From the NCBI GenBank assembly GCA_038503065.1, contig JBCAMK010000015.1, forward strand, positions 992,001 through 1,056,000: 64,000 bases of DNA, in the 5' to 3' direction. Shown here in pieces: positions 1 to 64,000 of the stretch (the first letter of the stretch is position 1; each line of letters opens with the position of its first letter). The notes under the pieces were generated by a model. That model was not told the origin of the DNA. It worked only from the letters and a program-made list of their open reading frames with translations, and ran no database searches. This stretch comes from Paragyromitra xinjiangensis. Lineage: Eukaryota > Ascomycota > Pezizomycetes > Pezizales > Discinaceae. Both the position numbers and the translations under genes were made by a program.

Positions 1-1075
1 GCTCTGCCGTGGTCATATAATTGGCAAACCATTCAGTCAAATGATGAAGTTCTGCTAGAGTAAATAAGCTAGACTGCGGAGTGACGTAAAAATTATTCTT
101 GCTATTGCCCCGGCAGCAATACCGAAGGGTTGCGAGATCTGGAACGACATTTAATCCGAGTGGCCCCAGCGATCCAATCCCTCGAGCGCCTTCAAGATTC
201 CATAGTTTCCAATCCCCAGCTCTAGATCCCAATGACCTATTCGTTAAAGCATTAGTGATGATACGCCGCACAGCATCCTCGGACGCATCCCGTTCAAGGT
301 CGAAAATGACAGGTATGTTGCATAAACCCCGAGACTGGAGTCGCCTGTGCTCCAATGACATGCCATTAGGAATGCTTCGGCTATAAGGGTGTCTTAGGTA
401 GGTAAAAGTTGCACGAAAATACTCCCGCACTGGCGGCGGCGACGGCGACGGTGCTCTGGAATTGCGGCCCCGGCCCCGGCCCCGACCCCTACCGCCACGA
501 CCACGACCACCACGACCACCCCTAGTCATTTCATACAACCGTAAAAGATGAGCTGTGTTTAGTTCCATCTCCGAAGATGCCTCCAGCCCTTGTATCATTG
601 GCCCCCGTGCTGAAGGACCTGGTGCGGCTGCTGAGGGTTCTGGTCCCAATGTTGAAAACTCGGAGAGGGGGATCGACAATTCTGGCGTAGTGCTCGAAAC
701 TCCCGAAATACCAGACACCGGGGCGTAGGGATCCTGTGTGGATACAGCTGCTGATACTGGTACTCTGGCATATAGGCTGTTTGCAGGTGCCAGCGCTTCT
801 CCAGACGTCAGGCCCCTAGCTGCTTCAAAACGCCGGAAGCTTGGAGCATGTCTAAATCCCGGAGCAGAGGACAATACAGGAATTAAAGGTGGCACCTGGG
901 CGGGGGGCGGGGCGGCATGAAAAGCGTAGTTGTGGCCGCATACACACATTCCGGTGCTGTCTGGCACGGGCTGGAAGAACATCTGGCAGCCATCACAGCC
1001 GATGTTACGACATTCCTCTCTAGACTCAAAAGTCGCCCTATCGCCAGTACCCGAATTAGAATTAGAGTTAGGCAT
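1..1075 (-). CDS. Hypothetical protein with Cys/His cluster and RGG-rich segment (3' end outside window)
   Basis: On the minus strand an open frame runs from an ATG at 1075 to the left edge without a stop (358 codons), so the C-terminus is missing. Near the N-terminus is a cysteine/histidine cluster, C22-x4-C27-x2-C30-x13-C44-x-C46-x-H48-x4-H53, that looks like a small zinc-binding module. A Pro/Ala/Ser-rich linker follows, then an Arg/Gly tract at about residues 185-205. The part after it has mixed composition (FRATFTYLRHPYSRS and so on). I do not recognise the family. The RGG tract would fit RNA or protein binding, which is only inference. It lies at the edge of the repeat-rich half and looks lineage-specific. 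The unbroken frame and biased composition argue against a chance ORF. Confidence 0.6.
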   Translation of the reverse strand, partial: MPNSNSNSGTGDRATFESREECRNIGCDGCQMFFQPVPDSTGMCVCGHNYAFHAAPPPAQVPPLIPVLSSAPGFRHAPSFRRFEAARGLTSGEALAPANSLYARVPVSAAVSTQDPYAPVSGISGVSSTTPELSIPLSEFSTLGPEPSAAAPGPSARGPMIQGLEASSEMELNTAHLLRLYEMTRGGRGGRGRGGRGRGRGRGRNSRAPSPSPPPVREYFRATFTYLRHPYSRSIPNGMSLEHRRLQSRGLCNIPVIFDLERDASEDAVRRIITNALTNRSLGSRAGDWKLWNLEGARGIGSLGPLGLNVVPDLATLRYCCRGNSKNNFYVTPQSSLFTLAELHHLTEWFANYMTTAE

Positions 1076-2517
1076 CTCGATATCTAACTATTGCGATCTC
1101 ATTAACCTTCCAAATCCTAAAAGTGACCGATTATAGTACTCACTCTTGAGAATTCGCAAATGATAGCGGAATATGCGATACTGCTTGGTAATTTTGGGCA
1201 CTAGAAGAATGATGCTGAAAAGATAGATATATAAAGCGAGAGTAGAACGGCGGGGCAGTTGATTTGGTAGTAAATATCTAGTAGTCGAGAACTAGTCTTA
1301 TCTAAAATTCAACCCCTTCTAACACTAATAAATATCTCGTCAGGCAGTAAGTGCTCGGTTCTTTTTATTTATTTTTTCCAGGACAGGAAGTTACCGTTTA
1401 AGCCAACCAAATCCAACGCACAGAATCCCTAATTCCAGCGCAAATGCACACTTCGACTTGATTCAAGCACCAATTTAGGTGCGTACACCCGCCCTACCGG
1501 CCTATGAATCAGCGACCCGCAGTTCGGAATTCCCAATCGGGATACTCTCGGTTCTAAATACTGATATACCCAAATAGACCAACGGGGAAAATTTACCACT
1601 GCACAATGTCCCTGATTCCAGCGCAAAACCTACTTTCGACTAAGGTGGATGAAGTGTCAGCTCAGACCTGCCCCACGCACAGAGTCCCCAATTCCAATAC
1701 AAGTACGTACTTCTTCCTAATTCAAGCACTAATTCAGGCGGATACACCGTCCCCCAAGCGAAACCTATTTCATGGATGGGGTTAGGCATATGTGTGGCGT
1801 TAAGGATTAGTGATTGTATTATTTCGTTGTGTTTCTTTTGAATTCGGTTGGGTTGTTTCGAATGGTTGAGTCATGAATGAGTCATGGAAAGGGGAAGATT
1901 GGGTATATAAGCGATGGATTTCCGCGGTTGTGATTGTTCTTTTCTTTCTTTCTTTAAGCAACGTCTCTTACTTTACTTCTACCGTACGGTTATAGAAATA
2001 CCATCTTTGTTTCTACCTCAGAAACATCATTGTCGCTGTCGCTGTCGCACTCCAGAATCACTTCGATTCTTACCTCCCGTGAGGCCTGTGGAAAACATTG
2101 TATTATCATTGTAGCGAAGTCTCTTTCAAGTAGCACTGCTCACCTTTGGGGATACCAAAGGGCTTGACGGAACCTCGCTCCCTGAGAACCTACCCCTAAA
2201 AAATCATAACTCCAGCGCAAGTACACACTTCGTCCTGATTCGAGCGCTAATCCAGTCGTTACACCCGCTCTATTGGCCTATGGTCCCGCTGTTGCCAACT
2301 TCAAAAACTAAATCCAGGAAACTATACACGCAACGCCAAGCTACTTAGTATTAGAGCCAGGAGATCGAAGATTGTAATCGAATAGCTAGTTTACAGCCTT
2401 GATTTAGCAAATGAAGGGAAGAAATATGGTTTAACGTACTGGAGATAACCATAAAAAGTAGATAAAACGATAGGATAAAATAGACAATAAACGCCAAAAG
2501 ACCCAGCAGCTCCCTAC
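1076..2517. repeat. Intergenic region with copies of a dispersed 'CCAGCGCAA...TTCAAGC' repeat
   Basis: No convincing gene. The core ATTCCAGCGCAA, followed about 25 nt later by a TTCAAGC-like motif, occurs near 1432-1470, 1614-1640, 1690-1735 and 2211-2255. It recurs in reverse complement near 24.8-26.7 kb. A TATA-like TATATAAG at about 1903-1910 precedes a pyrimidine-rich stretch, but the 66-codon ORF after it has no recognisable features. Confidence 0.5.
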
Positions 2518-3592
2518 CTACCCATCAGCCCCAAAAAATTCGTCAATATCGAGATCGCCCTCAACACTTGACTCCTCTACAAGATCCGGAAATAATTTAT
2601 GGATATCTTCCGCAAGTAGAGAATCAAGCTCGTCTAGCGTGATGGTTTTATGCGTATCTCGGAGCTCCCGGATTCGAGATTCCCATTTGCTGATCCTCTC
2701 TCGGATAGACGTCGGAGCAAAACATCGCAAGGCTTCAGCTCTTTGCTTTTCCCTAACAAAGGCCCGGGCAAGCTCTTCCATCGTTTTAACTGATTTGTCT
2801 TCAGCCCCAAGCTTCTCCCATTCCTCCCACTCAGCGCCCAGCTTCTGCATCCAGGCTCCCCCAATTTCAGGATTACGGTCAGGATGAAGAAGCAGACATA
2901 GCGCCCTGTACTCTTTGCGGCCCGGGATTGCGATTCTCCATCCTGAGTCAGCTGCCCTGTCGGAGTTCTCACCCTCTGGACCCGGAAATAGCGATGCGGG
3001 ATGTGGAAGAAAGAGATACACAATGGTAGCGAAATTGATGAGGTCAGGTCCAGAATCCGGGCTGATATCAAATTGGCGAGAAGTACGTTCTCTAATATTG
3101 ACTTCTACATTAGTAACGCTTTCGTTTTCAAATCTCAAATGCTAAATCTAAACCTACCTAACCATTCCCTCTTTTTCAATCTCTTTGAGCGCCATAGTTC
3201 TGGCAACGAGATGGTCACGCTTCTCTTTACCATGCGCTCTATTTTTGTCCACATTGCGAGCATAAGATGCTTTGTTTTGTCTCGCCCGTATCTATTAGAC
3301 AATAACAACCAAATGGCATTAGTGACGTCATACATGCAAAAAAAAGGGCTCTGAAGTAACCTACCGCTTTTCTATGCCCTGGAGAGGACTCCCCCGGAGG
3401 GGTGCTAATACGTGGCTTCCGTGTGACCTGCCCCCGAATCCTTCTCATCTCCTCGATTGCTTCTGCCGTGTGCCTCTGATCTGGGGCGCGTGGGACTACA
3501 GCATATGCCCACTGATCATAATGCCGCCCTAAAGAGCCCCCCTTAGCGAACGACTTGCCACACCACTGGCATTTAATTCCTGTAGAGCTCAT
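2518..3592 (-). CDS. Hypothetical Cys-finger protein, three exons
   Basis: I join 3592-3365, 3291-3158 and 3091-2518 (minus strand). Both introns (73 and 66 nt) keep the frame and give 311 aa. The second has donor GTAGGT, branch GTTACTAAT and acceptor TATTAG. The N-terminus begins with a C2H2-like half-finger (CQWCGKSFAKGGSLGRH: C-x2-C-x12-H) without a clear second histidine. The middle is basic, and the C-terminal part is amphipathic with a segment around LCLLLHPDRNP and an acidic end (LDIDEFFGADG). I recall fungal orphan proteins with a similar SLGRH finger followed by a basic region but cannot name a family. Transposon A ends only 134 bp upstream of the ATG, so the promoter may be displaced or provided by the element. 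Confidence 0.55.
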
Positions 3593-4125
3593 AATTCAAG
3601 CTGGCCCCAGAGCTCCGAGATGGCTGTATGCGAATACAACAAGACGCACAGCATATACCGTGAAAGTACTTGACGCGGGCCGATGATGAGTGACGTTTCT
3701 TCGTTCGTTTGCCTACAAACCTCATTCATCAGTAAAAATTGATATAGCCGCCCCGGCCGCCTGGAGGTCGGGGCGGTCGGGCGGAATGTTACCCTTCTGT
3801 TAGGTTGCTGCAGCACCTCAGCGCGCCCGGGAGGCATGGTTTCTAGACCTTTGACCGCCTGGAGGAGGTCGTTTCCTCCTGTCGCAAGTGGTGTAGTGGG
3901 CTGCTTCTGGGCGTGGGTGGTCTCCCGCTGCTGCAGAATTTTGGCAGCAGTTCGCCCTGTAGAATGGATTTGCACAGTATGCTTGTGGGACCTGGAATAT
4001 TCGAGAATCACTTGTATAGAACCAATATCATTGACAATTGCTTTATTCTATGTATCTATCTATATATCTATCTATGTACAAATATCGAGGGCGCAGCTAA
4101 CTAAACTAGCTTCTGTGGAAGCTGC

Positions 4126-4352
4126 AGCAGCGAATTGACGACCTGCCAGAGGCAGGCAGCGAATTGACCATGTGGCGGAGGCTGCAGAAGCTCAGGCAGC
4201 GAATCGACCATATGGCGCAGGCGCAGGAAGCTCAGGCAGCGAATTGACCATATGGCGGAAGCGGAGGAAGCGGCGGAAGCTGCAGCAGCGAATAGACCAT
4301 ATGGCGGAGGCGGCGGAAGCTCAGGCAGCGAATCGACCTATTGGCGCAGGCG

Positions 4353-4387
<35 letters not shown>

Positions 4388-4870
4388 AGCGAATTGACCA
4401 TATGGCGCAGGCAGCGAATCGACCATATGGCGGAAGCGGAGGAAGTGGCGGAAGCTGCAGCAGCGAATAGACCATATGGCGGAGGCGGCGGAAGGCTCAG
4501 GCAGCGAATCGACCAATTGGCAGAGGCAGCGGAGGCGGCTGCAGCGAATCGATCAATTGGTGGAGGGCAGCGGGGCTCGGGCAGCGAATTGACCTATTGG
4601 CGCAGGCAGCGGAGGCGGCTGCAGCAAATCGACCATTTGGCGCAGGCAGCGGAAGCACAGGAAGGGACTCGACCATATGGCGGAGGCGGAGGAAGGCTCA
4701 GGCAGCAGATCGACGACCTCCAGGAGGCGGCGGAAGCTCAGGAAGCTCAGGCAGCGGAGGCTGCTGCAGCAGAATCGATCAATTGACTGAGGAAGCGGAA
4801 GCTCAGGCAGCGAATCGACCATGTGGCGGAGGCGGAGGAAGGCTGAAGCAGCGGATCAAAGCGAGTCTAG
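4126..4870 (+). repeat. Minisatellite of ~40-bp units whose reading frame cycles
   Basis: About 16 units begin GAATCGACCATATGGCG and continue with GGC/GGA/GCT-rich sequence. Most units are 25, 40, 49 or 61 nt long, all congruent to 1 modulo 3; at least one is 41. A frame therefore rotates through three peptide registers (RIDHMAEAAEAQAAN, RPYGGGGGSSGSE, LTIWRRRRKLRQ) without meeting a stop, giving a 204-codon ORF at 4172-4786. The same array fills 17.04-18.07 kb in element B. It may be coding or simply stop-poor repeat DNA. Confidence 0.75.
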
Positions 4871-5439
4871 GAGGCATATCAGCGGGAGTCAAATAAACGG
4901 AATCAGGACGTTACCTGTGAGGTTCTTTGCAAGCAGAGCTTAGTACTTCTAGCCTAAAAGTCACGATGTTAGCAAAGTACTATGGTACAGCGAGGTAGGG
5001 AATGGGTGGGAGGGAATAGGGGGGAGCAATAGTAGGGACGACGGGGAGGAATAGGGAGGTGGAGATTGCTGTCTTACTAGGCGTTGCTTTGGCGACGACT
5101 AAGCGACGACTTGGCGACGACTTGGCGACTACAAAATGATGACTAAACAACCATAGAGTGATGACTAAGCGACCTCCAGATTTTTGAAAATCGCTAAGTG
5201 CCAGTGCCTGGCAGGAGACGAAGTGAATTTTGCTAAGTCCCGAGTTTTCAGGGACTTAGCAAAATTCGATCAAAAATTTGCTAAGTACTCGGCTGCCGCC
5301 CAGCGCTGCCGGATGGTAGGAGGTCGCCCAGAGGCGCTGCAGCATCAGCAAAAAAAAAATGTCGCCCCGACACTTTCTTGTCTTCCAGAAGGCCATATTC
5401 CGCCAGATTAGTTTCGGGCCTTCCAAAGCGCTTGGAAGA

Positions 5440-6256
5440 CCGTTGCGAGCTGAAAGAACCTCCTGACGACCTCTCTCAGGTCGTCATCTTCCAGTGGCTG
5501 TATCCATGCCGTGCCTTCTGAACGGTCCCCTTGCCTTTTGACCTTCTTCAGGACACCACCACTGCTGCAGCCTGCCGCCAGGTGGCATTGTTCCTTGGTG
5601 CTGGAGACACTTTCCGACCCGAATTACTATTCATTGACGACCTCTAGTAGGTCGTCGCCACGTTCTATGTACAGGTCCACCTTCCGACTCCACGTGAATT
5701 GGATCGACTTTTGTTGTGTGAGCCCTTCATTTTGACCCGCCAGCGACTACCCTCTTGAATCGACTCTCGTTGTGTAAGCCCTTTATGTCGACCTCTAGTA
5801 GGTCGTCGCCACGTTCTATATACAGGTCCACCTTCCGACTCCACGTGAATTGGATCGACTTTTGTTGTGTGAACCCTTCATTTTGACCCGCCAGCGACTC
5901 CACGTGAATTGGATCGACTTTTGCTGTGTGAGCCCTTCATTTTGACCCGCCAGCGACTCCACGTGAATTGGATCGACTTTTGCTGTGTGAGCCCTTCATT
6001 TTGACCCGCCAGCGACTACCCTCTTGAATCGACTCTCGTTGTGTAAGCCCTTCATGTCGACCTCTAGTAGGTCGTCGCCACGTTCTATATACAGGTCCAC
6101 CTTCCGACTCCACGTGAATTGTATCGACTTTTGTTGTGTGAGCCCTTCATTTTGACCCGCCAGCGACTACCCCTTTGAATCGACTTTCGTTGTGTAAGCA
6201 TTCATGTCGACCTCTGGTAGGTCGGTAATGGATTCTTGCTGTAAGTTCCAGCCTCT
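5440..6256. repeat. Complex tandem repeat at the left end of element C
   Basis: Between about 5590 and 6220 a ~59-nt unit (CCACGTGAATTGGATCGACT...TTTTGACCCGCCAGC) and a longer block containing CTCTTGAATCGACT...GTGTAAGCCC and TCGACCTCTAGTAGGTCGTC alternate several times. Palindrome copies lie at 5465-5485, 5636-5656, 5786-5804, 6057-6075 and 6206-6223. There is no gene. Subterminal repeats are usual transposase-binding regions in EnSpm-like elements, so that role is possible. Confidence 0.7.
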
Positions 6257-9200
6257 CTAGTATATGTCATTGAATGTCTCAAGATCCACCCTGCTATTTA
6301 CATACCAATAGCCCTCTTCTAGATCCTGCACTAGATGCGCCATCCCTGTAATCGAAGCTACACTCACAACCCACTCGTCATTACCAGGAATCCGCACATT
6401 ACGAAGGCCAACTCTAATTAAGCTGCTGTTGGCCTCCAAGAGGCCGGCACCATCCAATCGAAGCATTTTGACGAGCGCAAGCCGATGGGTACGTCCCGAG
6501 CTCGGATCGCGGAGCTTAAACAAGCATCTCAATCGGCCAGGTAAGCGCCCACGCAAGGCACCATATTCGGTCTCGTTTCCTACCATAACCCAAACCCAGT
6601 CATTCCTTGCAGCCCCTCCTCGAAATGGCATATTGATCGTGCATCGAAGGCGGTGTATGGTATAGATATCGGTCTCTTGGAATTTGAGCATGGGGACCTG
6701 AAGGTGTGTAAAACGCTCCGCTGGGCACAGCCTTAGTTTGACGTTGTCGGTTGGCAACCTCTGGGAGTCCGGCAAAGTACTGTTATATGACTCTACCTTC
6801 TGCACTAATAGACCCTTGGTATCACCAATATCCAGCATCACATCTTCGAGGGATTGAGTCAAACGGGCGCTTATACGCCCTCGGAGGTAAGATGGGGGCT
6901 TTCTTTCCGCTCTGATATCTGGCTCGCACCAAGCTGGAACCCTTTCCTTCTCTAGGAGATCTCTTACATCTTTTGGGAGTGACCCCGCCGGCCTCTCACG
7001 AGTCGCCTCCCGAATGGATATGATACGCATGGCCATCAAGTGTCGACGAGAATAGTGCTCTAAGATCTGCTTGGTTGCATTGATCTTATTCGAGGCGCGA
7101 TAACCGACTTTGATCTGTTCTTGATGTGAGGCTTCGCCGGCCTCTGTGGTGGAGGCAACAATATTACCAAACTGCCTGACATGTGCGCTGAAGTGGCTCA
7201 ATAGATGCATCTTGATGAAGTTGAAGTGAGATTCTTGGCGGTAGATATCCTGGCGCTGCTCTGACCTCTCCAATCTATCTTCTACCACCACCTTTCGCCT
7301 CTTCGCCGTACACGAGAGGCCGTCAACAGTTCCTCCTGAGCTTGCCGCATGGCTTTGTTGGCTCTCTTTGCTTTCGCATTCGTCGCGCTTTGATTTGGGG
7401 AATTCGAGGAAGATATCCTTATGCTCGTGGAAGTCCTTCAAATAGCCTTCCATATAGTCAATAGTCTGTTCGGTGTGGCTGCGATATTGAGCCATTAGGT
7501 GGAAATCGATCAAGGCTTGGATACAGTCCAGAGCTCTCTTGAATGCCGGCCTTTCAGAGGTCGTCGGCTTCCGCAGAGCAACTGTCACTTCTACTAGGAG
7601 GAATCGACCAAGGTTCGGCATCTCTTTGCCCTGCCCCTGAGTCACCTCTCGATAGGCCCTTTTGGGAACTGTGATGCCCGTATAGGGAGGAATGGACTTC
7701 CATACTTTGTCGAATTGGTCGAGTCGGTTGTATTTGCCAAGGAAGCCTTGGATCCATTCCATCATATGCTTCAAAAGACCTAAATAGACTGTATGTAAAA
7801 GGTCAGGCTTATAGAGCTTCTGGCCGGACTCTGGGAAGCCGCCAAAAGCTGTTCATGAGTGCTTTTATACCCCTCTGCTGCAGCCAGTCTAGATCCCCGA
7901 TCGAGCCTGTCTCTTGGTAGCGTTTTACTCGAGCCTTATAGCAATCGTGATTGCGTACTGGAAAGGGCTTCGTACAAAGCTGACCTAGACTAGAGGCGTC
8001 AATTTCGCAGACGGGGCAAGCATTATTCTTTAGGTGTTGGAGGGTGACGTGCTCTAAATGGTCTGCCAACCAGCCGCAGACTACTGGAAAGCAGAATCGC
8101 AGCTGACCATCAGCACATGGAAGCTGAACACCGCTTGTTGCCGGCTCGTGGAGGGTTGACATAGTCCTTTCCATGGCAAGATCTAGGACCGCGCGATTTC
8201 TTGACCTTTGTGCTTCAGCAGCCTTGACCTTCAACTTGCCGACCTTTGGCGGGACGGGAAGCAGTGCCAACAGTAACGATGCCATTGCGGAAGGTTTGTT
8301 TCGAAGTGTGGATTTGATATTGCCTATCGTCAAATAGATGGGCCAAGCCTTTTTATCGCCTGAGAAGTTGGTAAGATGTGTTTGATCCGACGAGCAAAGA
8401 ATTGGAATCAATGTGGAGCCAGCGGGGAGGGTTTCCTACAACTGATTAGCAAACTCTGACGGCTCCTGTGAGGTCGGGAGCTAACCTGGAGATCCCACCA
8501 CCAATCAGCTGTATGCATTTCTGAATACATTCTTTCACCGGCAGGGTTGAATTCCTTCACCGGAGCGTAGACCATTTCCCCTGAATATGCTGTTTGGGCT
8601 AGCAAATATCGTATACAAACCATAGGATCGCGATGACAGAATACAAAAGGCTCCCCATCAATCTCCTCCTCGATGAAGGTCCAGCTTGGCTCTCCTAAGG
8701 TCGTCGGCAGGTTCTCAATCACCTTGTAGAGGGTGTAGGCGGACCGATAGGAGCCGGCACCAAGGTAAAGACCTTTCTTGAAGTATTATCGATGCCAGTC
8801 TTCATCGTTTTGGTATCAATAAAGCATTTGGCTAAATGGAAGTCATAAGCAGTGTGGAAGGGGAATAAAGGGAATTGGAGCAAGCTTTCCTGAGCTTCTA
8901 GGAAGCTTGGCACGCTTCCTGCCGGTCTCCCTGCATCCGGTAAGAAGCTTTGACTGATGCTTTGGGGACTTCGGCTGCACCATTATCGTTGTCTTCAGCA
9001 TCAGAGGCTGTAGCTGGTTCTTCATCTGAATTATTGTCCGAATCGTAAATTGATGATCTATCACTCCTTCTATCGAGGTAGTCCTCTGCCGGCTCTTCTT
9101 GGTCCGTCAGTGGATCGTCAAGATAAACTTCTGCTTGCTCAGGGTGCTTGGTCAAGATATGGGTTATCAAAGCTGAGCTGTAGTCGTAGGAATATCGACA

Positions 9201-9404
9201 GAAGGGGCAGCGGTCTGGCATGTTTGGAGGTTTGGTAGTAAAAGGGGTAGCGAGGTGTTGTGGAATAATAGGGGACTGATGGTCCGGCATTGACGACCTC
9301 TGAAGAGCCGGAGAAGAGCTCATAGCACTCCCAGCCGTGTCTTCGGGGGTTGAGATCAGGGGTTGAGCTGACGTCGGGGGTTGATATGGCGCCTGATTCA
9401 GCAT
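6257..9404 (-). pseudogene. Plavaka-type transposase, frameshifted copy
   Basis: The minus-strand reading recovers the Plavaka layout. There is an N-terminal C2H2 finger (CPFCRYSYDYSSALITHILTKH, C-x2-C-x12-H-x4-H), then AGRPAGSVPSFLEAQES, then FVFCHRDPMVCIRYLL and YAPVKEF...YSEMHTADWWWD. After a 50-nt intron (8436-8485) come DQTHLTNFSGDKKAWPIYLT and IGNIKSTLRNKPSA, then LYKPDLLHTVYLGLLKHMME and the long C-terminal part with HLLSHFSAHVRQFGNI. The frame shifts at about 8940-8990 (before LPDAGRPAG), at about 8790 (GIDN|YFKKGL, apparently one base missing) and at about 7845 (NSFWR|FPESGQKLYKPDLLH). No GT...AG intron explains these, so I call it inactive, although base-calling errors could mimic this. 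The start at 9404 is the first ATG upstream of the finger. Plavaka transposases cut and paste EnSpm/CACTA-like elements. Confidence 0.75.
8436..8485 (-). other. 50-nt intron of the transposase gene containing the element palindrome
   Basis: The intron is donor CAG|GTTAGC at 8485, branch TTTGCTAATC, acceptor TTGTAG at 8436. It joins WWWDLQ to ETLPAGSTLIPI in frame, as expected from the Plavaka family (WWWD...TLVPIICSSDKTHLT). The palindrome at 8458-8477 (GACGGCTC...GAGGTCGG on the plus strand) fills the middle of the intron. Confidence 0.7.
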
Positions 9405-10114
9405 AAGAGCCGCAACGCAACAGCTCGGACCTTTGCAGCCGACGCAGTCTGTCTTTGAAGCTTGACGACCAGCTCAATTGCAGCTCAACAGCAGCAGGAT
9501 CCTCAAAAAAAAAGTTGCTCTAAATCCTGAGATTTTCTGGCGTGTGGATCCTCCACCGGCCTACAGGAGGTCGGCAGGTTCCTTTCACAACTTTTGCGCA
9601 TATTGAAATAGCGCTAGTGCTGTATAACCCTAACCCTGAGTCCTTTAAGAGTTTCGGATTTGCTAACTCTTACGTCAACCCTCCACCCCCTCACCTTCCA
9701 ACCTCCAACCTCCACCTCCTCGCACTATTCACACCACCACCTCCTCCCTCGCAGCCTCCTTCAACGCAGCGTTTCAAGCTGCAGCTGCTATTCAGCTCAA
9801 CGTTTCAAGTTGCTGCTCTCGCAATCTTGCCTTCCAGCTTGAATAGCCAGCAAAGGCTATAAAATGGCAGATATGGCGCCTCCAACCGAGTCAGAACCAA
9901 GCAGAGCAAACAAAACCCCCCCGCCCAATCTAAACAATCAAACAACCCCACCAAACAGTGTACCGACCTCTCGCAAGCCGTCGCAAACAGATCCATCCTT
10001 ACGACGAATATCCCTGCCTTAACCCCCCCGCGACAAAAAACTCCAGTATATCGATCACCCCGGCAATCATCAACCCAACCGACCTCCCCCAAGCCGGCAA
10101 GCACCCCTACCAAG
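9405..10114. promoter_or_regulatory. Divergent intergenic region between transposase and cargo gene
   Basis: This 710-bp region separates the start of the transposase gene (minus) from the start of the cargo gene (plus), so it probably holds both promoters. It contains a telomere-like TAACCCTAACCCT (9625-9637), a pyrimidine-rich run (about 9675-9775) and palindromes at 9556-9574, 9963-9982 and 10079-10097. No supported ORF. Confidence 0.5.
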
Positions 10115-11394
10115 ATGCCGCCCCGCGCCAGAGCGACTGAAATGACTGCAGCAGATCTCAAAATAGTGTTGGGCTTCAGCGCAACCAACAATCAAGCCTA
10201 TTTGATCGTTCGTGATGATATTGTTTCCTACGCTATTCAGCACGGTATCACAGGCGTCGACACCCCTGGAAAGGCTGCCTGGACTGCTTGTGAGGAGCAC
10301 GCAGTCAGCCACAAATACCTGAGCCGCTTCAAGGAAGCCTACGAAGGAGCAGGGCCAAAGGAGAATACCCCAGACGTTCGAAGGCTATCAAATGCCTTTG
10401 CCTTGACGCTATCGAAGAAGAACCCTGCCAGAGCAGCAGCGGATAAGCAGATGGCAGATAATGGTGACTTTGACGGGCCTGCTGCCGGCCTCACTAGAGC
10501 TGTCGCCGCCGCTGGTGCTGCTGGCGCTGCTGCACCTTCACCTTCCCGCATCATTCAGGTCCGCATCGTCGATCCTGACATAATTGGTGCCTACGACAGC
10601 GATGCACCTCTACCACGCCAGACAAGCGGATATGGCTGGGACCCAGCTAATACCATCTTCCAGAAGCTGACGACCTTAGAGCCGGTCACGCACCGTGATA
10701 TCTTGACATACGCAGCAAAGCATGTCGCTGAGAATCGTCGCGCTCGCGCAGTTTGGGGAGCTCTTGTCCCCATACCTGAAGACTTTCGGATATCTACTAA
10801 CGATGAGATGATTCTCAGCGAGGATGACGAGGTGACGGCCTGGCTGAGGTCGACAACGGCTAACCCCCCGGTTGTGAACGTTATTCTTCATCGGGTTACT
10901 GCCAAAGGAATGCGATCGCGCCAAACCCCGCCGCCCTGCGGCGGCGGGCACATATCTCTAAGGGCTATTTCCCCTCTCTTCTCGAGGACCCTGCCGAGGA
11001 TTCTGACGAGGACGACCGCCCGCTTCGGAAGAAGTTTAAGCCGCTGCCGCGTACAGATAGGGGCTTCCAAGCTCGCGAAAGGAAGATTCGGGCACGAATC
11101 TTGCGCCAGCAAGAGCTCCTGGAGTCAGTCAAAGAGCATCACAAGGAGATAACGCCAGACGCCATATTTTCTGACGAGGAAGGGTTTGAGAACAGGTATA
11201 TGTCGGCCGCTCAGAGGCGGGCAGCTAGGGAAGCGGTTAAGGCAGCAGCTGAAGCGGAGGAGGACGAGGAGTTGGAGGAGGAGGAGGAGAAGCAGGAGGA
11301 GGAGAAGGGGGAGGAGGAGGAGGATAAAGAGGAGGAGAACGACGGAGGGGATGGGAAGGGTGGGGCTGACGAGGATGTTGGAGCTACCGCTTAG
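10115..11394 (+). CDS. Element C cargo gene 1: unknown protein with acidic tail
   Basis: I model two exons, 10115-10831 and 10963-11394, joined in phase 0 by a 131-nt intron (donor GAG|GTGACG, acceptor CTCTAAG|GGC). The result is 382 aa with an N-terminus MPPRARATEMTAADLKIVLG. Around the junction it reads EMILSEDDE|GYFPSLLEDPAEDSDEDD, which is compositionally smooth. Reading through instead gives a low-quality Arg/Pro/Ser-rich frame. Residues 240-345 are charged with a basic RTDRGFQARERKIRARILRQQ segment, and the last ~50 residues are Glu-rich because of a GAG microsatellite. I do not recognise a domain. Position inside the transposon next to the transposase suggests an accessory factor. An alternative is two frames broken at the GC-rich hairpin near 10928-10947. 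Confidence 0.55.
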
Positions 11395-12413
11395 CTTCTG
11401 CGGCCATTTCGTCCTCGATTTCCTATTTTCTTCAGTTTTGTAGTTGTGGCAACCCCCCCTCGGCCTCCTAGAGGCCGGCAAATTTCTTTATCCGTTTCTT
11501 TATCCGTTTCTTTTTGTTTTCTTTTGGTTGATATATGATGGATACGCATGATTATTTTTTGGTAGGTCAAACCTTCTCCTATCCGGTTACCTAAATACTG
11601 ACTGGCTTGTCAAGGTTTATGTATAGCGCTTACCGACCTCCCAGAGGTTGGCGGTCTTGGGTTTCCTATTCTTATTATTATACCGGATTCTTTATATGTT
11701 TTATATCCTTTTCTTTATATGTCGTTTTAGAGGGTAGAGGGTAGAGGGGCAGCAAGGCATGGATGAGTGCTGGTACGTTCCTTCCTGCCAATCGTTTGAG
11801 ATCTAAAGTGACTCTTAGGTAGCACCCAACGACCTTCAGGAGGCCGGCAGGATCTTTGTATTATCTTATTATCTGTATTATCTGTATTATTCCTATTATT
11901 CCTACTATTCCTACTATTTGTATTATTCCTATTATTTGTATTATTCGTATTATTATGGCGGTAGCGATTAGATGTTAGATATCTTGGCGTTTCTATTATT
12001 GGCCTTGGGGCAGCAAGACATTGGCTGTTGCAGGTACCCTACTACCCTATCAATCTTTTATAGCTAAACGCTAACGTCTATGAGACAGTATTTGCCGACC
12101 TTCAGTGGGCTGGTAGAAGGTCTTACTATCTTTATGGCGTCATTTGACCGGATTCGCTTAATTACTAATCATTTTTATGTATCTACAAATATATCTACTA
12201 GCCGCTGCTGCTAGGTGTGGCAGCAGAGCTGAGGATCCGGTCATTTCCAGTCATAGCGTGCTTAGTGGTAACCAATGTTTTGCGAGTCCGTGCAAAGCCC
12301 CTTTACTTATTCCCCAAGCAGACGCCGACCTCTCTCAGGCCGGTCAATACCTTGCCTCTCATCCAAAAAGCTGTCGACCCCCTACCGAACAAACTCCTTT
12401 ACCACTACAGAAA
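11395..12413. other. Intergenic DNA of element C with palindromes and ATT microsatellite
   Basis: No supported gene. It contains palindrome copies at 11461-11478, 11633-11654, 11830-11848, 12094-12112 and 12324-12344, spaced about 180-260 bp. It also has an A/T-rich TATTATTCC/TATTATTTG microsatellite at about 11855-11955. Confidence 0.6.
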
Positions 12414-13779
12414 AATGATCAGAAATTCAGGTAAGAAAGCTAGCACTTCAAAACGCAGTTCGATGCAGGTAACAAAGCCTTTCCTACCACCCCCTCCACC
12501 AGGAATCTGCCGTCTCGTGAGAGGTCGGTGGAAGAATATAGGGACGCAAAGCTATGAAGACGCAGCAGAAGACGAAGACGAAGATGAAGACGAAGATGAC
12601 GAAGACGAAGATGACGAAGATGAAGAGGAAGAGAAAGAAGGAGAAGGGGAGAAGACAATAACGATGAGAATATAGGGCTTTTTCGTAGAACCTACGAGAG
12701 TGACGATTCAGATTATGAATCACCTCCGACCTTGGAGAGGCCGGCAGGCCCTTCCAAAAAGCCTACTGCGAGGCATCGAGAGATGATACAGGCAAACCTC
12801 ATTCGCAAAAAACTGGCAAGTACAATTAATTCTCACTGGCAAGTCATTTTTAATAGCCTACTAATGAGTGTGATAGGGCATGAATTTGGAGCCGGTACCG
12901 AGCAGCACCATGCCGACTCCTCTGCAGCTGGCACATGGTAGCCTGAGTAGTATGATCAACACGACTCATAGTCGCAATCGAGACCGAAGCGTGTTCTGCG
13001 CAGAAGACTCCCTGCAGCCTGTTGCTCGGCTTGCAAAGCTGTATATTGCTTCTTTCACCTACTTCAGGCATCCCTTTCCTGACGGAATCGAGATGGCCAA
13101 ATGGACGAAAAGAGCCTGGGCAACTGCTGAGAAGGATATGGGCGTAGTATGCCCTATCAGCAAATTGTGCTTCAACTTGGTATGTTGCCGGCCTCTGTGA
13201 AGCCGATTGAGTATTCTAACAGCTCTAAGCTAAAAGCAAAGCAATCGAGCACACGGTCCCAATTTCTCGCTCACATCAAAAAGAACGTGTTGACTGCCTA
13301 CAATCTTACGGATCTGAAGGAGGAAGAGCGCCAGAAGAAGATCGAATATCTGCTGGATGACGACAGGTTCACCTGTCACCCTGATGCATATGAGGTCAGT
13401 ACAAACTCCTACTAGTATATGACGACCGCTGACGAGCCGGCAGAGTCTAGAGGGTAGATTCCTTGCTCCACAAATTCCCTTCCTGATATTTAGTAAGTTT
13501 TATGAAGGTAAGAAGGCTCTCGGAAGGTCGGATAGAACCTTCATCGGGAGTATCAATACCGTATTCATTGCAACGACTGCAGCAATGATATATCACTGTC
13601 TTTCTGCTTGGAAAACAGGCGCCTATGAAGACCCCAAGGACTTCAACACCACAAACGCTCTCTGTAAGTTATGGACGACCTCTGGGAGGCCGGTATTCTC
13701 TCGACAAGATGATAGATCCTTGGCACCGTCAGTGAACACAATACAGATCATAGATGTCGAGATTCGGAAATGTTACTAA
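12414..13779 (+). CDS. Element C cargo gene 2: DUF6532-like protein (5' part uncertain)
   Basis: Exons I trust are: up to 12815, 12877-13179, 13230-13394, 13453-13663 and 13709-13779. Introns are 61, 50, 58 and 45 nt. The first is GC-AG (CTG|GCAAGT, branch CTACTAATG). The spliced product contains a helical stretch (LQPVARLAKLYIASFTYFRH), then FLAHIKKN, LLDDDRFTCHPDAYE, KFYEGKKALGRSDRTFIGSI and AAMIYHCLSAWKTGAY. I associate this order with DUF6532, a fungal domain of unknown function frequent in mushrooms. The 5' exon has an Asp/Glu microsatellite (12558-12640), after which the frame must change to reach the in-frame DNNDENIGLFRRTYESD segment. The start (ATG at 12414) and the integrity of that exon are therefore doubtful and the gene may be disabled. 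The last intron is stop-free and a multiple of three, so retention is possible. Confidence 0.5.
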
Positions 13780-14596
13780 ATGATATCTGCCGCCAGATCA
13801 ATGATCTTGTAGGGTATCTTCCCCTTACAACGTGATACTAGCTAATGATATTAGCGAGCGAAAGACGCGTTGGCAGATATCGAGTCGCAGGATGCCTTAG
13901 GGAGATCAAGGACGACTAAAAGCAATACTAGAGCTGCGGAAGAGAAGCTCGTCGACAACCCTCCAGCAGCCGTATGCTCGGCGGGCTCGGCAGTCAAGCT
14001 CCGGCCCAAACCCTAGTGACCCGATTGAAGAAGTGGCTGCCATCCTGGCGGCAATCCCTGCCTCGGAGGGAAATGGCACCTAGGAGCTTGCTGACGACCT
14101 CGCACGAGCCGACAAGAAGAACTGGAAAGGCGTTGGGGGTCGAGTAAGAGGAAGGATAGGGAAGGGAAGAGAGAGGTGAGGTGAGCGGAAGGAGGAGAGG
14201 CAGCCAAGGATATATGTAATAGTAGAGTAATAGACTAGAGCGTTTCAAGGAATATATAGCCATTTTACCACACGCCCGAATATAAGCCTCCTAAAGATAA
14301 AGGCTGCGATCATGAGCATCCGTGATCTTCAGAACGTCAGATCCAGAAAGAATGCGTCCGGACTGTAGGAGGTCGTCAAGGTCTCCGAGAAGAACGATGT
14401 CGAAGCAGAGCCATCCAGAGGCTGGGCTACCACAATAGTTGCGAAAGGGGTCATCAGGACTGACGACCTCCCAAAGGTCGCCTCCGGGCGCAGAGAGCAG
14501 AGTTTACAACCTGAGGGAGGGCTATATTCCGCCCCGACCACCCGAAGCGTCTGATGCATTGGGCGCACCGGGCGACATTTCAATTTTTTGCTGATG
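13780..14596. other. Right terminal region of element C
   Basis: No complete gene. Short coding-looking fragments follow the DUF6532-like gene but carry stops. Palindromes lie at 14093-14113 and 14462-14480. The last ~60 bp hold GCGCACCGGGCGACATTTCA and the inverted end TTTTTTGCTGATG. Confidence 0.5.
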
Positions 14597-14708
14597 AGGC
14601 AGCAAGCGGTGCCAGGGGGAAGCGCAGCAGGCACCTAGTGTCACCCAGGTGCGCCAGGCGGTCGGGCGGAATATGTACCTATTGGGCGGAATTTTTTTTT
14701 TACTGATG

Positions 14709-15398
14709 TTCCTACCGTCTCAGTGGCTCGGGCGTGGGAGTCGAGATAGGCACGTATGCATGAGGGCCCGGGGTCGCATATGCGATATGGGGATTGCTGC
14801 GTGGAGGTGGTTGGGATAAAACCTGACGTTCAGAATTGCCAAATGCGGACAGGGGCTTTCACGTGACTCATCCTGCCGCTGGATTTCAGCGCTTTGTGCT
14901 CACGTTCTAAACCATCGGAAATGAGCATCCACTAAAGGAAGAGATGGATCAGCCTTGTGCAGAATAATAGGAGCTACCTAACGGCCCGAGCCGCCTCCAA
15001 TTCCAGTTAGTAAACCATTGAATACTGGATATCGGGCATCCCGAATCTCACAGAGCATTATTTACCAAATGGATGTCTTAGAGCTCTAAGCATTTCCCGC
15101 TCTCCGCCCCGATAGCACTGGCACGGAACCTAGGCTTCAATGCTTCTACTACAAAGTCATGAATCATAACACTCCCTATCACATGGAAGTCCTGAAGGAG
15201 ATCTCGATGTTGATGGGGAAGAAGGAGGGTTTTTGGGTCCGGATATTAGTCTTGATGACTTGCTGTAGTAGATTTATCATAGTAGAACAAAGAGAATAGA
15301 CGAAACAAAGAATACTCCGCGCCTATAAGTACATGTAGTGCCTTGTTTCTCCGACGAGGCTTCCCCAAGTATCCAAACATTTAGATCTTGCTACCGCC
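14709..15398. other. Non-coding gap between transposon A and the tandem gene pair
   Basis: I see no gene or element palindrome here. TATAAGTACATG at about 15324-15335, about 65 bp before the first ATG, could be a promoter element. A similar CTATATGTATCATG sits at the matching place upstream of the second paralogue. Confidence 0.4.
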
Positions 15399-15860
15399 AT
15401 GGCTATCCCTGCGCATACTATTATTATAGCACCTAATCCTGACTGGTCGCCAACGCCGCCGCCGGGAGCACCGCCTTTAGGCCCTCTCCGCTCAATGCTG
15501 AACAAAATGTTGATGGCCCGGGTCATTGATCACAATCGTGAGGCGCGCAGAACAAACCGTGCGCTCTACCTTTCAGGGCACGCATATCTATTCATACCGA
15601 TAATGTCAGATAATGGTGCCTCATTTGGCGCTGGCTTCCCCGTGAATGCGGACGTCATCTACCGCTGGCCTCGTAAGTAATGACCTTAGCGCGCAGAATC
15701 TTTAGCAGCTTGACTAAGTGTATCTATAGCCGCAAGGCATTTGGCGTTCGAGAATTACTATGACTTGACTAATGTCACTTGGCTTGAATATGGGGCAGCG
15801 TTTACCCTAGCTGACCAGCAAAGGAAGATATTGGTATATATTGGTGCGCTGGAGGCGTAA
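15399..15860 (+). CDS. Small orphan protein, tandem copy 1
   Basis: Exons are 15399-15672 and 15730-15860, separated by a 57-nt intron (GTAAGTAATG...TCTATAG) that keeps the frame; 134 aa. The sequence starts MAIPAHTIIIAPNPDWSPTP, then has a conserved HNREARRTNRALYLSG core, LFIPI, and ends RKILVYIGALEA. The neighbour at 16079-18588 has the same exon-intron organisation, an exon 2 of identical length (131 nt) and the same core, so the two are a tandem duplication. No known domain recognised. Conservation of the frame between diverged copies supports it as a real gene. Confidence 0.7.
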
Positions 15861-16078
15861 ATAAAACGCTATTTGGATATTGATCTTGTGAAAGAAATGA
15901 TATATGTGTATATCCGCCAGACAAAGAAACTCAAATAGGATATATATCATAGTCAAACAAAGAAAACATACGAGATGGAGTATTCTCCGCCTCCCACGCC
16001 GTCTATATGTATCATGCTCTGGTCTACAAAGTGTTCTTCTCGACTCGTCGACCCTACAGTTAGTCAGTACAGTAGAAT

Positions 16079-18588
16079 ATGGCTGCGCCCGCTGTCCCTC
16101 ATCCCATAATCTTTGCCGCCGATCCCACATATACTCCACCGGGACCAGCGCCGCCTCCTGGGGTCCTAACTATAGCTCAACTCATAGCAAATGACCTTGT
16201 ACTCTCCCTTGTGAGGGAACATAACCGCGAGGCGCGCAGAACAAATCGTGCGCTCCACCTTTCCGGGGGCAGACATATCTTCATACCCATCAGGACTAGG
16301 GATGGATCTTCTATAGGCGCAACTTTCCCGAGTACTGCGGATGATGTTCAAGATATGGCCCGTAAGCTCACACTGTCTGCGCACCAACTTTCTTGCTCCC
16401 TACCTAACCATGCTTATTCACATCAGTAAAAAAAAAATTGCGCCCAATAGGTACATATTCCGCCCGACCGCCTGCCGCGCCCGGGCGAAACTAGCTGCAG
16501 GCTGTGCTTCCCCCTGGCGCCGCTTGGTACCTGTAGCGCTTCCCGGGCGACCTCCCACCATCCGACAGCGCTGGGCGGCAGCTTGAGCACTTAGCGAATT
16601 TTCGATCGAATTTTTTTTCTAAGTCCCTCAAAGCCGGGGACTTAGCAAAATTCACTTCACTCGCCTCCCAGGCACTTAGCGATTTTGAAAAATCTGGAGG
16701 TCGCTTAGTCATCACTCTGTGGTCGCTTAGTCGTCGCCAAGTCGTCGCCAAGTCGTCGCCAAAGCAACGCCTAGTAAGACAGCAATCTCCACCTCCCCCT
16801 ATTCCTTCCTGTCTCTCCTCCCATACCTCCCCCTATTCCCTCCCTTCCCCACCTCGCTGTACCATAGTACTTTGCTGACATCGTGACTTTTAGGCCCGAA
16901 GTACTAAGCTCTGCTTGCAAAGAACCTCCTCGGTAACGTCTTGATTCCGTTTATTTGACTCCCGCTGATATGTCTCCTAGACTTGCTTTGATCCGCTGCT
17001 TCAGCTTCCTCTGCCTCTGCTGGCTGCCTGCTTCGCTGCTTCCGCCTAAGCGAGCTCAGGAGGCGGCTCAATTGGCTGATCGATCCGCTGCCTGAGCTTC
17101 CGCCGCCTCCTGGAGGTCGTCGATCTGCTGCCTAAGCTTCCTCCGCCTCTGCCATATGGTCGATTCGCTTCCTGAGCTTCCGCTGCCTCAGTCAATTGAT
17201 CGATTCGCTGCCTGCCTGGGCTTCCTGAGCTTCCGCCGCCTCCTGGAGGTCGTCGATCCGCTGCCCGAGCTTCCTCCGCCTCCGCCAAATGGTCAATTCG
17301 CTGCCTGAGCTTCCGCCGCCTCCGCCACATGGTCGATCCGCCGCCTGAGCTTCCGCCGCTTCCTCCGCTTCCGCCATATGGTCAATTCGCTGCCTGAGCC
17401 TGAGCCTGAGCCTGAGCCTGCGCCAATAGGTCGATTCGCTGCCTGAGCTTCCGCTGCCTGCGCCACATGGTCAATTCGCTGCCTGAGCTTCCGCTGCCTC
17501 CGCCATATGGTCTATTCGCTGCTGCTGCTTCCGCTGCCTCCGCCATATGGTCTATTCGCTGCTGCTGCTTCCGCCATATGGTCAATTCGCTGCCTGAGCT
17601 TCCTGCGCCTGCGCCTGCGCCAATAGGTCGATTCGCTGCCTGCGCTGCCTGCGCCTGCGCCATATGGTCAATTCGCTGCCTGAGCCTGCGCCAATAGGTC
17701 GATTCGCTGACTGAGCTTCCGCCGCCTCCGCCACATGGTCTATTCGCTGCTGCAGCTGCTGCAGCTTCCGCCATATGGTCAATTCGCTGCCTAAGCCTGA
17801 GCCTGAGCCTGCGCCAATAGGTCGATTCGCTGCCTGAGCTTCCGCCGCCTCCGCCACGTGGTCTATTCGCTGCTGCAGCTTCCTCCGCTTCCGCCATATG
17901 GTCAATTCGCTGCCTGAGCTTCCTGCGCCTGCGCCAATAGGTTGATTCACTGCCTGAGCTTCCGCTGCCTGCGCCATATGCTCGATTCGCTGCCTGAGCT
18001 TCTGCTGCCTGCGCCATATGGTCAATTCGCTGCCTGCCTCTGGCAGGTCGTCGACTCGCTGCTGCAGCTTCCACAGAAGCTAGTTTAGCTGCGCCCTCGA
18101 TATTTGTACATAGATATATAAATAGATACATAGAATAAAGCAATTGTCAATGATATTGGTTCCATACAAGTGATTCTCAAATATTCTAGGCCCTACAAGC
18201 ATACTGTGCAGATCCATTTTACAGGGCGAACTGCTGCCAAATTCTGCGGCAGCGAGGGACCACCCACGCCCAGAAGCAGCCCACACACTACTTGCTACAG
18301 GAGGAAACGACCTCCTCCGGGCGGTCAAAGGTCTAGAAACCATGCCTCCCGGGCGCGCTGAGGTGCTGCAGCAACCTAACAGAAGGGTAACATTCCGCCC
18401 GACCGCCCCGACCTCCAGGCGGCCGGGGCGGCTTTATCAATTTTTACTGATGCATAGCGGCTGCTGTTGGGGCATTCTCTTTATTCTACAACCTAGGCGG
18501 AGTGACTTGGCTTGATTACCGTCATGCCACTACAGCGCCGCGGCGCCGCAGGAAGATATTGGCCTTCATCGGTGCGCTCGAAGCGTAG
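16079..18588 (+). CDS. Small orphan protein, tandem copy 2, with transposon B in its intron
   Basis: Exon 1 is 16079-16361 and exon 2 is 18458-18588; together they encode 137 aa, paralogous to the gene at 15399 (shared HNREARRTNRAL, IFIPI, VTWLDY, RKILAFIGALEA). The donor GTAAGC at 16362 is intact. The 2.03-kb element B was inserted after ...TTATTCA, only a few bases before the acceptor CATAG at 18453-18457. The duplicated CA restores the acceptor context. Without B the intron would be about 62 nt, like copy 1. Whether the 2.1-kb intron is still spliced is unknown, but both exons remain open and undamaged, suggesting a recent insertion or continued splicing. Confidence 0.65.
16421..18452 (-). 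mobile_element. Transposon B (2032 bp, relative of A)
   Basis: The ends are CATCAGTAAAAAAAAAATTG at 16421 and ...AATTTTTACTGATG at 18452, with CA duplicated on both sides (16419-16420, 18453-18454). Reverse-complemented, it matches element A through its left block (GGTTGCTGCAGCACCTCAGC and following), the 40-bp minisatellite and the right end, with scattered single-base differences. There is no sign of heavy C-to-T (RIP-like) decay. It has no transposase and is non-autonomous. Confidence 0.85.
17040..18070 (-). repeat. Frame-cycling minisatellite in transposon B
   Basis: This is the larger copy of the array in A, here on the minus strand, with about 25 units starting GAATCGACCATATGGCG or GAATCGACCTATTGGCG. 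Long frames run through it without stops, including 253 codons at 17382-18143 on the minus strand. The rotating peptide pattern is the same: RIDHMAEAAEAQAAN, then RPYGGGGGSSGSE, then LTIWRRRRKLRQ. Unit length differences are mostly multiples of three. Confidence 0.75.
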
Positions 18589-18682
18589 GGGTTTGGAAAA
18601 GTGATGTGTAGGCATAGAATCAAATGTACCGGGGGGCATTGTATGTATTATTAAGCAGAAAACTACTATCTACACTAAGAAA

Positions 18683-19855
18683 CTACTCCTCGTTCCCTGT
18701 TTTGAACTTAATATTCGCCTTAGCTCTTGCCGGTCCCCGGCGTACATTAGGAGTTGCCGGGGGAATTTGCGCTATAGGTGCCGCAGGCTCGTTTCCCTTT
18801 GGTGTTGATGGAGGCGTGGATTTCTGTGCGGGGGCTGGTCTTCTTGGAGTAGACTTAGATTTCTGTGCGGAGGCTAGTCTTCTTGGAGTAGACGTAGATT
18901 TCTGTGCGGAGGCTGGTCTTGGAGTGGTGTTAGGTTTCTGTACTAAGGATGGGCGTTTTGGAGTGGATGTGGATCCTTGAGCAGAAGCCGGTCTTTTTGG
19001 AGTGGATGTAGATTTCTGTGCGGAGGCTGGTCTTGGAGTGGTTGTAGATTCCCTGGTTGCGGGAGGGAATGCCTCCGCTGTTTGTGTCTCGAGTGATCGC
19101 GCATGACTTCCCACACTGGCAACGGCTCGGCCAAGCGGACGCCGGTATATCACTGTGGGCGAAGCCATCAGGAGCACACGATGTATATATCCAAGGACGT
19201 TTGGGGTAAGAGCGGCCGAGAGGCTGACCGCTGGGACTGAGCGGAGGTGCGCGCGCAAATCACCAAGATTCGCATATTCGTGACGGAATTGGCGATATCC
19301 CCAAACGACGTGGGCCTCGTCAACAGCTATGGCTAGAAGGTTATCTATGAATCTAGACTTGTTGTGTAGTATGTTGGTCCAAAAGTATGAGTCGGAAGAC
19401 AGGAGTGCCTCCGGAGCGGCATAGACAACTCTGTGCTTACCATTTTGAACCTCCCCCCAGAGCTTAGGATGTGCGAGGATATCCTCGGCCGTTAGCGAAA
19501 CTGCCGCTATCTTCATAGACTGAAGCCATGATACTTGGTCATGCATGATACTCAGTAGCGGGGATACCACCAAGATTATTCCGTGGCGCTTCATGTACGG
19601 TAAGCACTGGAAGATGATGCTTTTGCCTGAGCCAGTGCCTGCGCTGACCACTACGTCTCTCTTCATACACACATCAGCAATTGCCTCAGCCTGCCATTGG
19701 TGTAAGGATATCCCAAAGCGTTTAACCGCAACCGCTCGTGCCTGTTTAGTAAAGTGTTCCCGCTGGATGGTGTTTTCAACCTCGGAACTAGAAGTCCAGG
19801 TAGGTGCAGCTGCCACCCGAACCATGGCCTGCCGAGGATTAATCCTATATCTCAA
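18683..19855 (-). CDS. RecQ-like helicase fragment fused to a Ser/Thr/Pro repeat tail
   Basis: The open frame is 390 aa. Residues 45-230 match the first RecA-like lobe of a RecQ-type DNA helicase: LHQWQAEAI (motif 0), AGTGSGKS at 72-79 (Walker A), VVSPLLSIMHDQ (motif Ia), YAAPEALL, DEAH at 179-182, and SLSAALTPNVL where SAT is normal (motif III is SAA). The second lobe is absent. From about residue 235 the protein becomes a low-complexity tail of repeated PASAQKSTSTPKR-like units. A complete helicase would need lobe 2, RQC and HRDC parts, so this is a truncated or repurposed derivative, possibly a transposon-borne helicase relic. Upstream of the ATG the frame continues to LQDLARRFCWLRYRINP behind a plausible acceptor (TTTTTAG), so a 5' exon may be missing. 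Confidence 0.6.
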   Translation of the reverse strand: MRYRINPRQAMVRVAAAPTWTSSSEVENTIQREHFTKQARAVAVKRFGISLHQWQAEAIADVCMKRDVVVSAGTGSGKSIIFQCLPYMKRHGIILVVSPLLSIMHDQVSWLQSMKIAAVSLTAEDILAHPKLWGEVQNGKHRVVYAAPEALLSSDSYFWTNILHNKSRFIDNLLAIAVDEAHVVWGYRQFRHEYANLGDLRAHLRSVPAVSLSAALTPNVLGYIHRVLLMASPTVIYRRPLGRAVASVGSHARSLETQTAEAFPPATRESTTTPRPASAQKSTSTPKRPASAQGSTSTPKRPSLVQKPNTTPRPASAQKSTSTPRRLASAQKSKSTPRRPAPAQKSTPPSTPKGNEPAAPIAQIPPATPNVRRGPARAKANIKFKTGNEE

Positions 19856-19863
19856 CCAGCAGA

Positions 19864-20360
19864 ATCTGCGCGCAAGGTCTTGCAGCTGCTAAAAAGGTCA
19901 ATCAGCAGTCAAATAATCTAATTATTATAGACCGCGGATGGTCGGGGGCGTGGAAACTCACGTATGGCGTTGCGGGGGGGGGGGGGTCGTCGGTGGAGGA
20001 GGCGGTGGAGGCTAAGAGAATAAAACAGCCAGTGCACACGCAAATAGCTGCGCGCAAGGTCTTGCAGCTGCTAGAAAGGTCAATCAGCAGTCAAATAATC
20101 TAATTCTTATAGACCGCGGATGTGCAGGAGCGTGGAAATTTATGTAGGGCTTGCTGAGAGTAGCTGCTGGTGGAGGCAGAGGAGGGGGTCAAGAGAATAA
20201 AACAGCCAGCGCACACGCAAATAGCTGCGCGCAAGGTATTACAGCCCTCAAAAAGGTCAATCACCAGTCAGATAATGGAACCCTTATAGACCGCAGATGT
20301 TCAGGGGCGTGGAAACTCAGGTAGCGCTTTGCGGGGGGTGGTTGATTGGTGTTGAGAGTG
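19864..20360. repeat. Three ~180-bp tandem repeats carrying a splice-acceptor-like segment
   Basis: Units beginning TGCGCGCAAGGT start at about 19866, 20047 and 20226 and share GGTCAATCA, TATAGACCGC, GCGTGGAAA and AATAAAACAGCCA. In minus-strand sense each unit repeats the block ...TTTTTAGCAGCTGCAAGACC, which looks like the 3' splice site and exon start of the adjacent helicase-like gene. A 13-G run sits in the first unit at about 19974-19986. Confidence 0.7.
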
Positions 20361-20459
20361 GCAAAGGAGATTGATCAAACACAACAAGCAGCATAGTTTA
20401 GCCAATGGGCGCGGTAAGGGCTAAAGATATATATTCCCTTATAATGATACAGGCTAGTC

Positions 20460-20800
20460 AAAATACAGATGACCCGCCGCCAGAATCACCGTCCCTATAA
20501 TGAATATAAAAGAGCCGCCGAGGGAAATAAGAATAAGAGATATACTAGTACAGAGATACACCCGCCCCGCAATAAGAATAGCAAAGAAACCCCACCCCGC
20601 AATAAGGATACAAGAAATAAGAAGAGCCACCGCAATAAGAATAGGAAAGAGATATATCCGCCCCGCAATGAGTATAAGAAAGAGATATCCACCCCGCAAT
20701 AAGGATAAGAAGAGATACCCGCACCAATACAGCAAGAAAATGATCCACCGCAAAGAGATATATTAGCACTAAGAGATATATAGGGAAGAGACCGCCGCAC
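20460..20800. repeat. ~30-bp minisatellite (CGCCCCGCAATAAGAATA...)
   Basis: About eight degenerate units of CCGCCCCGCAATAAGAATA plus GAAAGAGATATAT. Several chance frames cross it. No gene inferred. Confidence 0.65.
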
Positions 20801-20917
20801 AAGAAACTGCTAAAGAGAAAAGCCAGACAAACCCCCCCGCAGAATAATCTGCTTACGGGTGTTAGTTCAGAGAGTCAAGAAAGAGGGGGGTTTAGCCAAA
20901 TACTTACTACTATACGC

Positions 20918-22954
20918 TTATTCGCCATCGTGCTCCGAATCACTATTATAGCTGTGGGGGGGGAGCTGAGAAGAGGGGGGGGGCGGAGAAAGTCGTGTAC
21001 TGCTAGATCTTCCTGCACCTCCCGCACCTCCCAGAGTTGAGTCCTGGGATACTGTTATACCACCAATCTCGTCGCTTTCTTTTTTCTCCAGCACTTCCGG
21101 GATGGAGGGAGCAATTGACGCAAGGGAAGAAGCACGGCTGGAAGGGCGCGCAAGAGCGGGGGAAGAAGAAGCACGCGCCGGAGAAGGTTTTGGAAGGCTC
21201 TTACGAGACAGCTGCGCCATCATATAAGGATTATCTCCCCTACCCAACGTAAAAGAGCTTGTGCGGGGAAGTGCGGAGAGTTGAGCCTGTTGCGCTGTGC
21301 CCTGGCGCTGAGGGGCGGGAACAGCTGGCTTATGGAGGCCAGAACTAGCTGCTCGGAGCACTTCAACGGCACGCAGTTTTTCTTGCGCCTCATCCAAGTC
21401 CATAGCGGCCCCCTTATACTTACCGTACAGGTCTTTCAAGACTGTCATTCTCATCTCAATACCCCGGGTCTTCTTGGTGACTTCTTCAGTCTCCGCGCGA
21501 AGTGCCAAAGTGCGCATCTGTATATCATAATTGAGAGCATCCAGCCGCTGTGCCTCTTCGTCGAGAAGGCGCAGGTGGATTTGACTCTTAGCCCAGATAT
21601 TTGAGCGCGCATAGAGATTAGAAACCTCCGTGGCGTACCGCTGCGGGGGCTCAAAGAATGCGGTAGGCTGCTGTACACTGCTCTCAATCTCGCTGTGGAA
21701 AACGGGGCGGTCTGCGAGCGCGTCGTTTTCCTCGAGGCTCACCGCGCGCTTTGAGAGAAAAGACTGCGTAAGACGCTCCTCGTAGTCCTTTCCCACCTGG
21801 GCGAGGTTTTCAGCCTCCTCTATAGAAGGGTTAAACTCGTGCATTGGCTCGATAGACCCGCCAGGCAACTTATCGCTAAGTTCAGCGACGGTAGAATCGT
21901 ACTCGGAGTCCTCGTCAGAAAGAGCGCAGTTATTCCAGAAGGCTTGCGGGAGAGGCGGGCGGCCTTTCGTATGCGCCCACATGCTATAGTCATCGAGGTA
22001 ACTGGCAGCCGGAGGCCAGCGATAACCCTTTCCTGCGCGTGGATTTGGGTACGCGGTGAGATCTTTGGCGACGGAAGAATTGCTATGAGAGCCGGGAAGA
22101 CGAAGTTCACCAAACACATAGCAAGCAACGACCTGCAGAAATATACGCAGCAAGGTTTCGACCCACCAGCCGCCCTCCTCGTCGTCTTCCGCGATCCAAG
22201 AAATGTACCCCGCGGGAGCCGGCGCAGTGCGAACAGCGAAAAGAATCTTGCGGAAGACGCTAACTAGCTCTAGGGGGCCGAATTGTATCCCACCTTCGGC
22301 GGTAAGAGCAAGTTCAGGAAGTCTGTGCTTGCCATTCCTATATATATATATATGGTTAGCTGCGGCGATTAGACTCTGCGGGGCAGTGATTACTTTGCGC
22401 GGGTGAATTCAGGCTCAAAAGCTTTGTAGGCGTCGGAGTTGGCGTAAGCTAACCCAAAGATCCTGACCTGCGTGCAAAAATGGCCCATGAATTCATCATA
22501 AACCTTCTCAAGGAATCCTGCGAGCTCATCGCGGTGCTGATGGAGGGCGAGAGGCACGGTCAAATCTAGGAGCGCAGCCATCTCGTCGGGGGTAAACCCA
22601 CGCCGCACGAAGAAAATTGTGGCCCACAGAACATAGCAGCGGCCTTTCCAATCATCTCCAGACTAGAAGTAAACAGATGTTAGCGCAGCGCATACTGTGC
22701 GCGGAGAAAGGCGGGGCACGAACTATGGATGCCTTCATGAACCGGCGAAGGTTTTCGGGAAGAAAATCTTCCATGGGCTCGAATTGATTCTTTTTGCTCC
22801 TAGGCGTGATGACCTTGGCTTTCGGCGGCATCGTAGGGGTTTCGGGGGCCGGCGAATCAACTGTGCGGTGACGTTTCGAGGCAGCCGGAGGGGGTGTAGT
22901 ACCGCCAGTAGGCCCTTTCGAAGCATCGTTCTTGCGCTGTCGTTTAGGCGGCAT
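20918..22954 (-). CDS. Lineage-specific coiled-coil protein, three exons
   Basis: Exons (minus) are 22954-22724, 22662-22394 and 22337-20918; the two introns (61 and 56 nt) end TTCTAG and TATATATAG and keep the frame, giving 639 aa. The N-terminus (MPPKRQRKNDASKG) is basic and disordered, and is followed by helical hydrophobic segments around RCYVLWATIFFVRRGFTP and LLRIFLQVVACYVFGELRLP. A Glu/Arg/Leu-rich probable coiled coil spans about residues 405-490 (SQIHLRLLDEEAQRLDALN...). The tail is rich in Ser/Pro/Ala. I recognise no domain. Another ATG at 23020 would add 22 residues; I chose 22954 because the sequence from there resembles a normal start and the intervening residues are atypical. 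It is divergent from the gene at 23711. Confidence 0.6.
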
Positions 22955-23710
22955 ACTGTGTTTGTTTGGTGGGGGGGAGTTTGTGTGCCGCAAAGAGGAT
23001 ATGGCGACTGATTTAAGCAAAAGCAGGCTGCGGACGAAGAATCTAACGTGCGGGCAGGAATCAGAGAACGCGAATTAGTGGGGGAAGGGCCGCAGATGAG
23101 GGGTTGGAGGATGTTGAGATTTAGGTAGAGGTTTGGGAGAGCAATTCCACCAGGCTGTAGGAGCGGAAGGTTGGGAAGAGTAGGGCTTAGGGTTGTGGCG
23201 GAGAATGTGGCGCGCCGCAAAACCTACAGCCTGGCGAGCGAGGCTAGTTGATAGTAATGATTGGAATGGGGTTTTGCGCTGGAATCCAGCGCAAAACCTT
23301 CAAAACACGTGGTAATTAATATTACTAATGGTAAGCCCAACATCGTGCTAGCTTCTGGAGACGTCATACCTGCCCAGCAAGCTCAACCTCCTGGAACCCC
23401 CTGAGCAACTACACCTCGGTCTCTCGACCTTTCTCACCCCCAGAGCAACTTTCCCCTAAGGGTTGAGCATCGCAGCACCATATACACCTCTATTCTACTG
23501 TGATTATTGTTTGGAGGTAAGAGCTCTATATTTCGAGTCTAGTACTTTGCCGCTCTGGCGGGATATCTAGTCTGGCATTACGTGTTGGGAGTTGGCGTCC
23601 GCGAGAGGAGATAGATGATTACACGCTGGTTTGTGTTTATCGCGCTTTGTGCTAATAACCTAACACATTCTCTCCTTTTGCAGGGTAGAAATACTTCTGG
23701 CTATCTATCA
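22955..23710. promoter_or_regulatory. Divergent intergenic region with a near-perfect palindrome
   Basis: A 756-bp spacer between two divergent orphan genes. It contains an inverted repeat GGTTTTGCGCTGGA / TCCAGCGCAAAACC at 23269-23297, with only the centre unpaired, related to the dispersed CCAGCGCAA repeat. A likely 5'-UTR intron of the plus-strand gene ends CTTTTGCAG at about 23683. Confidence 0.45.
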
Positions 23711-24536
23711 ATGTCGAATCCTAGCAACGAAGCCTACCAATCACTAAAGACATGGTTCGCAAGGGGGATGTTTACAGGGAATGCTAAAGCCATGATAAAG
23801 CGGTATATCGATTTGATGGGGAAGAAGGGTGAGAAAATCACCACCGAAGATGTGAAGGTTTGTTTGGTTTGGAGTCCAGGTGCGGAGCGCCCTTTGGCTA
23901 ATAGAAACTATATATAGAGGTGGATGGCAAAAGAGAGAGCAAGACTCTCTGAGAACGAGCGAACTCGTGGCCTCTTTGCAGAAGCAATGCTGTGGGCTAA
24001 GAGGTGATTAAACTCCCGATCCTCAGCTAATTCCTTAACTAACTGAGATAAGCAATCCAAACCCTTCTCCATGGGAGCGGAGCCAGTGGTATCGCGACTT
24101 CAATGCCACAACCACCCCCTCTACACCCCAAAATGCAACACCAGTTGTATCTGCTACCAACCCTCCCACTAAACGTTTTTTAATTACTGGAGGGCAGCCA
24201 ACGGAACCTATAACTCCTGACACTCAGGAGCTCGGGGTTCCGGCTTCTGAAGCTGGCAGCTCGCGTTTGCCAACCCCGAGTTCGCAGGTGCAGACCCGGG
24301 CGGAAAGCTTTCTGTTGCCAACCAAAGAACGAGTTTCTAAGAAGAAGCGGGTCCGTAAAACCCAACTTCAACTCTTGCTCGACACGCACCAGACGCTCCC
24401 CCCTAGTTTTTTTATTTCGGTAACGCGCTTGATCACTACCGGTTCAGGCGAGGAGGAAGGTTGGGCGGGAAGGCTTCGTCCTCGAAGACCTGTACGCTAT
24501 TCGGCTGGGGGGAAAGCGAGACGGGGGAGTGATTGA
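23711..24536 (+). CDS. Orphan protein, three exons
   Basis: Exons 23711-23857, 23918-24003 and 24053-24536 join in frame to 238 aa (introns 60 and 49 nt; the second has branch CTAAC). It begins MSNPSNEAYQSLKTWFARGM, with a helical domain through AMLWAKS at about residue 77, then a Thr/Pro-rich disordered segment and a basic stretch (KERVSKKKRVRKTQ) that could be a nuclear localisation signal. The last ~20 residues are Arg/Gly-rich. No family recognised. The short 49-nt intron is the least certain step. Confidence 0.5.
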
Positions 24537-25247
24537 ATTTCTGTTCTGGGTTGGGTTTCTCGGGGGGGGGGGGGGTTACTTCGCTTCAGAGCGACCATTG
24601 ATTATTTTTAGGAGTTGGATCGGATTTCTTTTGGGGTTTATTTCTTATCCGTGGCAAGTAAGTGGGTAGTTGTGAATCGATTAAACGGAAGATTTTTAAC
24701 GTTTAGATTGACGATTAGCATTTCTCATTTTTAGGTTGGTATCCTTCTTCATGGGTTTTCGCACCATTCGCTATATGCAGCTGATAAGCGCTTGAATTAA
24801 GACGATGTACGTATTAGCACTGGAATCTGTGATATCTGCTTGAATTAAGGCGTGATATATCGGCTCACACCTCCCCTCCGACTAGCAACTTGCGTTTCCC
24901 ACATTCAAACCGGTATTACCCCTGCCTGCCTGCCTCCCTGCTGTTCATTCCATCATTTGTACTACAGCCCTGGATTAGAGCTTGAATCAAGCACAAGTAC
25001 GTATTACGCTGGGATCGCAAACTGTATATAGGGCACGGACCGTCATTTGTGGGAGTTTTCTGAGCCGAATTAGTGGAGGCTCTTCAGAAACACCCTATAG
25101 ACTACAATATTAAGCTGATATCATCGGTTTCAGAAGCAGGTGGCAAACATACAAACGTGAAGGTCTGAGAGCATATAAGAACTCAGCTTCTCCCCTCCCC
25201 GGAATCGCTATTCCTCATCTCCCAAACACCCAATCGCTAAAGGCATC
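24537..25247. repeat. Intergenic region with dispersed repeat cores
   Basis: No gene seen. A poly-G run is at about 24562-24574. Copies of GCGCTTGAATTAAG...TACGTATTAGC...CTGGAATC lie near 24787-24830 and 24975-25015. Confidence 0.45.
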
Positions 25248-25662
25248 ATGACCAACGAGAAGCCTACCACCAAGCCGATTAAGATCAGCGAGTTTAAACT
25301 CAGTACCCGTCCCGTCTTACCGGAAGAGGTAACGCGAGCGGCCTTCCGCAATAGGTATGTACCACCTGTAATCTAGATATTTGCGCTGAGGTCCAAATAG
25401 CAGCTACAATCACTCTGTGGCGGAGATAAATGCCCGCAGGAAGGTTTGGTTCGGCAAAAGCCCAAGGAATGGCTTTCTTAAGCCGATTCATTTGCAATAT
25501 GGGAAACCTCACAAACTTACCCCGAGATTTTTCTGCCAGGCCGACCGCCTCACGATACAGGATTGGCAAATCTTGGGCAGCTACTACGGGCTACCGTTCC
25601 CATCTCAATTCACGGAAAGGGAATGCAAGTTATACTATTATAGGGTCTTTGGATGGATTTGA
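25248..25662 (+). CDS. Small orphan protein, two exons
   Basis: Exons 25248-25354 and 25401-25662 (46-nt intron, donor AG|GTATGT, acceptor AAATAG) give 122 aa: MTNEKPTTKPIKISEFKLST then VWFGKSPRNGFLKPIHLQYG and a C-terminus ending YYYRVFGWI. The initiation context GGCATCATGACC is good and a TATATAAG-like box is about 75 bp upstream. No known domain recognised. Confidence 0.5.
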
Positions 25663-26948
25663 ATTGTTGGTACCTTACGAAACTCAGTTACTGGATATGA
25701 CTAATTCGAACTGCCCTAGGACTCTACGAATTGGGGGGGGGGGACGCTATTTTTCCTGGGAACCTTGTAGGCTGGGTGGATATATATTCTTCGAGGCATA
25801 TTGGGAGGTTTAGTTTATAAAGGAATGAATATTGATGCGTCGTTCTCTATTGGTGTTTTACTGCTAAAGTTGCGGGGCTATTGGTGAAAGGCTACATCCA
25901 TGCCCCTATTCCGCTACTTAAGAATTCGAATTTGCAGTTCGCATTTCCCATATCCCATACCCAAATACAGATAATATCCGTACTTGCGCTGGAATTAGGG
26001 ATAGAAACTTGGGCATGGAAACACAAATCCGATGCCTGATACGCTATTCCCTGTGCGCACCTAAATAAGTGCTTGAATTAAGATGATAACCGTACTTGCG
26101 CTGGAATTAGGGATAGAAACTTAGGGCACGGAAACACAAATCCGACGCTTGATACGTCATTCTTCATACGCACCCAAATAAGTGCTTGAATTAAGGTGAT
26201 AACCGTATCTGCGCTGGAATTAGGGATAGAAACTTAGGGCACGGAAACACAAATCCGAATGCCATTCCCTGTGCGCACCTAAATAAGTGCTTGAATTAAG
26301 ATGATAACCGTACTTGCGCTGGAATTAGGGATAGAAACTTAGGGCACGGAAACACAAATCCGACGCTTGATACGTCATTCTTCATACGCACCTAAATAAG
26401 TGCTTGAATTAAGGTGATAATCGTACTTGCGCTGGAATCAAGGATGTCTGATTGAAATAATATCTTAGTAATATTTACTGTAATAATAATTGCAGAAACT
26501 AAATGGAAGTACTACAAAAGGATCGTCCCACCGCAAGCTTGCTTTGTGAGAAAGCTGCTGACAAAAAGAACATAGCCAGGATCAAGAAGGTACGAAGGGA
26601 TTGAAGGATGGAGTCGTGAGTTGCTAGCCCGGGGGTGGGAGATGCGAGTTGAATAAACATTCAGCTTGCAAGAATACCCTAGATTCCAGCGCAAGCGCGT
26701 ACTTCGCCTTGATTAAAGCGCACATTTCAATATTTTGAACTAAAAAGTAGTATCATGTATGGGAAAATTGGTAATATATTAGGCTCGTCTAGGAATCTAT
26801 TATTCACACATAAGGTAGGCTAACACGATTAAAAGGAGGAAGAGACTTGCTAAAGTAGAAGACCAACATGACGGGAGAAGCTGAAGCTGAAGTAGGTGAC
26901 AAATCTTAAACTAAGAGGAGAAAACCCTTCCCTATATCTTAACCTTCT
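25663..26948. repeat. ~112-bp tandem repeats (about 25970-26450) and flanking unique DNA
   Basis: Four to five copies of a unit containing GTACTTGCGCTGGAATTAGG, GATAGAAACTTAGGGCACGG, AAACACAAATCCGA and GTGCTTGAATTAAG. One unit is shortened by loss of the GACGCTTGATACG part. A reverse-complement core (GATTCCAGCGCAAGCGCGTA) follows at about 26683. No gene. Confidence 0.7.
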
Positions 26949-28564
26949 TTAGTTGTCGTTTCTCTCTAGAGCTCTACCTAATAAAGCTTCCCAAATACGA
27001 ATTCTAAGTCTCGAATATGCAATTACACCAGCTTCATCTCCTGGAATATCTGCTCCACAATCGCGGGCCCAGGTTTCCAGGGTCTCTATGTTCAGGTCCA
27101 TCTCTAGAGGGTTCTCCAAGAAAACCTGGTCTTCGTCAGAGTCTTGTGGGCGTGGGTATCTCTCCGAGGCATAATTATCGTCGTCCCGATCTAGCGTACC
27201 TGGTGGAAAGGCCCTCAGCGGAAAATCTGGGTATTGGTTGAGGTGAGCCCATCCATCATTCCACATGCGAATTGGGGATTTAGAGTTGGCAGTTCTGACG
27301 GAATGATAATCCCAGTAACGTCGAAATGAGTTCAAGGCTTCTTGAATTCTCCACTGAAAGACTCGAGTCACGCAATGGCGGTCAATTGCCCAATTTTCGT
27401 GCCCGCGGTTGGATAGGATACCTGTATCTTCGAGACTGTGAAAGATACCCCTAAAACGACTCCCCACCTTTGTACCATGATCATACCAGAGACGCTCAAT
27501 TCGTGTATTTTGTGTTGATTTACCAGTTAAAGCAGGGCGAATAGAATTGGGGTGTAGTCGAATCATTTCTTCAACGACGAGAACGTTTTCACCACCCTTA
27601 TCGCAGCGAGTCTTCTCCGGGATCCCGAACTGATCTACAGCACTTTTGAAACATTCTAAGAGAGTTATAAGAATTGTTTGGGTCTTGGAGAGTGGGGTGG
27701 AGTAGGCGTACCAAGCACGGTTTCTGAGTGGTTATTTGTTCTGCATTCGAGCCACATGATCCTACGGGAAAATCCATCGATAGCACCGTGTATAATGAAG
27801 CCCCAGCGGATAAGCTTGTGATGCCCATCGAAGTGCCACACCGAGTTTGGGCTGGGGACAAAGTATCTGATACGATTTGGCAGTTGCCGAATGCCAGTTG
27901 GCAAACGTCGAGTGGGATCTACTCTTAAAAGGCTATCCCGGATGCGCTGATAGGTTATCCTAACGCCTTCCGATCTTAGGCACGCAACGACAGCTCGATA
28001 CCCAGATCGCGGATGCTGCCTAAGAACGTGAATTACGAGAGAATCAACATCCTCATCGGTAAATATCTGCCAGTTAAGCTGCCCTTGCTCTCTTCGGCGT
28101 CTATATAGCGTGGAGCAGGAAAAGTCGCTGTGCGGAAGAATATCTTTAAGGCGATATCCTTGATTCATGATCTCATGAAAGGAATCAAGGTGAATCTCGA
28201 TTCGTGGCCTTCCGATAATAGAGTTACGATCACCGACTAATTCTCCAGAAGGTATGGTCAACATGGGGTTCGGATTAAACGTAACCATATTTTGGGCTTC
28301 GACAAGTCGGGAAAGAGAGATCGCGACTTGCTCTCTCCATGGTGCTAGAGAAGCTGGGCTCAGCGAGTCAGTAAGACTTCCGAATTGAGAACTGAGATCC
28401 TCTAAACGCTGTCTTTGGGCTGTGATCTGATCCATTGTATGAGGGACCGATGAAGCTAGGTATTGCTCAGTTTGCACCAAAACCGCAACCACCAGATCCC
28501 AAAAGCCATCCCAACGATTGGTAGCAGTCTCTCGACCAAAAGAGCGCGCAACGTTTAATGGCAT
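26949..28564 (-). CDS. IS3-like integrase/transposase (rve core), apparently intact
   Basis: Exons 28564-27712 and 27655-26949 are joined by a 56-nt intron (donor CTTG|GTACGC, acceptor CTCTTAG), giving 519 aa. After an N-terminal coiled region and an HTH-like segment come the DDE integrase motifs: SVWHFDGHHKLIRWGFIIHG (first Asp), EKTRCDKGGENVLVVEEM (second Asp) and TGKSTQNTRIERLWYDHG (Glu). It matches the eukaryotic integrase-core family I remember from animals and fungi (typically HIDGHHKLIRW...SDKGGEN...STHNQRIERLW), related to IS3EU-type DNA transposons. No stop or frameshift is seen. Terminal repeats were not identified, so I cannot delimit an element. A domesticated single gene is the alternative. 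Confidence 0.75.
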
Positions 28565-28599
28565 ATCGGGCTTGGGAGTAGTGGCCTCTGGTCGATGGC

Positions 28600-29520
28600 T
28601 GGGATTTGGGGATCAGAACCCGGCAGTTTGGAATTCGGAAGTGGGATTAGAAATGTAAATGGGCGATAGGTTCCCCAATTTATATAAGCAATAGATATTG
28701 GCTGAAGCTAGAGGGAGGTTGAATTATATAGTGGGAGTTAGCAATTGAGAATTGGAGACTAGCGATTGGGGATTCGAAAGTGGATATAGTATGCAAATAA
28801 GTGTGGAAGGGGTTTGGAGATGCTAGCTAGGAGCTGGGAGTCAGCAGAGTCATAGAATATATAAGAGTAAGCAAATCGTACTAAGAGCTGGAAATTGGGA
28901 ATTGCTAGTTTGAAGTTCGAAGGTCGAGATATATAGCAGGTGGGAGTTGGCAGTTAGGAATTTGGAATTTGGAATTTGGAATTGGAGGTTGGCAATTGGG
29001 AAGTTGAAAGTTGATATGGTATGTAAGGTACGAAAGGGGTTCGGAGATGCTAGGAGCTGGGAGTTAGCAGAGCCATGCAGTGTATCAGAGTAAGCAAACC
29101 ATACTAAGAGCTGGAAATTGGGAGTTGGCAATCGGGAATCCGAGAGTAGATATAGTAACGTGAACAGGGCGAGATTTCCCAGTTTGTGTCGGCAACGAGT
29201 TTGAGCTATTCGGCTGAAGCTGGAGGCTGAAGGTAGGTTTATACAGCAGGGGAGTATTGGCAATTGGGAGTTAGCAATTGGGAATTCGCAATTGGGAGCT
29301 GGCAATTGGGAATTCGCAATTGGGAGTTATTAATTGGGAATTCGCAATTGGGAGTTATCAATTGGGAATTCGCAATTGGGAGCTGGCAATTGGGAATTCG
29401 CAATTGGGAGTTAACAAGTTAGCAATTGGGAATTCGCAATTGGGAGCTGGCAATTGGAAATTAGTAGTTGGGAATTCACAATTGGGGATTGGAGGTCGAG
29501 AAACGTAATTATAGTAGATC
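28600..29520. repeat. Minisatellite of 14-15 bp AATTGGGA(A/G)TTSGC units
   Basis: Loose copies begin around 28735. A dense array of AATTGGGAATTCGC and AATTGGGAGCTGGC spans about 29258-29490. All small ORFs here are repeat translations. It lies upstream of the integrase gene. Confidence 0.75.
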
Positions 29521-29594
29521 CGCTGGTGCTGTAGGTGAGTTGAGCCCGTGAACGATATTGGAAGAGGTTGGGAGATGAGGCACTAGGCACAGTA

Positions 29595-29830
29595 CAGACG
29601 CTTAAATCCAGCGTATATGCCAAGATTTACCACCGGTGGCATATATATTCTCTATTCGCCCACCGGTGGTGAATTATTTTCTATTAGGCCACCGGTGGCA
29701 AATTAATTTACCACTGGTGGTTAATTTTGGCACCTGGCACTGAATTAAGTACAAATTCCGGGAATATGCGCTGAAATCCAGCGCATCTGTACGCGAATTT
29801 ACCACCGGTGGTAAATTAGGTTTTGACCCA
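29595..29830. repeat. Cluster of ACCACCGGTGGT palindromes
   Basis: Copies of the 12-bp palindrome or near-copies lie at about 29629, 29660, 29688, 29710 and 29801. The last is embedded in a perfect 22-bp palindrome (AATTTACCACC and its complement, about 29797-29818). AAATCCAGCG occurs at both sides (about 29604, 29774). Confidence 0.7.
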
Positions 29831-32437
29831 TTTGCTCTTCCATACACTTGATCAATCTGCAGCTTGACAAAGTTCATAAGCATCGGTAAAGGGATATCAA
29901 CCTTTCCGAAATATCACCACCTAACTATCACATATGATATAATTATGGGTTGAATTTGCTTGAATACCTAGCAGGTTCTCTAGCCTCGGTCGCTGCTAAC
30001 TAATATAACTGACTACTCTGGTACATCGACTCAGCACAATGAAATTGATGATATGTGTTCTGCTTTCACTGAAGTCCTTTCTTATATAATTGGAATGCAT
30101 GGACAAAACATGTTGCGGATAATAAGGACGTTAGGAGTGGATGTCTTTTAGCCAAAAACTAAAGTCGGATGCGATATATGGTATAAACTATCATAACAAC
30201 TATCGGGACTCACTCGATTGAAGCATGATCATAATAAAAAGAAATGTCATAAATGCGCATTGACGAAATTAAGCCTCGAGCGGTATACAAGGTTTGAGGT
30301 GAATGAGAATAGGTTGGGAGGGTGAATTCCTTGCTTATCTCACTCCAGACGTGTGGTTACTAGTAGGTAATATTTGAGCAATCCACTTGGCCAATGCAGC
30401 AGAGCCGAATATGAAACGATTAAGTATTAAATGGAGGATCAGGGTCTTAGCACTATTTGCTTGCTTCGCCGCCACTGAATTTCTGCTTTGTTTCTAAGTT
30501 ACTGCAAACTATATGTAACGGGGTCGTTGTAGCGTTTTGGTGTGGCTACATGTACTTCTGGCTGCTAGTTGCGTACCTACCATGTATCCGCCGCGTAACG
30601 GCAAGTCTAGTTATATTTTTCCATGGCCAGCAGGTATATCTCCTAGGATCTACCACGATATGCTGGCGCACCTCGCCCTGAAGATCGAGATCGGCGAAAC
30701 ATGGGAGAGCGGCAATAATTTGAGAGTCGATGCTGTATAAATTGCTTATACTCGTGATGCAATCGGGTATTCAGTGATACAGGGATTCGAACCAATCAAG
30801 ATATGGGGCGAATATGGCGAGAAGCGGCATCGACGGTTCGAAAACTCCCATAAATGGCTCGATCAACGAAGTGGCGGTGCTATACATCACCGCCTCAAGT
30901 CTTGCTCGCCTGGTGGGACGTCCCCCTTCATTAGAATCCCTGTATCATTGAATACCCGATGGTATCACGAGTAATAGCCCATGGTACATACACTACACCC
31001 CTAGGCTTCGCCGGTGGGCCAAAGGCTCAACGAAGGGGTATGGCAAGGAATTTTGTTGGATTTTGCCAAGCTCGACTTTGACAACTCTGATTTGGCGGGA
31101 GGTATCTGAGGTTTGTATTGGTCTATATCGCAATTAAAAGCCGCCTGAGCGACTAACGTAAAAGGGAAGGTGACTTTTTTGCTGTATGTACGTGGGACTA
31201 TAGAAAGTGATGCAGATTTTGACCTAAGCACCACCAAAAACCCTATTTTGTCGCAGCACAGGTTTCGACGATAGGCTTAATCAACCATCATGTAAGGCGA
31301 GGTTCTTAATATTTCTTTTTAGGATATGCACATTGAGTGCAAGGTGGCATAAGATATAAGGGGCATCGGATCTTAGTCACAAAGCATCGGGGTATATAAT
31401 AATCAATAGTCGTTATTCCATTTTCCTTATCAGGTTTGAGGGTTTCACAATTCAGTGAATCTTGTCAGATCTTATTGTACCTATTAGTAATGTGATGTAG
31501 AGAATCAAGATTTCTGCTTGAAATGTGCATCGCCTTCCGTCATCTCACATACAGAAGATTCTGAGAGGAGTTTTGTGCACCTGATACCAACCGATCATGC
31601 ATGTTTATCTGGGTGATTTGTGAAACAGTCTATTGCAGCAACATCAGAAAGACGAATCAATAAATAGAGATAATGATAGTTATCATGTATATGGACTTTG
31701 GTGGTTGTTTAGTATTTTGAGAATTTAAGAATACCTTACAGGTCCTTCCCCTCATCCAAACGTGATTTATTTCCCTAAGTTTTTCGCATCTCCAAGTACA
31801 TGTAACAGCTTTCATTTGCGTGGTTTCACCTCGCGGCTGCGATAAAGGCTCGATAGGGCGGCTCCGGACAAATACCCAGACGAAAGAGTTACAATCTCCC
31901 CAACAACCATTACTTGAATCATCATTAATTCCTAGGTCAAGTTGTCAAGTCTTTGCTGTGTTTTGCATTTTTCCTAGTTCAGAATTTAATTAAATGCTCA
32001 CTACATGGGGTACATACCAGTATGATTGTGCGAGTGATAGAATATGACCATGTCTAAACTTTGAGGTGGCTAGAGCCTTCTAAACGCGGCTGTAGCATTG
32101 ACGATGGGCTTTGGACTAAATAGAAATAGTTTATGGCCAAGGCATCGAGGTGGGAGATTTATGTTTATAGGGTTAACCCTAGAACCCGAGACGACAGTGG
32201 CGGTTTATAACGTATGGACCATTGCACAGAAAAGAATGAAATATCGGGGCTCCATTTTCAAAGAGTAGACTCGGGGATGAATACAAATCAATCGAATCTT
32301 CTGGAAATGAGACTTGGACTGAGTTTGGTCACCGGATTCCAAGTTTCAGTTTACGCTTGTTATTGAGGGTTAGAGGCACTAAAGTATGTATTTGAAGACC
32401 AATAATCAACCCGTTCGGGAGTGTATAGTTATGTTTA
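29831..32437. other. Gene-poor stretch
   Basis: No supported gene over about 2.6 kb. A 52-codon frame from ATG about 30581 (MYPPRNGKSSYIFPWPAGIS...) has coding-like composition but no partner exons I can place, so it may be a gene relic. Nothing else recognised. Confidence 0.35.
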
Positions 32438-33079
32438 TCAACGCTTCGATCTCTTGTCTAAATGCCCGCCATTTGGCTTGTTATAACAGCCCAAGTCTTC
32501 GCACTTCGCCCCATAGTCCTTCCACTCCTTCCACCAGGTCCCCTCCGCATCTGCATCCCCTTCCTCTAGCTGTTTATCAAAGTGCTGACCCTCCCAACAG
32601 TATTTTGATGCGAACTCCTCAGGTGGTGGGTGACAGTTCTCATCATACTCCGCATATCCATCAACGATCAACCCACAACAGTACCATACTTTTGTGTCGT
32701 AATTGTTCGTTCCCTCTTCTTCCTCTAGATCGCCAAAATGCTTGACCTTGCAGTCATTTTTCGTAGCAGTTTTATCGAAAAGCTTGTGACAGTACACGCA
32801 ATGTGCGAGGTTGTTTGAAGAACCATAGGACTGTGCTTCTGATAAGGAAAGTGAATCTTTAGCTTGCGTAAGCAGCATTGAGATAAGAATAGGTTTTGGC
32901 AACGTAGCCAAGTGCGCATAGAGCGAGTCTCTATCGGGAAATTGAGACATGAGGGAGGGAAGTGATGGAACAGGTACATCTTGCGGTCCCTGTACTGTAT
33001 CGGAACGGGAGCGTTTGTTAGGGGCATGAAGCCCCTGTGGGAGAACAGATGGTGATGAGAGGAGGTCACTCACGTTCAT
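32438..33079 (-). CDS. Hypothetical cysteine-rich protein
   Basis: A single-exon frame of 213 aa. The N-terminal half is Ser/Pro/Leu-rich (LPSLMSQFPDRDSLYAHLAT). The C-terminal half has a Cys/His-rich part: HCVYCHKLFDK, DCKVKHFG, KVWYCCGLIVDGY, ENCHPP, KYCWEGQHFD and KCEDLGCYNKPNGG. This spacing suggests metal binding. I do not recognise the family. The coherent composition and proper ATG support a gene at the start of the gene-rich half. Confidence 0.6.
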   Translation of the reverse strand: MNVSDLLSSPSVLPQGLHAPNKRSRSDTVQGPQDVPVPSLPSLMSQFPDRDSLYAHLATLPKPILISMLLTQAKDSLSLSEAQSYGSSNNLAHCVYCHKLFDKTATKNDCKVKHFGDLEEEEGTNNYDTKVWYCCGLIVDGYAEYDENCHPPPEEFASKYCWEGQHFDKQLEEGDADAEGTWWKEWKDYGAKCEDLGCYNKPNGGHLDKRSKR

Positions 33080-33690
33080 TTTGTGAATTTTTGCGATGCG
33101 ATTGGATTGCCTCTCGTTCGCGTACGTTCTGAGGTCGTTGCATGAATCTGTAGTGATTAGGGCTCAGGGCTTGAAGCAAGGATGGCTGTTCTAGGACATC
33201 CGGTTTACCCTATTATTGAGGTTTGTTATACACGAGTTCACAACGTCAATTTTTTTTTAAGTATGATATCTAGGCATACTTCTGAAAGTTGAACTGGAAG
33301 GAAATGACACCTAGGCAGTTTGGCAACAACAGCTACGCGAATTTTAGATACAATGGATGGGTTTATACTTACTAATTATCCATTGATTGAATGGCCTCAT
33401 CAATCGGGCGCAATATACCTAAGAAAGTATGCAGCAGTCGGCTTATTAATAAGGAATCGTCTTACCAACATCGAAAAGATAGAATTTGCATTATCGGGAA
33501 CTGACTGAAGTAAAGGATAGGGCTGGCAAATAGATTGCTGGTAGGGATAACATGAGCCACCTATAAATTAATATAAGAAAGCAAGATAACAAGCAAGCTC
33601 GTTCATTTTTTCCTTTGAGGAACGAAAACTGAAGGATAACGACCTAAGAAACCCAAAAGCTCTTGTGGAAGCATTGAAATTAGATGAGAG
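33080..33690. other. Intergenic, no feature seen
   Basis: Nothing supported. A 62-codon ORF at 33320 has no recognisable features. Confidence 0.4.
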
Positions 33691-34764
33691 CTAAAGCCCG
33701 AAGATATACCAGCCAGCCGACAGCCCTCCGATTGCGTAAAGTGCCCTTCTCTGACTGCTGTCCAATTGCTGTGGGCCTTCATCCTTTGCCCCTTTCTGAT
33801 CCCCTTTTTCCTCTTGCTTCACTCCTAAATTTGCATGCCGCGTAGTTGAAAACACATCTTCCATCATATCCTTCACTACCTCCACAGGAAATCTCGCCAA
33901 GAGATACAACAGCGAATCTTCCCTAGGCATAACTTCGTGAACCCCACTAGCAATGTTTCCTATAGCATCCTTCCCTAGTTCCTTCATCTCGTTGTGTTCC
34001 TTTGTGTATTGTTCTTCTGTCTTATGAGCCTTGGCCTCGACAGAAATGTCTTCAAGAACGCCGGCTAACACATCTCCTGCTACTTCGACAGCATCGTTTG
34101 CATCAGGAAGAACAGTGGTTACTACATGTTTTGTTGGAGGTGCAACCACTGGGACATTTTCGTGGCGATGGTAGCGGGCGAATTCGTTGTCGGGAGCAAT
34201 TGGCTGGTTGATCGTAGCGAAAGGATTAATTAGTTATCTAAGACCTAGCATTCGTAGGGGATGATGTGAAAGCATAAAAGGGCACGTACTACGCGGATTG
34301 GCTTTTCTGACTCCCCCGCAGTTTCCATCTCTATAGGCTTTGGGATTTCGGGGACTTCACCGACAGGTGCATGTACTTGTCGATTTCTATGCTGCTGGCT
34401 GGAGGTTGACAAACCTCTGGAGCGGAAAATACATGTATCATCGCTGGCCAATCTCTCCACAAGCTGCAGTTTAGGATCGAGGAATCAGCATCCAGAGGCA
34501 CATGACGTCATTTGTAGAACTTCTCACCTGTGACTTCTTCCCCTTGGTTTTTAGATTACGGGCCGCCAATTGTTCTTTTAGCTCACTGAGAGCATATCCA
34601 GAGTACTGGGCATGAAGCGATTCGGTGGTCAGGAGTGATGACGAGTTTGATCCTGCTGAGGAGGAGATCGCAGCAGTGAAAACGGGTGTGAGAGCAGGGA
34701 GGAAGACGCGAAGCCTCGGTGCGGCGGAGAGGAGTCGCCCTCCGCGTGCCAATTTCAGCATCAT
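33691..34764 (-). CDS. AIM34: Mitochondrial SAP-domain protein, AIM34-like
   Basis: Exons 34764-34528, 34463-34290 and 34203-33691 (introns 64 and 86 nt; donors GTGAGA and GTACGT; the last acceptor CAACCAG after branch ACTAAT) give 307 aa. The N-terminus is Arg/Ala/Leu-rich without acids (MMLKLARGGRLLSAAPRLRV), typical of a mitochondrial presequence. Residues about 55-88 (YALSELKEQLAARNLKTKGK...QLVERLASDD) are a SAP helix-extension-helix domain, normally a nucleic-acid-binding fold. The C-terminus ends with a predicted membrane helix (ALYAIGGLSAGWYIFGL). This layout is that of fungal AIM34, whose molecular role is unknown. The SAP call is strong; the orthology is likely but less certain. Confidence 0.7.
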
Positions 34765-35790
34765 GTTTGGTATGTTCTTTTATTCTGGTTGGTTGAGGTA
34801 TGTAGTTAACTCTTCAGCAACTACGGTGGCTGAGTTTCGGAAACAAGAAATTTTCTAGCTTTAAGGTGTTTTGCTTTAACCTGCCAAGTGCTTTGGTCAT
34901 GACCATCCACACTTTAATACTGGATCCTGATATCATTGCTGATCAAAAGAGCATATCTGCCAAAAAAACTCGGTACACCTGCTATTTTGGTAAGAATCTT
35001 GATTCACCTGCAGCTCACCGCCCAATTCCGGTTTGATTATTTGTTCTCTGGAGGTAAGGGAGACGATTTAAGGGTGTCCCGACCATCTGGTTAAAGTTTT
35101 TTGACATCCGCTTAGTGGCTTGGCATATATGCACGGTGCCCCCACAAATTGTTCCAGCCATGGTTCCGCGAGTCCTTCAACCCTTTGCCCAAGGTGATTT
35201 ATTTCCCTATAGTACCTCTAGAAATTTGTGGTTTAAAGCGCTTTGGTTTACACTGGCTTTTTACTGTGGTTGCGGCTGATTCTGCGTCGGCGGGCGAAGA
35301 CAGCGGATGCTTCACTTCCAGCTAGAATTTCTGAGGGATAATTATAAGACTACTAATTACAAGTATCTAGAGCTGTGTTTTTCTACCAAGAATCGAAGAT
35401 TTGCTATTTCGTATCTTTCCAGACCAAAAACAATAGGGCTTTTCGCGCACCCCAGCAGTGGCATCATAAACTCTCACCCGCCCGATTTAAAAACTCGGGT
35501 AGAATTCGATCCTAAAACTATGACGGACACAGGCATCAAAACATTTATTTCTACGTAAGATAGGTGGCATATCATACATCAACTCGCTACCCACTCTACA
35601 CAATCCAACTTTCCCTCACCTCCCTTCTCCCATCCGCCTACCCGAAAAGATCCCGTATAATCCCAGCACAGGCTCTTGGTTAGTTCTCTGTAACTTCCCT
35701 CTCCCATGACGAATGCTTTATTTTGTTAAGCGTGCTAAAACGCGTCTTTTCTATTAGGGCCTCCGTCCAAAAGCGATACCGCTAAGTCAT
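34765..35790. other. Intergenic; leader of the 35791 gene
   Basis: No gene supported. A candidate 5'-UTR intron (GTTAGTTCTC...CTATTAG, about 35679-35756) precedes the small gene at 35791. Confidence 0.4.
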
Positions 35791-36207
35791 ATGGCCGATG
35801 CAGACAACCCACAACCTTCTTCGAGCACGGCCCAAGAGTGCCCAACATCTAATCGTAAGACTGAAGATAAATCTCCAAGTCCTAAAAACTCTCCGAAATC
35901 AACTCTCCTAACACCATCAACTACTCCATCGCCACCATCTCCCAGACAGCTTTCGCCTGAGCAGCGACAGCAACTAGAGTCTATATTCAACAAAATTCAA
36001 TCAAGACCTAGCTGGCAAAAGTTAGATCAGTTTTTCCCCCGAGAACATGGCAGCTGGAGTAAACTCCCCGATTCTGTTTGCGATGACATTCACAACATGA
36101 TAATCTGCCCTGGTGATTACGGTGACGATCTCTCTTCGCCGGAGAAAGTCAATGCTGCTATCGACTTGTTGTTCCTGAGACACCAAGGATCGAAGGCTAA
36201 GCGGTAG
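35791..36207 (+). CDS. Hypothetical small protein
   Basis: A single-exon frame of 138 aa. Residues 1-50 are a disordered Ser/Pro/Thr-rich segment. About residues 52-130 form a helical, possibly folded part (LSPEQRQQLESIFNKIQSRP, LDQFFPREHGSW, NAAIDLLFLRHQGSKAKR). Codon use and composition are gene-like. No family recognised. Confidence 0.5.
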   Translation: MADADNPQPSSSTAQECPTSNRKTEDKSPSPKNSPKSTLLTPSTTPSPPSPRQLSPEQRQQLESIFNKIQSRPSWQKLDQFFPREHGSWSKLPDSVCDDIHNMIICPGDYGDDLSSPEKVNAAIDLLFLRHQGSKAKR

Positions 36208-37618
36208 TCGCCTGAGTGCTCGCTACTGATAAACTCTCTGTCGGTGAGAGAGGAAATGGTTTAGTCGTGGTGTGGGCTAGGTTTCTTTGGGTATAGATCT
36301 ATGTTTGAACATCTCTTGTATCTGAAATGATACTGGATGAAAGATCCTGTTTTTGGTTATTTTCTTGTTAGTTCTTTCTCTCAATATTTCCTTTGCTGAA
36401 TTTAGATCTTACCTTCAATTACTAGAGGGGTTTTTTTTGGTATGCTTGTTCTTTACTCAGTGTTGGCACTGTTGTGCCTGGAAGAAATCGTGAGACAACA
36501 GGTTTCCGCACATCTCTATTGCAATTTCCAATAGGTTGAGACCAGCAATTTCTAAGCCCTAGATAGCATAGCGGAATTCAGTTCATATCAGGGGAGTGAA
36601 ACCTCCTAGACACTCAATCCGTGGTAATTATCTTGTAAAATTAGTTTGCTTTCTGAAACAACTAGGATTTCCGTTTGGATTATATTAGAGAGTACTATGC
36701 GCATCCAATGGATCTATACCGTTATACCTTAGTTACCAGTGTAACAAGCCCGTATGAGTGACACATGTCTCACGTTCGGCTCAGGCGAGGAAATCTGCTC
36801 CGCTTGTATGGGTCAAGGCCATGGACTGTTCGGTGATCTGCTTCGTGGCCATGGGAGAGCTTTCTAGTCGCGTCCACGAGTGGAGCAAAGATTGATAGCC
36901 GAATCGAATAAACTTTTCCAACTGAAAGGACCTATATAAGGCTCAATGAACTGTAGAAGTTGATTCGATCCATGAGGATATATAGGACTGGGTGGAGTAT
37001 CGCCTGACTTGATTCATCCAGGGAAATTCCCATCTATAATAGCAGTGAAGTTTCTCGGTCCCTGTAACAGTAAACACATCTTTCCTGTACATATTAATAG
37101 GATTTCTCTCTGTTGGATCGTCGTATTGAATGGTGATGGTCCCATAGGAAGAAATGGCATAGGGTCGTTCGAGCGGGGTTAGTCCTCGATCCAAATTTTA
37201 GGTGAATCTAAACCATCCTAAGTCTTAAAAATAAATTCGGCAACAAGTAGATCTTAGTACTATACTTGATGTATACAGGTGATGAGCTCTCGAAGGTACT
37301 GTGTATCCGGCCAAGGTATTCTTGATACCAGATTTTTTTGGATTGAAACACCTGGGTTAACTACATGTATCATTGAACACTCTAGAAACACACCAGATAT
37401 AGTCGACCCTCTCATTGTCTTATCAACAAGAAAGTCAAGAACCAGATAACTCTCCACACAGCAAAGTCACGGTAAATCACTCGGTCGCATGTTACACCAG
37501 AAGTCTTAGCACTCACCGAAACTCTAGAATGTTTCAGAGCCTCAAATCAAACAACTTCCCCCAAACCCACAAATGACTCCCCCACTATCCACCCCACTAC
37601 AACACCCACACAACCACA
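36208..37618. other. Intergenic, upstream of RPC37
   Basis: No gene supported in 1.4 kb. The last 60 bp before the RPC37 start are C/A-rich (CCACCCCACTACAACACCCA), likely its 5' leader. Confidence 0.4.
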
Positions 37619-38856
37619 ATGCCCCCCAAGGCCACCGGTAAAGGTAAAGCCCCAGCCAAACCTCCCGTCCCCGCTCCCCCCCCACAAGAAAACCCCCTCT
37701 TCCTCTCCTCCACCCTCGACGACCTCTCCTCTAGTTCCTCCTCTGATGAACTTGACGAGCCCCCACGCACCGAGATCGCCACCCCCGATCTTACCGGTAC
37801 AGCCTTACAACTAGAAAATGACGGACTCCCAATTAATGTGAGCGATGACTCCTCTCCTACCTCCTCGGACGACGATTCCTCAGGGCCCCAAGGCGTGGAC
37901 TTGGACTTGGACGATGATGACCCTGTCGTTTGCTCGTATGATATCCATATCACGGCGTCGCAGGCGCCGGATCTATACATCTTCCAGTACCCGGTACGCT
38001 CAAAAAATAAGCCGTACACGAAAGCTGAGAACGCATGTCCGCTCGAAGCGCGATTGAAACCGAAGTCAGGGCTGATAGAAGTGGACGTACCTATGAATGT
38101 GCACGTGAATTACGATGAAGAGAAGGGCAGGATATGGGGTGATGTGCTTAGGAAAGCAGCAAAAGAGGCTGGAAAGACGTTGGGTGGGGCGGCTGGTGGG
38201 GCGGCGGTGGGGAATAAAAGGAGAAAAGTTACGAGGGGGGAGGATGAAGATGAAGATGAGGAGGAAGTGGATGTGATGACTATGGGATTCGAGGATGCGG
38301 TCAAGGCAGGGAGGGTACTTAATAAACAAACACTGGGGAGTAAGATGCAGCCAGATAATACAAAGTATATGGTGGGAATTTTCAAGGACGGTATGTCGGT
38401 GCTTTGGAGTTCACGCCCTCTAAATGTACAATTTTACTAATATTACCTCTAGATCGTCTCCACTTGACCCCCATATCTTCCACCCTTCAACTCCGCCCTC
38501 AATTCCACCACGTCGATACCGCTCTCGAAGCCGAGCGCGCAGCGACTAAAGCCCTGCGTGAAGCTAGTGCCCCCCCGAAACCCCAAGAAGCCCGCGCTGT
38601 TCACCTTTCCGTCAAGAATGCCGACGACCCATCGTCACAACTCAGCAGCACAATGAAAGCGCTTCGTGTAGCCGAGGAAGAGGAATGGACAAAACTGCAT
38701 TGGATAGACCAAGACACTGATGATGCATGGGAGATCTACGAGGGGAGCTGTCTGAAAGAAGGGGATGGGGGAGTGCTCAGGAGTGTCACAGGGAAGAAGG
38801 AGTATATGGAATGGCTAGCGACAGGGAAGCCAACGATTAAAAAGGAAAGTGTATAA
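37619..38856 (+). CDS. RPC37: RNA polymerase III subunit Rpc37 (RPC5)
   Basis: Exons 37619-38390 and 38453-38856 (62-nt intron GTATGT...TTACTAAT...CTCTAG) give 391 aa. An acidic/serine-rich N-terminal region (DDLSSSSSSDELDEPP) precedes the conserved Rpc5/Sin-like region: DDDDPVVCSYDIHITASQ, LYIFQYPVR, ARLKPKSGLIEVDVPMNVHV, NYDEEKGRIWG, then after the intron DRLHLTPISSTLQLRPQFHH. Rpc37 pairs with Rpc53 as the TFIIF-like subcomplex of Pol III, acting in the nucleus in tRNA/5S transcription, termination and reinitiation. The family identification rests on the IPVR-like strand and the ARLKP...VDVP signature that I remember for POLR3E/Rpc37. The acidic tracts are partly repeat-derived (GAGGATGAAGATGAAG). 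Confidence 0.8.
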
Positions 38857-38898
38857 GGTGTCCCGGGAAGACTGTTCAATGTAGGACTATTGTAAATA

Positions 38899-39357
38899 CA
38901 GTAAAACCTATCATAATTCCAGCCTATCATATTTCCATACCTATCATATTTCCAGCCAGCAGCTACCGCAAACTTCGTTCTATGGGAAAAACCTGTCTTA
39001 TTTCCATCCCTATCATAATTCCATTTCCAGCAGATTCCCAGCATATAAATTTGCTAATTTCCAGAGTCACCCGGATAATGAGAAGATTTTTGTAGATATT
39101 TTCAACTTTTTCCACTTGGAAACACATCTCAACATGACCATCCATATCCCCTGTGAAGGCAGCCTCTTTTAGAATGGTTGTTGGTGTGCAATAGTGGTTC
39201 TTGTAGCCTGCTCCTTATGGATATCTTGCTGCCAAGATCCTGGGTTAGGGTTATTGAGGCTCTAAGCGCCGCCAAGAAACCTATCGAAGTTCCATACCTA
39301 TCATAATTCCAGCCAAACTCCAGGAACAGCCAACTGGAATTATGATAGGTTTTACTG
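38899..39357. mobile_element. MITE with 24-bp inverted ends and TA target duplication (pogo/Tc1-type)
   Basis: The left end CAGTAAAACCTATCATAATT(CCAG) at 38899 is matched by its perfect reverse complement ending at 39357. TA flanks both sides (38897-38898, 39358-39359). Subterminal copies of CCTATCATAATTCC occur several times inside. No coding capacity (459 bp). CAGT...ACTG ends with TA duplication are characteristic of pogo/Fot1-like Tc1/mariner elements, so it is probably mobilised by such a transposase. It sits in the RPC37-NOC4 3'-3' spacer. Confidence 0.85.
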
Positions 39358-39440
39358 TATGTAAACCAGACCCTCATGGCCACGTCTTTTGACCAGATAA
39401 AATAATACAAAAGCTGAAACAATTGATATCTACATTATTT

Positions 39441-41274
39441 CTACTCGAAACTCCACAGCGACAACAGCGTATTCTCTTGCTCGGGCGCCAACACTTCATT
39501 TTTTGCCAACCCCGCCTCAACTTTAAAGAATATCTTCTTCGGAATATCAAACTCCACCACCGGAGGTTTCTTAATATTCTTCTGGATCTCAGCATCAAAC
39601 ATCTATTTATCCACATTAGTGTCCGCTATCGCCGCCGATCAGCCATAAGGAGATATGGGAACTCACACTGGCGTAGCTGTGATCCAAAAAATCCTCTAGA
39701 CCATATTTTTCCTTCGTGAACTGCTCCCCAATAATCCTACACAACGTTGCAACATTCGGCTGCCAATGCGTCATTCCCATCTCCACCTCCCACAATGAGC
39801 TATCGATCGCTCCTGTCTTCATCGGATCCGTCTCCTTCTCATCAAAACAATCCTCGAGTCCTTTTCTCCAGCGCTCTCTATCCTCAACGCCCCCCTCACG
39901 GTGTACCATGAATGTGCAGCTAGGATGCTTCTTGAGTAAGTTGTATATGAAGGGCACGATCACAACTACCGCACTCGGGGGTGCGGAAAGGGAGAGTCGA
40001 GCAAGCTTCTTAATAAAAGAGGCTATCAGAGCGGCGGGCAAATGTGTACTCGCCAAAAACGTATCCAACAACCGGAAGAACCTGCTCCGGTACCTCATGT
40101 GCAGCACATCCCTTGTCAGTAGCGCATAGAGCGCCGGATAGAAATTCGGATAGTCCAGGTTCTTGGTCGATATAAGGTAAAACAGGCCATTGAGCGCCAA
40201 TAGTGAGATGGTCCCGCCAGTGGCATATGCATCCACAAGGAAATCCATAAGTAGTTGAGGCCGTGGGAAAGTGGGGACAATACGGTTTGACATAGTCAGG
40301 AGAAGGGACTTGGTGTTTTCCCTTGAGAGAGGGAGGCGCAGGAGGGATAGCCAGGCTTCTTGCAACGCTTTTCGGTGGGAAGACTTTTGGAGGATAGCAG
40401 GTTGCTTGTCTTTGGGCTTTTTGGAGGAGGAAGGGGTGACATAGTGGGCTGAAAGGAGGGGAGTTTCGGAAGTGGGTGGGGAGTTAAGGGAGAGAATCAA
40501 GGAGAGGGCAGCGGAAGTAAAGTGAGGGAGTGTGGAAGAATTGGAGACAGCTTCGGAAGTGAGATTGGGTATAGCAATGTAGAAGGCGTATCTGATGTCG
40601 TCAAATTCGTTCAGGTATTTGGTGATAAACTCCTGCTTGACGCTCTCATCTAAGCTCTCTGCATAGATCAAGGCCTTTACGACTTTGCCGAAAAGTACGT
40701 GAGGAAAGTAGAACTCATCTCCGGCAGGCTTCATGTGGGCTGCATCTTCTTTAATAAGTCGCATGAGCAGTGTCAGGGCGGTAGTCTGAACTGCCGGATC
40801 TTCATAGTCCAGAAGTTTGCAAAGATCATTGATGTAATCCTTGTACCGATCTTTCAACCATGCCACAATTGTAGCCTGAGCTTCGTTGTCTTCCTTCCTT
40901 CTCGAAAGATTCCCTTTCGCCATAAGGCGACAAAAGACACGGCATAGGGAGACCGCGGAGGTTACAGCCAGCTCTAGATTTTCAGACAAATTCTAGAGAT
41001 TAGAGCCACTATTAGTATTAGGTACAGTAAGTGACACTGCAATCTTAAAATAACCCACATGAAGATATTCCAATAATGAAACAATCTTATTATAGTTCTG
41101 CGGCGACTCCGCAATAGCCTCCTCTACCTCCAACACGTCCTCCGCAGACAAAGCACTTGGCTTCGACTTAACAACCTTCTTCACCACATCGTTCCGGGTC
41201 TTTTCTACAGCGCTCGTCCGCTTCCTTTTCTTGGAGATGGCCTTATTAACGCCATTTGTCAATTGCACAGGCAT
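39441..41274 (-). CDS. NOC4: Ribosome biogenesis protein NOC4
   Basis: Exons 41274-41059, 40992-39667 and 39602-39441 (introns 66 and 64 nt, donors GTGGGT and GTGAGT, phase 0) give 567 aa. The C-terminal half carries the CBF/Noc domain: LLALNGLFYLIS, NLDYPNFYPALYALLTRDVL, YRSRFFRLLDTFLASTHLPA, FIKKLARLSLSAPPSAVVVI and VPFIYNLLKKHP. Noc4 pairs with Nop14 and is needed for maturation and export of the small ribosomal subunit in the nucleolus. The N-terminus is basic (KKRKRTSAVEK). Typical family length is about 550 aa. It is divergent from HAS1 with 196 bp between start codons, pointing to joint regulation of two ribosome-assembly genes. The product call is secure; the first donor is non-consensus but the frame supports it. 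Confidence 0.9.
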
Positions 41275-41470
41275 TTTCGTGACGTTGGCGGGGTCGAACG
41301 GTAGAGATGAAGTTGCTTCGTTGAGGCTCTCCAGTAATTTTTTTTTGAGACAAGAGAGAGCTTCGTGTAACCCTAACCCTCAACACCCGGCGGCCGCGAA
41401 AAAAGTTAAGACTCGCGACAACTACAACCACCTGCAGATAAAACACCCCACTATCACTGGTTATTAAAAT
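41275..41470. promoter_or_regulatory. Bidirectional NOC4-HAS1 promoter with telomere-like box
   Basis: 196 bp between two divergent ribosome-biogenesis start codons. TAACCCTAACCCT lies at 41368-41380, about the midpoint, followed by a GC-rich CACCCGGCGGCCGCG. Telomere-like (AACCCTAA) boxes are known promoter elements of translation-related genes in several eukaryotes. A role here is inference. Confidence 0.55.
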
Positions 41471-43465
41471 ATGGCCAACGATCAACAGGCAACAAAAAAA
41501 CGGAAGAGAAGACATGGTGGGAGCGCTAAAGAAGCGGGGGATGTACCAGTGATAACGCCAGTGGTGGAGAAGAAGGAAAAGGCGCGAGAGCACAAGAAGA
41601 GGGCACGGAAGGAGGACACACCCCCACCACCTCCTTCCCCGGAGTCTTCAGACAATGAAAGCGAAGAGAACGAAGGGGAAGATAAAGAGGAATATGGGAA
41701 TGAAGAGAGAGTTAAGAGCGGGGCAAAGGCGCAAGACGAAAGCGACTCGGCAGAAGATTCAGATGACGACTCTGATCGTCCTAAACACCCAGATGCCGAC
41801 ATTGAATCAGAAGCCCCCAGCGATCTCCCTCTGAATGCTTCACTCTCCCTCCCTGATACTGGCGAACACCCTACCAAGTTTGCCGACCTAAAACTCTCCC
41901 CCGGAACCCAAAAGGCAATTGAGAAGATGGGCTTTGAGAAAATGACTGAAGTCCAATCTCGAACCATTCCCCCTCTTATGGCCGGAAGAGACGTATGTTC
42001 AATTTACTCACTATAACACAAGAAGATCCCAACGACTAACTTTCGCTTTAGGTCCTTGGCGCAGCAAAAACGGGCTCCGGGAAAACCCTTGCCTTTCTTA
42101 TCCCCGCTGTCGAAATGCTCACCTCCCTTAAATTTAAGCCCCGTAGCGGAACCGGCTGTCTCGTAATCACGCCGACTCGCGAACTCGCCCTCCAGATCTT
42201 CGGTGTCGCAAAAGAGCTTATGGACAATCACTCACAAACCCTTGCCATCGTCATTGGTGGTGCAAACCGTTCCGCCGAGGCCGACAAGCTTTTCAAGGGC
42301 GTCAACCTCCTCATTGCCACCCCCGGGCGTCTCCTCGACCACCTCCAGAACACTCCAGGCTTCAACTATAAGAACCTCAAAGCCCTTGTCCTCGACGAAG
42401 CGGACCGAATTCTTGAGATGGGTTTCGAGGATGAAATGCGACAGATCATCAAGATGATCCCTAGTGAAGGCCGTCAGACCATGCTATTCTCTGCAACCCA
42501 GACCACAAAGGTTGAAGATCTCGCTCGCATCTCGCTTCGCCCGGGCCCACTCTATATCAACGTCGACTACCACAAGGAAGCGTCGACCGTTGAGGGGCTT
42601 GAGCAAGGCTACGTTGTCTGCGAAGCTGATAAACGCTTTCTCCTCCTCTTTTCATTCCTGAAACGCTTCCTCAAAAAGAAGATCATCGTGTTCTTTTCGT
42701 CTTGTGCCAGCGTAAAGTACTACGCCGAGCTTCTCAACTATATTGATCTCCCAGTCCTTGACCTGCACGGGAAGCAGAAGCAACAGAAACGAACAAATAC
42801 ATTTTTCGAGTTTCGGAACGCGAAACAGGGAGCGTTGATCTGCACCGATGTTGCGGCACGTGGGTTGGATATTCCTGCTGTTGACTGGATTGTGCAATTC
42901 GACCCACCGGATGACCCTAGGGATTATATTCATCGTGTTGGCCGAACTGCGAGGGGTGCAAATACGAAGGGGAAGTCATTAATGTTTCTACAACCGAATG
43001 AATTGGGTTTCTTGAAATACTTAAAGGAGGCAAGAGTGCCAGTAGTCGAGTTTGAGTTTCCGAGCAAGAAGCTGGTGAATGTACAAAGTCAGTTGGAAAA
43101 GCTGATCAGTAAGAACTACTATCTGAATAACAGTGCAAAAGATGGATACCGGTTAGTTACATCCACTTCTTTTCCCTTTTTTACTTCTTGGAGTCAGAGA
43201 TCCTAACAAGTCACTCAGATCGTACCTCCAAGCCTACGCATCCCACAGCCTACGATCAGTCTTTGATGTGCACAAACTTGATCTGGTAAAAGTGGCCAAG
43301 AGCTTTGGATTCTCGGCTCCACCAAGGGTTGATATCCAGCTAGGCAGCAGCATGGCGAGGGACAAGAAGCCAGTTGGAAGGAGGAGTTATGGATCCGGAG
43401 GGAGAGGTGGAGGGGCTGGACGGAGGGGCGGGTTCAAAGGGAGGAGTGGTGGGGGTGATCGATAG
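41471..43465 (+). CDS. HAS1: DEAD-box RNA helicase HAS1
   Basis: Exons 41471-41992, 42052-43151 and 43219-43465 (introns 59 and 67 nt) give 622 aa. A lysine-rich then acidic N-terminus is followed by the complete DEAD-box core: Q-motif region at [22 protein letters not shown] (179-186), PTREL (215-219), DEAD (289-292), SAT (321-323), ARGLD (443-447), HRVGRTAR (468-475). After the core comes the Has1-specific part ([40 protein letters not shown]) and a Gly/Arg-rich tail. Has1 unwinds RNA duplexes in the nucleolus and is required for both 40S and 60S assembly, including U14 snoRNA release. The family assignment is secure because the DVHKLDL motif distinguishes Has1 from Drs1/Dbp relatives. It shares a promoter with NOC4. 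Confidence 0.95.
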
Positions 43466-44426
43466 ATCCAGGGGAAGGATTTATAATGGAGCTTAAAACA
43501 GCAGTCGGCGAAAACAACCAGGGGGTTCTAGTCCACTGTTGGTACTCAAAAGTTCGGGAGTATACGATCCTTCGGTTAGAGAGTGCCGCGAAGTTATATC
43601 TTTAAGGAATAATTGAACTGTCGTCGAATCTCGAGCAGTCTCCTTTGCTTCTCCCTTGGTCGATGGGTTATGTCGGTTGATAGGTTGTGCCTTTGGAAGC
43701 TCAAATTAGATCTTCCTCAAGCCATGTTACTCTTCAAGGCTTTTGCCGCAGTTACACCCAGCCAGCGAGTGATAGTATAAACACAATTCACATCTTACCA
43801 TAGATCTATTTTTTATCCCCACAATCACAAGTAATCGCTCGCGATATAGACTGAGATCTCGACAGGCGTTAGGATTAGCTACAGTGAAAAAAAGTAATTC
43901 ACGCATATAATTGATAATCATCTCAACTTTTTGCAGAGCGCTTTAGCTATTTCAATTAAACTTTCGGCTTTCATCCCGGACACCTATTTCTCTCACGCGA
44001 GTCAGAAAATCCGAGACAATGTGAAATGGGCAAAGTCGAAACCCATACCTCATCCGTAGTGGGAATCTTCGTCAAGCCAGTCATACAGTAGCATGATCAT
44101 AGAACATCCATGGTCCTCGATTACCCTATGCCATCACTACCTCGGTGACTTCTCTTTATCTGAACGTCCGATATCTTTACTTAGCCGTTAGCCATGTTAG
44201 CAGTTAAACCTCATGAAAGATTGCAATGATCTGGTAAGGAAAAATAAATTAGATCGGTCATTATGGTGCACCCACTCGTAGTAAATATAATCAGTAATAC
44301 GATACCATAGCTTAGAATGACTACAAGACCGATGATCTGCCAGGTTACACACCAGTCGGAGATGCTGCTTGAGCCGTAGCACCTAACTCTTTAAATCTTT
44401 GTTAGATTATCAAGTTACGTGTGCCG
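43466..44426. other. Intergenic, no feature seen
   Basis: HAS1 3' region followed by A/T-rich DNA. No gene or RNA recognised. Confidence 0.4.
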
Positions 44427-44738
44427 CTAAAAGCAACTGAATCTCGGTTTGGAATACCTGGTACTATTAGTGCGAGTCTCCGGCTGCTGTTCCTCTTCCT
44501 GAACCTCACTTGGCTCGTCGTGTTGCTGGTACGACTGACCAATCACGGGACTTTCATGGCTGTGACTTGCCCCATCAAGACTGAACTGGGCTTCCAGATC
44601 AACTTGAGTGTGCACATGAGCATCTCCCTTTCCATTCACATTGGTTTTGTTGGATGAGAGGAGTTTGGTAGTCTCATTGATCACCGGTGGCTTTGAAACA
44701 TTCCTCGCTGCAGAACTCATATGACTTGGAAACGGCAT
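44427..44738 (-). CDS. Hypothetical small hydrophilic protein (doubtful)
   Basis: A 103-aa single frame, Ser/Gln/Glu-rich (VDLEAQFSLDGASHSHES, SEVQEEEQQPETR). It has no domain or hydrophobic segment. It has coding-like composition but could be chance. Confidence 0.3.
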   Translation of the reverse strand: MPFPSHMSSAARNVSKPPVINETTKLLSSNKTNVNGKGDAHVHTQVDLEAQFSLDGASHSHESPVIGQSYQQHDEPSEVQEEEQQPETRTNSTRYSKPRFSCF

Positions 44739-45742
44739 AGAGTGTCAGTAGATCTGAGAAAGCTATGGTACGAATGGAGTGGGCTGAAGGAAGGAAGAGA
44801 GGGGATAATGACAGCAAGATAGAGAAGAGATAGGGAAGGTGAAATAGGCTGAACACGTCTCTGGACTGGTGATGAGTGTAAAAAAGGCCATAGCTAGCTC
44901 AGGGACGCTATCCACTAGGAAATTTCGTTACTTGGTTCACAGTTAAAGTCAACCGAGCTTCCCCAACACTATTACATGTACATGTGATCCTAAATGCTAG
45001 AGGGGCGAATTCTAGGACGGGGGTAACGTAGGATGCAAATAGGTCATGATAAATGGAATCTTTAAGCTGGTTAGAAGGAAATAGTGGGTGTTGAGTGATT
45101 GAAGCGCACTGATAGGGGAAAAAGGAGCCTGAAAAGGGTATTAAAGGGTTGGAACCATAGTAACTGTTCAGGAGCATCAAAACTACATGTAGATGAGTAT
45201 AAATCAAACTGCACGCACTGAGAGGGGATTGCAATGCATCAAACACTTAACTCATTTCCACCATGGGACTGCATGTATCTTCACATTTTACGAGCCTTCA
45301 AAAGAACCAACGAATCCAGTGCCATCAACCCTAGAATTTACAAAAATTAACCAATGCAAACCAGTTTCTAATAGCACCAACATAGGCGCCTCTACTCCTC
45401 TGGACCCCCCCAACACACCCAAGCCACCCATGATAGCCTCAAGCACTTGCTGGAAGTTTCAGGCCCAGCCATACAATTTCAGATGCCTTAAAGAAAACAA
45501 TACGAGTGATGACCCATGACTTCTTGAAACTAGTGACGAAGACCTCCCTTTTTTTCTAGTGACAACAAAAAGAGCTTCTTTTTTAATCTACGCCAAACAG
45601 AAGACGCGGGAAACGACTATAAAAAGCATGAAAACATTATTTGGCAGAAAAACCTCTCCCCCTCCGAAGAGACAAAAAGAACAAAAACTAGAAGCAAGTC
45701 ATGCGCAACATCCATTCATAGATATCTTCTAAGATATACCAT
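44739..45742. other. Intergenic, downstream of delta-COP
   Basis: No supported gene. Two overlapping ORFs of 108-112 codons on opposite strands (44908-45519) show no recognisable features. Confidence 0.4.
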
Positions 45743-47603
45743 CTAAGCAATAACGTAATTGTCAGCGACGACCTTAATATCCTTTGAGAAGTCCACACTC
45801 TCTCCCATTTCCGTCAACGTAACACCGAGTACCTATAAAATATCAGCAAACCATAAAGAAGCACCAGACAATGTTTTTGTGATATCCGGCGACTTACATC
45901 AACAGGAATAACAGGCTTCTCCTTTCTGAACTTAACCGTCATCGGGAAAAACTCGCCATCATCCTCTGCCTCTGCCTCAAACTCGAAACTTCCCGTAGCG
46001 TTATCCTCGCTAATAGATGGGATAGTCCAGTCCAAGCTGTCTCCCGAAACTTCGTATACTTCGTCCATACTAGAAACAGTCGGCTCGTCGCGGCGGAATG
46101 GGATACTAACAACCACATCGCGGAGGGTGTCGTCCGCAGCGAGCTCATATTCAACTGTAACAGTATATTTCCCATGACTAGGACCCTGATTAACCCAGAT
46201 GGTAAACGCCAAGGGTGCCTCGCCGGTGGTCGCACGCCACCGCAACACACTAATTTGTTGGTTCACTGGGAAGCCTTGATTCGAGTCTTTAAGCTGAATG
46301 CTAGACTGCGACGCAAACAAGGCTTTGTCGACCTTTGGTGGCGTACGGAACTGAGTGTCTGAGTGTTCGGCTGTGACACTGAGCTTGACCTTGGAGAGAG
46401 AAGAATCTAATATGCGAAGCTGTAGATCACCCTTAACTTCAAAGCTCTTAGAACCACCTTCACGATTGAGAGAAGCGGAAATCTGTTCAGAAATAATGAC
46501 TTGGACAGCCTTCCGGTCGCCGGAAAAGCTGGTTCTTGTTGGGGAAGCAACTTCATGGGCGGGGGTTGAAGAAACAAGTGGTACACGTTCCTCGGCGTCC
46601 GCCCCAAGCTCTCCACGGACCCTTTCGAACATATCTGTCGTTTTTGACTTGCGACCAAGCTGCATACCCTTGCCCTTAGGTGCAGATGAAAAGGTCTTTT
46701 TCTTCTCTGCTTCGTAAGAGTCGTAGGAATCCGATGTAGGCTTCGAAGGAGGGTTGTAAGTTGGGAATTGTGGGGCGCGCGGAGTCGATCGACCGGAAGA
46801 GCCAATTCCGCCAGAACCCATGCCCGTAGCGTTGCGAGACATTTCCTTACGCTGAAGGTCGAGCTGCTTGGCCTTGCGTTTCCGTTCCTCCGTAGCCTCA
46901 AACTCTTTGTTCTGCACGCATTTCCAATCAGCTTTCTGTAAATCCTCCATCCTCTAGATATCATGTTCCAGCAGTAACACACCCTCGCGATAATTTCTTG
47001 GATCCTCTCCTCGTGGCTCTCCATCTCTAAGAACGTTTTAATCTGCTGCAGCCCTAAGTTCTCCCTGTACCCCAACGAGACAACCTCGTCAAATGCGCTT
47101 AATAGCTCAAACGAATTCTTTAGAATCTCCCGTTCATCGAGCGATTTGCAAATTGAAGACACGACTTGCGCAAACAGGTGCAGTGAATCAATGTCCTGCA
47201 GAATGTTGGACTGCTTATTGGTGATAAGTACTAGGTAGAGCTCGTCCTAAATGTTGCGTTAGTTGTGGGAGTTGAGTATAGGAAGATGGCGAATCATACG
47301 AGAAGCTGGTAAACGTAGCGGACGTTCTCTGTTTCGATAGTTGTATGCTGGGTGCCAGTATCGGTGAGTTTTGGGAACGATGCAAGGAGGCCTTCGATAC
47401 GGGAGCGGGGCATCCTATTCCGCAAAATCAGCTATTCGATCCTCCTAACTCCTAGAACCCCCGAGAGTTTCTCACTCTCGGAATTGCCGCGAGAGCACGG
47501 CCTTGCCCCCTCGGGTGCAAATTGAAGCTGCGAGCACAACCTGTAGGTCACAGCGCTGGGTTAGTGTTCACCCACTTGACATAACGAAGATGAACAGTAC
47601 CAT
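45743..47603 (-). CDS. RET2: Coatomer subunit delta (delta-COP)
   Basis: Six exons (minus): 47603-47601, 47540-47476, 47414-47300, 47246-46983, 46911-45898, 45832-45743. All introns (53-71 nt) agree in frame, giving 516 aa. The N-terminal longin-like half reads [53 protein letters not shown] and [21 protein letters not shown] coiled linker ([20 protein letters not shown]) follows, then the C-terminal mu-homology domain from about residue 270, ending [12 protein letters not shown]. It is a subunit of the COPI coat, which buds Golgi-to-ER vesicles and recognises dilysine/arginine cargo signals. The length is typical (about 510-545). The first coding exon is the ATG alone (47601-47603), followed by a 60-nt intron with branch CACTAACC; the family N-terminus [15 protein letters not shown] requires this. 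Confidence 0.93.
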
Positions 47604-48151
47604 CGGAAAGGATCTGAGCGACTGCGATGAATGAAGTTACAATATATAGGTCTGGTGTTTTAGGGGGATTAGAGCTCGAGAAACAATGGTGATGTTTTTC
47701 GGAGGGGATCAAAAGTTCAGGGTCGTCGTTCCGTGGCCTCTCCACAGCAAGGGTCGTTACATGCTTAGTCACCTGCAGTGGGTTTAAACCTTCTCTCCAG
47801 CTTCGGATATCACTCGATCTTTACCCTCTCCGACCCCCATGATTGGATTCGAGACAGATTAAATACGAAAAAATGGTTTGTATTTGGTATTTACTTTCTA
47901 CTTAAATATACCGAATGTTTCTTCCCTATATATCCTAAGTAAAGAACCTGAGAAAAGCCACCTGTAGAAATGGAACCCACCGATAGAAAAGAAAAGGGAA
48001 CCCATATGCTCAAATTTTCCCCACGCGCCTGGTATATCCACAGAATCAAACACAGAAAAAGAAATAACCCCCATAAACGATTGTAATAAAAAGATATAAG
48101 TGCCGAAAAGTCAATCAAATGGTAAATCGGGCTAGAAATTTGGAAAAAAAA
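47604..48151. promoter_or_regulatory. Spacer between aspartic protease 3' end and delta-COP start
   Basis: 548 bp holding the delta-COP 5' region. A 74-codon ORF here overlaps the start region and is not supported. Confidence 0.35.
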
Positions 48152-50083
48152 TCACAAAAGAACAATGGCCGCTATAGCTAATATACAAGATGGCGCTAAC
48201 AGCATCAACAAAGATCGCGATAATATCAGATGTGAAGAGGCTGCCCCAACACTTTCCCCAAACGGTGATGCGTTGCCAATCGGAGATGCATCGGAACCTG
48301 AAGTTGACTTCGTCGTCGAGGCGGTCGAGGGATCGTTGGTGGTGGTTGGTGCTGAAGCGGATTGGAGAGTTGAACTGGTAGCGGATTTTGTGGCGGTAGA
48401 TGTGCGATGTGTGGCGGTGGTTGAAGATACAGCACGTTTCTTCCTGGGAGCGAAACCAATACGGTTATTATCGAGATCAAATACCGAATAAACATTCTTG
48501 AGGAAAACATCCCCAAGAATCCACGTAGTTTTTCCAAGGATCTGACGAGATATAATCAACGACAGACACATGTTATCGAGACTAATCGCCGTCCCAACGT
48601 AATCAACAGGTGCAACTTTATATGTAACTCCGCTGAAAGTGAACTCGACATTGGCCTTCGTATCACAGGGCACTGCAAATGTTTCCCCGCTCACTTCAGC
48701 ACCAGGAATCATGGAGTGAAGCGCTAGAGCATCTGCCGGGGGAAGGAGAAGCTAATAAAAACATTTCAATAAGCCGAGTCCCCAACGTAAACATTGAGGA
48801 GAGCAATGCTTACCAAAGAGGTGCCGGAATCGATAACGGCAGTCCTACCACTAAGTAGCATCGCATTCCCGTCAACACCTGCATCATCTACCTTCAACTC
48901 CCACAACCCATCCTCTGACACGGACGACGAGAACGTTAAATCCCCGTCAAAAAGTCCAGAATCTATGCCCCCAAAGTTGATAACACCATCATTCACCGGA
49001 TCCGTATGCCTGCTCAATGCAATCCCAAAAAGCTTCGCCTTAATCAACCCATTATCCACCAGGTCGTCCATGATAGTTCGAACTTTTTGCTGACTTCCAT
49101 TGCTAAACCCAAGACCCATAATCCCATCTATCGGGAAGCTGACAAAGTCATCCGAAACTTCTGTCGCAACGCCAAAGGAAGTCGTCAACTCGAACCCAGC
49201 GAACTTAATTGAATCGGACACGACAAAACCCTTAACATCCCCACTACCATATTTAATGTCGAAGCTGGTCTGAGAAGTTTTTAAAGTAGTCGAGTCGCTA
49301 GGTCCAAAAGTAGAGTGAATTTTGCATGCTTTCGATGTGCATTGGCTGGAGGGGATCCATGTATCAGAACTTCCAGTGTCAATGACGAGGACAAACGTTT
49401 TATTTTCAGATCCGAATTCAACCTCAGAAAAATATGCTGTTGCCGTTTAGTCGTTAATTTTGTTATCGCCCGTCATGAGACGAAAGAAAACTCACACACG
49501 TCTGTCCCGTCTTGACCGATGCCCATGGAATCGGGAGTTTTGGGTGTCTCCGCCGGAATTATACCACCAGTTGCTGTAGCTTGGCCCACTTCCGTGACAA
49601 TGATACCTGAACTCTGCCGTTTTCGAGGCAGTCCTCGCTTCTGCAAAGATTGTTCCACCTGTCGAATAGCAAGTTCCCCATCCACATCCGGCCCGGCAAT
49701 CCCACTCCGTCTAAACTTCTCTGTTGCCCTATTCGCTGCCCGCACGCCTATGATCTCGGGATGTGCACCATCGTCCTATCACAGCCAAATGATCCATCAG
49801 TAATCAATCTATGAATCGGGTGCAATGCACGCACGCACCTAGAAAAAAGAAAGAAACCTTTCGGATGTATTCAAACAAAGACTGAGAAATAAACAATAGC
49901 ACTTACAGAGTACGGTTGTCGCTTCAGTTTCAAACTATGCACCTCTGGAAGGTTCCTTTTCCCTTCGGCACCAGAAATTGGTTTCCATTCTGATTCCTCG
50001 ATTGAAGGATTCGGTACTATAACAGGCTGGAAAGCAGATACTACCACTGCCGCCGATAGAAGAATGACTGGTGATAGCCGCAT
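48152..50083 (-). CDS. Secreted GPI-type aspartic endopeptidase (pepsin A1, yapsin-like)
   Basis: Exons 50083-49907, 49775-49496, 49436-48814 and 48751-48152 (introns 131, 59 and 62 nt) give 559 aa. The N-terminus is a signal peptide (MRLSPVILLSAAVVVSAFQP). It is followed by a long propeptide with dibasic KR sites (KLKRQ, LPRKRQ) suitable for Kex2. The two catalytic motifs are DTGSSDTW (Asp172) and DSGTSL (Asp355). Between them are the pepsin features KYGSGDVKGFVVSD and GIMGLGF, and after them WILGDVFLKNVYSVFDLDNN. The C-terminal ~100 residues are Ser/Thr-rich and end in a hydrophobic run (SLLMLLAPSCILAIAAIVLL), the layout of a GPI-anchored protease of plasma membrane or wall. Substrate unknown; yapsin-like roles in cell-wall remodelling are inference. 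Confidence 0.9.
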
Positions 50084-53000
50084 CGGAGGGGAAGCGACAG
50101 CGGGAGGACGAAGATCGATCTATAGAAGCAAGTCCAGCTGCTCGGAACAATGTCGTAAAGACTATGGCTTTTTTTCTTTCCTTTGAGGGAAAACAGAAAA
50201 CAAAAGAGAAAGCAAAACGAGGACTAAAAAAAGAAAGAAAGAGAAACAAGGCAATCGTTTTAGAACTGGAACGCAAAAATAACAGTACCAATGCTAAATG
50301 TGTATCTTCCCCTAGAAACAAAGTAGTGCGCCGGCTGAACAAAGAGAATGGATATAAAACAGCCAAACTATTCCCCAGCGCCTGAGTAACGAAACGAATT
50401 GTTAAACAGGCGTACGCGAGATAGAATTTGCAAAATGCAGCCGCGTCCCACAAAGTGCTTCGATACCAGAAACTAAAGAATGAGGGGGCGAGAAGTTCAC
50501 GAGGGAAAGAGCGATATGTAAATGAAGGACATGGGGGAGGGATCGCACGCAGGAAGAAACAATTAAACGGGGATCTGGGTATAAGTTCGATCAGGGAAAG
50601 GGGGACAAGAGCGAGGGGACGCATCCATCGTCTCCGCCATGACCCAACTGGTTCAAACATCCGCTGAACATGGGGGGGTGAGTGGGCCCAAAGTAGAGTA
50701 TTACTTGAGATAGGCCAAGTCCCGATAAATCCCCAGAAGAGAAGGCGGGTGTTTTCACAAGGATCTGCGAAACACGATACCGCTGGGCAGCGCGAAACAG
50801 GGAGCGGCCACACGGGTGTCAGCCGCAACACTCTACGAGAAAGCTGCAGACCAGAAACCCCTCAAGCCTGCGGTTGGCTCAGTGTAACGCTCTACCCTAC
50901 GCCGCAGAGAAAGAGCAGACTGGCAGATCTGTCCGTTAGATGTGATGCTCGTCAAAACAGAGTGCGTCACTTACTTCACCCCCGATTGAGGCTCCTAATA
51001 CCCAATGGCTATCATGCATCTTATTGAAGGCTAATCATCCCTTTGGGTTCATGCAGGCGAGGACAGGCGAATTCTGTCTCCCAGAGAGTATCACCAGACT
51101 CCCCTCCTGCCTTATCATAAGTTGCCCAAGAGATTCCAAAACCGTACCGCGTCCACCACTCAGGGGCCCTTCATAATCAAAACCTAAAATCCCATCAGGG
51201 AAATTAACGAGCGCTTCCAGTTACGTGCATAGGAGCGCCAAGATGTCAGGGGCCCGAGACATGCTGGGACAAAATTGGTGCAATGGAGTAGAACCTCAAA
51301 CTCCATCATCGAACATCAAACCCAATATGGTATGTGGGTTACGGTACATATATAAACTTAAGCACGATAAGTTTCTGACTCCTCCCAGCTCCGTTTTTGC
51401 GGCTACCTATGTCGCAAGGCATTATGATTTCTAAGATGTTTCAATCACTAGCTGACTTCATTACTAAATATGTGTTAATGCTCTGGTTCTCGAATTACAC
51501 ATAATGTGGCCGAGGTAAAAAGAACTAATATCGTTAACGCAAGCTTTCGACCAATAGATCAGACGTTGCAGCTATCTGCTATAACCCTCTATTGATTTCT
51601 CAATCCAGAACCTATAATCTAGCATCTATAGGGCAGAGGCTAGATTTGGTAGGTTAGACGAGTTTTAGAGACGTCAACGCGTTTCTTATCACAACGTGAC
51701 AGTGGTGATGATATCCAGCTATGGATGAGATAAAAAGATTCTGCTTATCCACTGACCATTCGGTCAAGAATGTATTGGCAATGGTGGAAACATGACGCGA
51801 TTTAGGAACCATGATTTCCAGGGATCAACCTTGCAGATCCCTCCAATATTTCTCAAGCTGCTTGATCGATCGAGATCAGGGTAGCAAGGGCCGGAGATTT
51901 CATTGAGATGGTTTGGATTCAGCTACAGGGTAATAATGAGATGAACTATCGTCAAGTCATCGACCTTGAGCATCGATTTTCCGGCCTGAAACCCTAATAT
52001 CGAATCACGTTGATATCAACAAGCCTATTCTTGGCAAAAACTTTACGAAGTCGGCAGGGGCACCTAAGGTCACGGAAATGATCAACCAATAAGCAACAAT
52101 GATGAAGGTATCTATCCCGTGGCATACCACTAGGGATGATACTATCTAGCGAAATCTCTTCATAAACCTTACCATTGTGATGTAGGTTAAATCATGGGTC
52201 TCTTAACGGTTGGTGATTTTTATACAAGATGCAGCTTCATCACCTCCTCGTCTCTCTTAGGGCCTTGTGGCAGCTAATATAAGACGCCGAGATGATATAA
52301 CATCACCAATCATCACTCGGCTGTTTCAGTGACACGTATCCGCCTGCCACACTCCGAAGATTACATATTTTTACTAACCACGGCAATACGGAAGATGTTG
52401 GTTTTTAATGTTGGTTTCTGGGATGAATACGAAGATTGGATATTTATGATAGTCGTGGTTGTGGTGATAATGTGGTCGGCAGCTGGCCCCAAGTACTGAG
52501 TCCGTCAAAAAGCATTTATATGTGACTAGTTCACAATAAAGCTTGACAACCATTCATTCCAGTAATGTCTCGAGTCGAAATAGCTACCTCGGACTAAGGG
52601 CTAGGATGTGCGCCGAAGACTATTTCGGATGCACTGCACGATATCAGCAGTCAACCGACCATACAAGGGACGTTCGGTTGTCCGCCGAAGAGTTGCTGGT
52701 GCCAACTCAGCCATCGGCTGAAGGATGAACTGTCTAGATCCTGGAGCTTCTAGATCGTCGAGCCTCATTGAACGTTCCAACTACCGGGTCAATACAATGC
52801 GTATCTCAAGTGGATTAGTCTGTATGTGTCTCATCGTCGTTGGTACTGTGTTACTAAGTGCTGCAATATGGTCCTCCTGGAGTTCCGGAATGGGCTTTTG
52901 CTACACATTTCCGACCTCTACGCTTGGCCCTTAAGCTTCCCGGGACCAGTTCATATGCATTCCCTCAGAAAGAACTCATCAGCCATCTTGCCAGAGCATT

Positions 53001-54828
53001 CAAAAGCCACGTGGCTCGACCATAGACTGTTAGCCTCTGACGAGGAATACGAAAAATATAAGAAGGTACAAACTCTTAAGCTTTCTAGCTGCCGGTATTA
53101 CTCGGCCACCCACCTGGTTCACGAATACCAGGTTTCCGGAAATCAGAACTCTTATTCGTCAGAAACTCAACCCAACGGGACGTGCTTGCTTTTAGCTGAT
53201 AGAAAAAATCATGTGGCGCTTTTTCTCAACTCGATGTGCAGATCCGCATCACTGCAAACGCCAAGGGAGCCGATATTGCAGCCCGCCGGCCTACTTACCG
53301 AGAATCCTAACTGAGAGACTTGGGTTGAAATGTACTGGATCAAATATCTTCCGAATATCTTAAATTATATATACATGGTAAAAAAGATACAGCATTACCA
53401 TAAGCACAGCTTTATAGACGCCGTTTTGCAGAGGCATCAAGTTTTACTCGTCGGCAAGAGATCGATCGGGGGTATCGACCAAGTAGCAGTGGTTTTCTGG
53501 TTATTCGATCGCAAAAAAATCTCGGGCATGACGCTCGCGGGAAAGTTTCTATTCGGTATTTATGCACTTACGACAACATCAGTCCCGAAATCTTAGCAGT
53601 GCTTCAGTATATGTTCTAATCCAAAATTAGCTCTGGTAACTGAATTATAAGTGGAAATGTAGTATTAAGAGAAGTAAAACTAAGTGCAGAAAAGCTTTCA
53701 AAAAGAGATATGCTAAAGGAGCTCTAAATATGACGGCAAGGCTTGTTGTTTGAGAAAATATACCGTAAGAAACTTCATGATAACTCGCCCTTGCTGATAG
53801 ACTTACTCTAACATTGAAAGAGAAAAAAATCTGAGCGATCATAACTCATTAAACCCTCTAAACCTATCCAACATCTCGCCGCCACCACCAAGGTACCTCG
53901 AAGCGAGCAACGGGGGAGATATATTTGTCGATGTGATAGAAAAATAACTGGAATGTGAGTACTATAGCTCCTGGGGAGCTCACCACGAGGAATTGAGGTA
54001 GAACATCTTTTTGTCAGAAAGAAAAATTAACATAATTTCCAAGTCACGTCATCAAATACGTCCCAGTAATGCCCAACCACGATAATATTTCAGAAAACAC
54101 CAAAAATTTCCACACACGCAAACATGCGCCTTAGCTTTCGAAGGGCCTTCTGTTTTGTCTTTGATTGCTGGCCTTTCAAATTCAGAAGTAGTCGCCCACC
54201 CAGCACCCATATCAGCACCACGACTACATATGCTCCTGTCGAAACCGATCACCGCGGAAATTTCCACTCCATGACCCCTCGCCCAGCCATGCTCCGGAGC
54301 GTTGGCCTACACCAGCAAGGCCTACATTGAGGGCAAGTATGGTGGAGATAGGCAACCTGTCTTAAACTGCGGGATAGAAAGGAGAATAGGCAGCTAGAGT
54401 ACCTTGTGGGCTAGTACCGGTACCTAAATAGGAGGCGAGCTCTTTCCCCAGGAGCACTCCACAGGACACCTTTTGGGGGAATATTAGGTGAAAGGATTTC
54501 ACTCCGCTGGGTGCTGCTTTCAAGGTCCCGCTCAATCACAACTGGAGGCGATTCAGCCCCATTGGCCGTAGGAGACTTTTAGCTTGTCACCAACTCTCAC
54601 TTAGCTAGTTACCTTTCTTATGTAAAATTCTATTTGTGCTTTCAACATCTCTCGGTGTGTGGCCTGGGCTTGAATCTTTACGCTTCAAGAAACCGACCAT
54701 CAAAGGTTACTCCCACGCCCTTTTCCTACCCTACAATCACCTAAGGGAGTTATCGTTGATAACTATAGCTAACTACGGTTATTGCACTAAAAGAGCTTTA
54801 TATATTTGTTGAGTTCGTAGTGTATATA
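50084..54828. other. Gene-poor 4.7-kb stretch
   Basis: The first ~300 bp upstream of the protease are strongly purine-rich on the plus strand (GAAAACAGAAAACAAAAGAG), i.e. a pyrimidine-rich leader on the gene strand. The rest has no gene I can support. A 162-codon plus-strand ORF at 52826-53314 and smaller ones show no domain, signal or plausible partner exons. No repeats or inverted ends noticed by eye. Confidence 0.4.
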
Positions 54829-54930
54829 GCCTCGCTAGCTCAATCGGTAGAGCGTGAGACTCTTATGATAACTCACTGGCTGAGTCATATAGACATCTCA
54901 AGGTTGCGGGTTCGACCCCCGCGTGGGGCT
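54829..54930 (+). tRNA. tRNA-Lys (CTT anticodon) with intron
   Basis: The acceptor stem GCCTCGC pairs with GTGGGGC (54923-54929, one or two G-T pairs). D arm AGCTCAATCGGTAGAGC, anticodon stem TGAGA/TCTCA with loop CTCTTA(A) giving anticodon CTT at 54862-54864, and T arm GCGGG-TTCGACC-CCCGC. About 29 nt (54866-54894) interrupt the anticodon loop one base 3' of the anticodon, the canonical tRNA intron site. It decodes AAG. Isolated, with no cluster. Confidence 0.93.
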
Positions 54931-55591
54931 TCTTAGAAGCTTCCTTTTGAAGGAGATTACATCACTAGTTGATGGCATTTTTTAGACACAATCTACTTCA
55001 TCAAATTTCGTTGCTGAAGCGCAGCTACCATCTCTAGCGATACCAAAGAGACAGAACTTGTGAAATCTAAAGTATGCTTCCATCATAAATAAGTACACTC
55101 TCAGAAATTTAGCCCTATACCACTATAGTTTTTGTGCCACGCGTGATGCTGTTGTAAATCATAAATTAAAGAAACCTGAACATTCACAATACCATTTACC
55201 GAGTGACGAATGGTGATGACGCCAAAATTAAGCAAAACAGTGCACTATCCTCGCTGAGCAGGGTGTAAATTGTTAAACGGGATTTCCGCACGCACACCAA
55301 GCCGTCCCTTCCTCTAGGTTATATCCGGGGGAGGCAGCTTGATCGATGCTTCTAAAATCTGAGTTTCTTTGAAAAAGACGGCATTGCTTTTTATCACGAT
55401 CTCCTACGAGGGCCCCGTCATACAAGTGTCTAACCCCCCTCCCAAGCCGTCCTTGACAGCCTGAAAATTTCTAGTCCAAATAAAGAAAACTCCGTGTCTG
55501 CGCCCGAAACAACCTTGGTACACCAAACACCCACCCTTTTGGCATATTATCGTAAGTATTTACATTATGTATTGGTATGAATGTATCTCAA
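54931..55591. other. Intergenic, no feature seen
   Basis: tRNA downstream region and NOG2 3' region. Nothing supported. Confidence 0.4.
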
Positions 55592-58070
55592 TCAAGTTTG
55601 TTTCCTCCGTTTTTGCCTGTTTACTTTTGGTTCAGCAACATTCTCCTCTTCTTCCTCGGTATCAGTATCCTGATCCGCGACGAGAGTGACATTGTCATCA
55701 CCGTCATCCTCTTCATCCTCTTCATCCTCTTCATCCTCCCACTCTCCTTCACCCTGCTCATCAATGATATTATCATCACCACTCGCGATGCCTCCCCATT
55801 CCTCTTCATCTTCCTCGTCAACATCACTATTCGCCTTTGTGCTGGCTGGCTGTGAACCTTCCATTTCCTCGGCGGATCGCTTCTTCCTCATCTCGCCCAA
55901 TCTTCCCTCTCTGCCCTTGAGCGCGATGACATTCTTCGCCTCTTCTTCCTCCGTCATTTTAGGGCAAGGTGTGAACCAGGGTATCTTTCCCCTCATGAAA
56001 TCGTTCAGTACCATCTTCGCGACACCATCCATGTCCGCCTCACCACCCTTCAAGAGCCTACCGCCCTTCCTGGCAAGCATCTCGCAGAACTCGGTCGCGT
56101 TGGTCCAGCCTTTGATCTCGTATGTTCTCTCGATGTGCTGTTGCTTGCACTTCGCCAGAACAGCAGGGATGTACTGTTCAGGGTTTGAAACGTTTTCAAC
56201 ACGAACGACACCTCTAAGGAGGATGTCGGTTTCTGTGTCTTGAGCGTTGGGGGGAACGATACCGGGGCAGTCAATCAAGAAGATGCGCCGCATCAGGGTG
56301 ATATACTGCCAAATCTTTGTTTCACCAGGGATAGGTGCAACGGTACAAACTTTCTTCTTACGCAGAGTATTGATGATGGAAGATTTCCCAGTATTGGGAT
56401 ACCCAATCAGACCGACAGAGATCTGCTTACGATCTGAGTGTAAGGCGGAGAATTGGCGTAGGAGCTGGATCAATGATCCCTTTCCGAATGAGTTATTAAT
56501 GGATGCATGGAATGCAAGAGTGGGGTAGTCTTTTGACAAGCGACGGACCCATGAAGCCTGTTCAGACGAACTATGATTAGTAAAGAATTCTTTGGTAAAA
56601 TATCTAAGAAAATTCTGGATAAAGCGATCGAGATGTGTGAATCGCAACTAAGAGAACCAACACAATGTTTTTCAATGAAGAAAAAAGTCGGAGCTCAACT
56701 CAAAGCGAAACACATCCCAATCCCTAAGTGAATCAACCCAAAACGGGAGAATCGGTGTCAATCCCAATCACAGAACGTGAAAAGGACGACGAGTCGGGAA
56801 AGGGGTTTGCTCTCCCACAGTTGTAACAGACACCTTCGACTGAAGAAAATTGGCCGGAATCCCGAAGGAGACCGACCACGATGGTGCCTTGACTTGAACG
56901 ATGGGACCGGTAGTAAACCGGAAGAAGGGCTGGTAGAGGGAAGCGAAGCAAAGAAATAACAAACATACTGCAACGCTTGTGGGAACCAAGTCACACTTGT
57001 TTAAAACAAAGATAAGATGTTTATGAGGCGCCTCTTCTTTAATGTACTTTTCTACACTGCGGCATCGAGTACCTAGTGGATCTCGAGCATCTAGGACGTG
57101 TATTACGACGTCTGAAGAATCGATAACCTTTTTATATGTTAGGATCAGAGATTTTTCTAGCGGAAATATTAGGGCAATTGATACCTTATACAGCTCGTTC
57201 CAAATCCTCTTGCTTGTGCCCTTGGTAAATATAGGCTCTTTCGCTTCCTGGATCCATCCATTCCCTGCTTCCTCTGTAGTCTGTTCGCTGCTTTTCCCTG
57301 ACAACAACAGTTTCATCTCCAAGGTCTCCTCATACTTCTTGTCTTTTTCTTCACACTCGCCCACAAGGTCTTCAAGAGTGGAAACAGCCAGCTTTGGGCG
57401 TTTACGTTGGGCTTTGGGGCCAAACGTTTGTGCAAAAGGCTCTGTCTCCACATGGATCTTTGCAGCATGTTGTTTTGAAGTGGGGTCTGTGAGGAGGGAC
57501 ATGGGCAATTTATTTTGTTTCAAGAGCACTTGGTAAGGGTCATTTGCCTTTTGAGCCATTGCCTCACGGAAAGAAGTAAGTGCACCCTGAGAGATTACTC
57601 TGGTGTTTCCTGAAGGCAGAAAAAAGTCAATAAATTTCTTAATCCGCAAAAAAAAAGTCTTCAAGGAAAGTGCAAACTCTTTGATAGATTCATCAAATTT
57701 GCACTCATTGTGAGACCATCGAAGAAATATGAGAGCGCAGAAGAGGAACATACCAAACCACTTCCGATTCGGCTCAATTCTCGCATTTGGAATTTCTCTC
57801 GATTGGAAAGACGCAGCCTTGAGAATATCTCCATTCTTATTTCGGATGGGTTTCCCCTCCTTATACATGTTCAATTGCCCAACTTTCTTAGCATCGCGAT
57901 AGAAATTCTCGCCCTTGACTTTGACATTTGCCATGCCATCGCCGGCGGTGTCCTTGCGGCCACTGTGGGACAAGTAGTCAGTATTCTGAACTGCTGCATA
58001 AGAAGCCGAATGAAACGAGGAGAGGATGGAAGGTTTACCGACGGTTGGCCTCCTTCTTGAAGTTACCCAT
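55592..58070 (-). CDS. NOG2: Nucleolar GTP-binding protein 2 (NOG2)
   Basis: Five exons (minus): 58070-58039, 57962-57754, 57609-57185, 57127-56969 and 56557-55592; all phases agree, 596 aa. It starts [11 protein letters not shown] and has the family hallmarks [32 protein letters not shown] and [21 protein letters not shown] circularly permuted GTPase follows: NKCD (G4), then GYPNTGKSS (G1/P-loop), then DCPG (G3). Then [20 protein letters not shown], and an acidic/basic C-terminus. NOG2 is a placeholder GTPase on pre-60S particles, sensing rRNA and blocking premature Nmd3 binding in the nucleus. The acidic Asp/Glu repeats near the C-terminus come from a GAA/GAT microsatellite. Intron 3 (57 nt) is stop-free and in frame but is removed in the family sequence; intron 4 is unusually long (411 nt). 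Confidence 0.95.
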
Positions 58071-58355
58071 TGCGAAGGAATATTTTATGGGAATTGTTTA
58101 AAGATGTGTAGTAGAGGGTGTGTAAAAGACAGAAAGAGAGGTTGGGCGCCGATTGGATTTTTTTTCCCTGGTGCGTGGGATGCCAAGCGCCAAGCACAGC
58201 CGAACGATCGATGAGGGGTCAAAATAATCAGCGGAGCCCCAGCCCAGTTTGAAACTTCTCGAATTTCTCGTCAAACGTCAAACGTCAAACGAAACGAGAC
58301 CTTGAAATAGAGCAAGACGAATTGACACCTTGGGTCTCAATAAAAACCCTCAAAG
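58071..58355. promoter_or_regulatory. Divergent NOG2-mS35 promoter
   Basis: 285 bp between two start codons of ribosome-related genes. It contains three tandem CGTCAAA repeats (about 58269-58290) followed by CGAAACGAGAC. A shared regulatory role is inference. Confidence 0.45.
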
Positions 58356-59292
58356 ATGGCCTCCATTGCAGCTTCGATGCGATGGCTTGTACCCTCAACA
58401 GCTCGGCAGACGACTTGTCGGGCCATGACCACAATCCATGTCCCACGATCATTCTCATCTTTTCAACCTCTGCGGGCCGAATTGAATAAAAATGGTCAGG
58501 GGCTCCCACAAATCCAGGAGATACCACAAATTCCGGCAATGGGGAGAAGAGAAATACCTGAAGGAAATCCGGATCAACTTATGGAGAAGGATTGGGAATT
58601 TGATGATATTAGTTCCGCTGCACATGCGGAATTGGAGCGGCATAGGGAGGCCAGACAGTATGCTAGAATAGCAGCCTATGAGATGCCTCTATTAGCTAGT
58701 ATAATCACACATAATTTTTCCCAGAAACTGTGTTCCAGTTGTTTGCTAATATCTTGATTTCAGGGCTTGTGAAAGAATTTGTTCCTCTGAACGAGAAACA
58801 AGTCCTTCGCTTCCGCTACACCACCTATATGGGCGAGAAACATCCTGCTGAGTCTAAAGTAGTCTGCGAGTTTGCTACCATAGATCTTGACCTCACTCCC
58901 GTTCAGAGACGGAAATTAATCAAGCTTGCGGGAGTGAGATATAACCCTGACAAGGACATCGTGCACATGTCGTGCGAGATGTTTGAGAACCAGGCGCAAA
59001 ATAAGAGATATCTCAGCGATTTGGTAGATACACTTATTACTGAAGCAAAGGTATAACTATGCAGTCTCTCTGAACAGACAGAGCAAAGGACTAATTGATG
59101 TGGATGCAGGATCCGTTAGATGACTTTGAGGATATACCACTAGACTTTAGGCATCATGAGGCAAAGAAAGGTCCGCCAAAACCGAAGTTCCCGAAAGAAT
59201 GGAGGATGACGCGGCAGCGGCGGCAGGAGTTGCGGGAGGAGAAGGCAAAGCTGGAGGCAGTGATCCAGCAACCATTGTTCCAAGAATCGTAG
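58356..59292 (+). CDS. RSM24: Mitochondrial small ribosomal subunit protein mS35 (Rsm24-type)
   Basis: Exons 58356-58698, 58764-59050 and 59110-59292 (introns 65 and 59 nt) give 270 aa. The N-terminus is a mitochondrial presequence (MASIAASMRWLVPSTARQTT). The mature part carries the S24/S35 signature: YEMPLLARLVKEFVPL, LRFRYTTYMGEKHPAESKVV, RRKLIKLAGVRYNPDKDIVH and DLVDTLITEAK, with DPLDDFEDIPLDFRHH near the end. It would act in the mitochondrial 37S subunit. It is divergent from NOG2 and convergent with mitochondrial S9 at 59501-60510; two mitoribosomal SSU genes side by side. Confidence 0.88.
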
Positions 59293-59500
59293 CTGTTTTA
59301 CGGCTCAGGTGGATCACATTTCTGCACTACCATTGTATCATAACTTGCATAACCTAGACGGAAAATATATCCACAACTCATACTGGGTTCGGAAGACCGA
59401 TTGCTTTTAAACGTACTCCTGTAATGAATGAAATCTATGCTGAGATCGCATTTTGTCTACTGTACAGCAAAACACCCGGATATACCCATAAAAATGGCCC

Positions 59501-60510
59501 TTAACGTTTGACCCAGGTGGGCATCTTCCTGGCCTTGACATGACCCGGCTTCTTTCTCTCCACGGCCCTAGGATCGCGGGTAACACAGCCAGCTGAACAC
59601 ACAAAAGTCAGTGAGCCACGCTCACAACAAACAGAAGCCACACAACAGACATCAGCAGCAAGGCAAAGTCTGTGCGGGAAATGATCGGTGGATTAGGAGG
59701 AAACAAACCTCTCCGTAATGCCGGCTTGAGCGCCGGTTCATGAACCATCAAAGCCCTTGCAATACCCAACGTTAATGCCTCAGCTTGCCCAGTCTTTCCT
59801 CCTCCCTGTAACACAGCCCAAACATTGTACTTATCCATCCTCGATGTTGATAGAAGTGGCCACAGTGCGCTCTCCCGGTCATGGAACCGAGGAAATACCT
59901 CAGAAATGGGCTTGCCATTGATCTCTACCTCTCCATTGCCTTCCACAATGAACACCTTCGCTACCGAAGTCTTCCTCCTACCCATCCCATATGCCTTTCC
60001 GAACCTATCCACAATCTTTGGTCTAGGAATATTCAAGTGCGTGTTAGCCACGTGTTTATATGGCTCCAACGCATCCTTCGTTTCCTGTGGCAGCAGCGTA
60101 GGCTCAATACGGTTGAGTCTGTTCAATATTCTCCCAACCTTGTTGTACCGTGACGGCTTCACATAGCCACCAATCATCTCACGGTACTGGACGAGCGATT
60201 TCCATTTGACCTGTGGAGCCTGGTCACCAGGAACTGTTGGGAGCGTCTCGTGCTTTCGCAGCAGGTCCTCGAGCGCAAGGACATTGTCGCAATACTCGGG
60301 GTTTGCGGTATAGTACGAGGGCGATTCAGGGGTGTAACGAGTTCGAATTGCGACCTGGTGCTGATCGGAGGTCTTGGGCGTGGTGGAGAAGGCTCGGGAT
60401 TGCCAAAGCAACGACGCTTTAGGGGCGAATTGGGCTCGCGAGATGAGAGGGAGAGTATCTGAGACTGCTCGGTAGCAGCACCGGAGGGTCTTGGAGCCGG
60501 ATGCTGCCAT
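59501..60510 (-). CDS. MRPS9: Mitochondrial small ribosomal subunit protein uS9m
   Basis: Exons 60510-59709 and 59592-59501 (116-nt intron) give 297 aa. The presequence ([20 protein letters not shown]) precedes a fungal-specific N-terminal part and the bacterial S9 fold at the C-terminus: [69 protein letters not shown], ending [13 protein letters not shown]. The conserved basic C-terminal tail, which contacts P-site tRNA in bacteria, is encoded by exon 2; reading through the intron would replace it with a hydrophobic tail. It sits in the mitochondrial ribosome. The promoter has a GCTTAGGGTTTTGG telomere-like motif at about 60621. Confidence 0.94.
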
Positions 60511-61314
60511 GGTGACTTACGGTGACCGTGGTAGAGATGCTGATATCGGGATATCCTGATACGAAAATTCCCCACGGTGTTGTTGTGCTGGGGTGAGAGT
60601 TGAGAAATGATTCTCGTAGGGCTTAGGGTTTTGGCGCCTAATGCGACAACCCACTCACTCACTCGGCGACAAATCCAAGGATTCAATCGTGAACCAATCA
60701 ATAACACATTGGCCTGTTTTCCGCATAGGTACCTCTAAATCGGCTTCTAGCAGTATCAAACTTATCGGCGGCCATTTTGACCTTCAGCCTGTTGGAGATG
60801 CTTCCTAATACGGGGCTTGGCCCTTCGGAGTCGGAAATGATTGAGAGACAGGTACCCGAGCACACGGGCACTCGGGCACCCGAGAGAGTATTTAGATAGG
60901 GGCCGTATGCCCACCTCTAGCAAGCAAACAATCAAGTCTTCTATTCCTCCCTACATGCTCCCAATATTACAACACAGCCAAAGGATACTATTACCGAGTG
61001 ATATTACATGACGTAAATTAAAAAAAACCTCCATCTCATCAAAGACACACTTCTTCCAAACGCCCGGGAATTTGTATTCTCGAAGTATCTGTAGACAAGG
61101 CTCATAAGGTTTAGACGTAGAAATGCAATTATCTGCATGCAACACAACATCCGTAACCCCAGATAAATAGGTAGCGGGATTCTCTAACTATGTGAACATC
61201 ACAATAGAACTAACTCCAGATGACACGCGTCCTATTTCGAACATAAAAACAAGCCTACAAGTTTAGGTTACCGACAAACGCCTAGTTCGAAAAGAAAATG
61301 TGCCAAGCAGATTC
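60511..61314. other. Intergenic between TTI1 3' end and S9 promoter
   Basis: Holds the S9 promoter (TTAGGG-like box at about 60623) and a TACCCGAGCACACGGGCACTC repeat-like stretch near 60851-60880. No gene supported. Confidence 0.4.
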
Positions 61315-64000
61315 TCAAAAGACAACTGGAAAAAACTCCACACCTTCCATCACTGGCACCTCTCGACACCTCAGTGAACTGTCCCCATTTGCCGATTTCC
61401 AATTCTGAACTTCCAACCATACTGCATCTGCATTTGCTCCTTCCAAAGCTCTTCTTAGATCGTTTCTTTCCATCAAAACCACAGCACCAACAACTTCACA
61501 CATTTCATCAACAATCTTATCACCAACGGGTACATTCACCATCACACTAGTCAGTAGTCCACACAACGCATCCCATGTCCTGTAATTCGGACTATAAATC
61601 CCAAGGTTCCCTGTTTTCATCCGTTTCTCCCTTTCCAGTTCCTTATACACCTTCACATATAGTTTCTTAATGCCCACCCACGACTCATCTATCCGACTTG
61701 TCAAAAACCCACCGCAGGACTCTGCAAGTTGCGCAATGGCACCTGCTGCTGCAACAACTACCTGAGATTCATCGTCGAAAAGACGGCCCAGGACAACGGG
61801 CCAGACATCGTTGACAAGCGGGAGGAATTCGTCTTCATTACCCGCGAGGAGGGCGGATGCGGTGCCGACGAGACGAAGAAGCCTCATGCGAAGTGTAGGA
61901 GAATCATGGGTGAGATAATGCTGGCTGAGGCGTGTAATGCGTTGGACTAGCTCGTAGGATTTCGTCGGTTTTATAATTTGGTCTTCTGGTGGTCGCGGAT
62001 GATCATCTTCTTCGTCGTCCTCGCCTTCGTATGGTTCTTTTTTTCTTTTCCCTTCCTCCCCCCACGGCTCTCTTGGGAAGTCTCCTTTTTTATTCTCATC
62101 TCCCACTTCATCCTCGTTATCCCCCAGTAACTCTATCCTTAGCCTGTCTTTGTTTGCGGCCACCTTCAGAATTTCGACCAGCCCCTTACCAGTCAAGAGC
62201 TTCCTCCTCCTCCTCCTCCTCCTCCTCCTCCTCCTCCTCCTTTCTTTTCCATCATTGCCATCCTTGCCAGCAGTTGTAATCGCAGCCGACTCCCCAGCCT
62301 TTGCGCTTTCCTCAACAATCTCCCCCAACACTCCAAATAGCGCTTCACAGAGGCTTTCATACCCATGGAACGCATCCAACGCCGAAAATATACTTAAAAC
62401 CATATCATCCAAATAAGGCACCAAACTAGCCCCTGCAAGTTTAACCATCATTCCCAGAACCACAGGTGCTTGCGGTGACAAATCGAACGTATTCAGCTTT
62501 AGCGCAACCGAGTTAACCATGTAGTCAACGTTATCAAGGAGTAGGTCCTTGGCGGACGAATATGCACAAGACTGTGCGATGTTGTTGAGAGCTACTATTG
62601 CATGGTTTTGAACGTCGCGGGAGGAGGCACCAAGGAGGTGGACGACTGGATAAAGAGCATCGACTAAATCGCCGCGGAAGGACTTTTTCTGCGCTTGGGC
62701 TATGAGGGATAGCGATTCGAGGGCTAGACATTGAAGTATTGGATCTGAGGAATTATGCCCATCTGTAACTTCGGTGGCATCATTCAAGACCGAAAGCGAG
62801 ACCGAAAACAACTCCTCCATCACATGTTGCTGAAGGTTTGATGCTGGAGAAAACCCGAAATCGAAAAACTCGTCGACTTCTTCTGAACTTGCCAGTGAGC
62901 CTCGAAGTAGCTGTATGGCAATCCAAAGTGATGTAGATTTTGCCCTTGCAGGGCTCCCCGTTCGTGAGCCTTCCCGTATATGTCTCTGTGCAAGCGTCAA
63001 GGCAGTCTCTGAAGAATTTCCCAGCAGACCTAATAACTTCTTCATGCTGCTCACGGTACTCATTTGGCTCCGATGGCCGAGGAAAACGTCCGGAAACTGT
63101 GCGATTTTCCCCCTACCGATAGAGTTTTGATTACTAACAAGGAGGATATCTAAAGATACACGTTTATCATCGACAGCCTGTACCATGATCTCCTTTTTTC
63201 CAGTTGCCGCGGAATCCGCAACGATGAGGCTATCACGAATGTTTCCTGCCAACATGTCCTGGAGCAATTCAGTTTCAAGTCCCATCTCCGTCAGCAGCCT
63301 GAAAGACGCCGAAAGTCGGGTGATAAGCCTTGTCTTTGCATCTTCGTCATTACTCCCCATCACCCTAGGAAGAGAAACTATCCAGCCGTGTAGACTGCTC
63401 TGAATGGCCTCTTTGACATTTTGATTCAGTGCCGCTGACACATGCAAAGTGCTCTCTGCGAGCCTAGCAAGCCCCTCATCATCCTCATCGCCTGAAAATA
63501 CAATCATCGACTCAACGAGCGAAGGAATTGCTTCAGCAAGAGATTTACTGCAAAGCTCAAGTAGATCCCGACAAAGCTCGAAGATGGCCTTCCGTACTTC
63601 GTTCTTTGGGTGTGTACGCAGACGCAGTACATTCTCCAGAGCAGTTTTGGTCTGTGAAGCCGTCGCTTTCAACCATGCACTCGTCCGATGGATCTTTAGA
63701 TCTTCTTCCTTAGTCGCAGTCCTCTGTTTTACCAGTGATTCTTTTTCATCGGGCAGAAGGCCGGAAGTTTGCCTGTCCCCTAATACCCGACAAATGACGC
63801 TCGTGAGCAGCCTCACTGTGTTTCTGAGAACCTGATAAGGCCTCTTCGTTGTTTTCCCTAGCCCTATCACCTTGACCAGTCCAGACACAACCCCTGGATA
63901 AAAGCTGGCAATAATGTCCTCTTCATCCACACACCGGAACAACAAAGCACTAATAGCATCTAAGGCCGCGAGCTGCAGGTCAATCGATGACTCACTCTCG
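61315..64000 (-). CDS. TTI1: TEL2-interacting protein 1 (TTI1), 5' end outside window
   Basis: The minus-strand frame is open from the right edge (64000) to a stop at 61315, about 894 residues, so the N-terminus is missing. It is a HEAT-repeat protein: LQLAALDAISALLFRC, SFYPGVVSGLVKVIGLGKTT, LESLSLIAQAQKKSF, LPLVNDVWPVVLGRLFDDES and VVVAAAGAIAQLAESCGGFL are TTI1 signatures. Tti1 with Tel2 and Tti2 (TTT complex) helps fold and stabilise PIKK kinases (TOR, ATM/Tel1, ATR/Mec1) with Hsp90. A (CCT)13 microsatellite at 62203-62241 encodes a run of about 13 arginines, followed by an acidic/Pro insert (GEDDEEDDHPRPPEDQ) in the middle of the solenoid. Apart from that it looks intact with no intron in the visible part. 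Confidence 0.88.
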   Translation of the reverse strand, partial: ESESSIDLQLAALDAISALLFRCVDEEDIIASFYPGVVSGLVKVIGLGKTTKRPYQVLRNTVRLLTSVICRVLGDRQTSGLLPDEKESLVKQRTATKEEDLKIHRTSAWLKATASQTKTALENVLRLRTHPKNEVRKAIFELCRDLLELCSKSLAEAIPSLVESMIVFSGDEDDEGLARLAESTLHVSAALNQNVKEAIQSSLHGWIVSLPRVMGSNDEDAKTRLITRLSASFRLLTEMGLETELLQDMLAGNIRDSLIVADSAATGKKEIMVQAVDDKRVSLDILLVSNQNSIGRGKIAQFPDVFLGHRSQMSTVSSMKKLLGLLGNSSETALTLAQRHIREGSRTGSPARAKSTSLWIAIQLLRGSLASSEEVDEFFDFGFSPASNLQQHVMEELFSVSLSVLNDATEVTDGHNSSDPILQCLALESLSLIAQAQKKSFRGDLVDALYPVVHLLGASSRDVQNHAIVALNNIAQSCAYSSAKDLLLDNVDYMVNSVALKLNTFDLSPQAPVVLGMMVKLAGASLVPYLDDMVLSIFSALDAFHGYESLCEALFGVLGEIVEESAKAGESAAITTAGKDGNDGKERRRRRRRRRRRRRKLLTGKGLVEILKVAANKDRLRIELLGDNEDEVGDENKKGDFPREPWGEEGKRKKEPYEGEDDEEDDHPRPPEDQIIKPTKSYELVQRITRLSQHYLTHDSPTLRMRLLRLVGTASALLAGNEDEFLPLVNDVWPVVLGRLFDDESQVVVAAAGAIAQLAESCGGFLTSRIDESWVGIKKLYVKVYKELEREKRMKTGNLGIYSPNYRTWDALCGLLTSVMVNVPVGDKIVDEMCEVVGAVVLMERNDLRRALEGANADAVWLEVQNWKSANGDSSLRCREVPVMEGVEFFPVVF

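Follow-up and report, generated by a model that had tools for sequence, protein, structure and literature searches.

A 17-bp palindrome, CGRCY-N7-RGYCG, recurs throughout element C, a Plavaka-type transposon of Paragyromitra xinjiangensis. The palindrome is genuine and occurs far above chance. Judging from sequence comparisons, it is probably the site of an element-encoded homodimeric DNA-binding protein, with ORF2 as the first candidate and anti-silencing or transcription control as the likely role.

Palindrome sites in elements A, B and C

The window, the whole stretch of DNA that was analysed, comprises 64,000 nt (assembly GCA_038503065.1, contig JBCAMK010000015.1, positions 992,001-1,056,000 of the forward strand). 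Element C (5343..14596) is bounded by CATCAGCAAAAA termini with a target site duplication (TSD) of AG and encodes a PF18759 transposase. It lies inside element A, which it splits into a left part (3727..5342) with a CATCAGTAAAAA terminus and a right part (14597..14708) with the inverted CATCAGTAAAAA terminus; A is non-autonomous and has a TSD of TT. Element B (16421..18452) is a non-autonomous relative of A with CATCAGTAAAAA termini and a TSD of CA. With C removed, A aligns with B over its full length in inverted orientation. The first 88 bp of A are 96.6% identical to the end of a related locus, L051, and A, B and L051 have in common a terminal sequence that includes a palindrome site. Within the window, Rfam identifies a tRNA and snR191, neither of them inside the elements.

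Element C contains 22 exact cores, compared with 0.10 expected from first-order Markov resampling (20 per sequence), and 16 one-mismatch sites. A and B contain one exact core each (3754..3770 and 18409..18425). The 51 kb of the window outside the three elements contain no exact core (0.60 expected) and eight one-mismatch sites, all beyond 18.5 kb. Counting exact and one-mismatch sites together, C has a density of about 4.1/kb, A of 2.9/kb, B of 3.0/kb and the rest of the window of 0.16/kb. All 16 positions named in C by the initial annotation were recovered within 2 bp, 14 as exact cores and two (6430 and 11634) as one-mismatch sites. Its three sites in A were also found (3754, exact and 9 bp away from where it had been placed; 4139 and 4714, one-mismatch), as were its four sites in B (18409, exact; 17103, 17236 and 18034, one-mismatch; all displaced by at most 8 bp). 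The absence from the rest of the window that it had reported holds for exact cores, but not for one-mismatch sites beyond 18.5 kb.

The sites of C span the element from 5467 to 14464 and are not limited to non-coding or subterminal regions. The first exact core (5467..5483) is followed by four in tandem-duplicated units (5638..5654, 5789..5805, 6058..6074 and 6208..6224). Three cores fall in the transposase ORF (6989..7005, 7547..7563 and 8460..8476), one in the transposase N-terminal ORF (9294..9310) and one in the spacer between the divergent genes (9557..9573). The upstream part of the ORF2 frame contains two cores (9964..9980 and 10080..10096), ORF2 one (10836..10852) and the ORF2-ORF3 spacer two (11461..11477 and 11830..11846). 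Five cores are located in the ORF3 region (12326..12342, 12727..12743, 13189..13205, 13423..13439 and 13676..13692) and two in the right arm of C (14095..14111 and 14464..14480). The cores at 6989, 7547, 8460, 9294 and 10836 lie inside ORFs, in keeping with the earlier observation that the palindrome occurs in coding and spacer sequence alike. The arms in C are inverted with an N7 gap almost exclusively.

Subfamily-specific motifs at a constant spacing

The genome-wide motif search that had been proposed as a check returned 176 sites for CGRCCT-N5-AGGYCG and seven for the reversed pattern. Among the 50 sites listed, of 176, 47 are within 11 kb of a match to the Plavaka transposase. Among these listed sites, confinement to elements is supported across the genome. 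The CGRCY-type palindrome is not a feature of every CATCAGYAAAAA element: it belongs to two related subfamilies, C-like and L051-like, and is lacking at loci L053 and L054, whose termini are the same.

Other, related subfamilies possess motifs of their own, a strong AGGAT-N7-ATCCT and a weaker ARRGC-N7-GCYYT. The motifs are nearly mutually exclusive among subfamilies, and the motif type tracks the transposase tree. Blind scans recover CGACC-N7 in C, L051 and L052, AGGAT-N7 in L053, and ARRGC-N7 in L035j. Such dyad scans can also pick up tandem arrays, as they did in control stretches (CAATTG-N8 and, with a z of 12.1, CTTGA-N1) and in B, where they found its minisatellite. The AGGAT motif occurs at 215 sites in the genome, compared with 13 for the reversed pattern. 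Of the 50 sites listed, 38 have a transposase match no more than 11 kb away, a count that includes two palindromes at L056 as transposase-near. These two belong to a fragment roughly 400 bp long that is 92.5% identical to the L053 end, and therefore do not count for the adjoining transposase clade. For the third motif, exact-pattern counts in the genome are unconvincing (37 vs 44 for one pattern; 11 vs 5 for another, with 8 of the 11 being one identical 19-mer). Its half-sites are also found as direct repeats (15 with N4 and 12 with N7, vs 10 inverted with N7). At L054, no N7 motif was detected: the best dyad in a one-mismatch scan, not of N7 type, has a z of 6.8 vs a shuffle maximum of 6.1, and scans of purine/pyrimidine (R/Y) patterns and dispersed k-mers gave nothing clear. 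A tandem array is present at the left end of L054.

Constraint and independent variation of the arms

The arms of the palindrome are constrained. Variable columns amount to 15/113 in the arms vs 1002/4139 in the surroundings for the C clade and to 12/50 vs 1936/4297 for the 66% clade; the constraint is not significant in the L053 clade (32/103 vs 1314/3885, p=0.6). At third codon positions of the three clades pooled, 1/28 is variable in the arms vs 672/1894 in the surroundings. The column test, the stricter of two comparisons, was based on 6, 6 and 4 loci. A pair-based comparison used 8, 6 and 4 loci, in which the pairs are mutually dependent; pairs above 97% identity were omitted, as were sites where gap columns exceeded 20.

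The initial annotation stated that the arms remain complementary while changing base, suggesting that selection acts on a hairpin, of RNA or DNA, or on protein binding. The two arms instead vary independently. The R/Y state agrees between them in 27 of 56 unique sites, compared with 28.7 expected for independent arms, and the other variable positions behave similarly (29 vs 31.9, 18 vs 19.0 and 11 vs 11.1). The third motif (10 sites) gives 7 vs 5.5 and 5 vs 5.1. The AGGAT motif leans weakly toward symmetry, with 17/26 vs 13.0 expected in a smaller listed set. An RNA hairpin maintained by covariation was rejected on the independence of the arms, and selection for compensatory change in a hairpin of either nucleic acid is not supported. 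Selection on protein binding is supported by the strictly inverted N7 arrangement in C, the constrained arms and the different half-sites of relatives at the same spacing. Arm constraint combined with independent arm variation supports a protein-binding site. The interpretation of the initial annotation is, as a whole, partly supported.

Two readings that involve no binding protein are very improbable. A hairpin in RNA or a cruciform in DNA, selected for arm pairing, would account for the inverted repeats, but covariation is absent, and the mixed pairs are mostly A.C: read in gene sense, 12 sites from gene regions of C yield eight A.C mismatches, two G.U and two G.C pairs. The palindromes could also be small mobile or duplicated units accumulating in the elements without function, a view for which we see hardly any room. 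Duplication does contribute, since the sites at 5638, 5789, 6058 and 6208 (4/22 in C) have common flanks and 5/15 sites of L053 lie in tandem duplications, with two further L053 sites sharing flanks. However, the remaining sites of C have unrelated flanks, 9964 and 10080 sharing only their overlap. Inspected by eye, 8/20 sites of C align with a palindrome-like sequence in L051 (58% identity overall), and several others differ from L051 by substitution rather than by a gap. The constraint on the arms is likewise at odds with functionless units.

Candidate binding proteins and related systems

The transposase of C is encoded on the minus strand by four ORF segments. The C-terminal part (6257..7852) matches the PF18759 tail weakly and has 92 matches in the genome, which are segments rather than elements. 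The next two segments match PF18759 with E values of 5.7e-43 (7809..8435) and 2.4e-19 (8408..8785). The N-terminal segment (8898..9473) contains one C2H2 finger-like stretch (zf-C2H2, E 0.002, below cut-off). ORF2 is on the plus strand and consists of two frames in C, compared with a single ORF in L051. The first frame (9863..11152), the candidate binder, is 50% identical to L051 ORF2 over 290 aa and has no Pfam match of its own; the second (10864..11394) is 68% identical over 87 aa. L051 ORF2 matches PF24465 (Tri-helical) below cut-off, and an ORF2 relative at L054 does so above it. Relatives of ORF2 occur together with the transposase, 55/60 matches being no more than 11 kb from it. A PDB sequence search with L051 ORF2 gave no match, and single-sequence structure predictions of two ORF2 pieces were unusably poor (mean pLDDT 33 and 44). 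The ORF3 segments (12624..14080, plus strand; a provisional gene model) encode a DUF6532-type protein. They match PF20149 weakly (E 0.013, below cut-off) and share 40-57% identity with segments of L051. One of these L051 segments has a PF20149 match at an E of 1.1e-11.

In the proposed mechanism, the dyad would be two inverted 5-bp half-sites, 12 bp apart from centre to centre across a 7-bp gap. A transposon-encoded homodimer would occupy many such sites on elements of its own family, in genes and spacers, and would either shield the element as a whole against silencing or regulate its transcription. The half-site differs between subfamilies at a constant spacing, which suggests that the protein family retained its dimer geometry while altering base recognition, and that the sites followed. 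Family-specific motifs at equal spacing are expected if each family encodes its own paired binder to mark its own copies. The element itself probably encodes this dimeric binder; perhaps it is ORF2, and its binding may have the effect described. Against the explanation count the single exact core in each of A and B, which are presumably mobilised, the ORF2 relative of L054 (PF24465), which occurs without an N7 motif, the non-significant arm constraint in the L053 clade and the weakness of the third motif.

Other binders are unlikely. The transposase might bind the sites through its N-terminal finger for excision or for assembly of the transposition complex. C2H2-like stretches in this segment of C and L053, and the terminal sequence with a site common to A, B and L051, favour it. 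However, the finger matches are below cut-off, and the sites are spread over the element and its coding sequence rather than clustered at the ends, a spread that end pairing would not need. No more probable is binding by the DUF6532 protein, or by host dimeric factors exploited for element transcription. DUF6532-type segments were detected in C, L051, L053 and L054, and this protein's rate of divergence is similar to that of ORF2, so divergence cannot single out ORF2. Host factors would explain the arm constraint too, but several proteins would be required, with equal spacing, different half-sites and one subfamily each, and the listed sites are mostly confined to elements.

A broader form of the element-encoded dimer reading, which we put forward tentatively as rather doubtful, is that self-recognition evolved independently in PlavakaB. 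The half-site of its dimeric protein would have changed on two or more occasions, with three motifs present in a single genome and N7 fixed. Many sites would each time have re-evolved element-wide, including coding sequence, so that the family's own copies escape silencing. A natural series of protein-and-site variants of constant geometry in a single genome would make the co-evolution of binding specificity with dozens of target sites directly testable.

VANDAL elements belong to a transposon superfamily unrelated to the elements described here. According to PMC5735166 and PMC10398659, Arabidopsis VANDAL elements likewise contain many family-specific short motifs, partly in tandem and differing between related families, which are recognised by an element-encoded anti-silencing protein (VANC) whose binding leads to loss of DNA methylation. 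The VANC21 motif has 9 bases and is non-coding (PMC5735166, PMC10398659), unlike the 17-bp dyads of fixed spacing found here, which also occur in coding sequence. If the role here is anti-silencing, the fungal system would be a counterpart of VANC.

The CACTA transposase superfamily is related to that of Plavaka (PMC12730594). In CACTA elements (Spm/En, Tgmt*), TNPA, a second protein of the element, binds repeats whose motifs have diverged from family to family (PMC2613891). ORF2 would be the candidate second protein here. The CACTA repeats are subterminal (PMC2613891), in contrast to the element-wide sites of C, whose half-site changes between subfamilies at constant dyad spacing.

The available parts of PMC12730594 describe PlavakaB (CMCT clade) with CATCA..TGATG termini, a 2-bp TSD and a Plavaka transposase domain, as found here. 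They mention neither palindromes dispersed through the element, as found here, nor an accessory protein that binds a motif, as proposed here. Nor was any report of such palindromes in Plavaka found in those parts of the paper or in titles and abstract openings, a search beyond which most subscription literature lies. The full terminus pattern has no match at the right end of L052 or at the ends of L035j. The PlavakaB termini are present in A, B, C, L051, L053 and L054, PF18759 was matched in C, L053 and L054, and the TSDs of A, B and C fit the 2 or 3 bp of PlavakaB.

Confinement of the palindrome to Plavaka-type elements

The genome comprises 48.2 Mb in 22 contigs. Three Plavaka-type elements in the window have CATCAGYAAAAA ends. 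Element C (5343–14596, TSD AG) is nested in the non-autonomous element A (3727–5342 plus 14597–14708, TSD TT), and the non-autonomous element B occupies 16421–18452 (TSD CA). With C removed, A aligns with B in inverted orientation along A's length. The transposase segments of C match PF18759 in a profile search (best E 5.7e-43). Termini and TSDs of PlavakaB are described in the available text of PMC12730594, and those of A, B and C agree with them. The first 88 bp of A share 96.6% identity with an end of L051, one of the related transposon loci elsewhere in the genome (L numbers).

C has 22 exact palindrome cores, CGRCY-N7-RGYCG, where 0.10 are expected; A has one (0.20 expected), as does B (0.00), and the remaining 51 kb of the window has none (0.60). 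Every position that the initial annotation named in C was recovered within 2 bp. Across the genome, CGRCCT-N5-AGGYCG is matched at 176 sites and the same pattern in reverse at 7. Distances were measured from the starts of 92 transposase match segments, around which DNA within ~10 kb makes up 3.05% of the genome. Among 50 listed sites of the 176, 47 lie less than 11 kb from such a start; the other three are at least 126 kb away, a number near the reversed-control prediction.

Tandem duplication (5638–6208 in C, 8935–9179 in L053) accounts for part of the sites; the others arise at unrelated places. The left-arm units of C at 5638–6208 carry one palindrome each, and a 59-bp tandem repeat lies at 5836–6017. 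A and B are filled by ~40-bp minisatellites (4153–4746 and 17080–18036), whose units often carry YGACC beside CCATATGG, so that the half-site-like GACC is repeated; these may be decayed arrays of binding sites.

Spacing and half-sites of the dyad

Among inverted pairs in C with spacers of 0–14, N7 occurs 22 times and N3 and N4 once each. C contains 115 half-sites, against 66 in shuffles; 44 lie within palindromes, which leaves the 71 single half-sites near chance. L053 contains 144 against 70, with 30 in palindromes; its singles are not near chance, and the excess lies partly inside tandem arrays.

The initial annotation had read the arms as compensating and proposed selection on a hairpin or on protein binding. 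The R/Y position of CGRCY is symmetric in 27 of 56 unique sites (28.7 expected) and in 10 of 27 of the listed set (13.6 expected). Symmetry of the AGGAT arms is 18 against 19.0 and 11 against 11.1 expected, and 17 of 26 in the listed set (13.0 expected). The gene-sense pairs at 12 C sites in gene regions are mostly A.C (8), with two G.U and two G.C. The arms vary independently, and the hairpin reading is rejected in favor of a dyad.

In a blind scan of all 5-mers (spacers 0–14, one mismatch allowed), CGACC-N7 ranked first among dyads in each of C, L051 and L052; in L053 the first was AGGAT-N7. In L035 alone, AAGGC-N7 reaches only the shuffle maximum (z 5.6); with neighboring DNA (L035j), an R/Y-degenerate scan picked out, among the dyads it covered, ARRGC-N7 (10 seen, 0.71 expected). 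The degenerate L035j half-site recurs in direct repeats (N4 15, N7 12) as often as in inverted N7. AGGATR-N5-YATCCT has 215 sites genome-wide, against 13 reversed. Among 50 listed sites of these, 38 lie less than 11 kb from a transposase match; of the 12 farther off, four are at 12.8–15.0 kb and four at 18–27 kb.

The motifs partition among loci. L006–L022 contain 2–12 CGRCY sites and lack both ARGAT and ARRGC; L024–L029 and L032–L034 contain 5–9 ARGAT sites and lack CGRCY; in L035j there are 10 ARRGC sites and neither other motif. The exceptions are L029, with one ARRGC site, and L023, a damaged copy grouping with the 66% clade (0 CGRCY, 1 ARGAT, 1 ARRGC). A count over L054 found none of the three. 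In the transposase tree, support is 1.000 for a single group of the AGGAT loci, and again 1.000 for a larger group that adds L035, L054 and L056 and excludes the CGRCY loci; within the larger group, the place of L035 has a support of 0.500.

A ~400-bp fragment in L056 (929–1312) matches the left end of L053 at 92.5% identity. It includes two AGGAT palindromes plus a CATCAGCAAAAA terminus and lies detached from the remainder of an element of this kind. The left end of L054, an element without N7 palindromes, holds a tandem array of 52-bp units (615–1010), possibly an alternative, subterminal kind of motif array.

Constraint on the arms

Pairwise divergence, given for the C, L053 and 66% clades in that order, is 0.039, 0.083 and 0.091 at arms. 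Flanks reach 0.107, 0.193 and 0.193, and spacers 0.101, 0.205 and 0.160; the pairs are not independent. A column test counted every alignment column once. In the C clade, 15/113 arm columns are variable; the comparison values are 1002/4139 for columns elsewhere (p=0.007) and 96/273 for single half-sites lying outside palindromes (p=8e-6). The corresponding values in the 66% clade are 12/50 versus 1936/4297 (p=0.003) and 91/211 (p=0.015). The test is not significant in the L053 clade, with 32/103 versus 1314/3885 (p=0.6) and 96/333 (p=0.71). Within the longest ORF, third codon positions in arms vary at 0/12 (C, p=0.077), 0/8 (L053, p=0.029) and 1/8 (66% clade, p=0.15); pooled over the three clades, the arms have 1/28 versus 672/1894 (p=0.00017).

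C and L051 are 58% identical over aligned columns; identical positions number 132/198 for arms, 595/1174 for flanks and 78/138 for single half-sites. Inspected by eye, the alignment places a palindrome-like counterpart in L051 opposite 8 of 20 C sites. Between C and its near relative L052, sites chosen in L052 give 183/190 for arms and 980/1113 for flanks, with single half-sites also high (87/93). Sites chosen in C give 184/216 and 1051/1296, since near the right end of C five sites lack a good L052 counterpart.

Candidate binder and setting

Transposase, ORF2-related and DUF6532-related segments are present in C, L051, L053 and L054, and L035j has a transposase and an ORF2 relative. ORF2 of C is split over two frames relative to L051. 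Of 60 matches to ORF2 relatives, 55 lie less than 11 kb from a transposase match. PF24465 (Tri-helical) has 11 matches in the genome, six over the cut-off and 10 within the same distance; 14 control genomes have no match. The transposase of C shares 66% identity with that of L051 (523 aa) and 47% with that of L053 (546 aa); for ORF2, the corresponding values are 50% (290 aa) and 40% (73 aa). The DUF6532 segments diverge in a similar range to ORF2, and divergence therefore gives no pointer to the binder. L054 has an ORF2 relative and no N7 motif; an ORF2 relative alone thus does not imply the motif.

Beyond the site data, we infer the mechanism. In the simplest account, an element-encoded homodimer, fixed in geometry and changeable in half-site, would occupy the elements of its own family throughout their length. 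Such whole-body coverage is more in keeping with a role in chromatin or transcription than with end pairing. VANC of Arabidopsis (PMC5735166) and TNPA of CACTA elements (PMC2613891), as portrayed in the available texts, would work most alike to the Plavaka palindromes, each combining family-specific repeated motifs with an element-encoded binder, as in the mechanism proposed here. Unlike the sites here, VANC motifs are non-coding and TNPA/CACTA motifs subterminal in the same texts.

Elsewhere in the window, a tandem array of a 14-bp, CAATTGGGAATTCG-like unit lies at 29261–29440. B is adjoined by a long ORF (18683–19888, minus strand), at whose end lies a minisatellite of 39-bp units; from its motifs, we take the ORF to resemble a RecQ-type helicase. 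Rfam matches a 102-bp tRNA at 54829–54930 (plus strand), which from its length probably has an intron; ARAGORN in its bacterial setting listed no tRNA in the window. Rfam also matches the snoRNA snR191 at 56631–56906 (minus strand).
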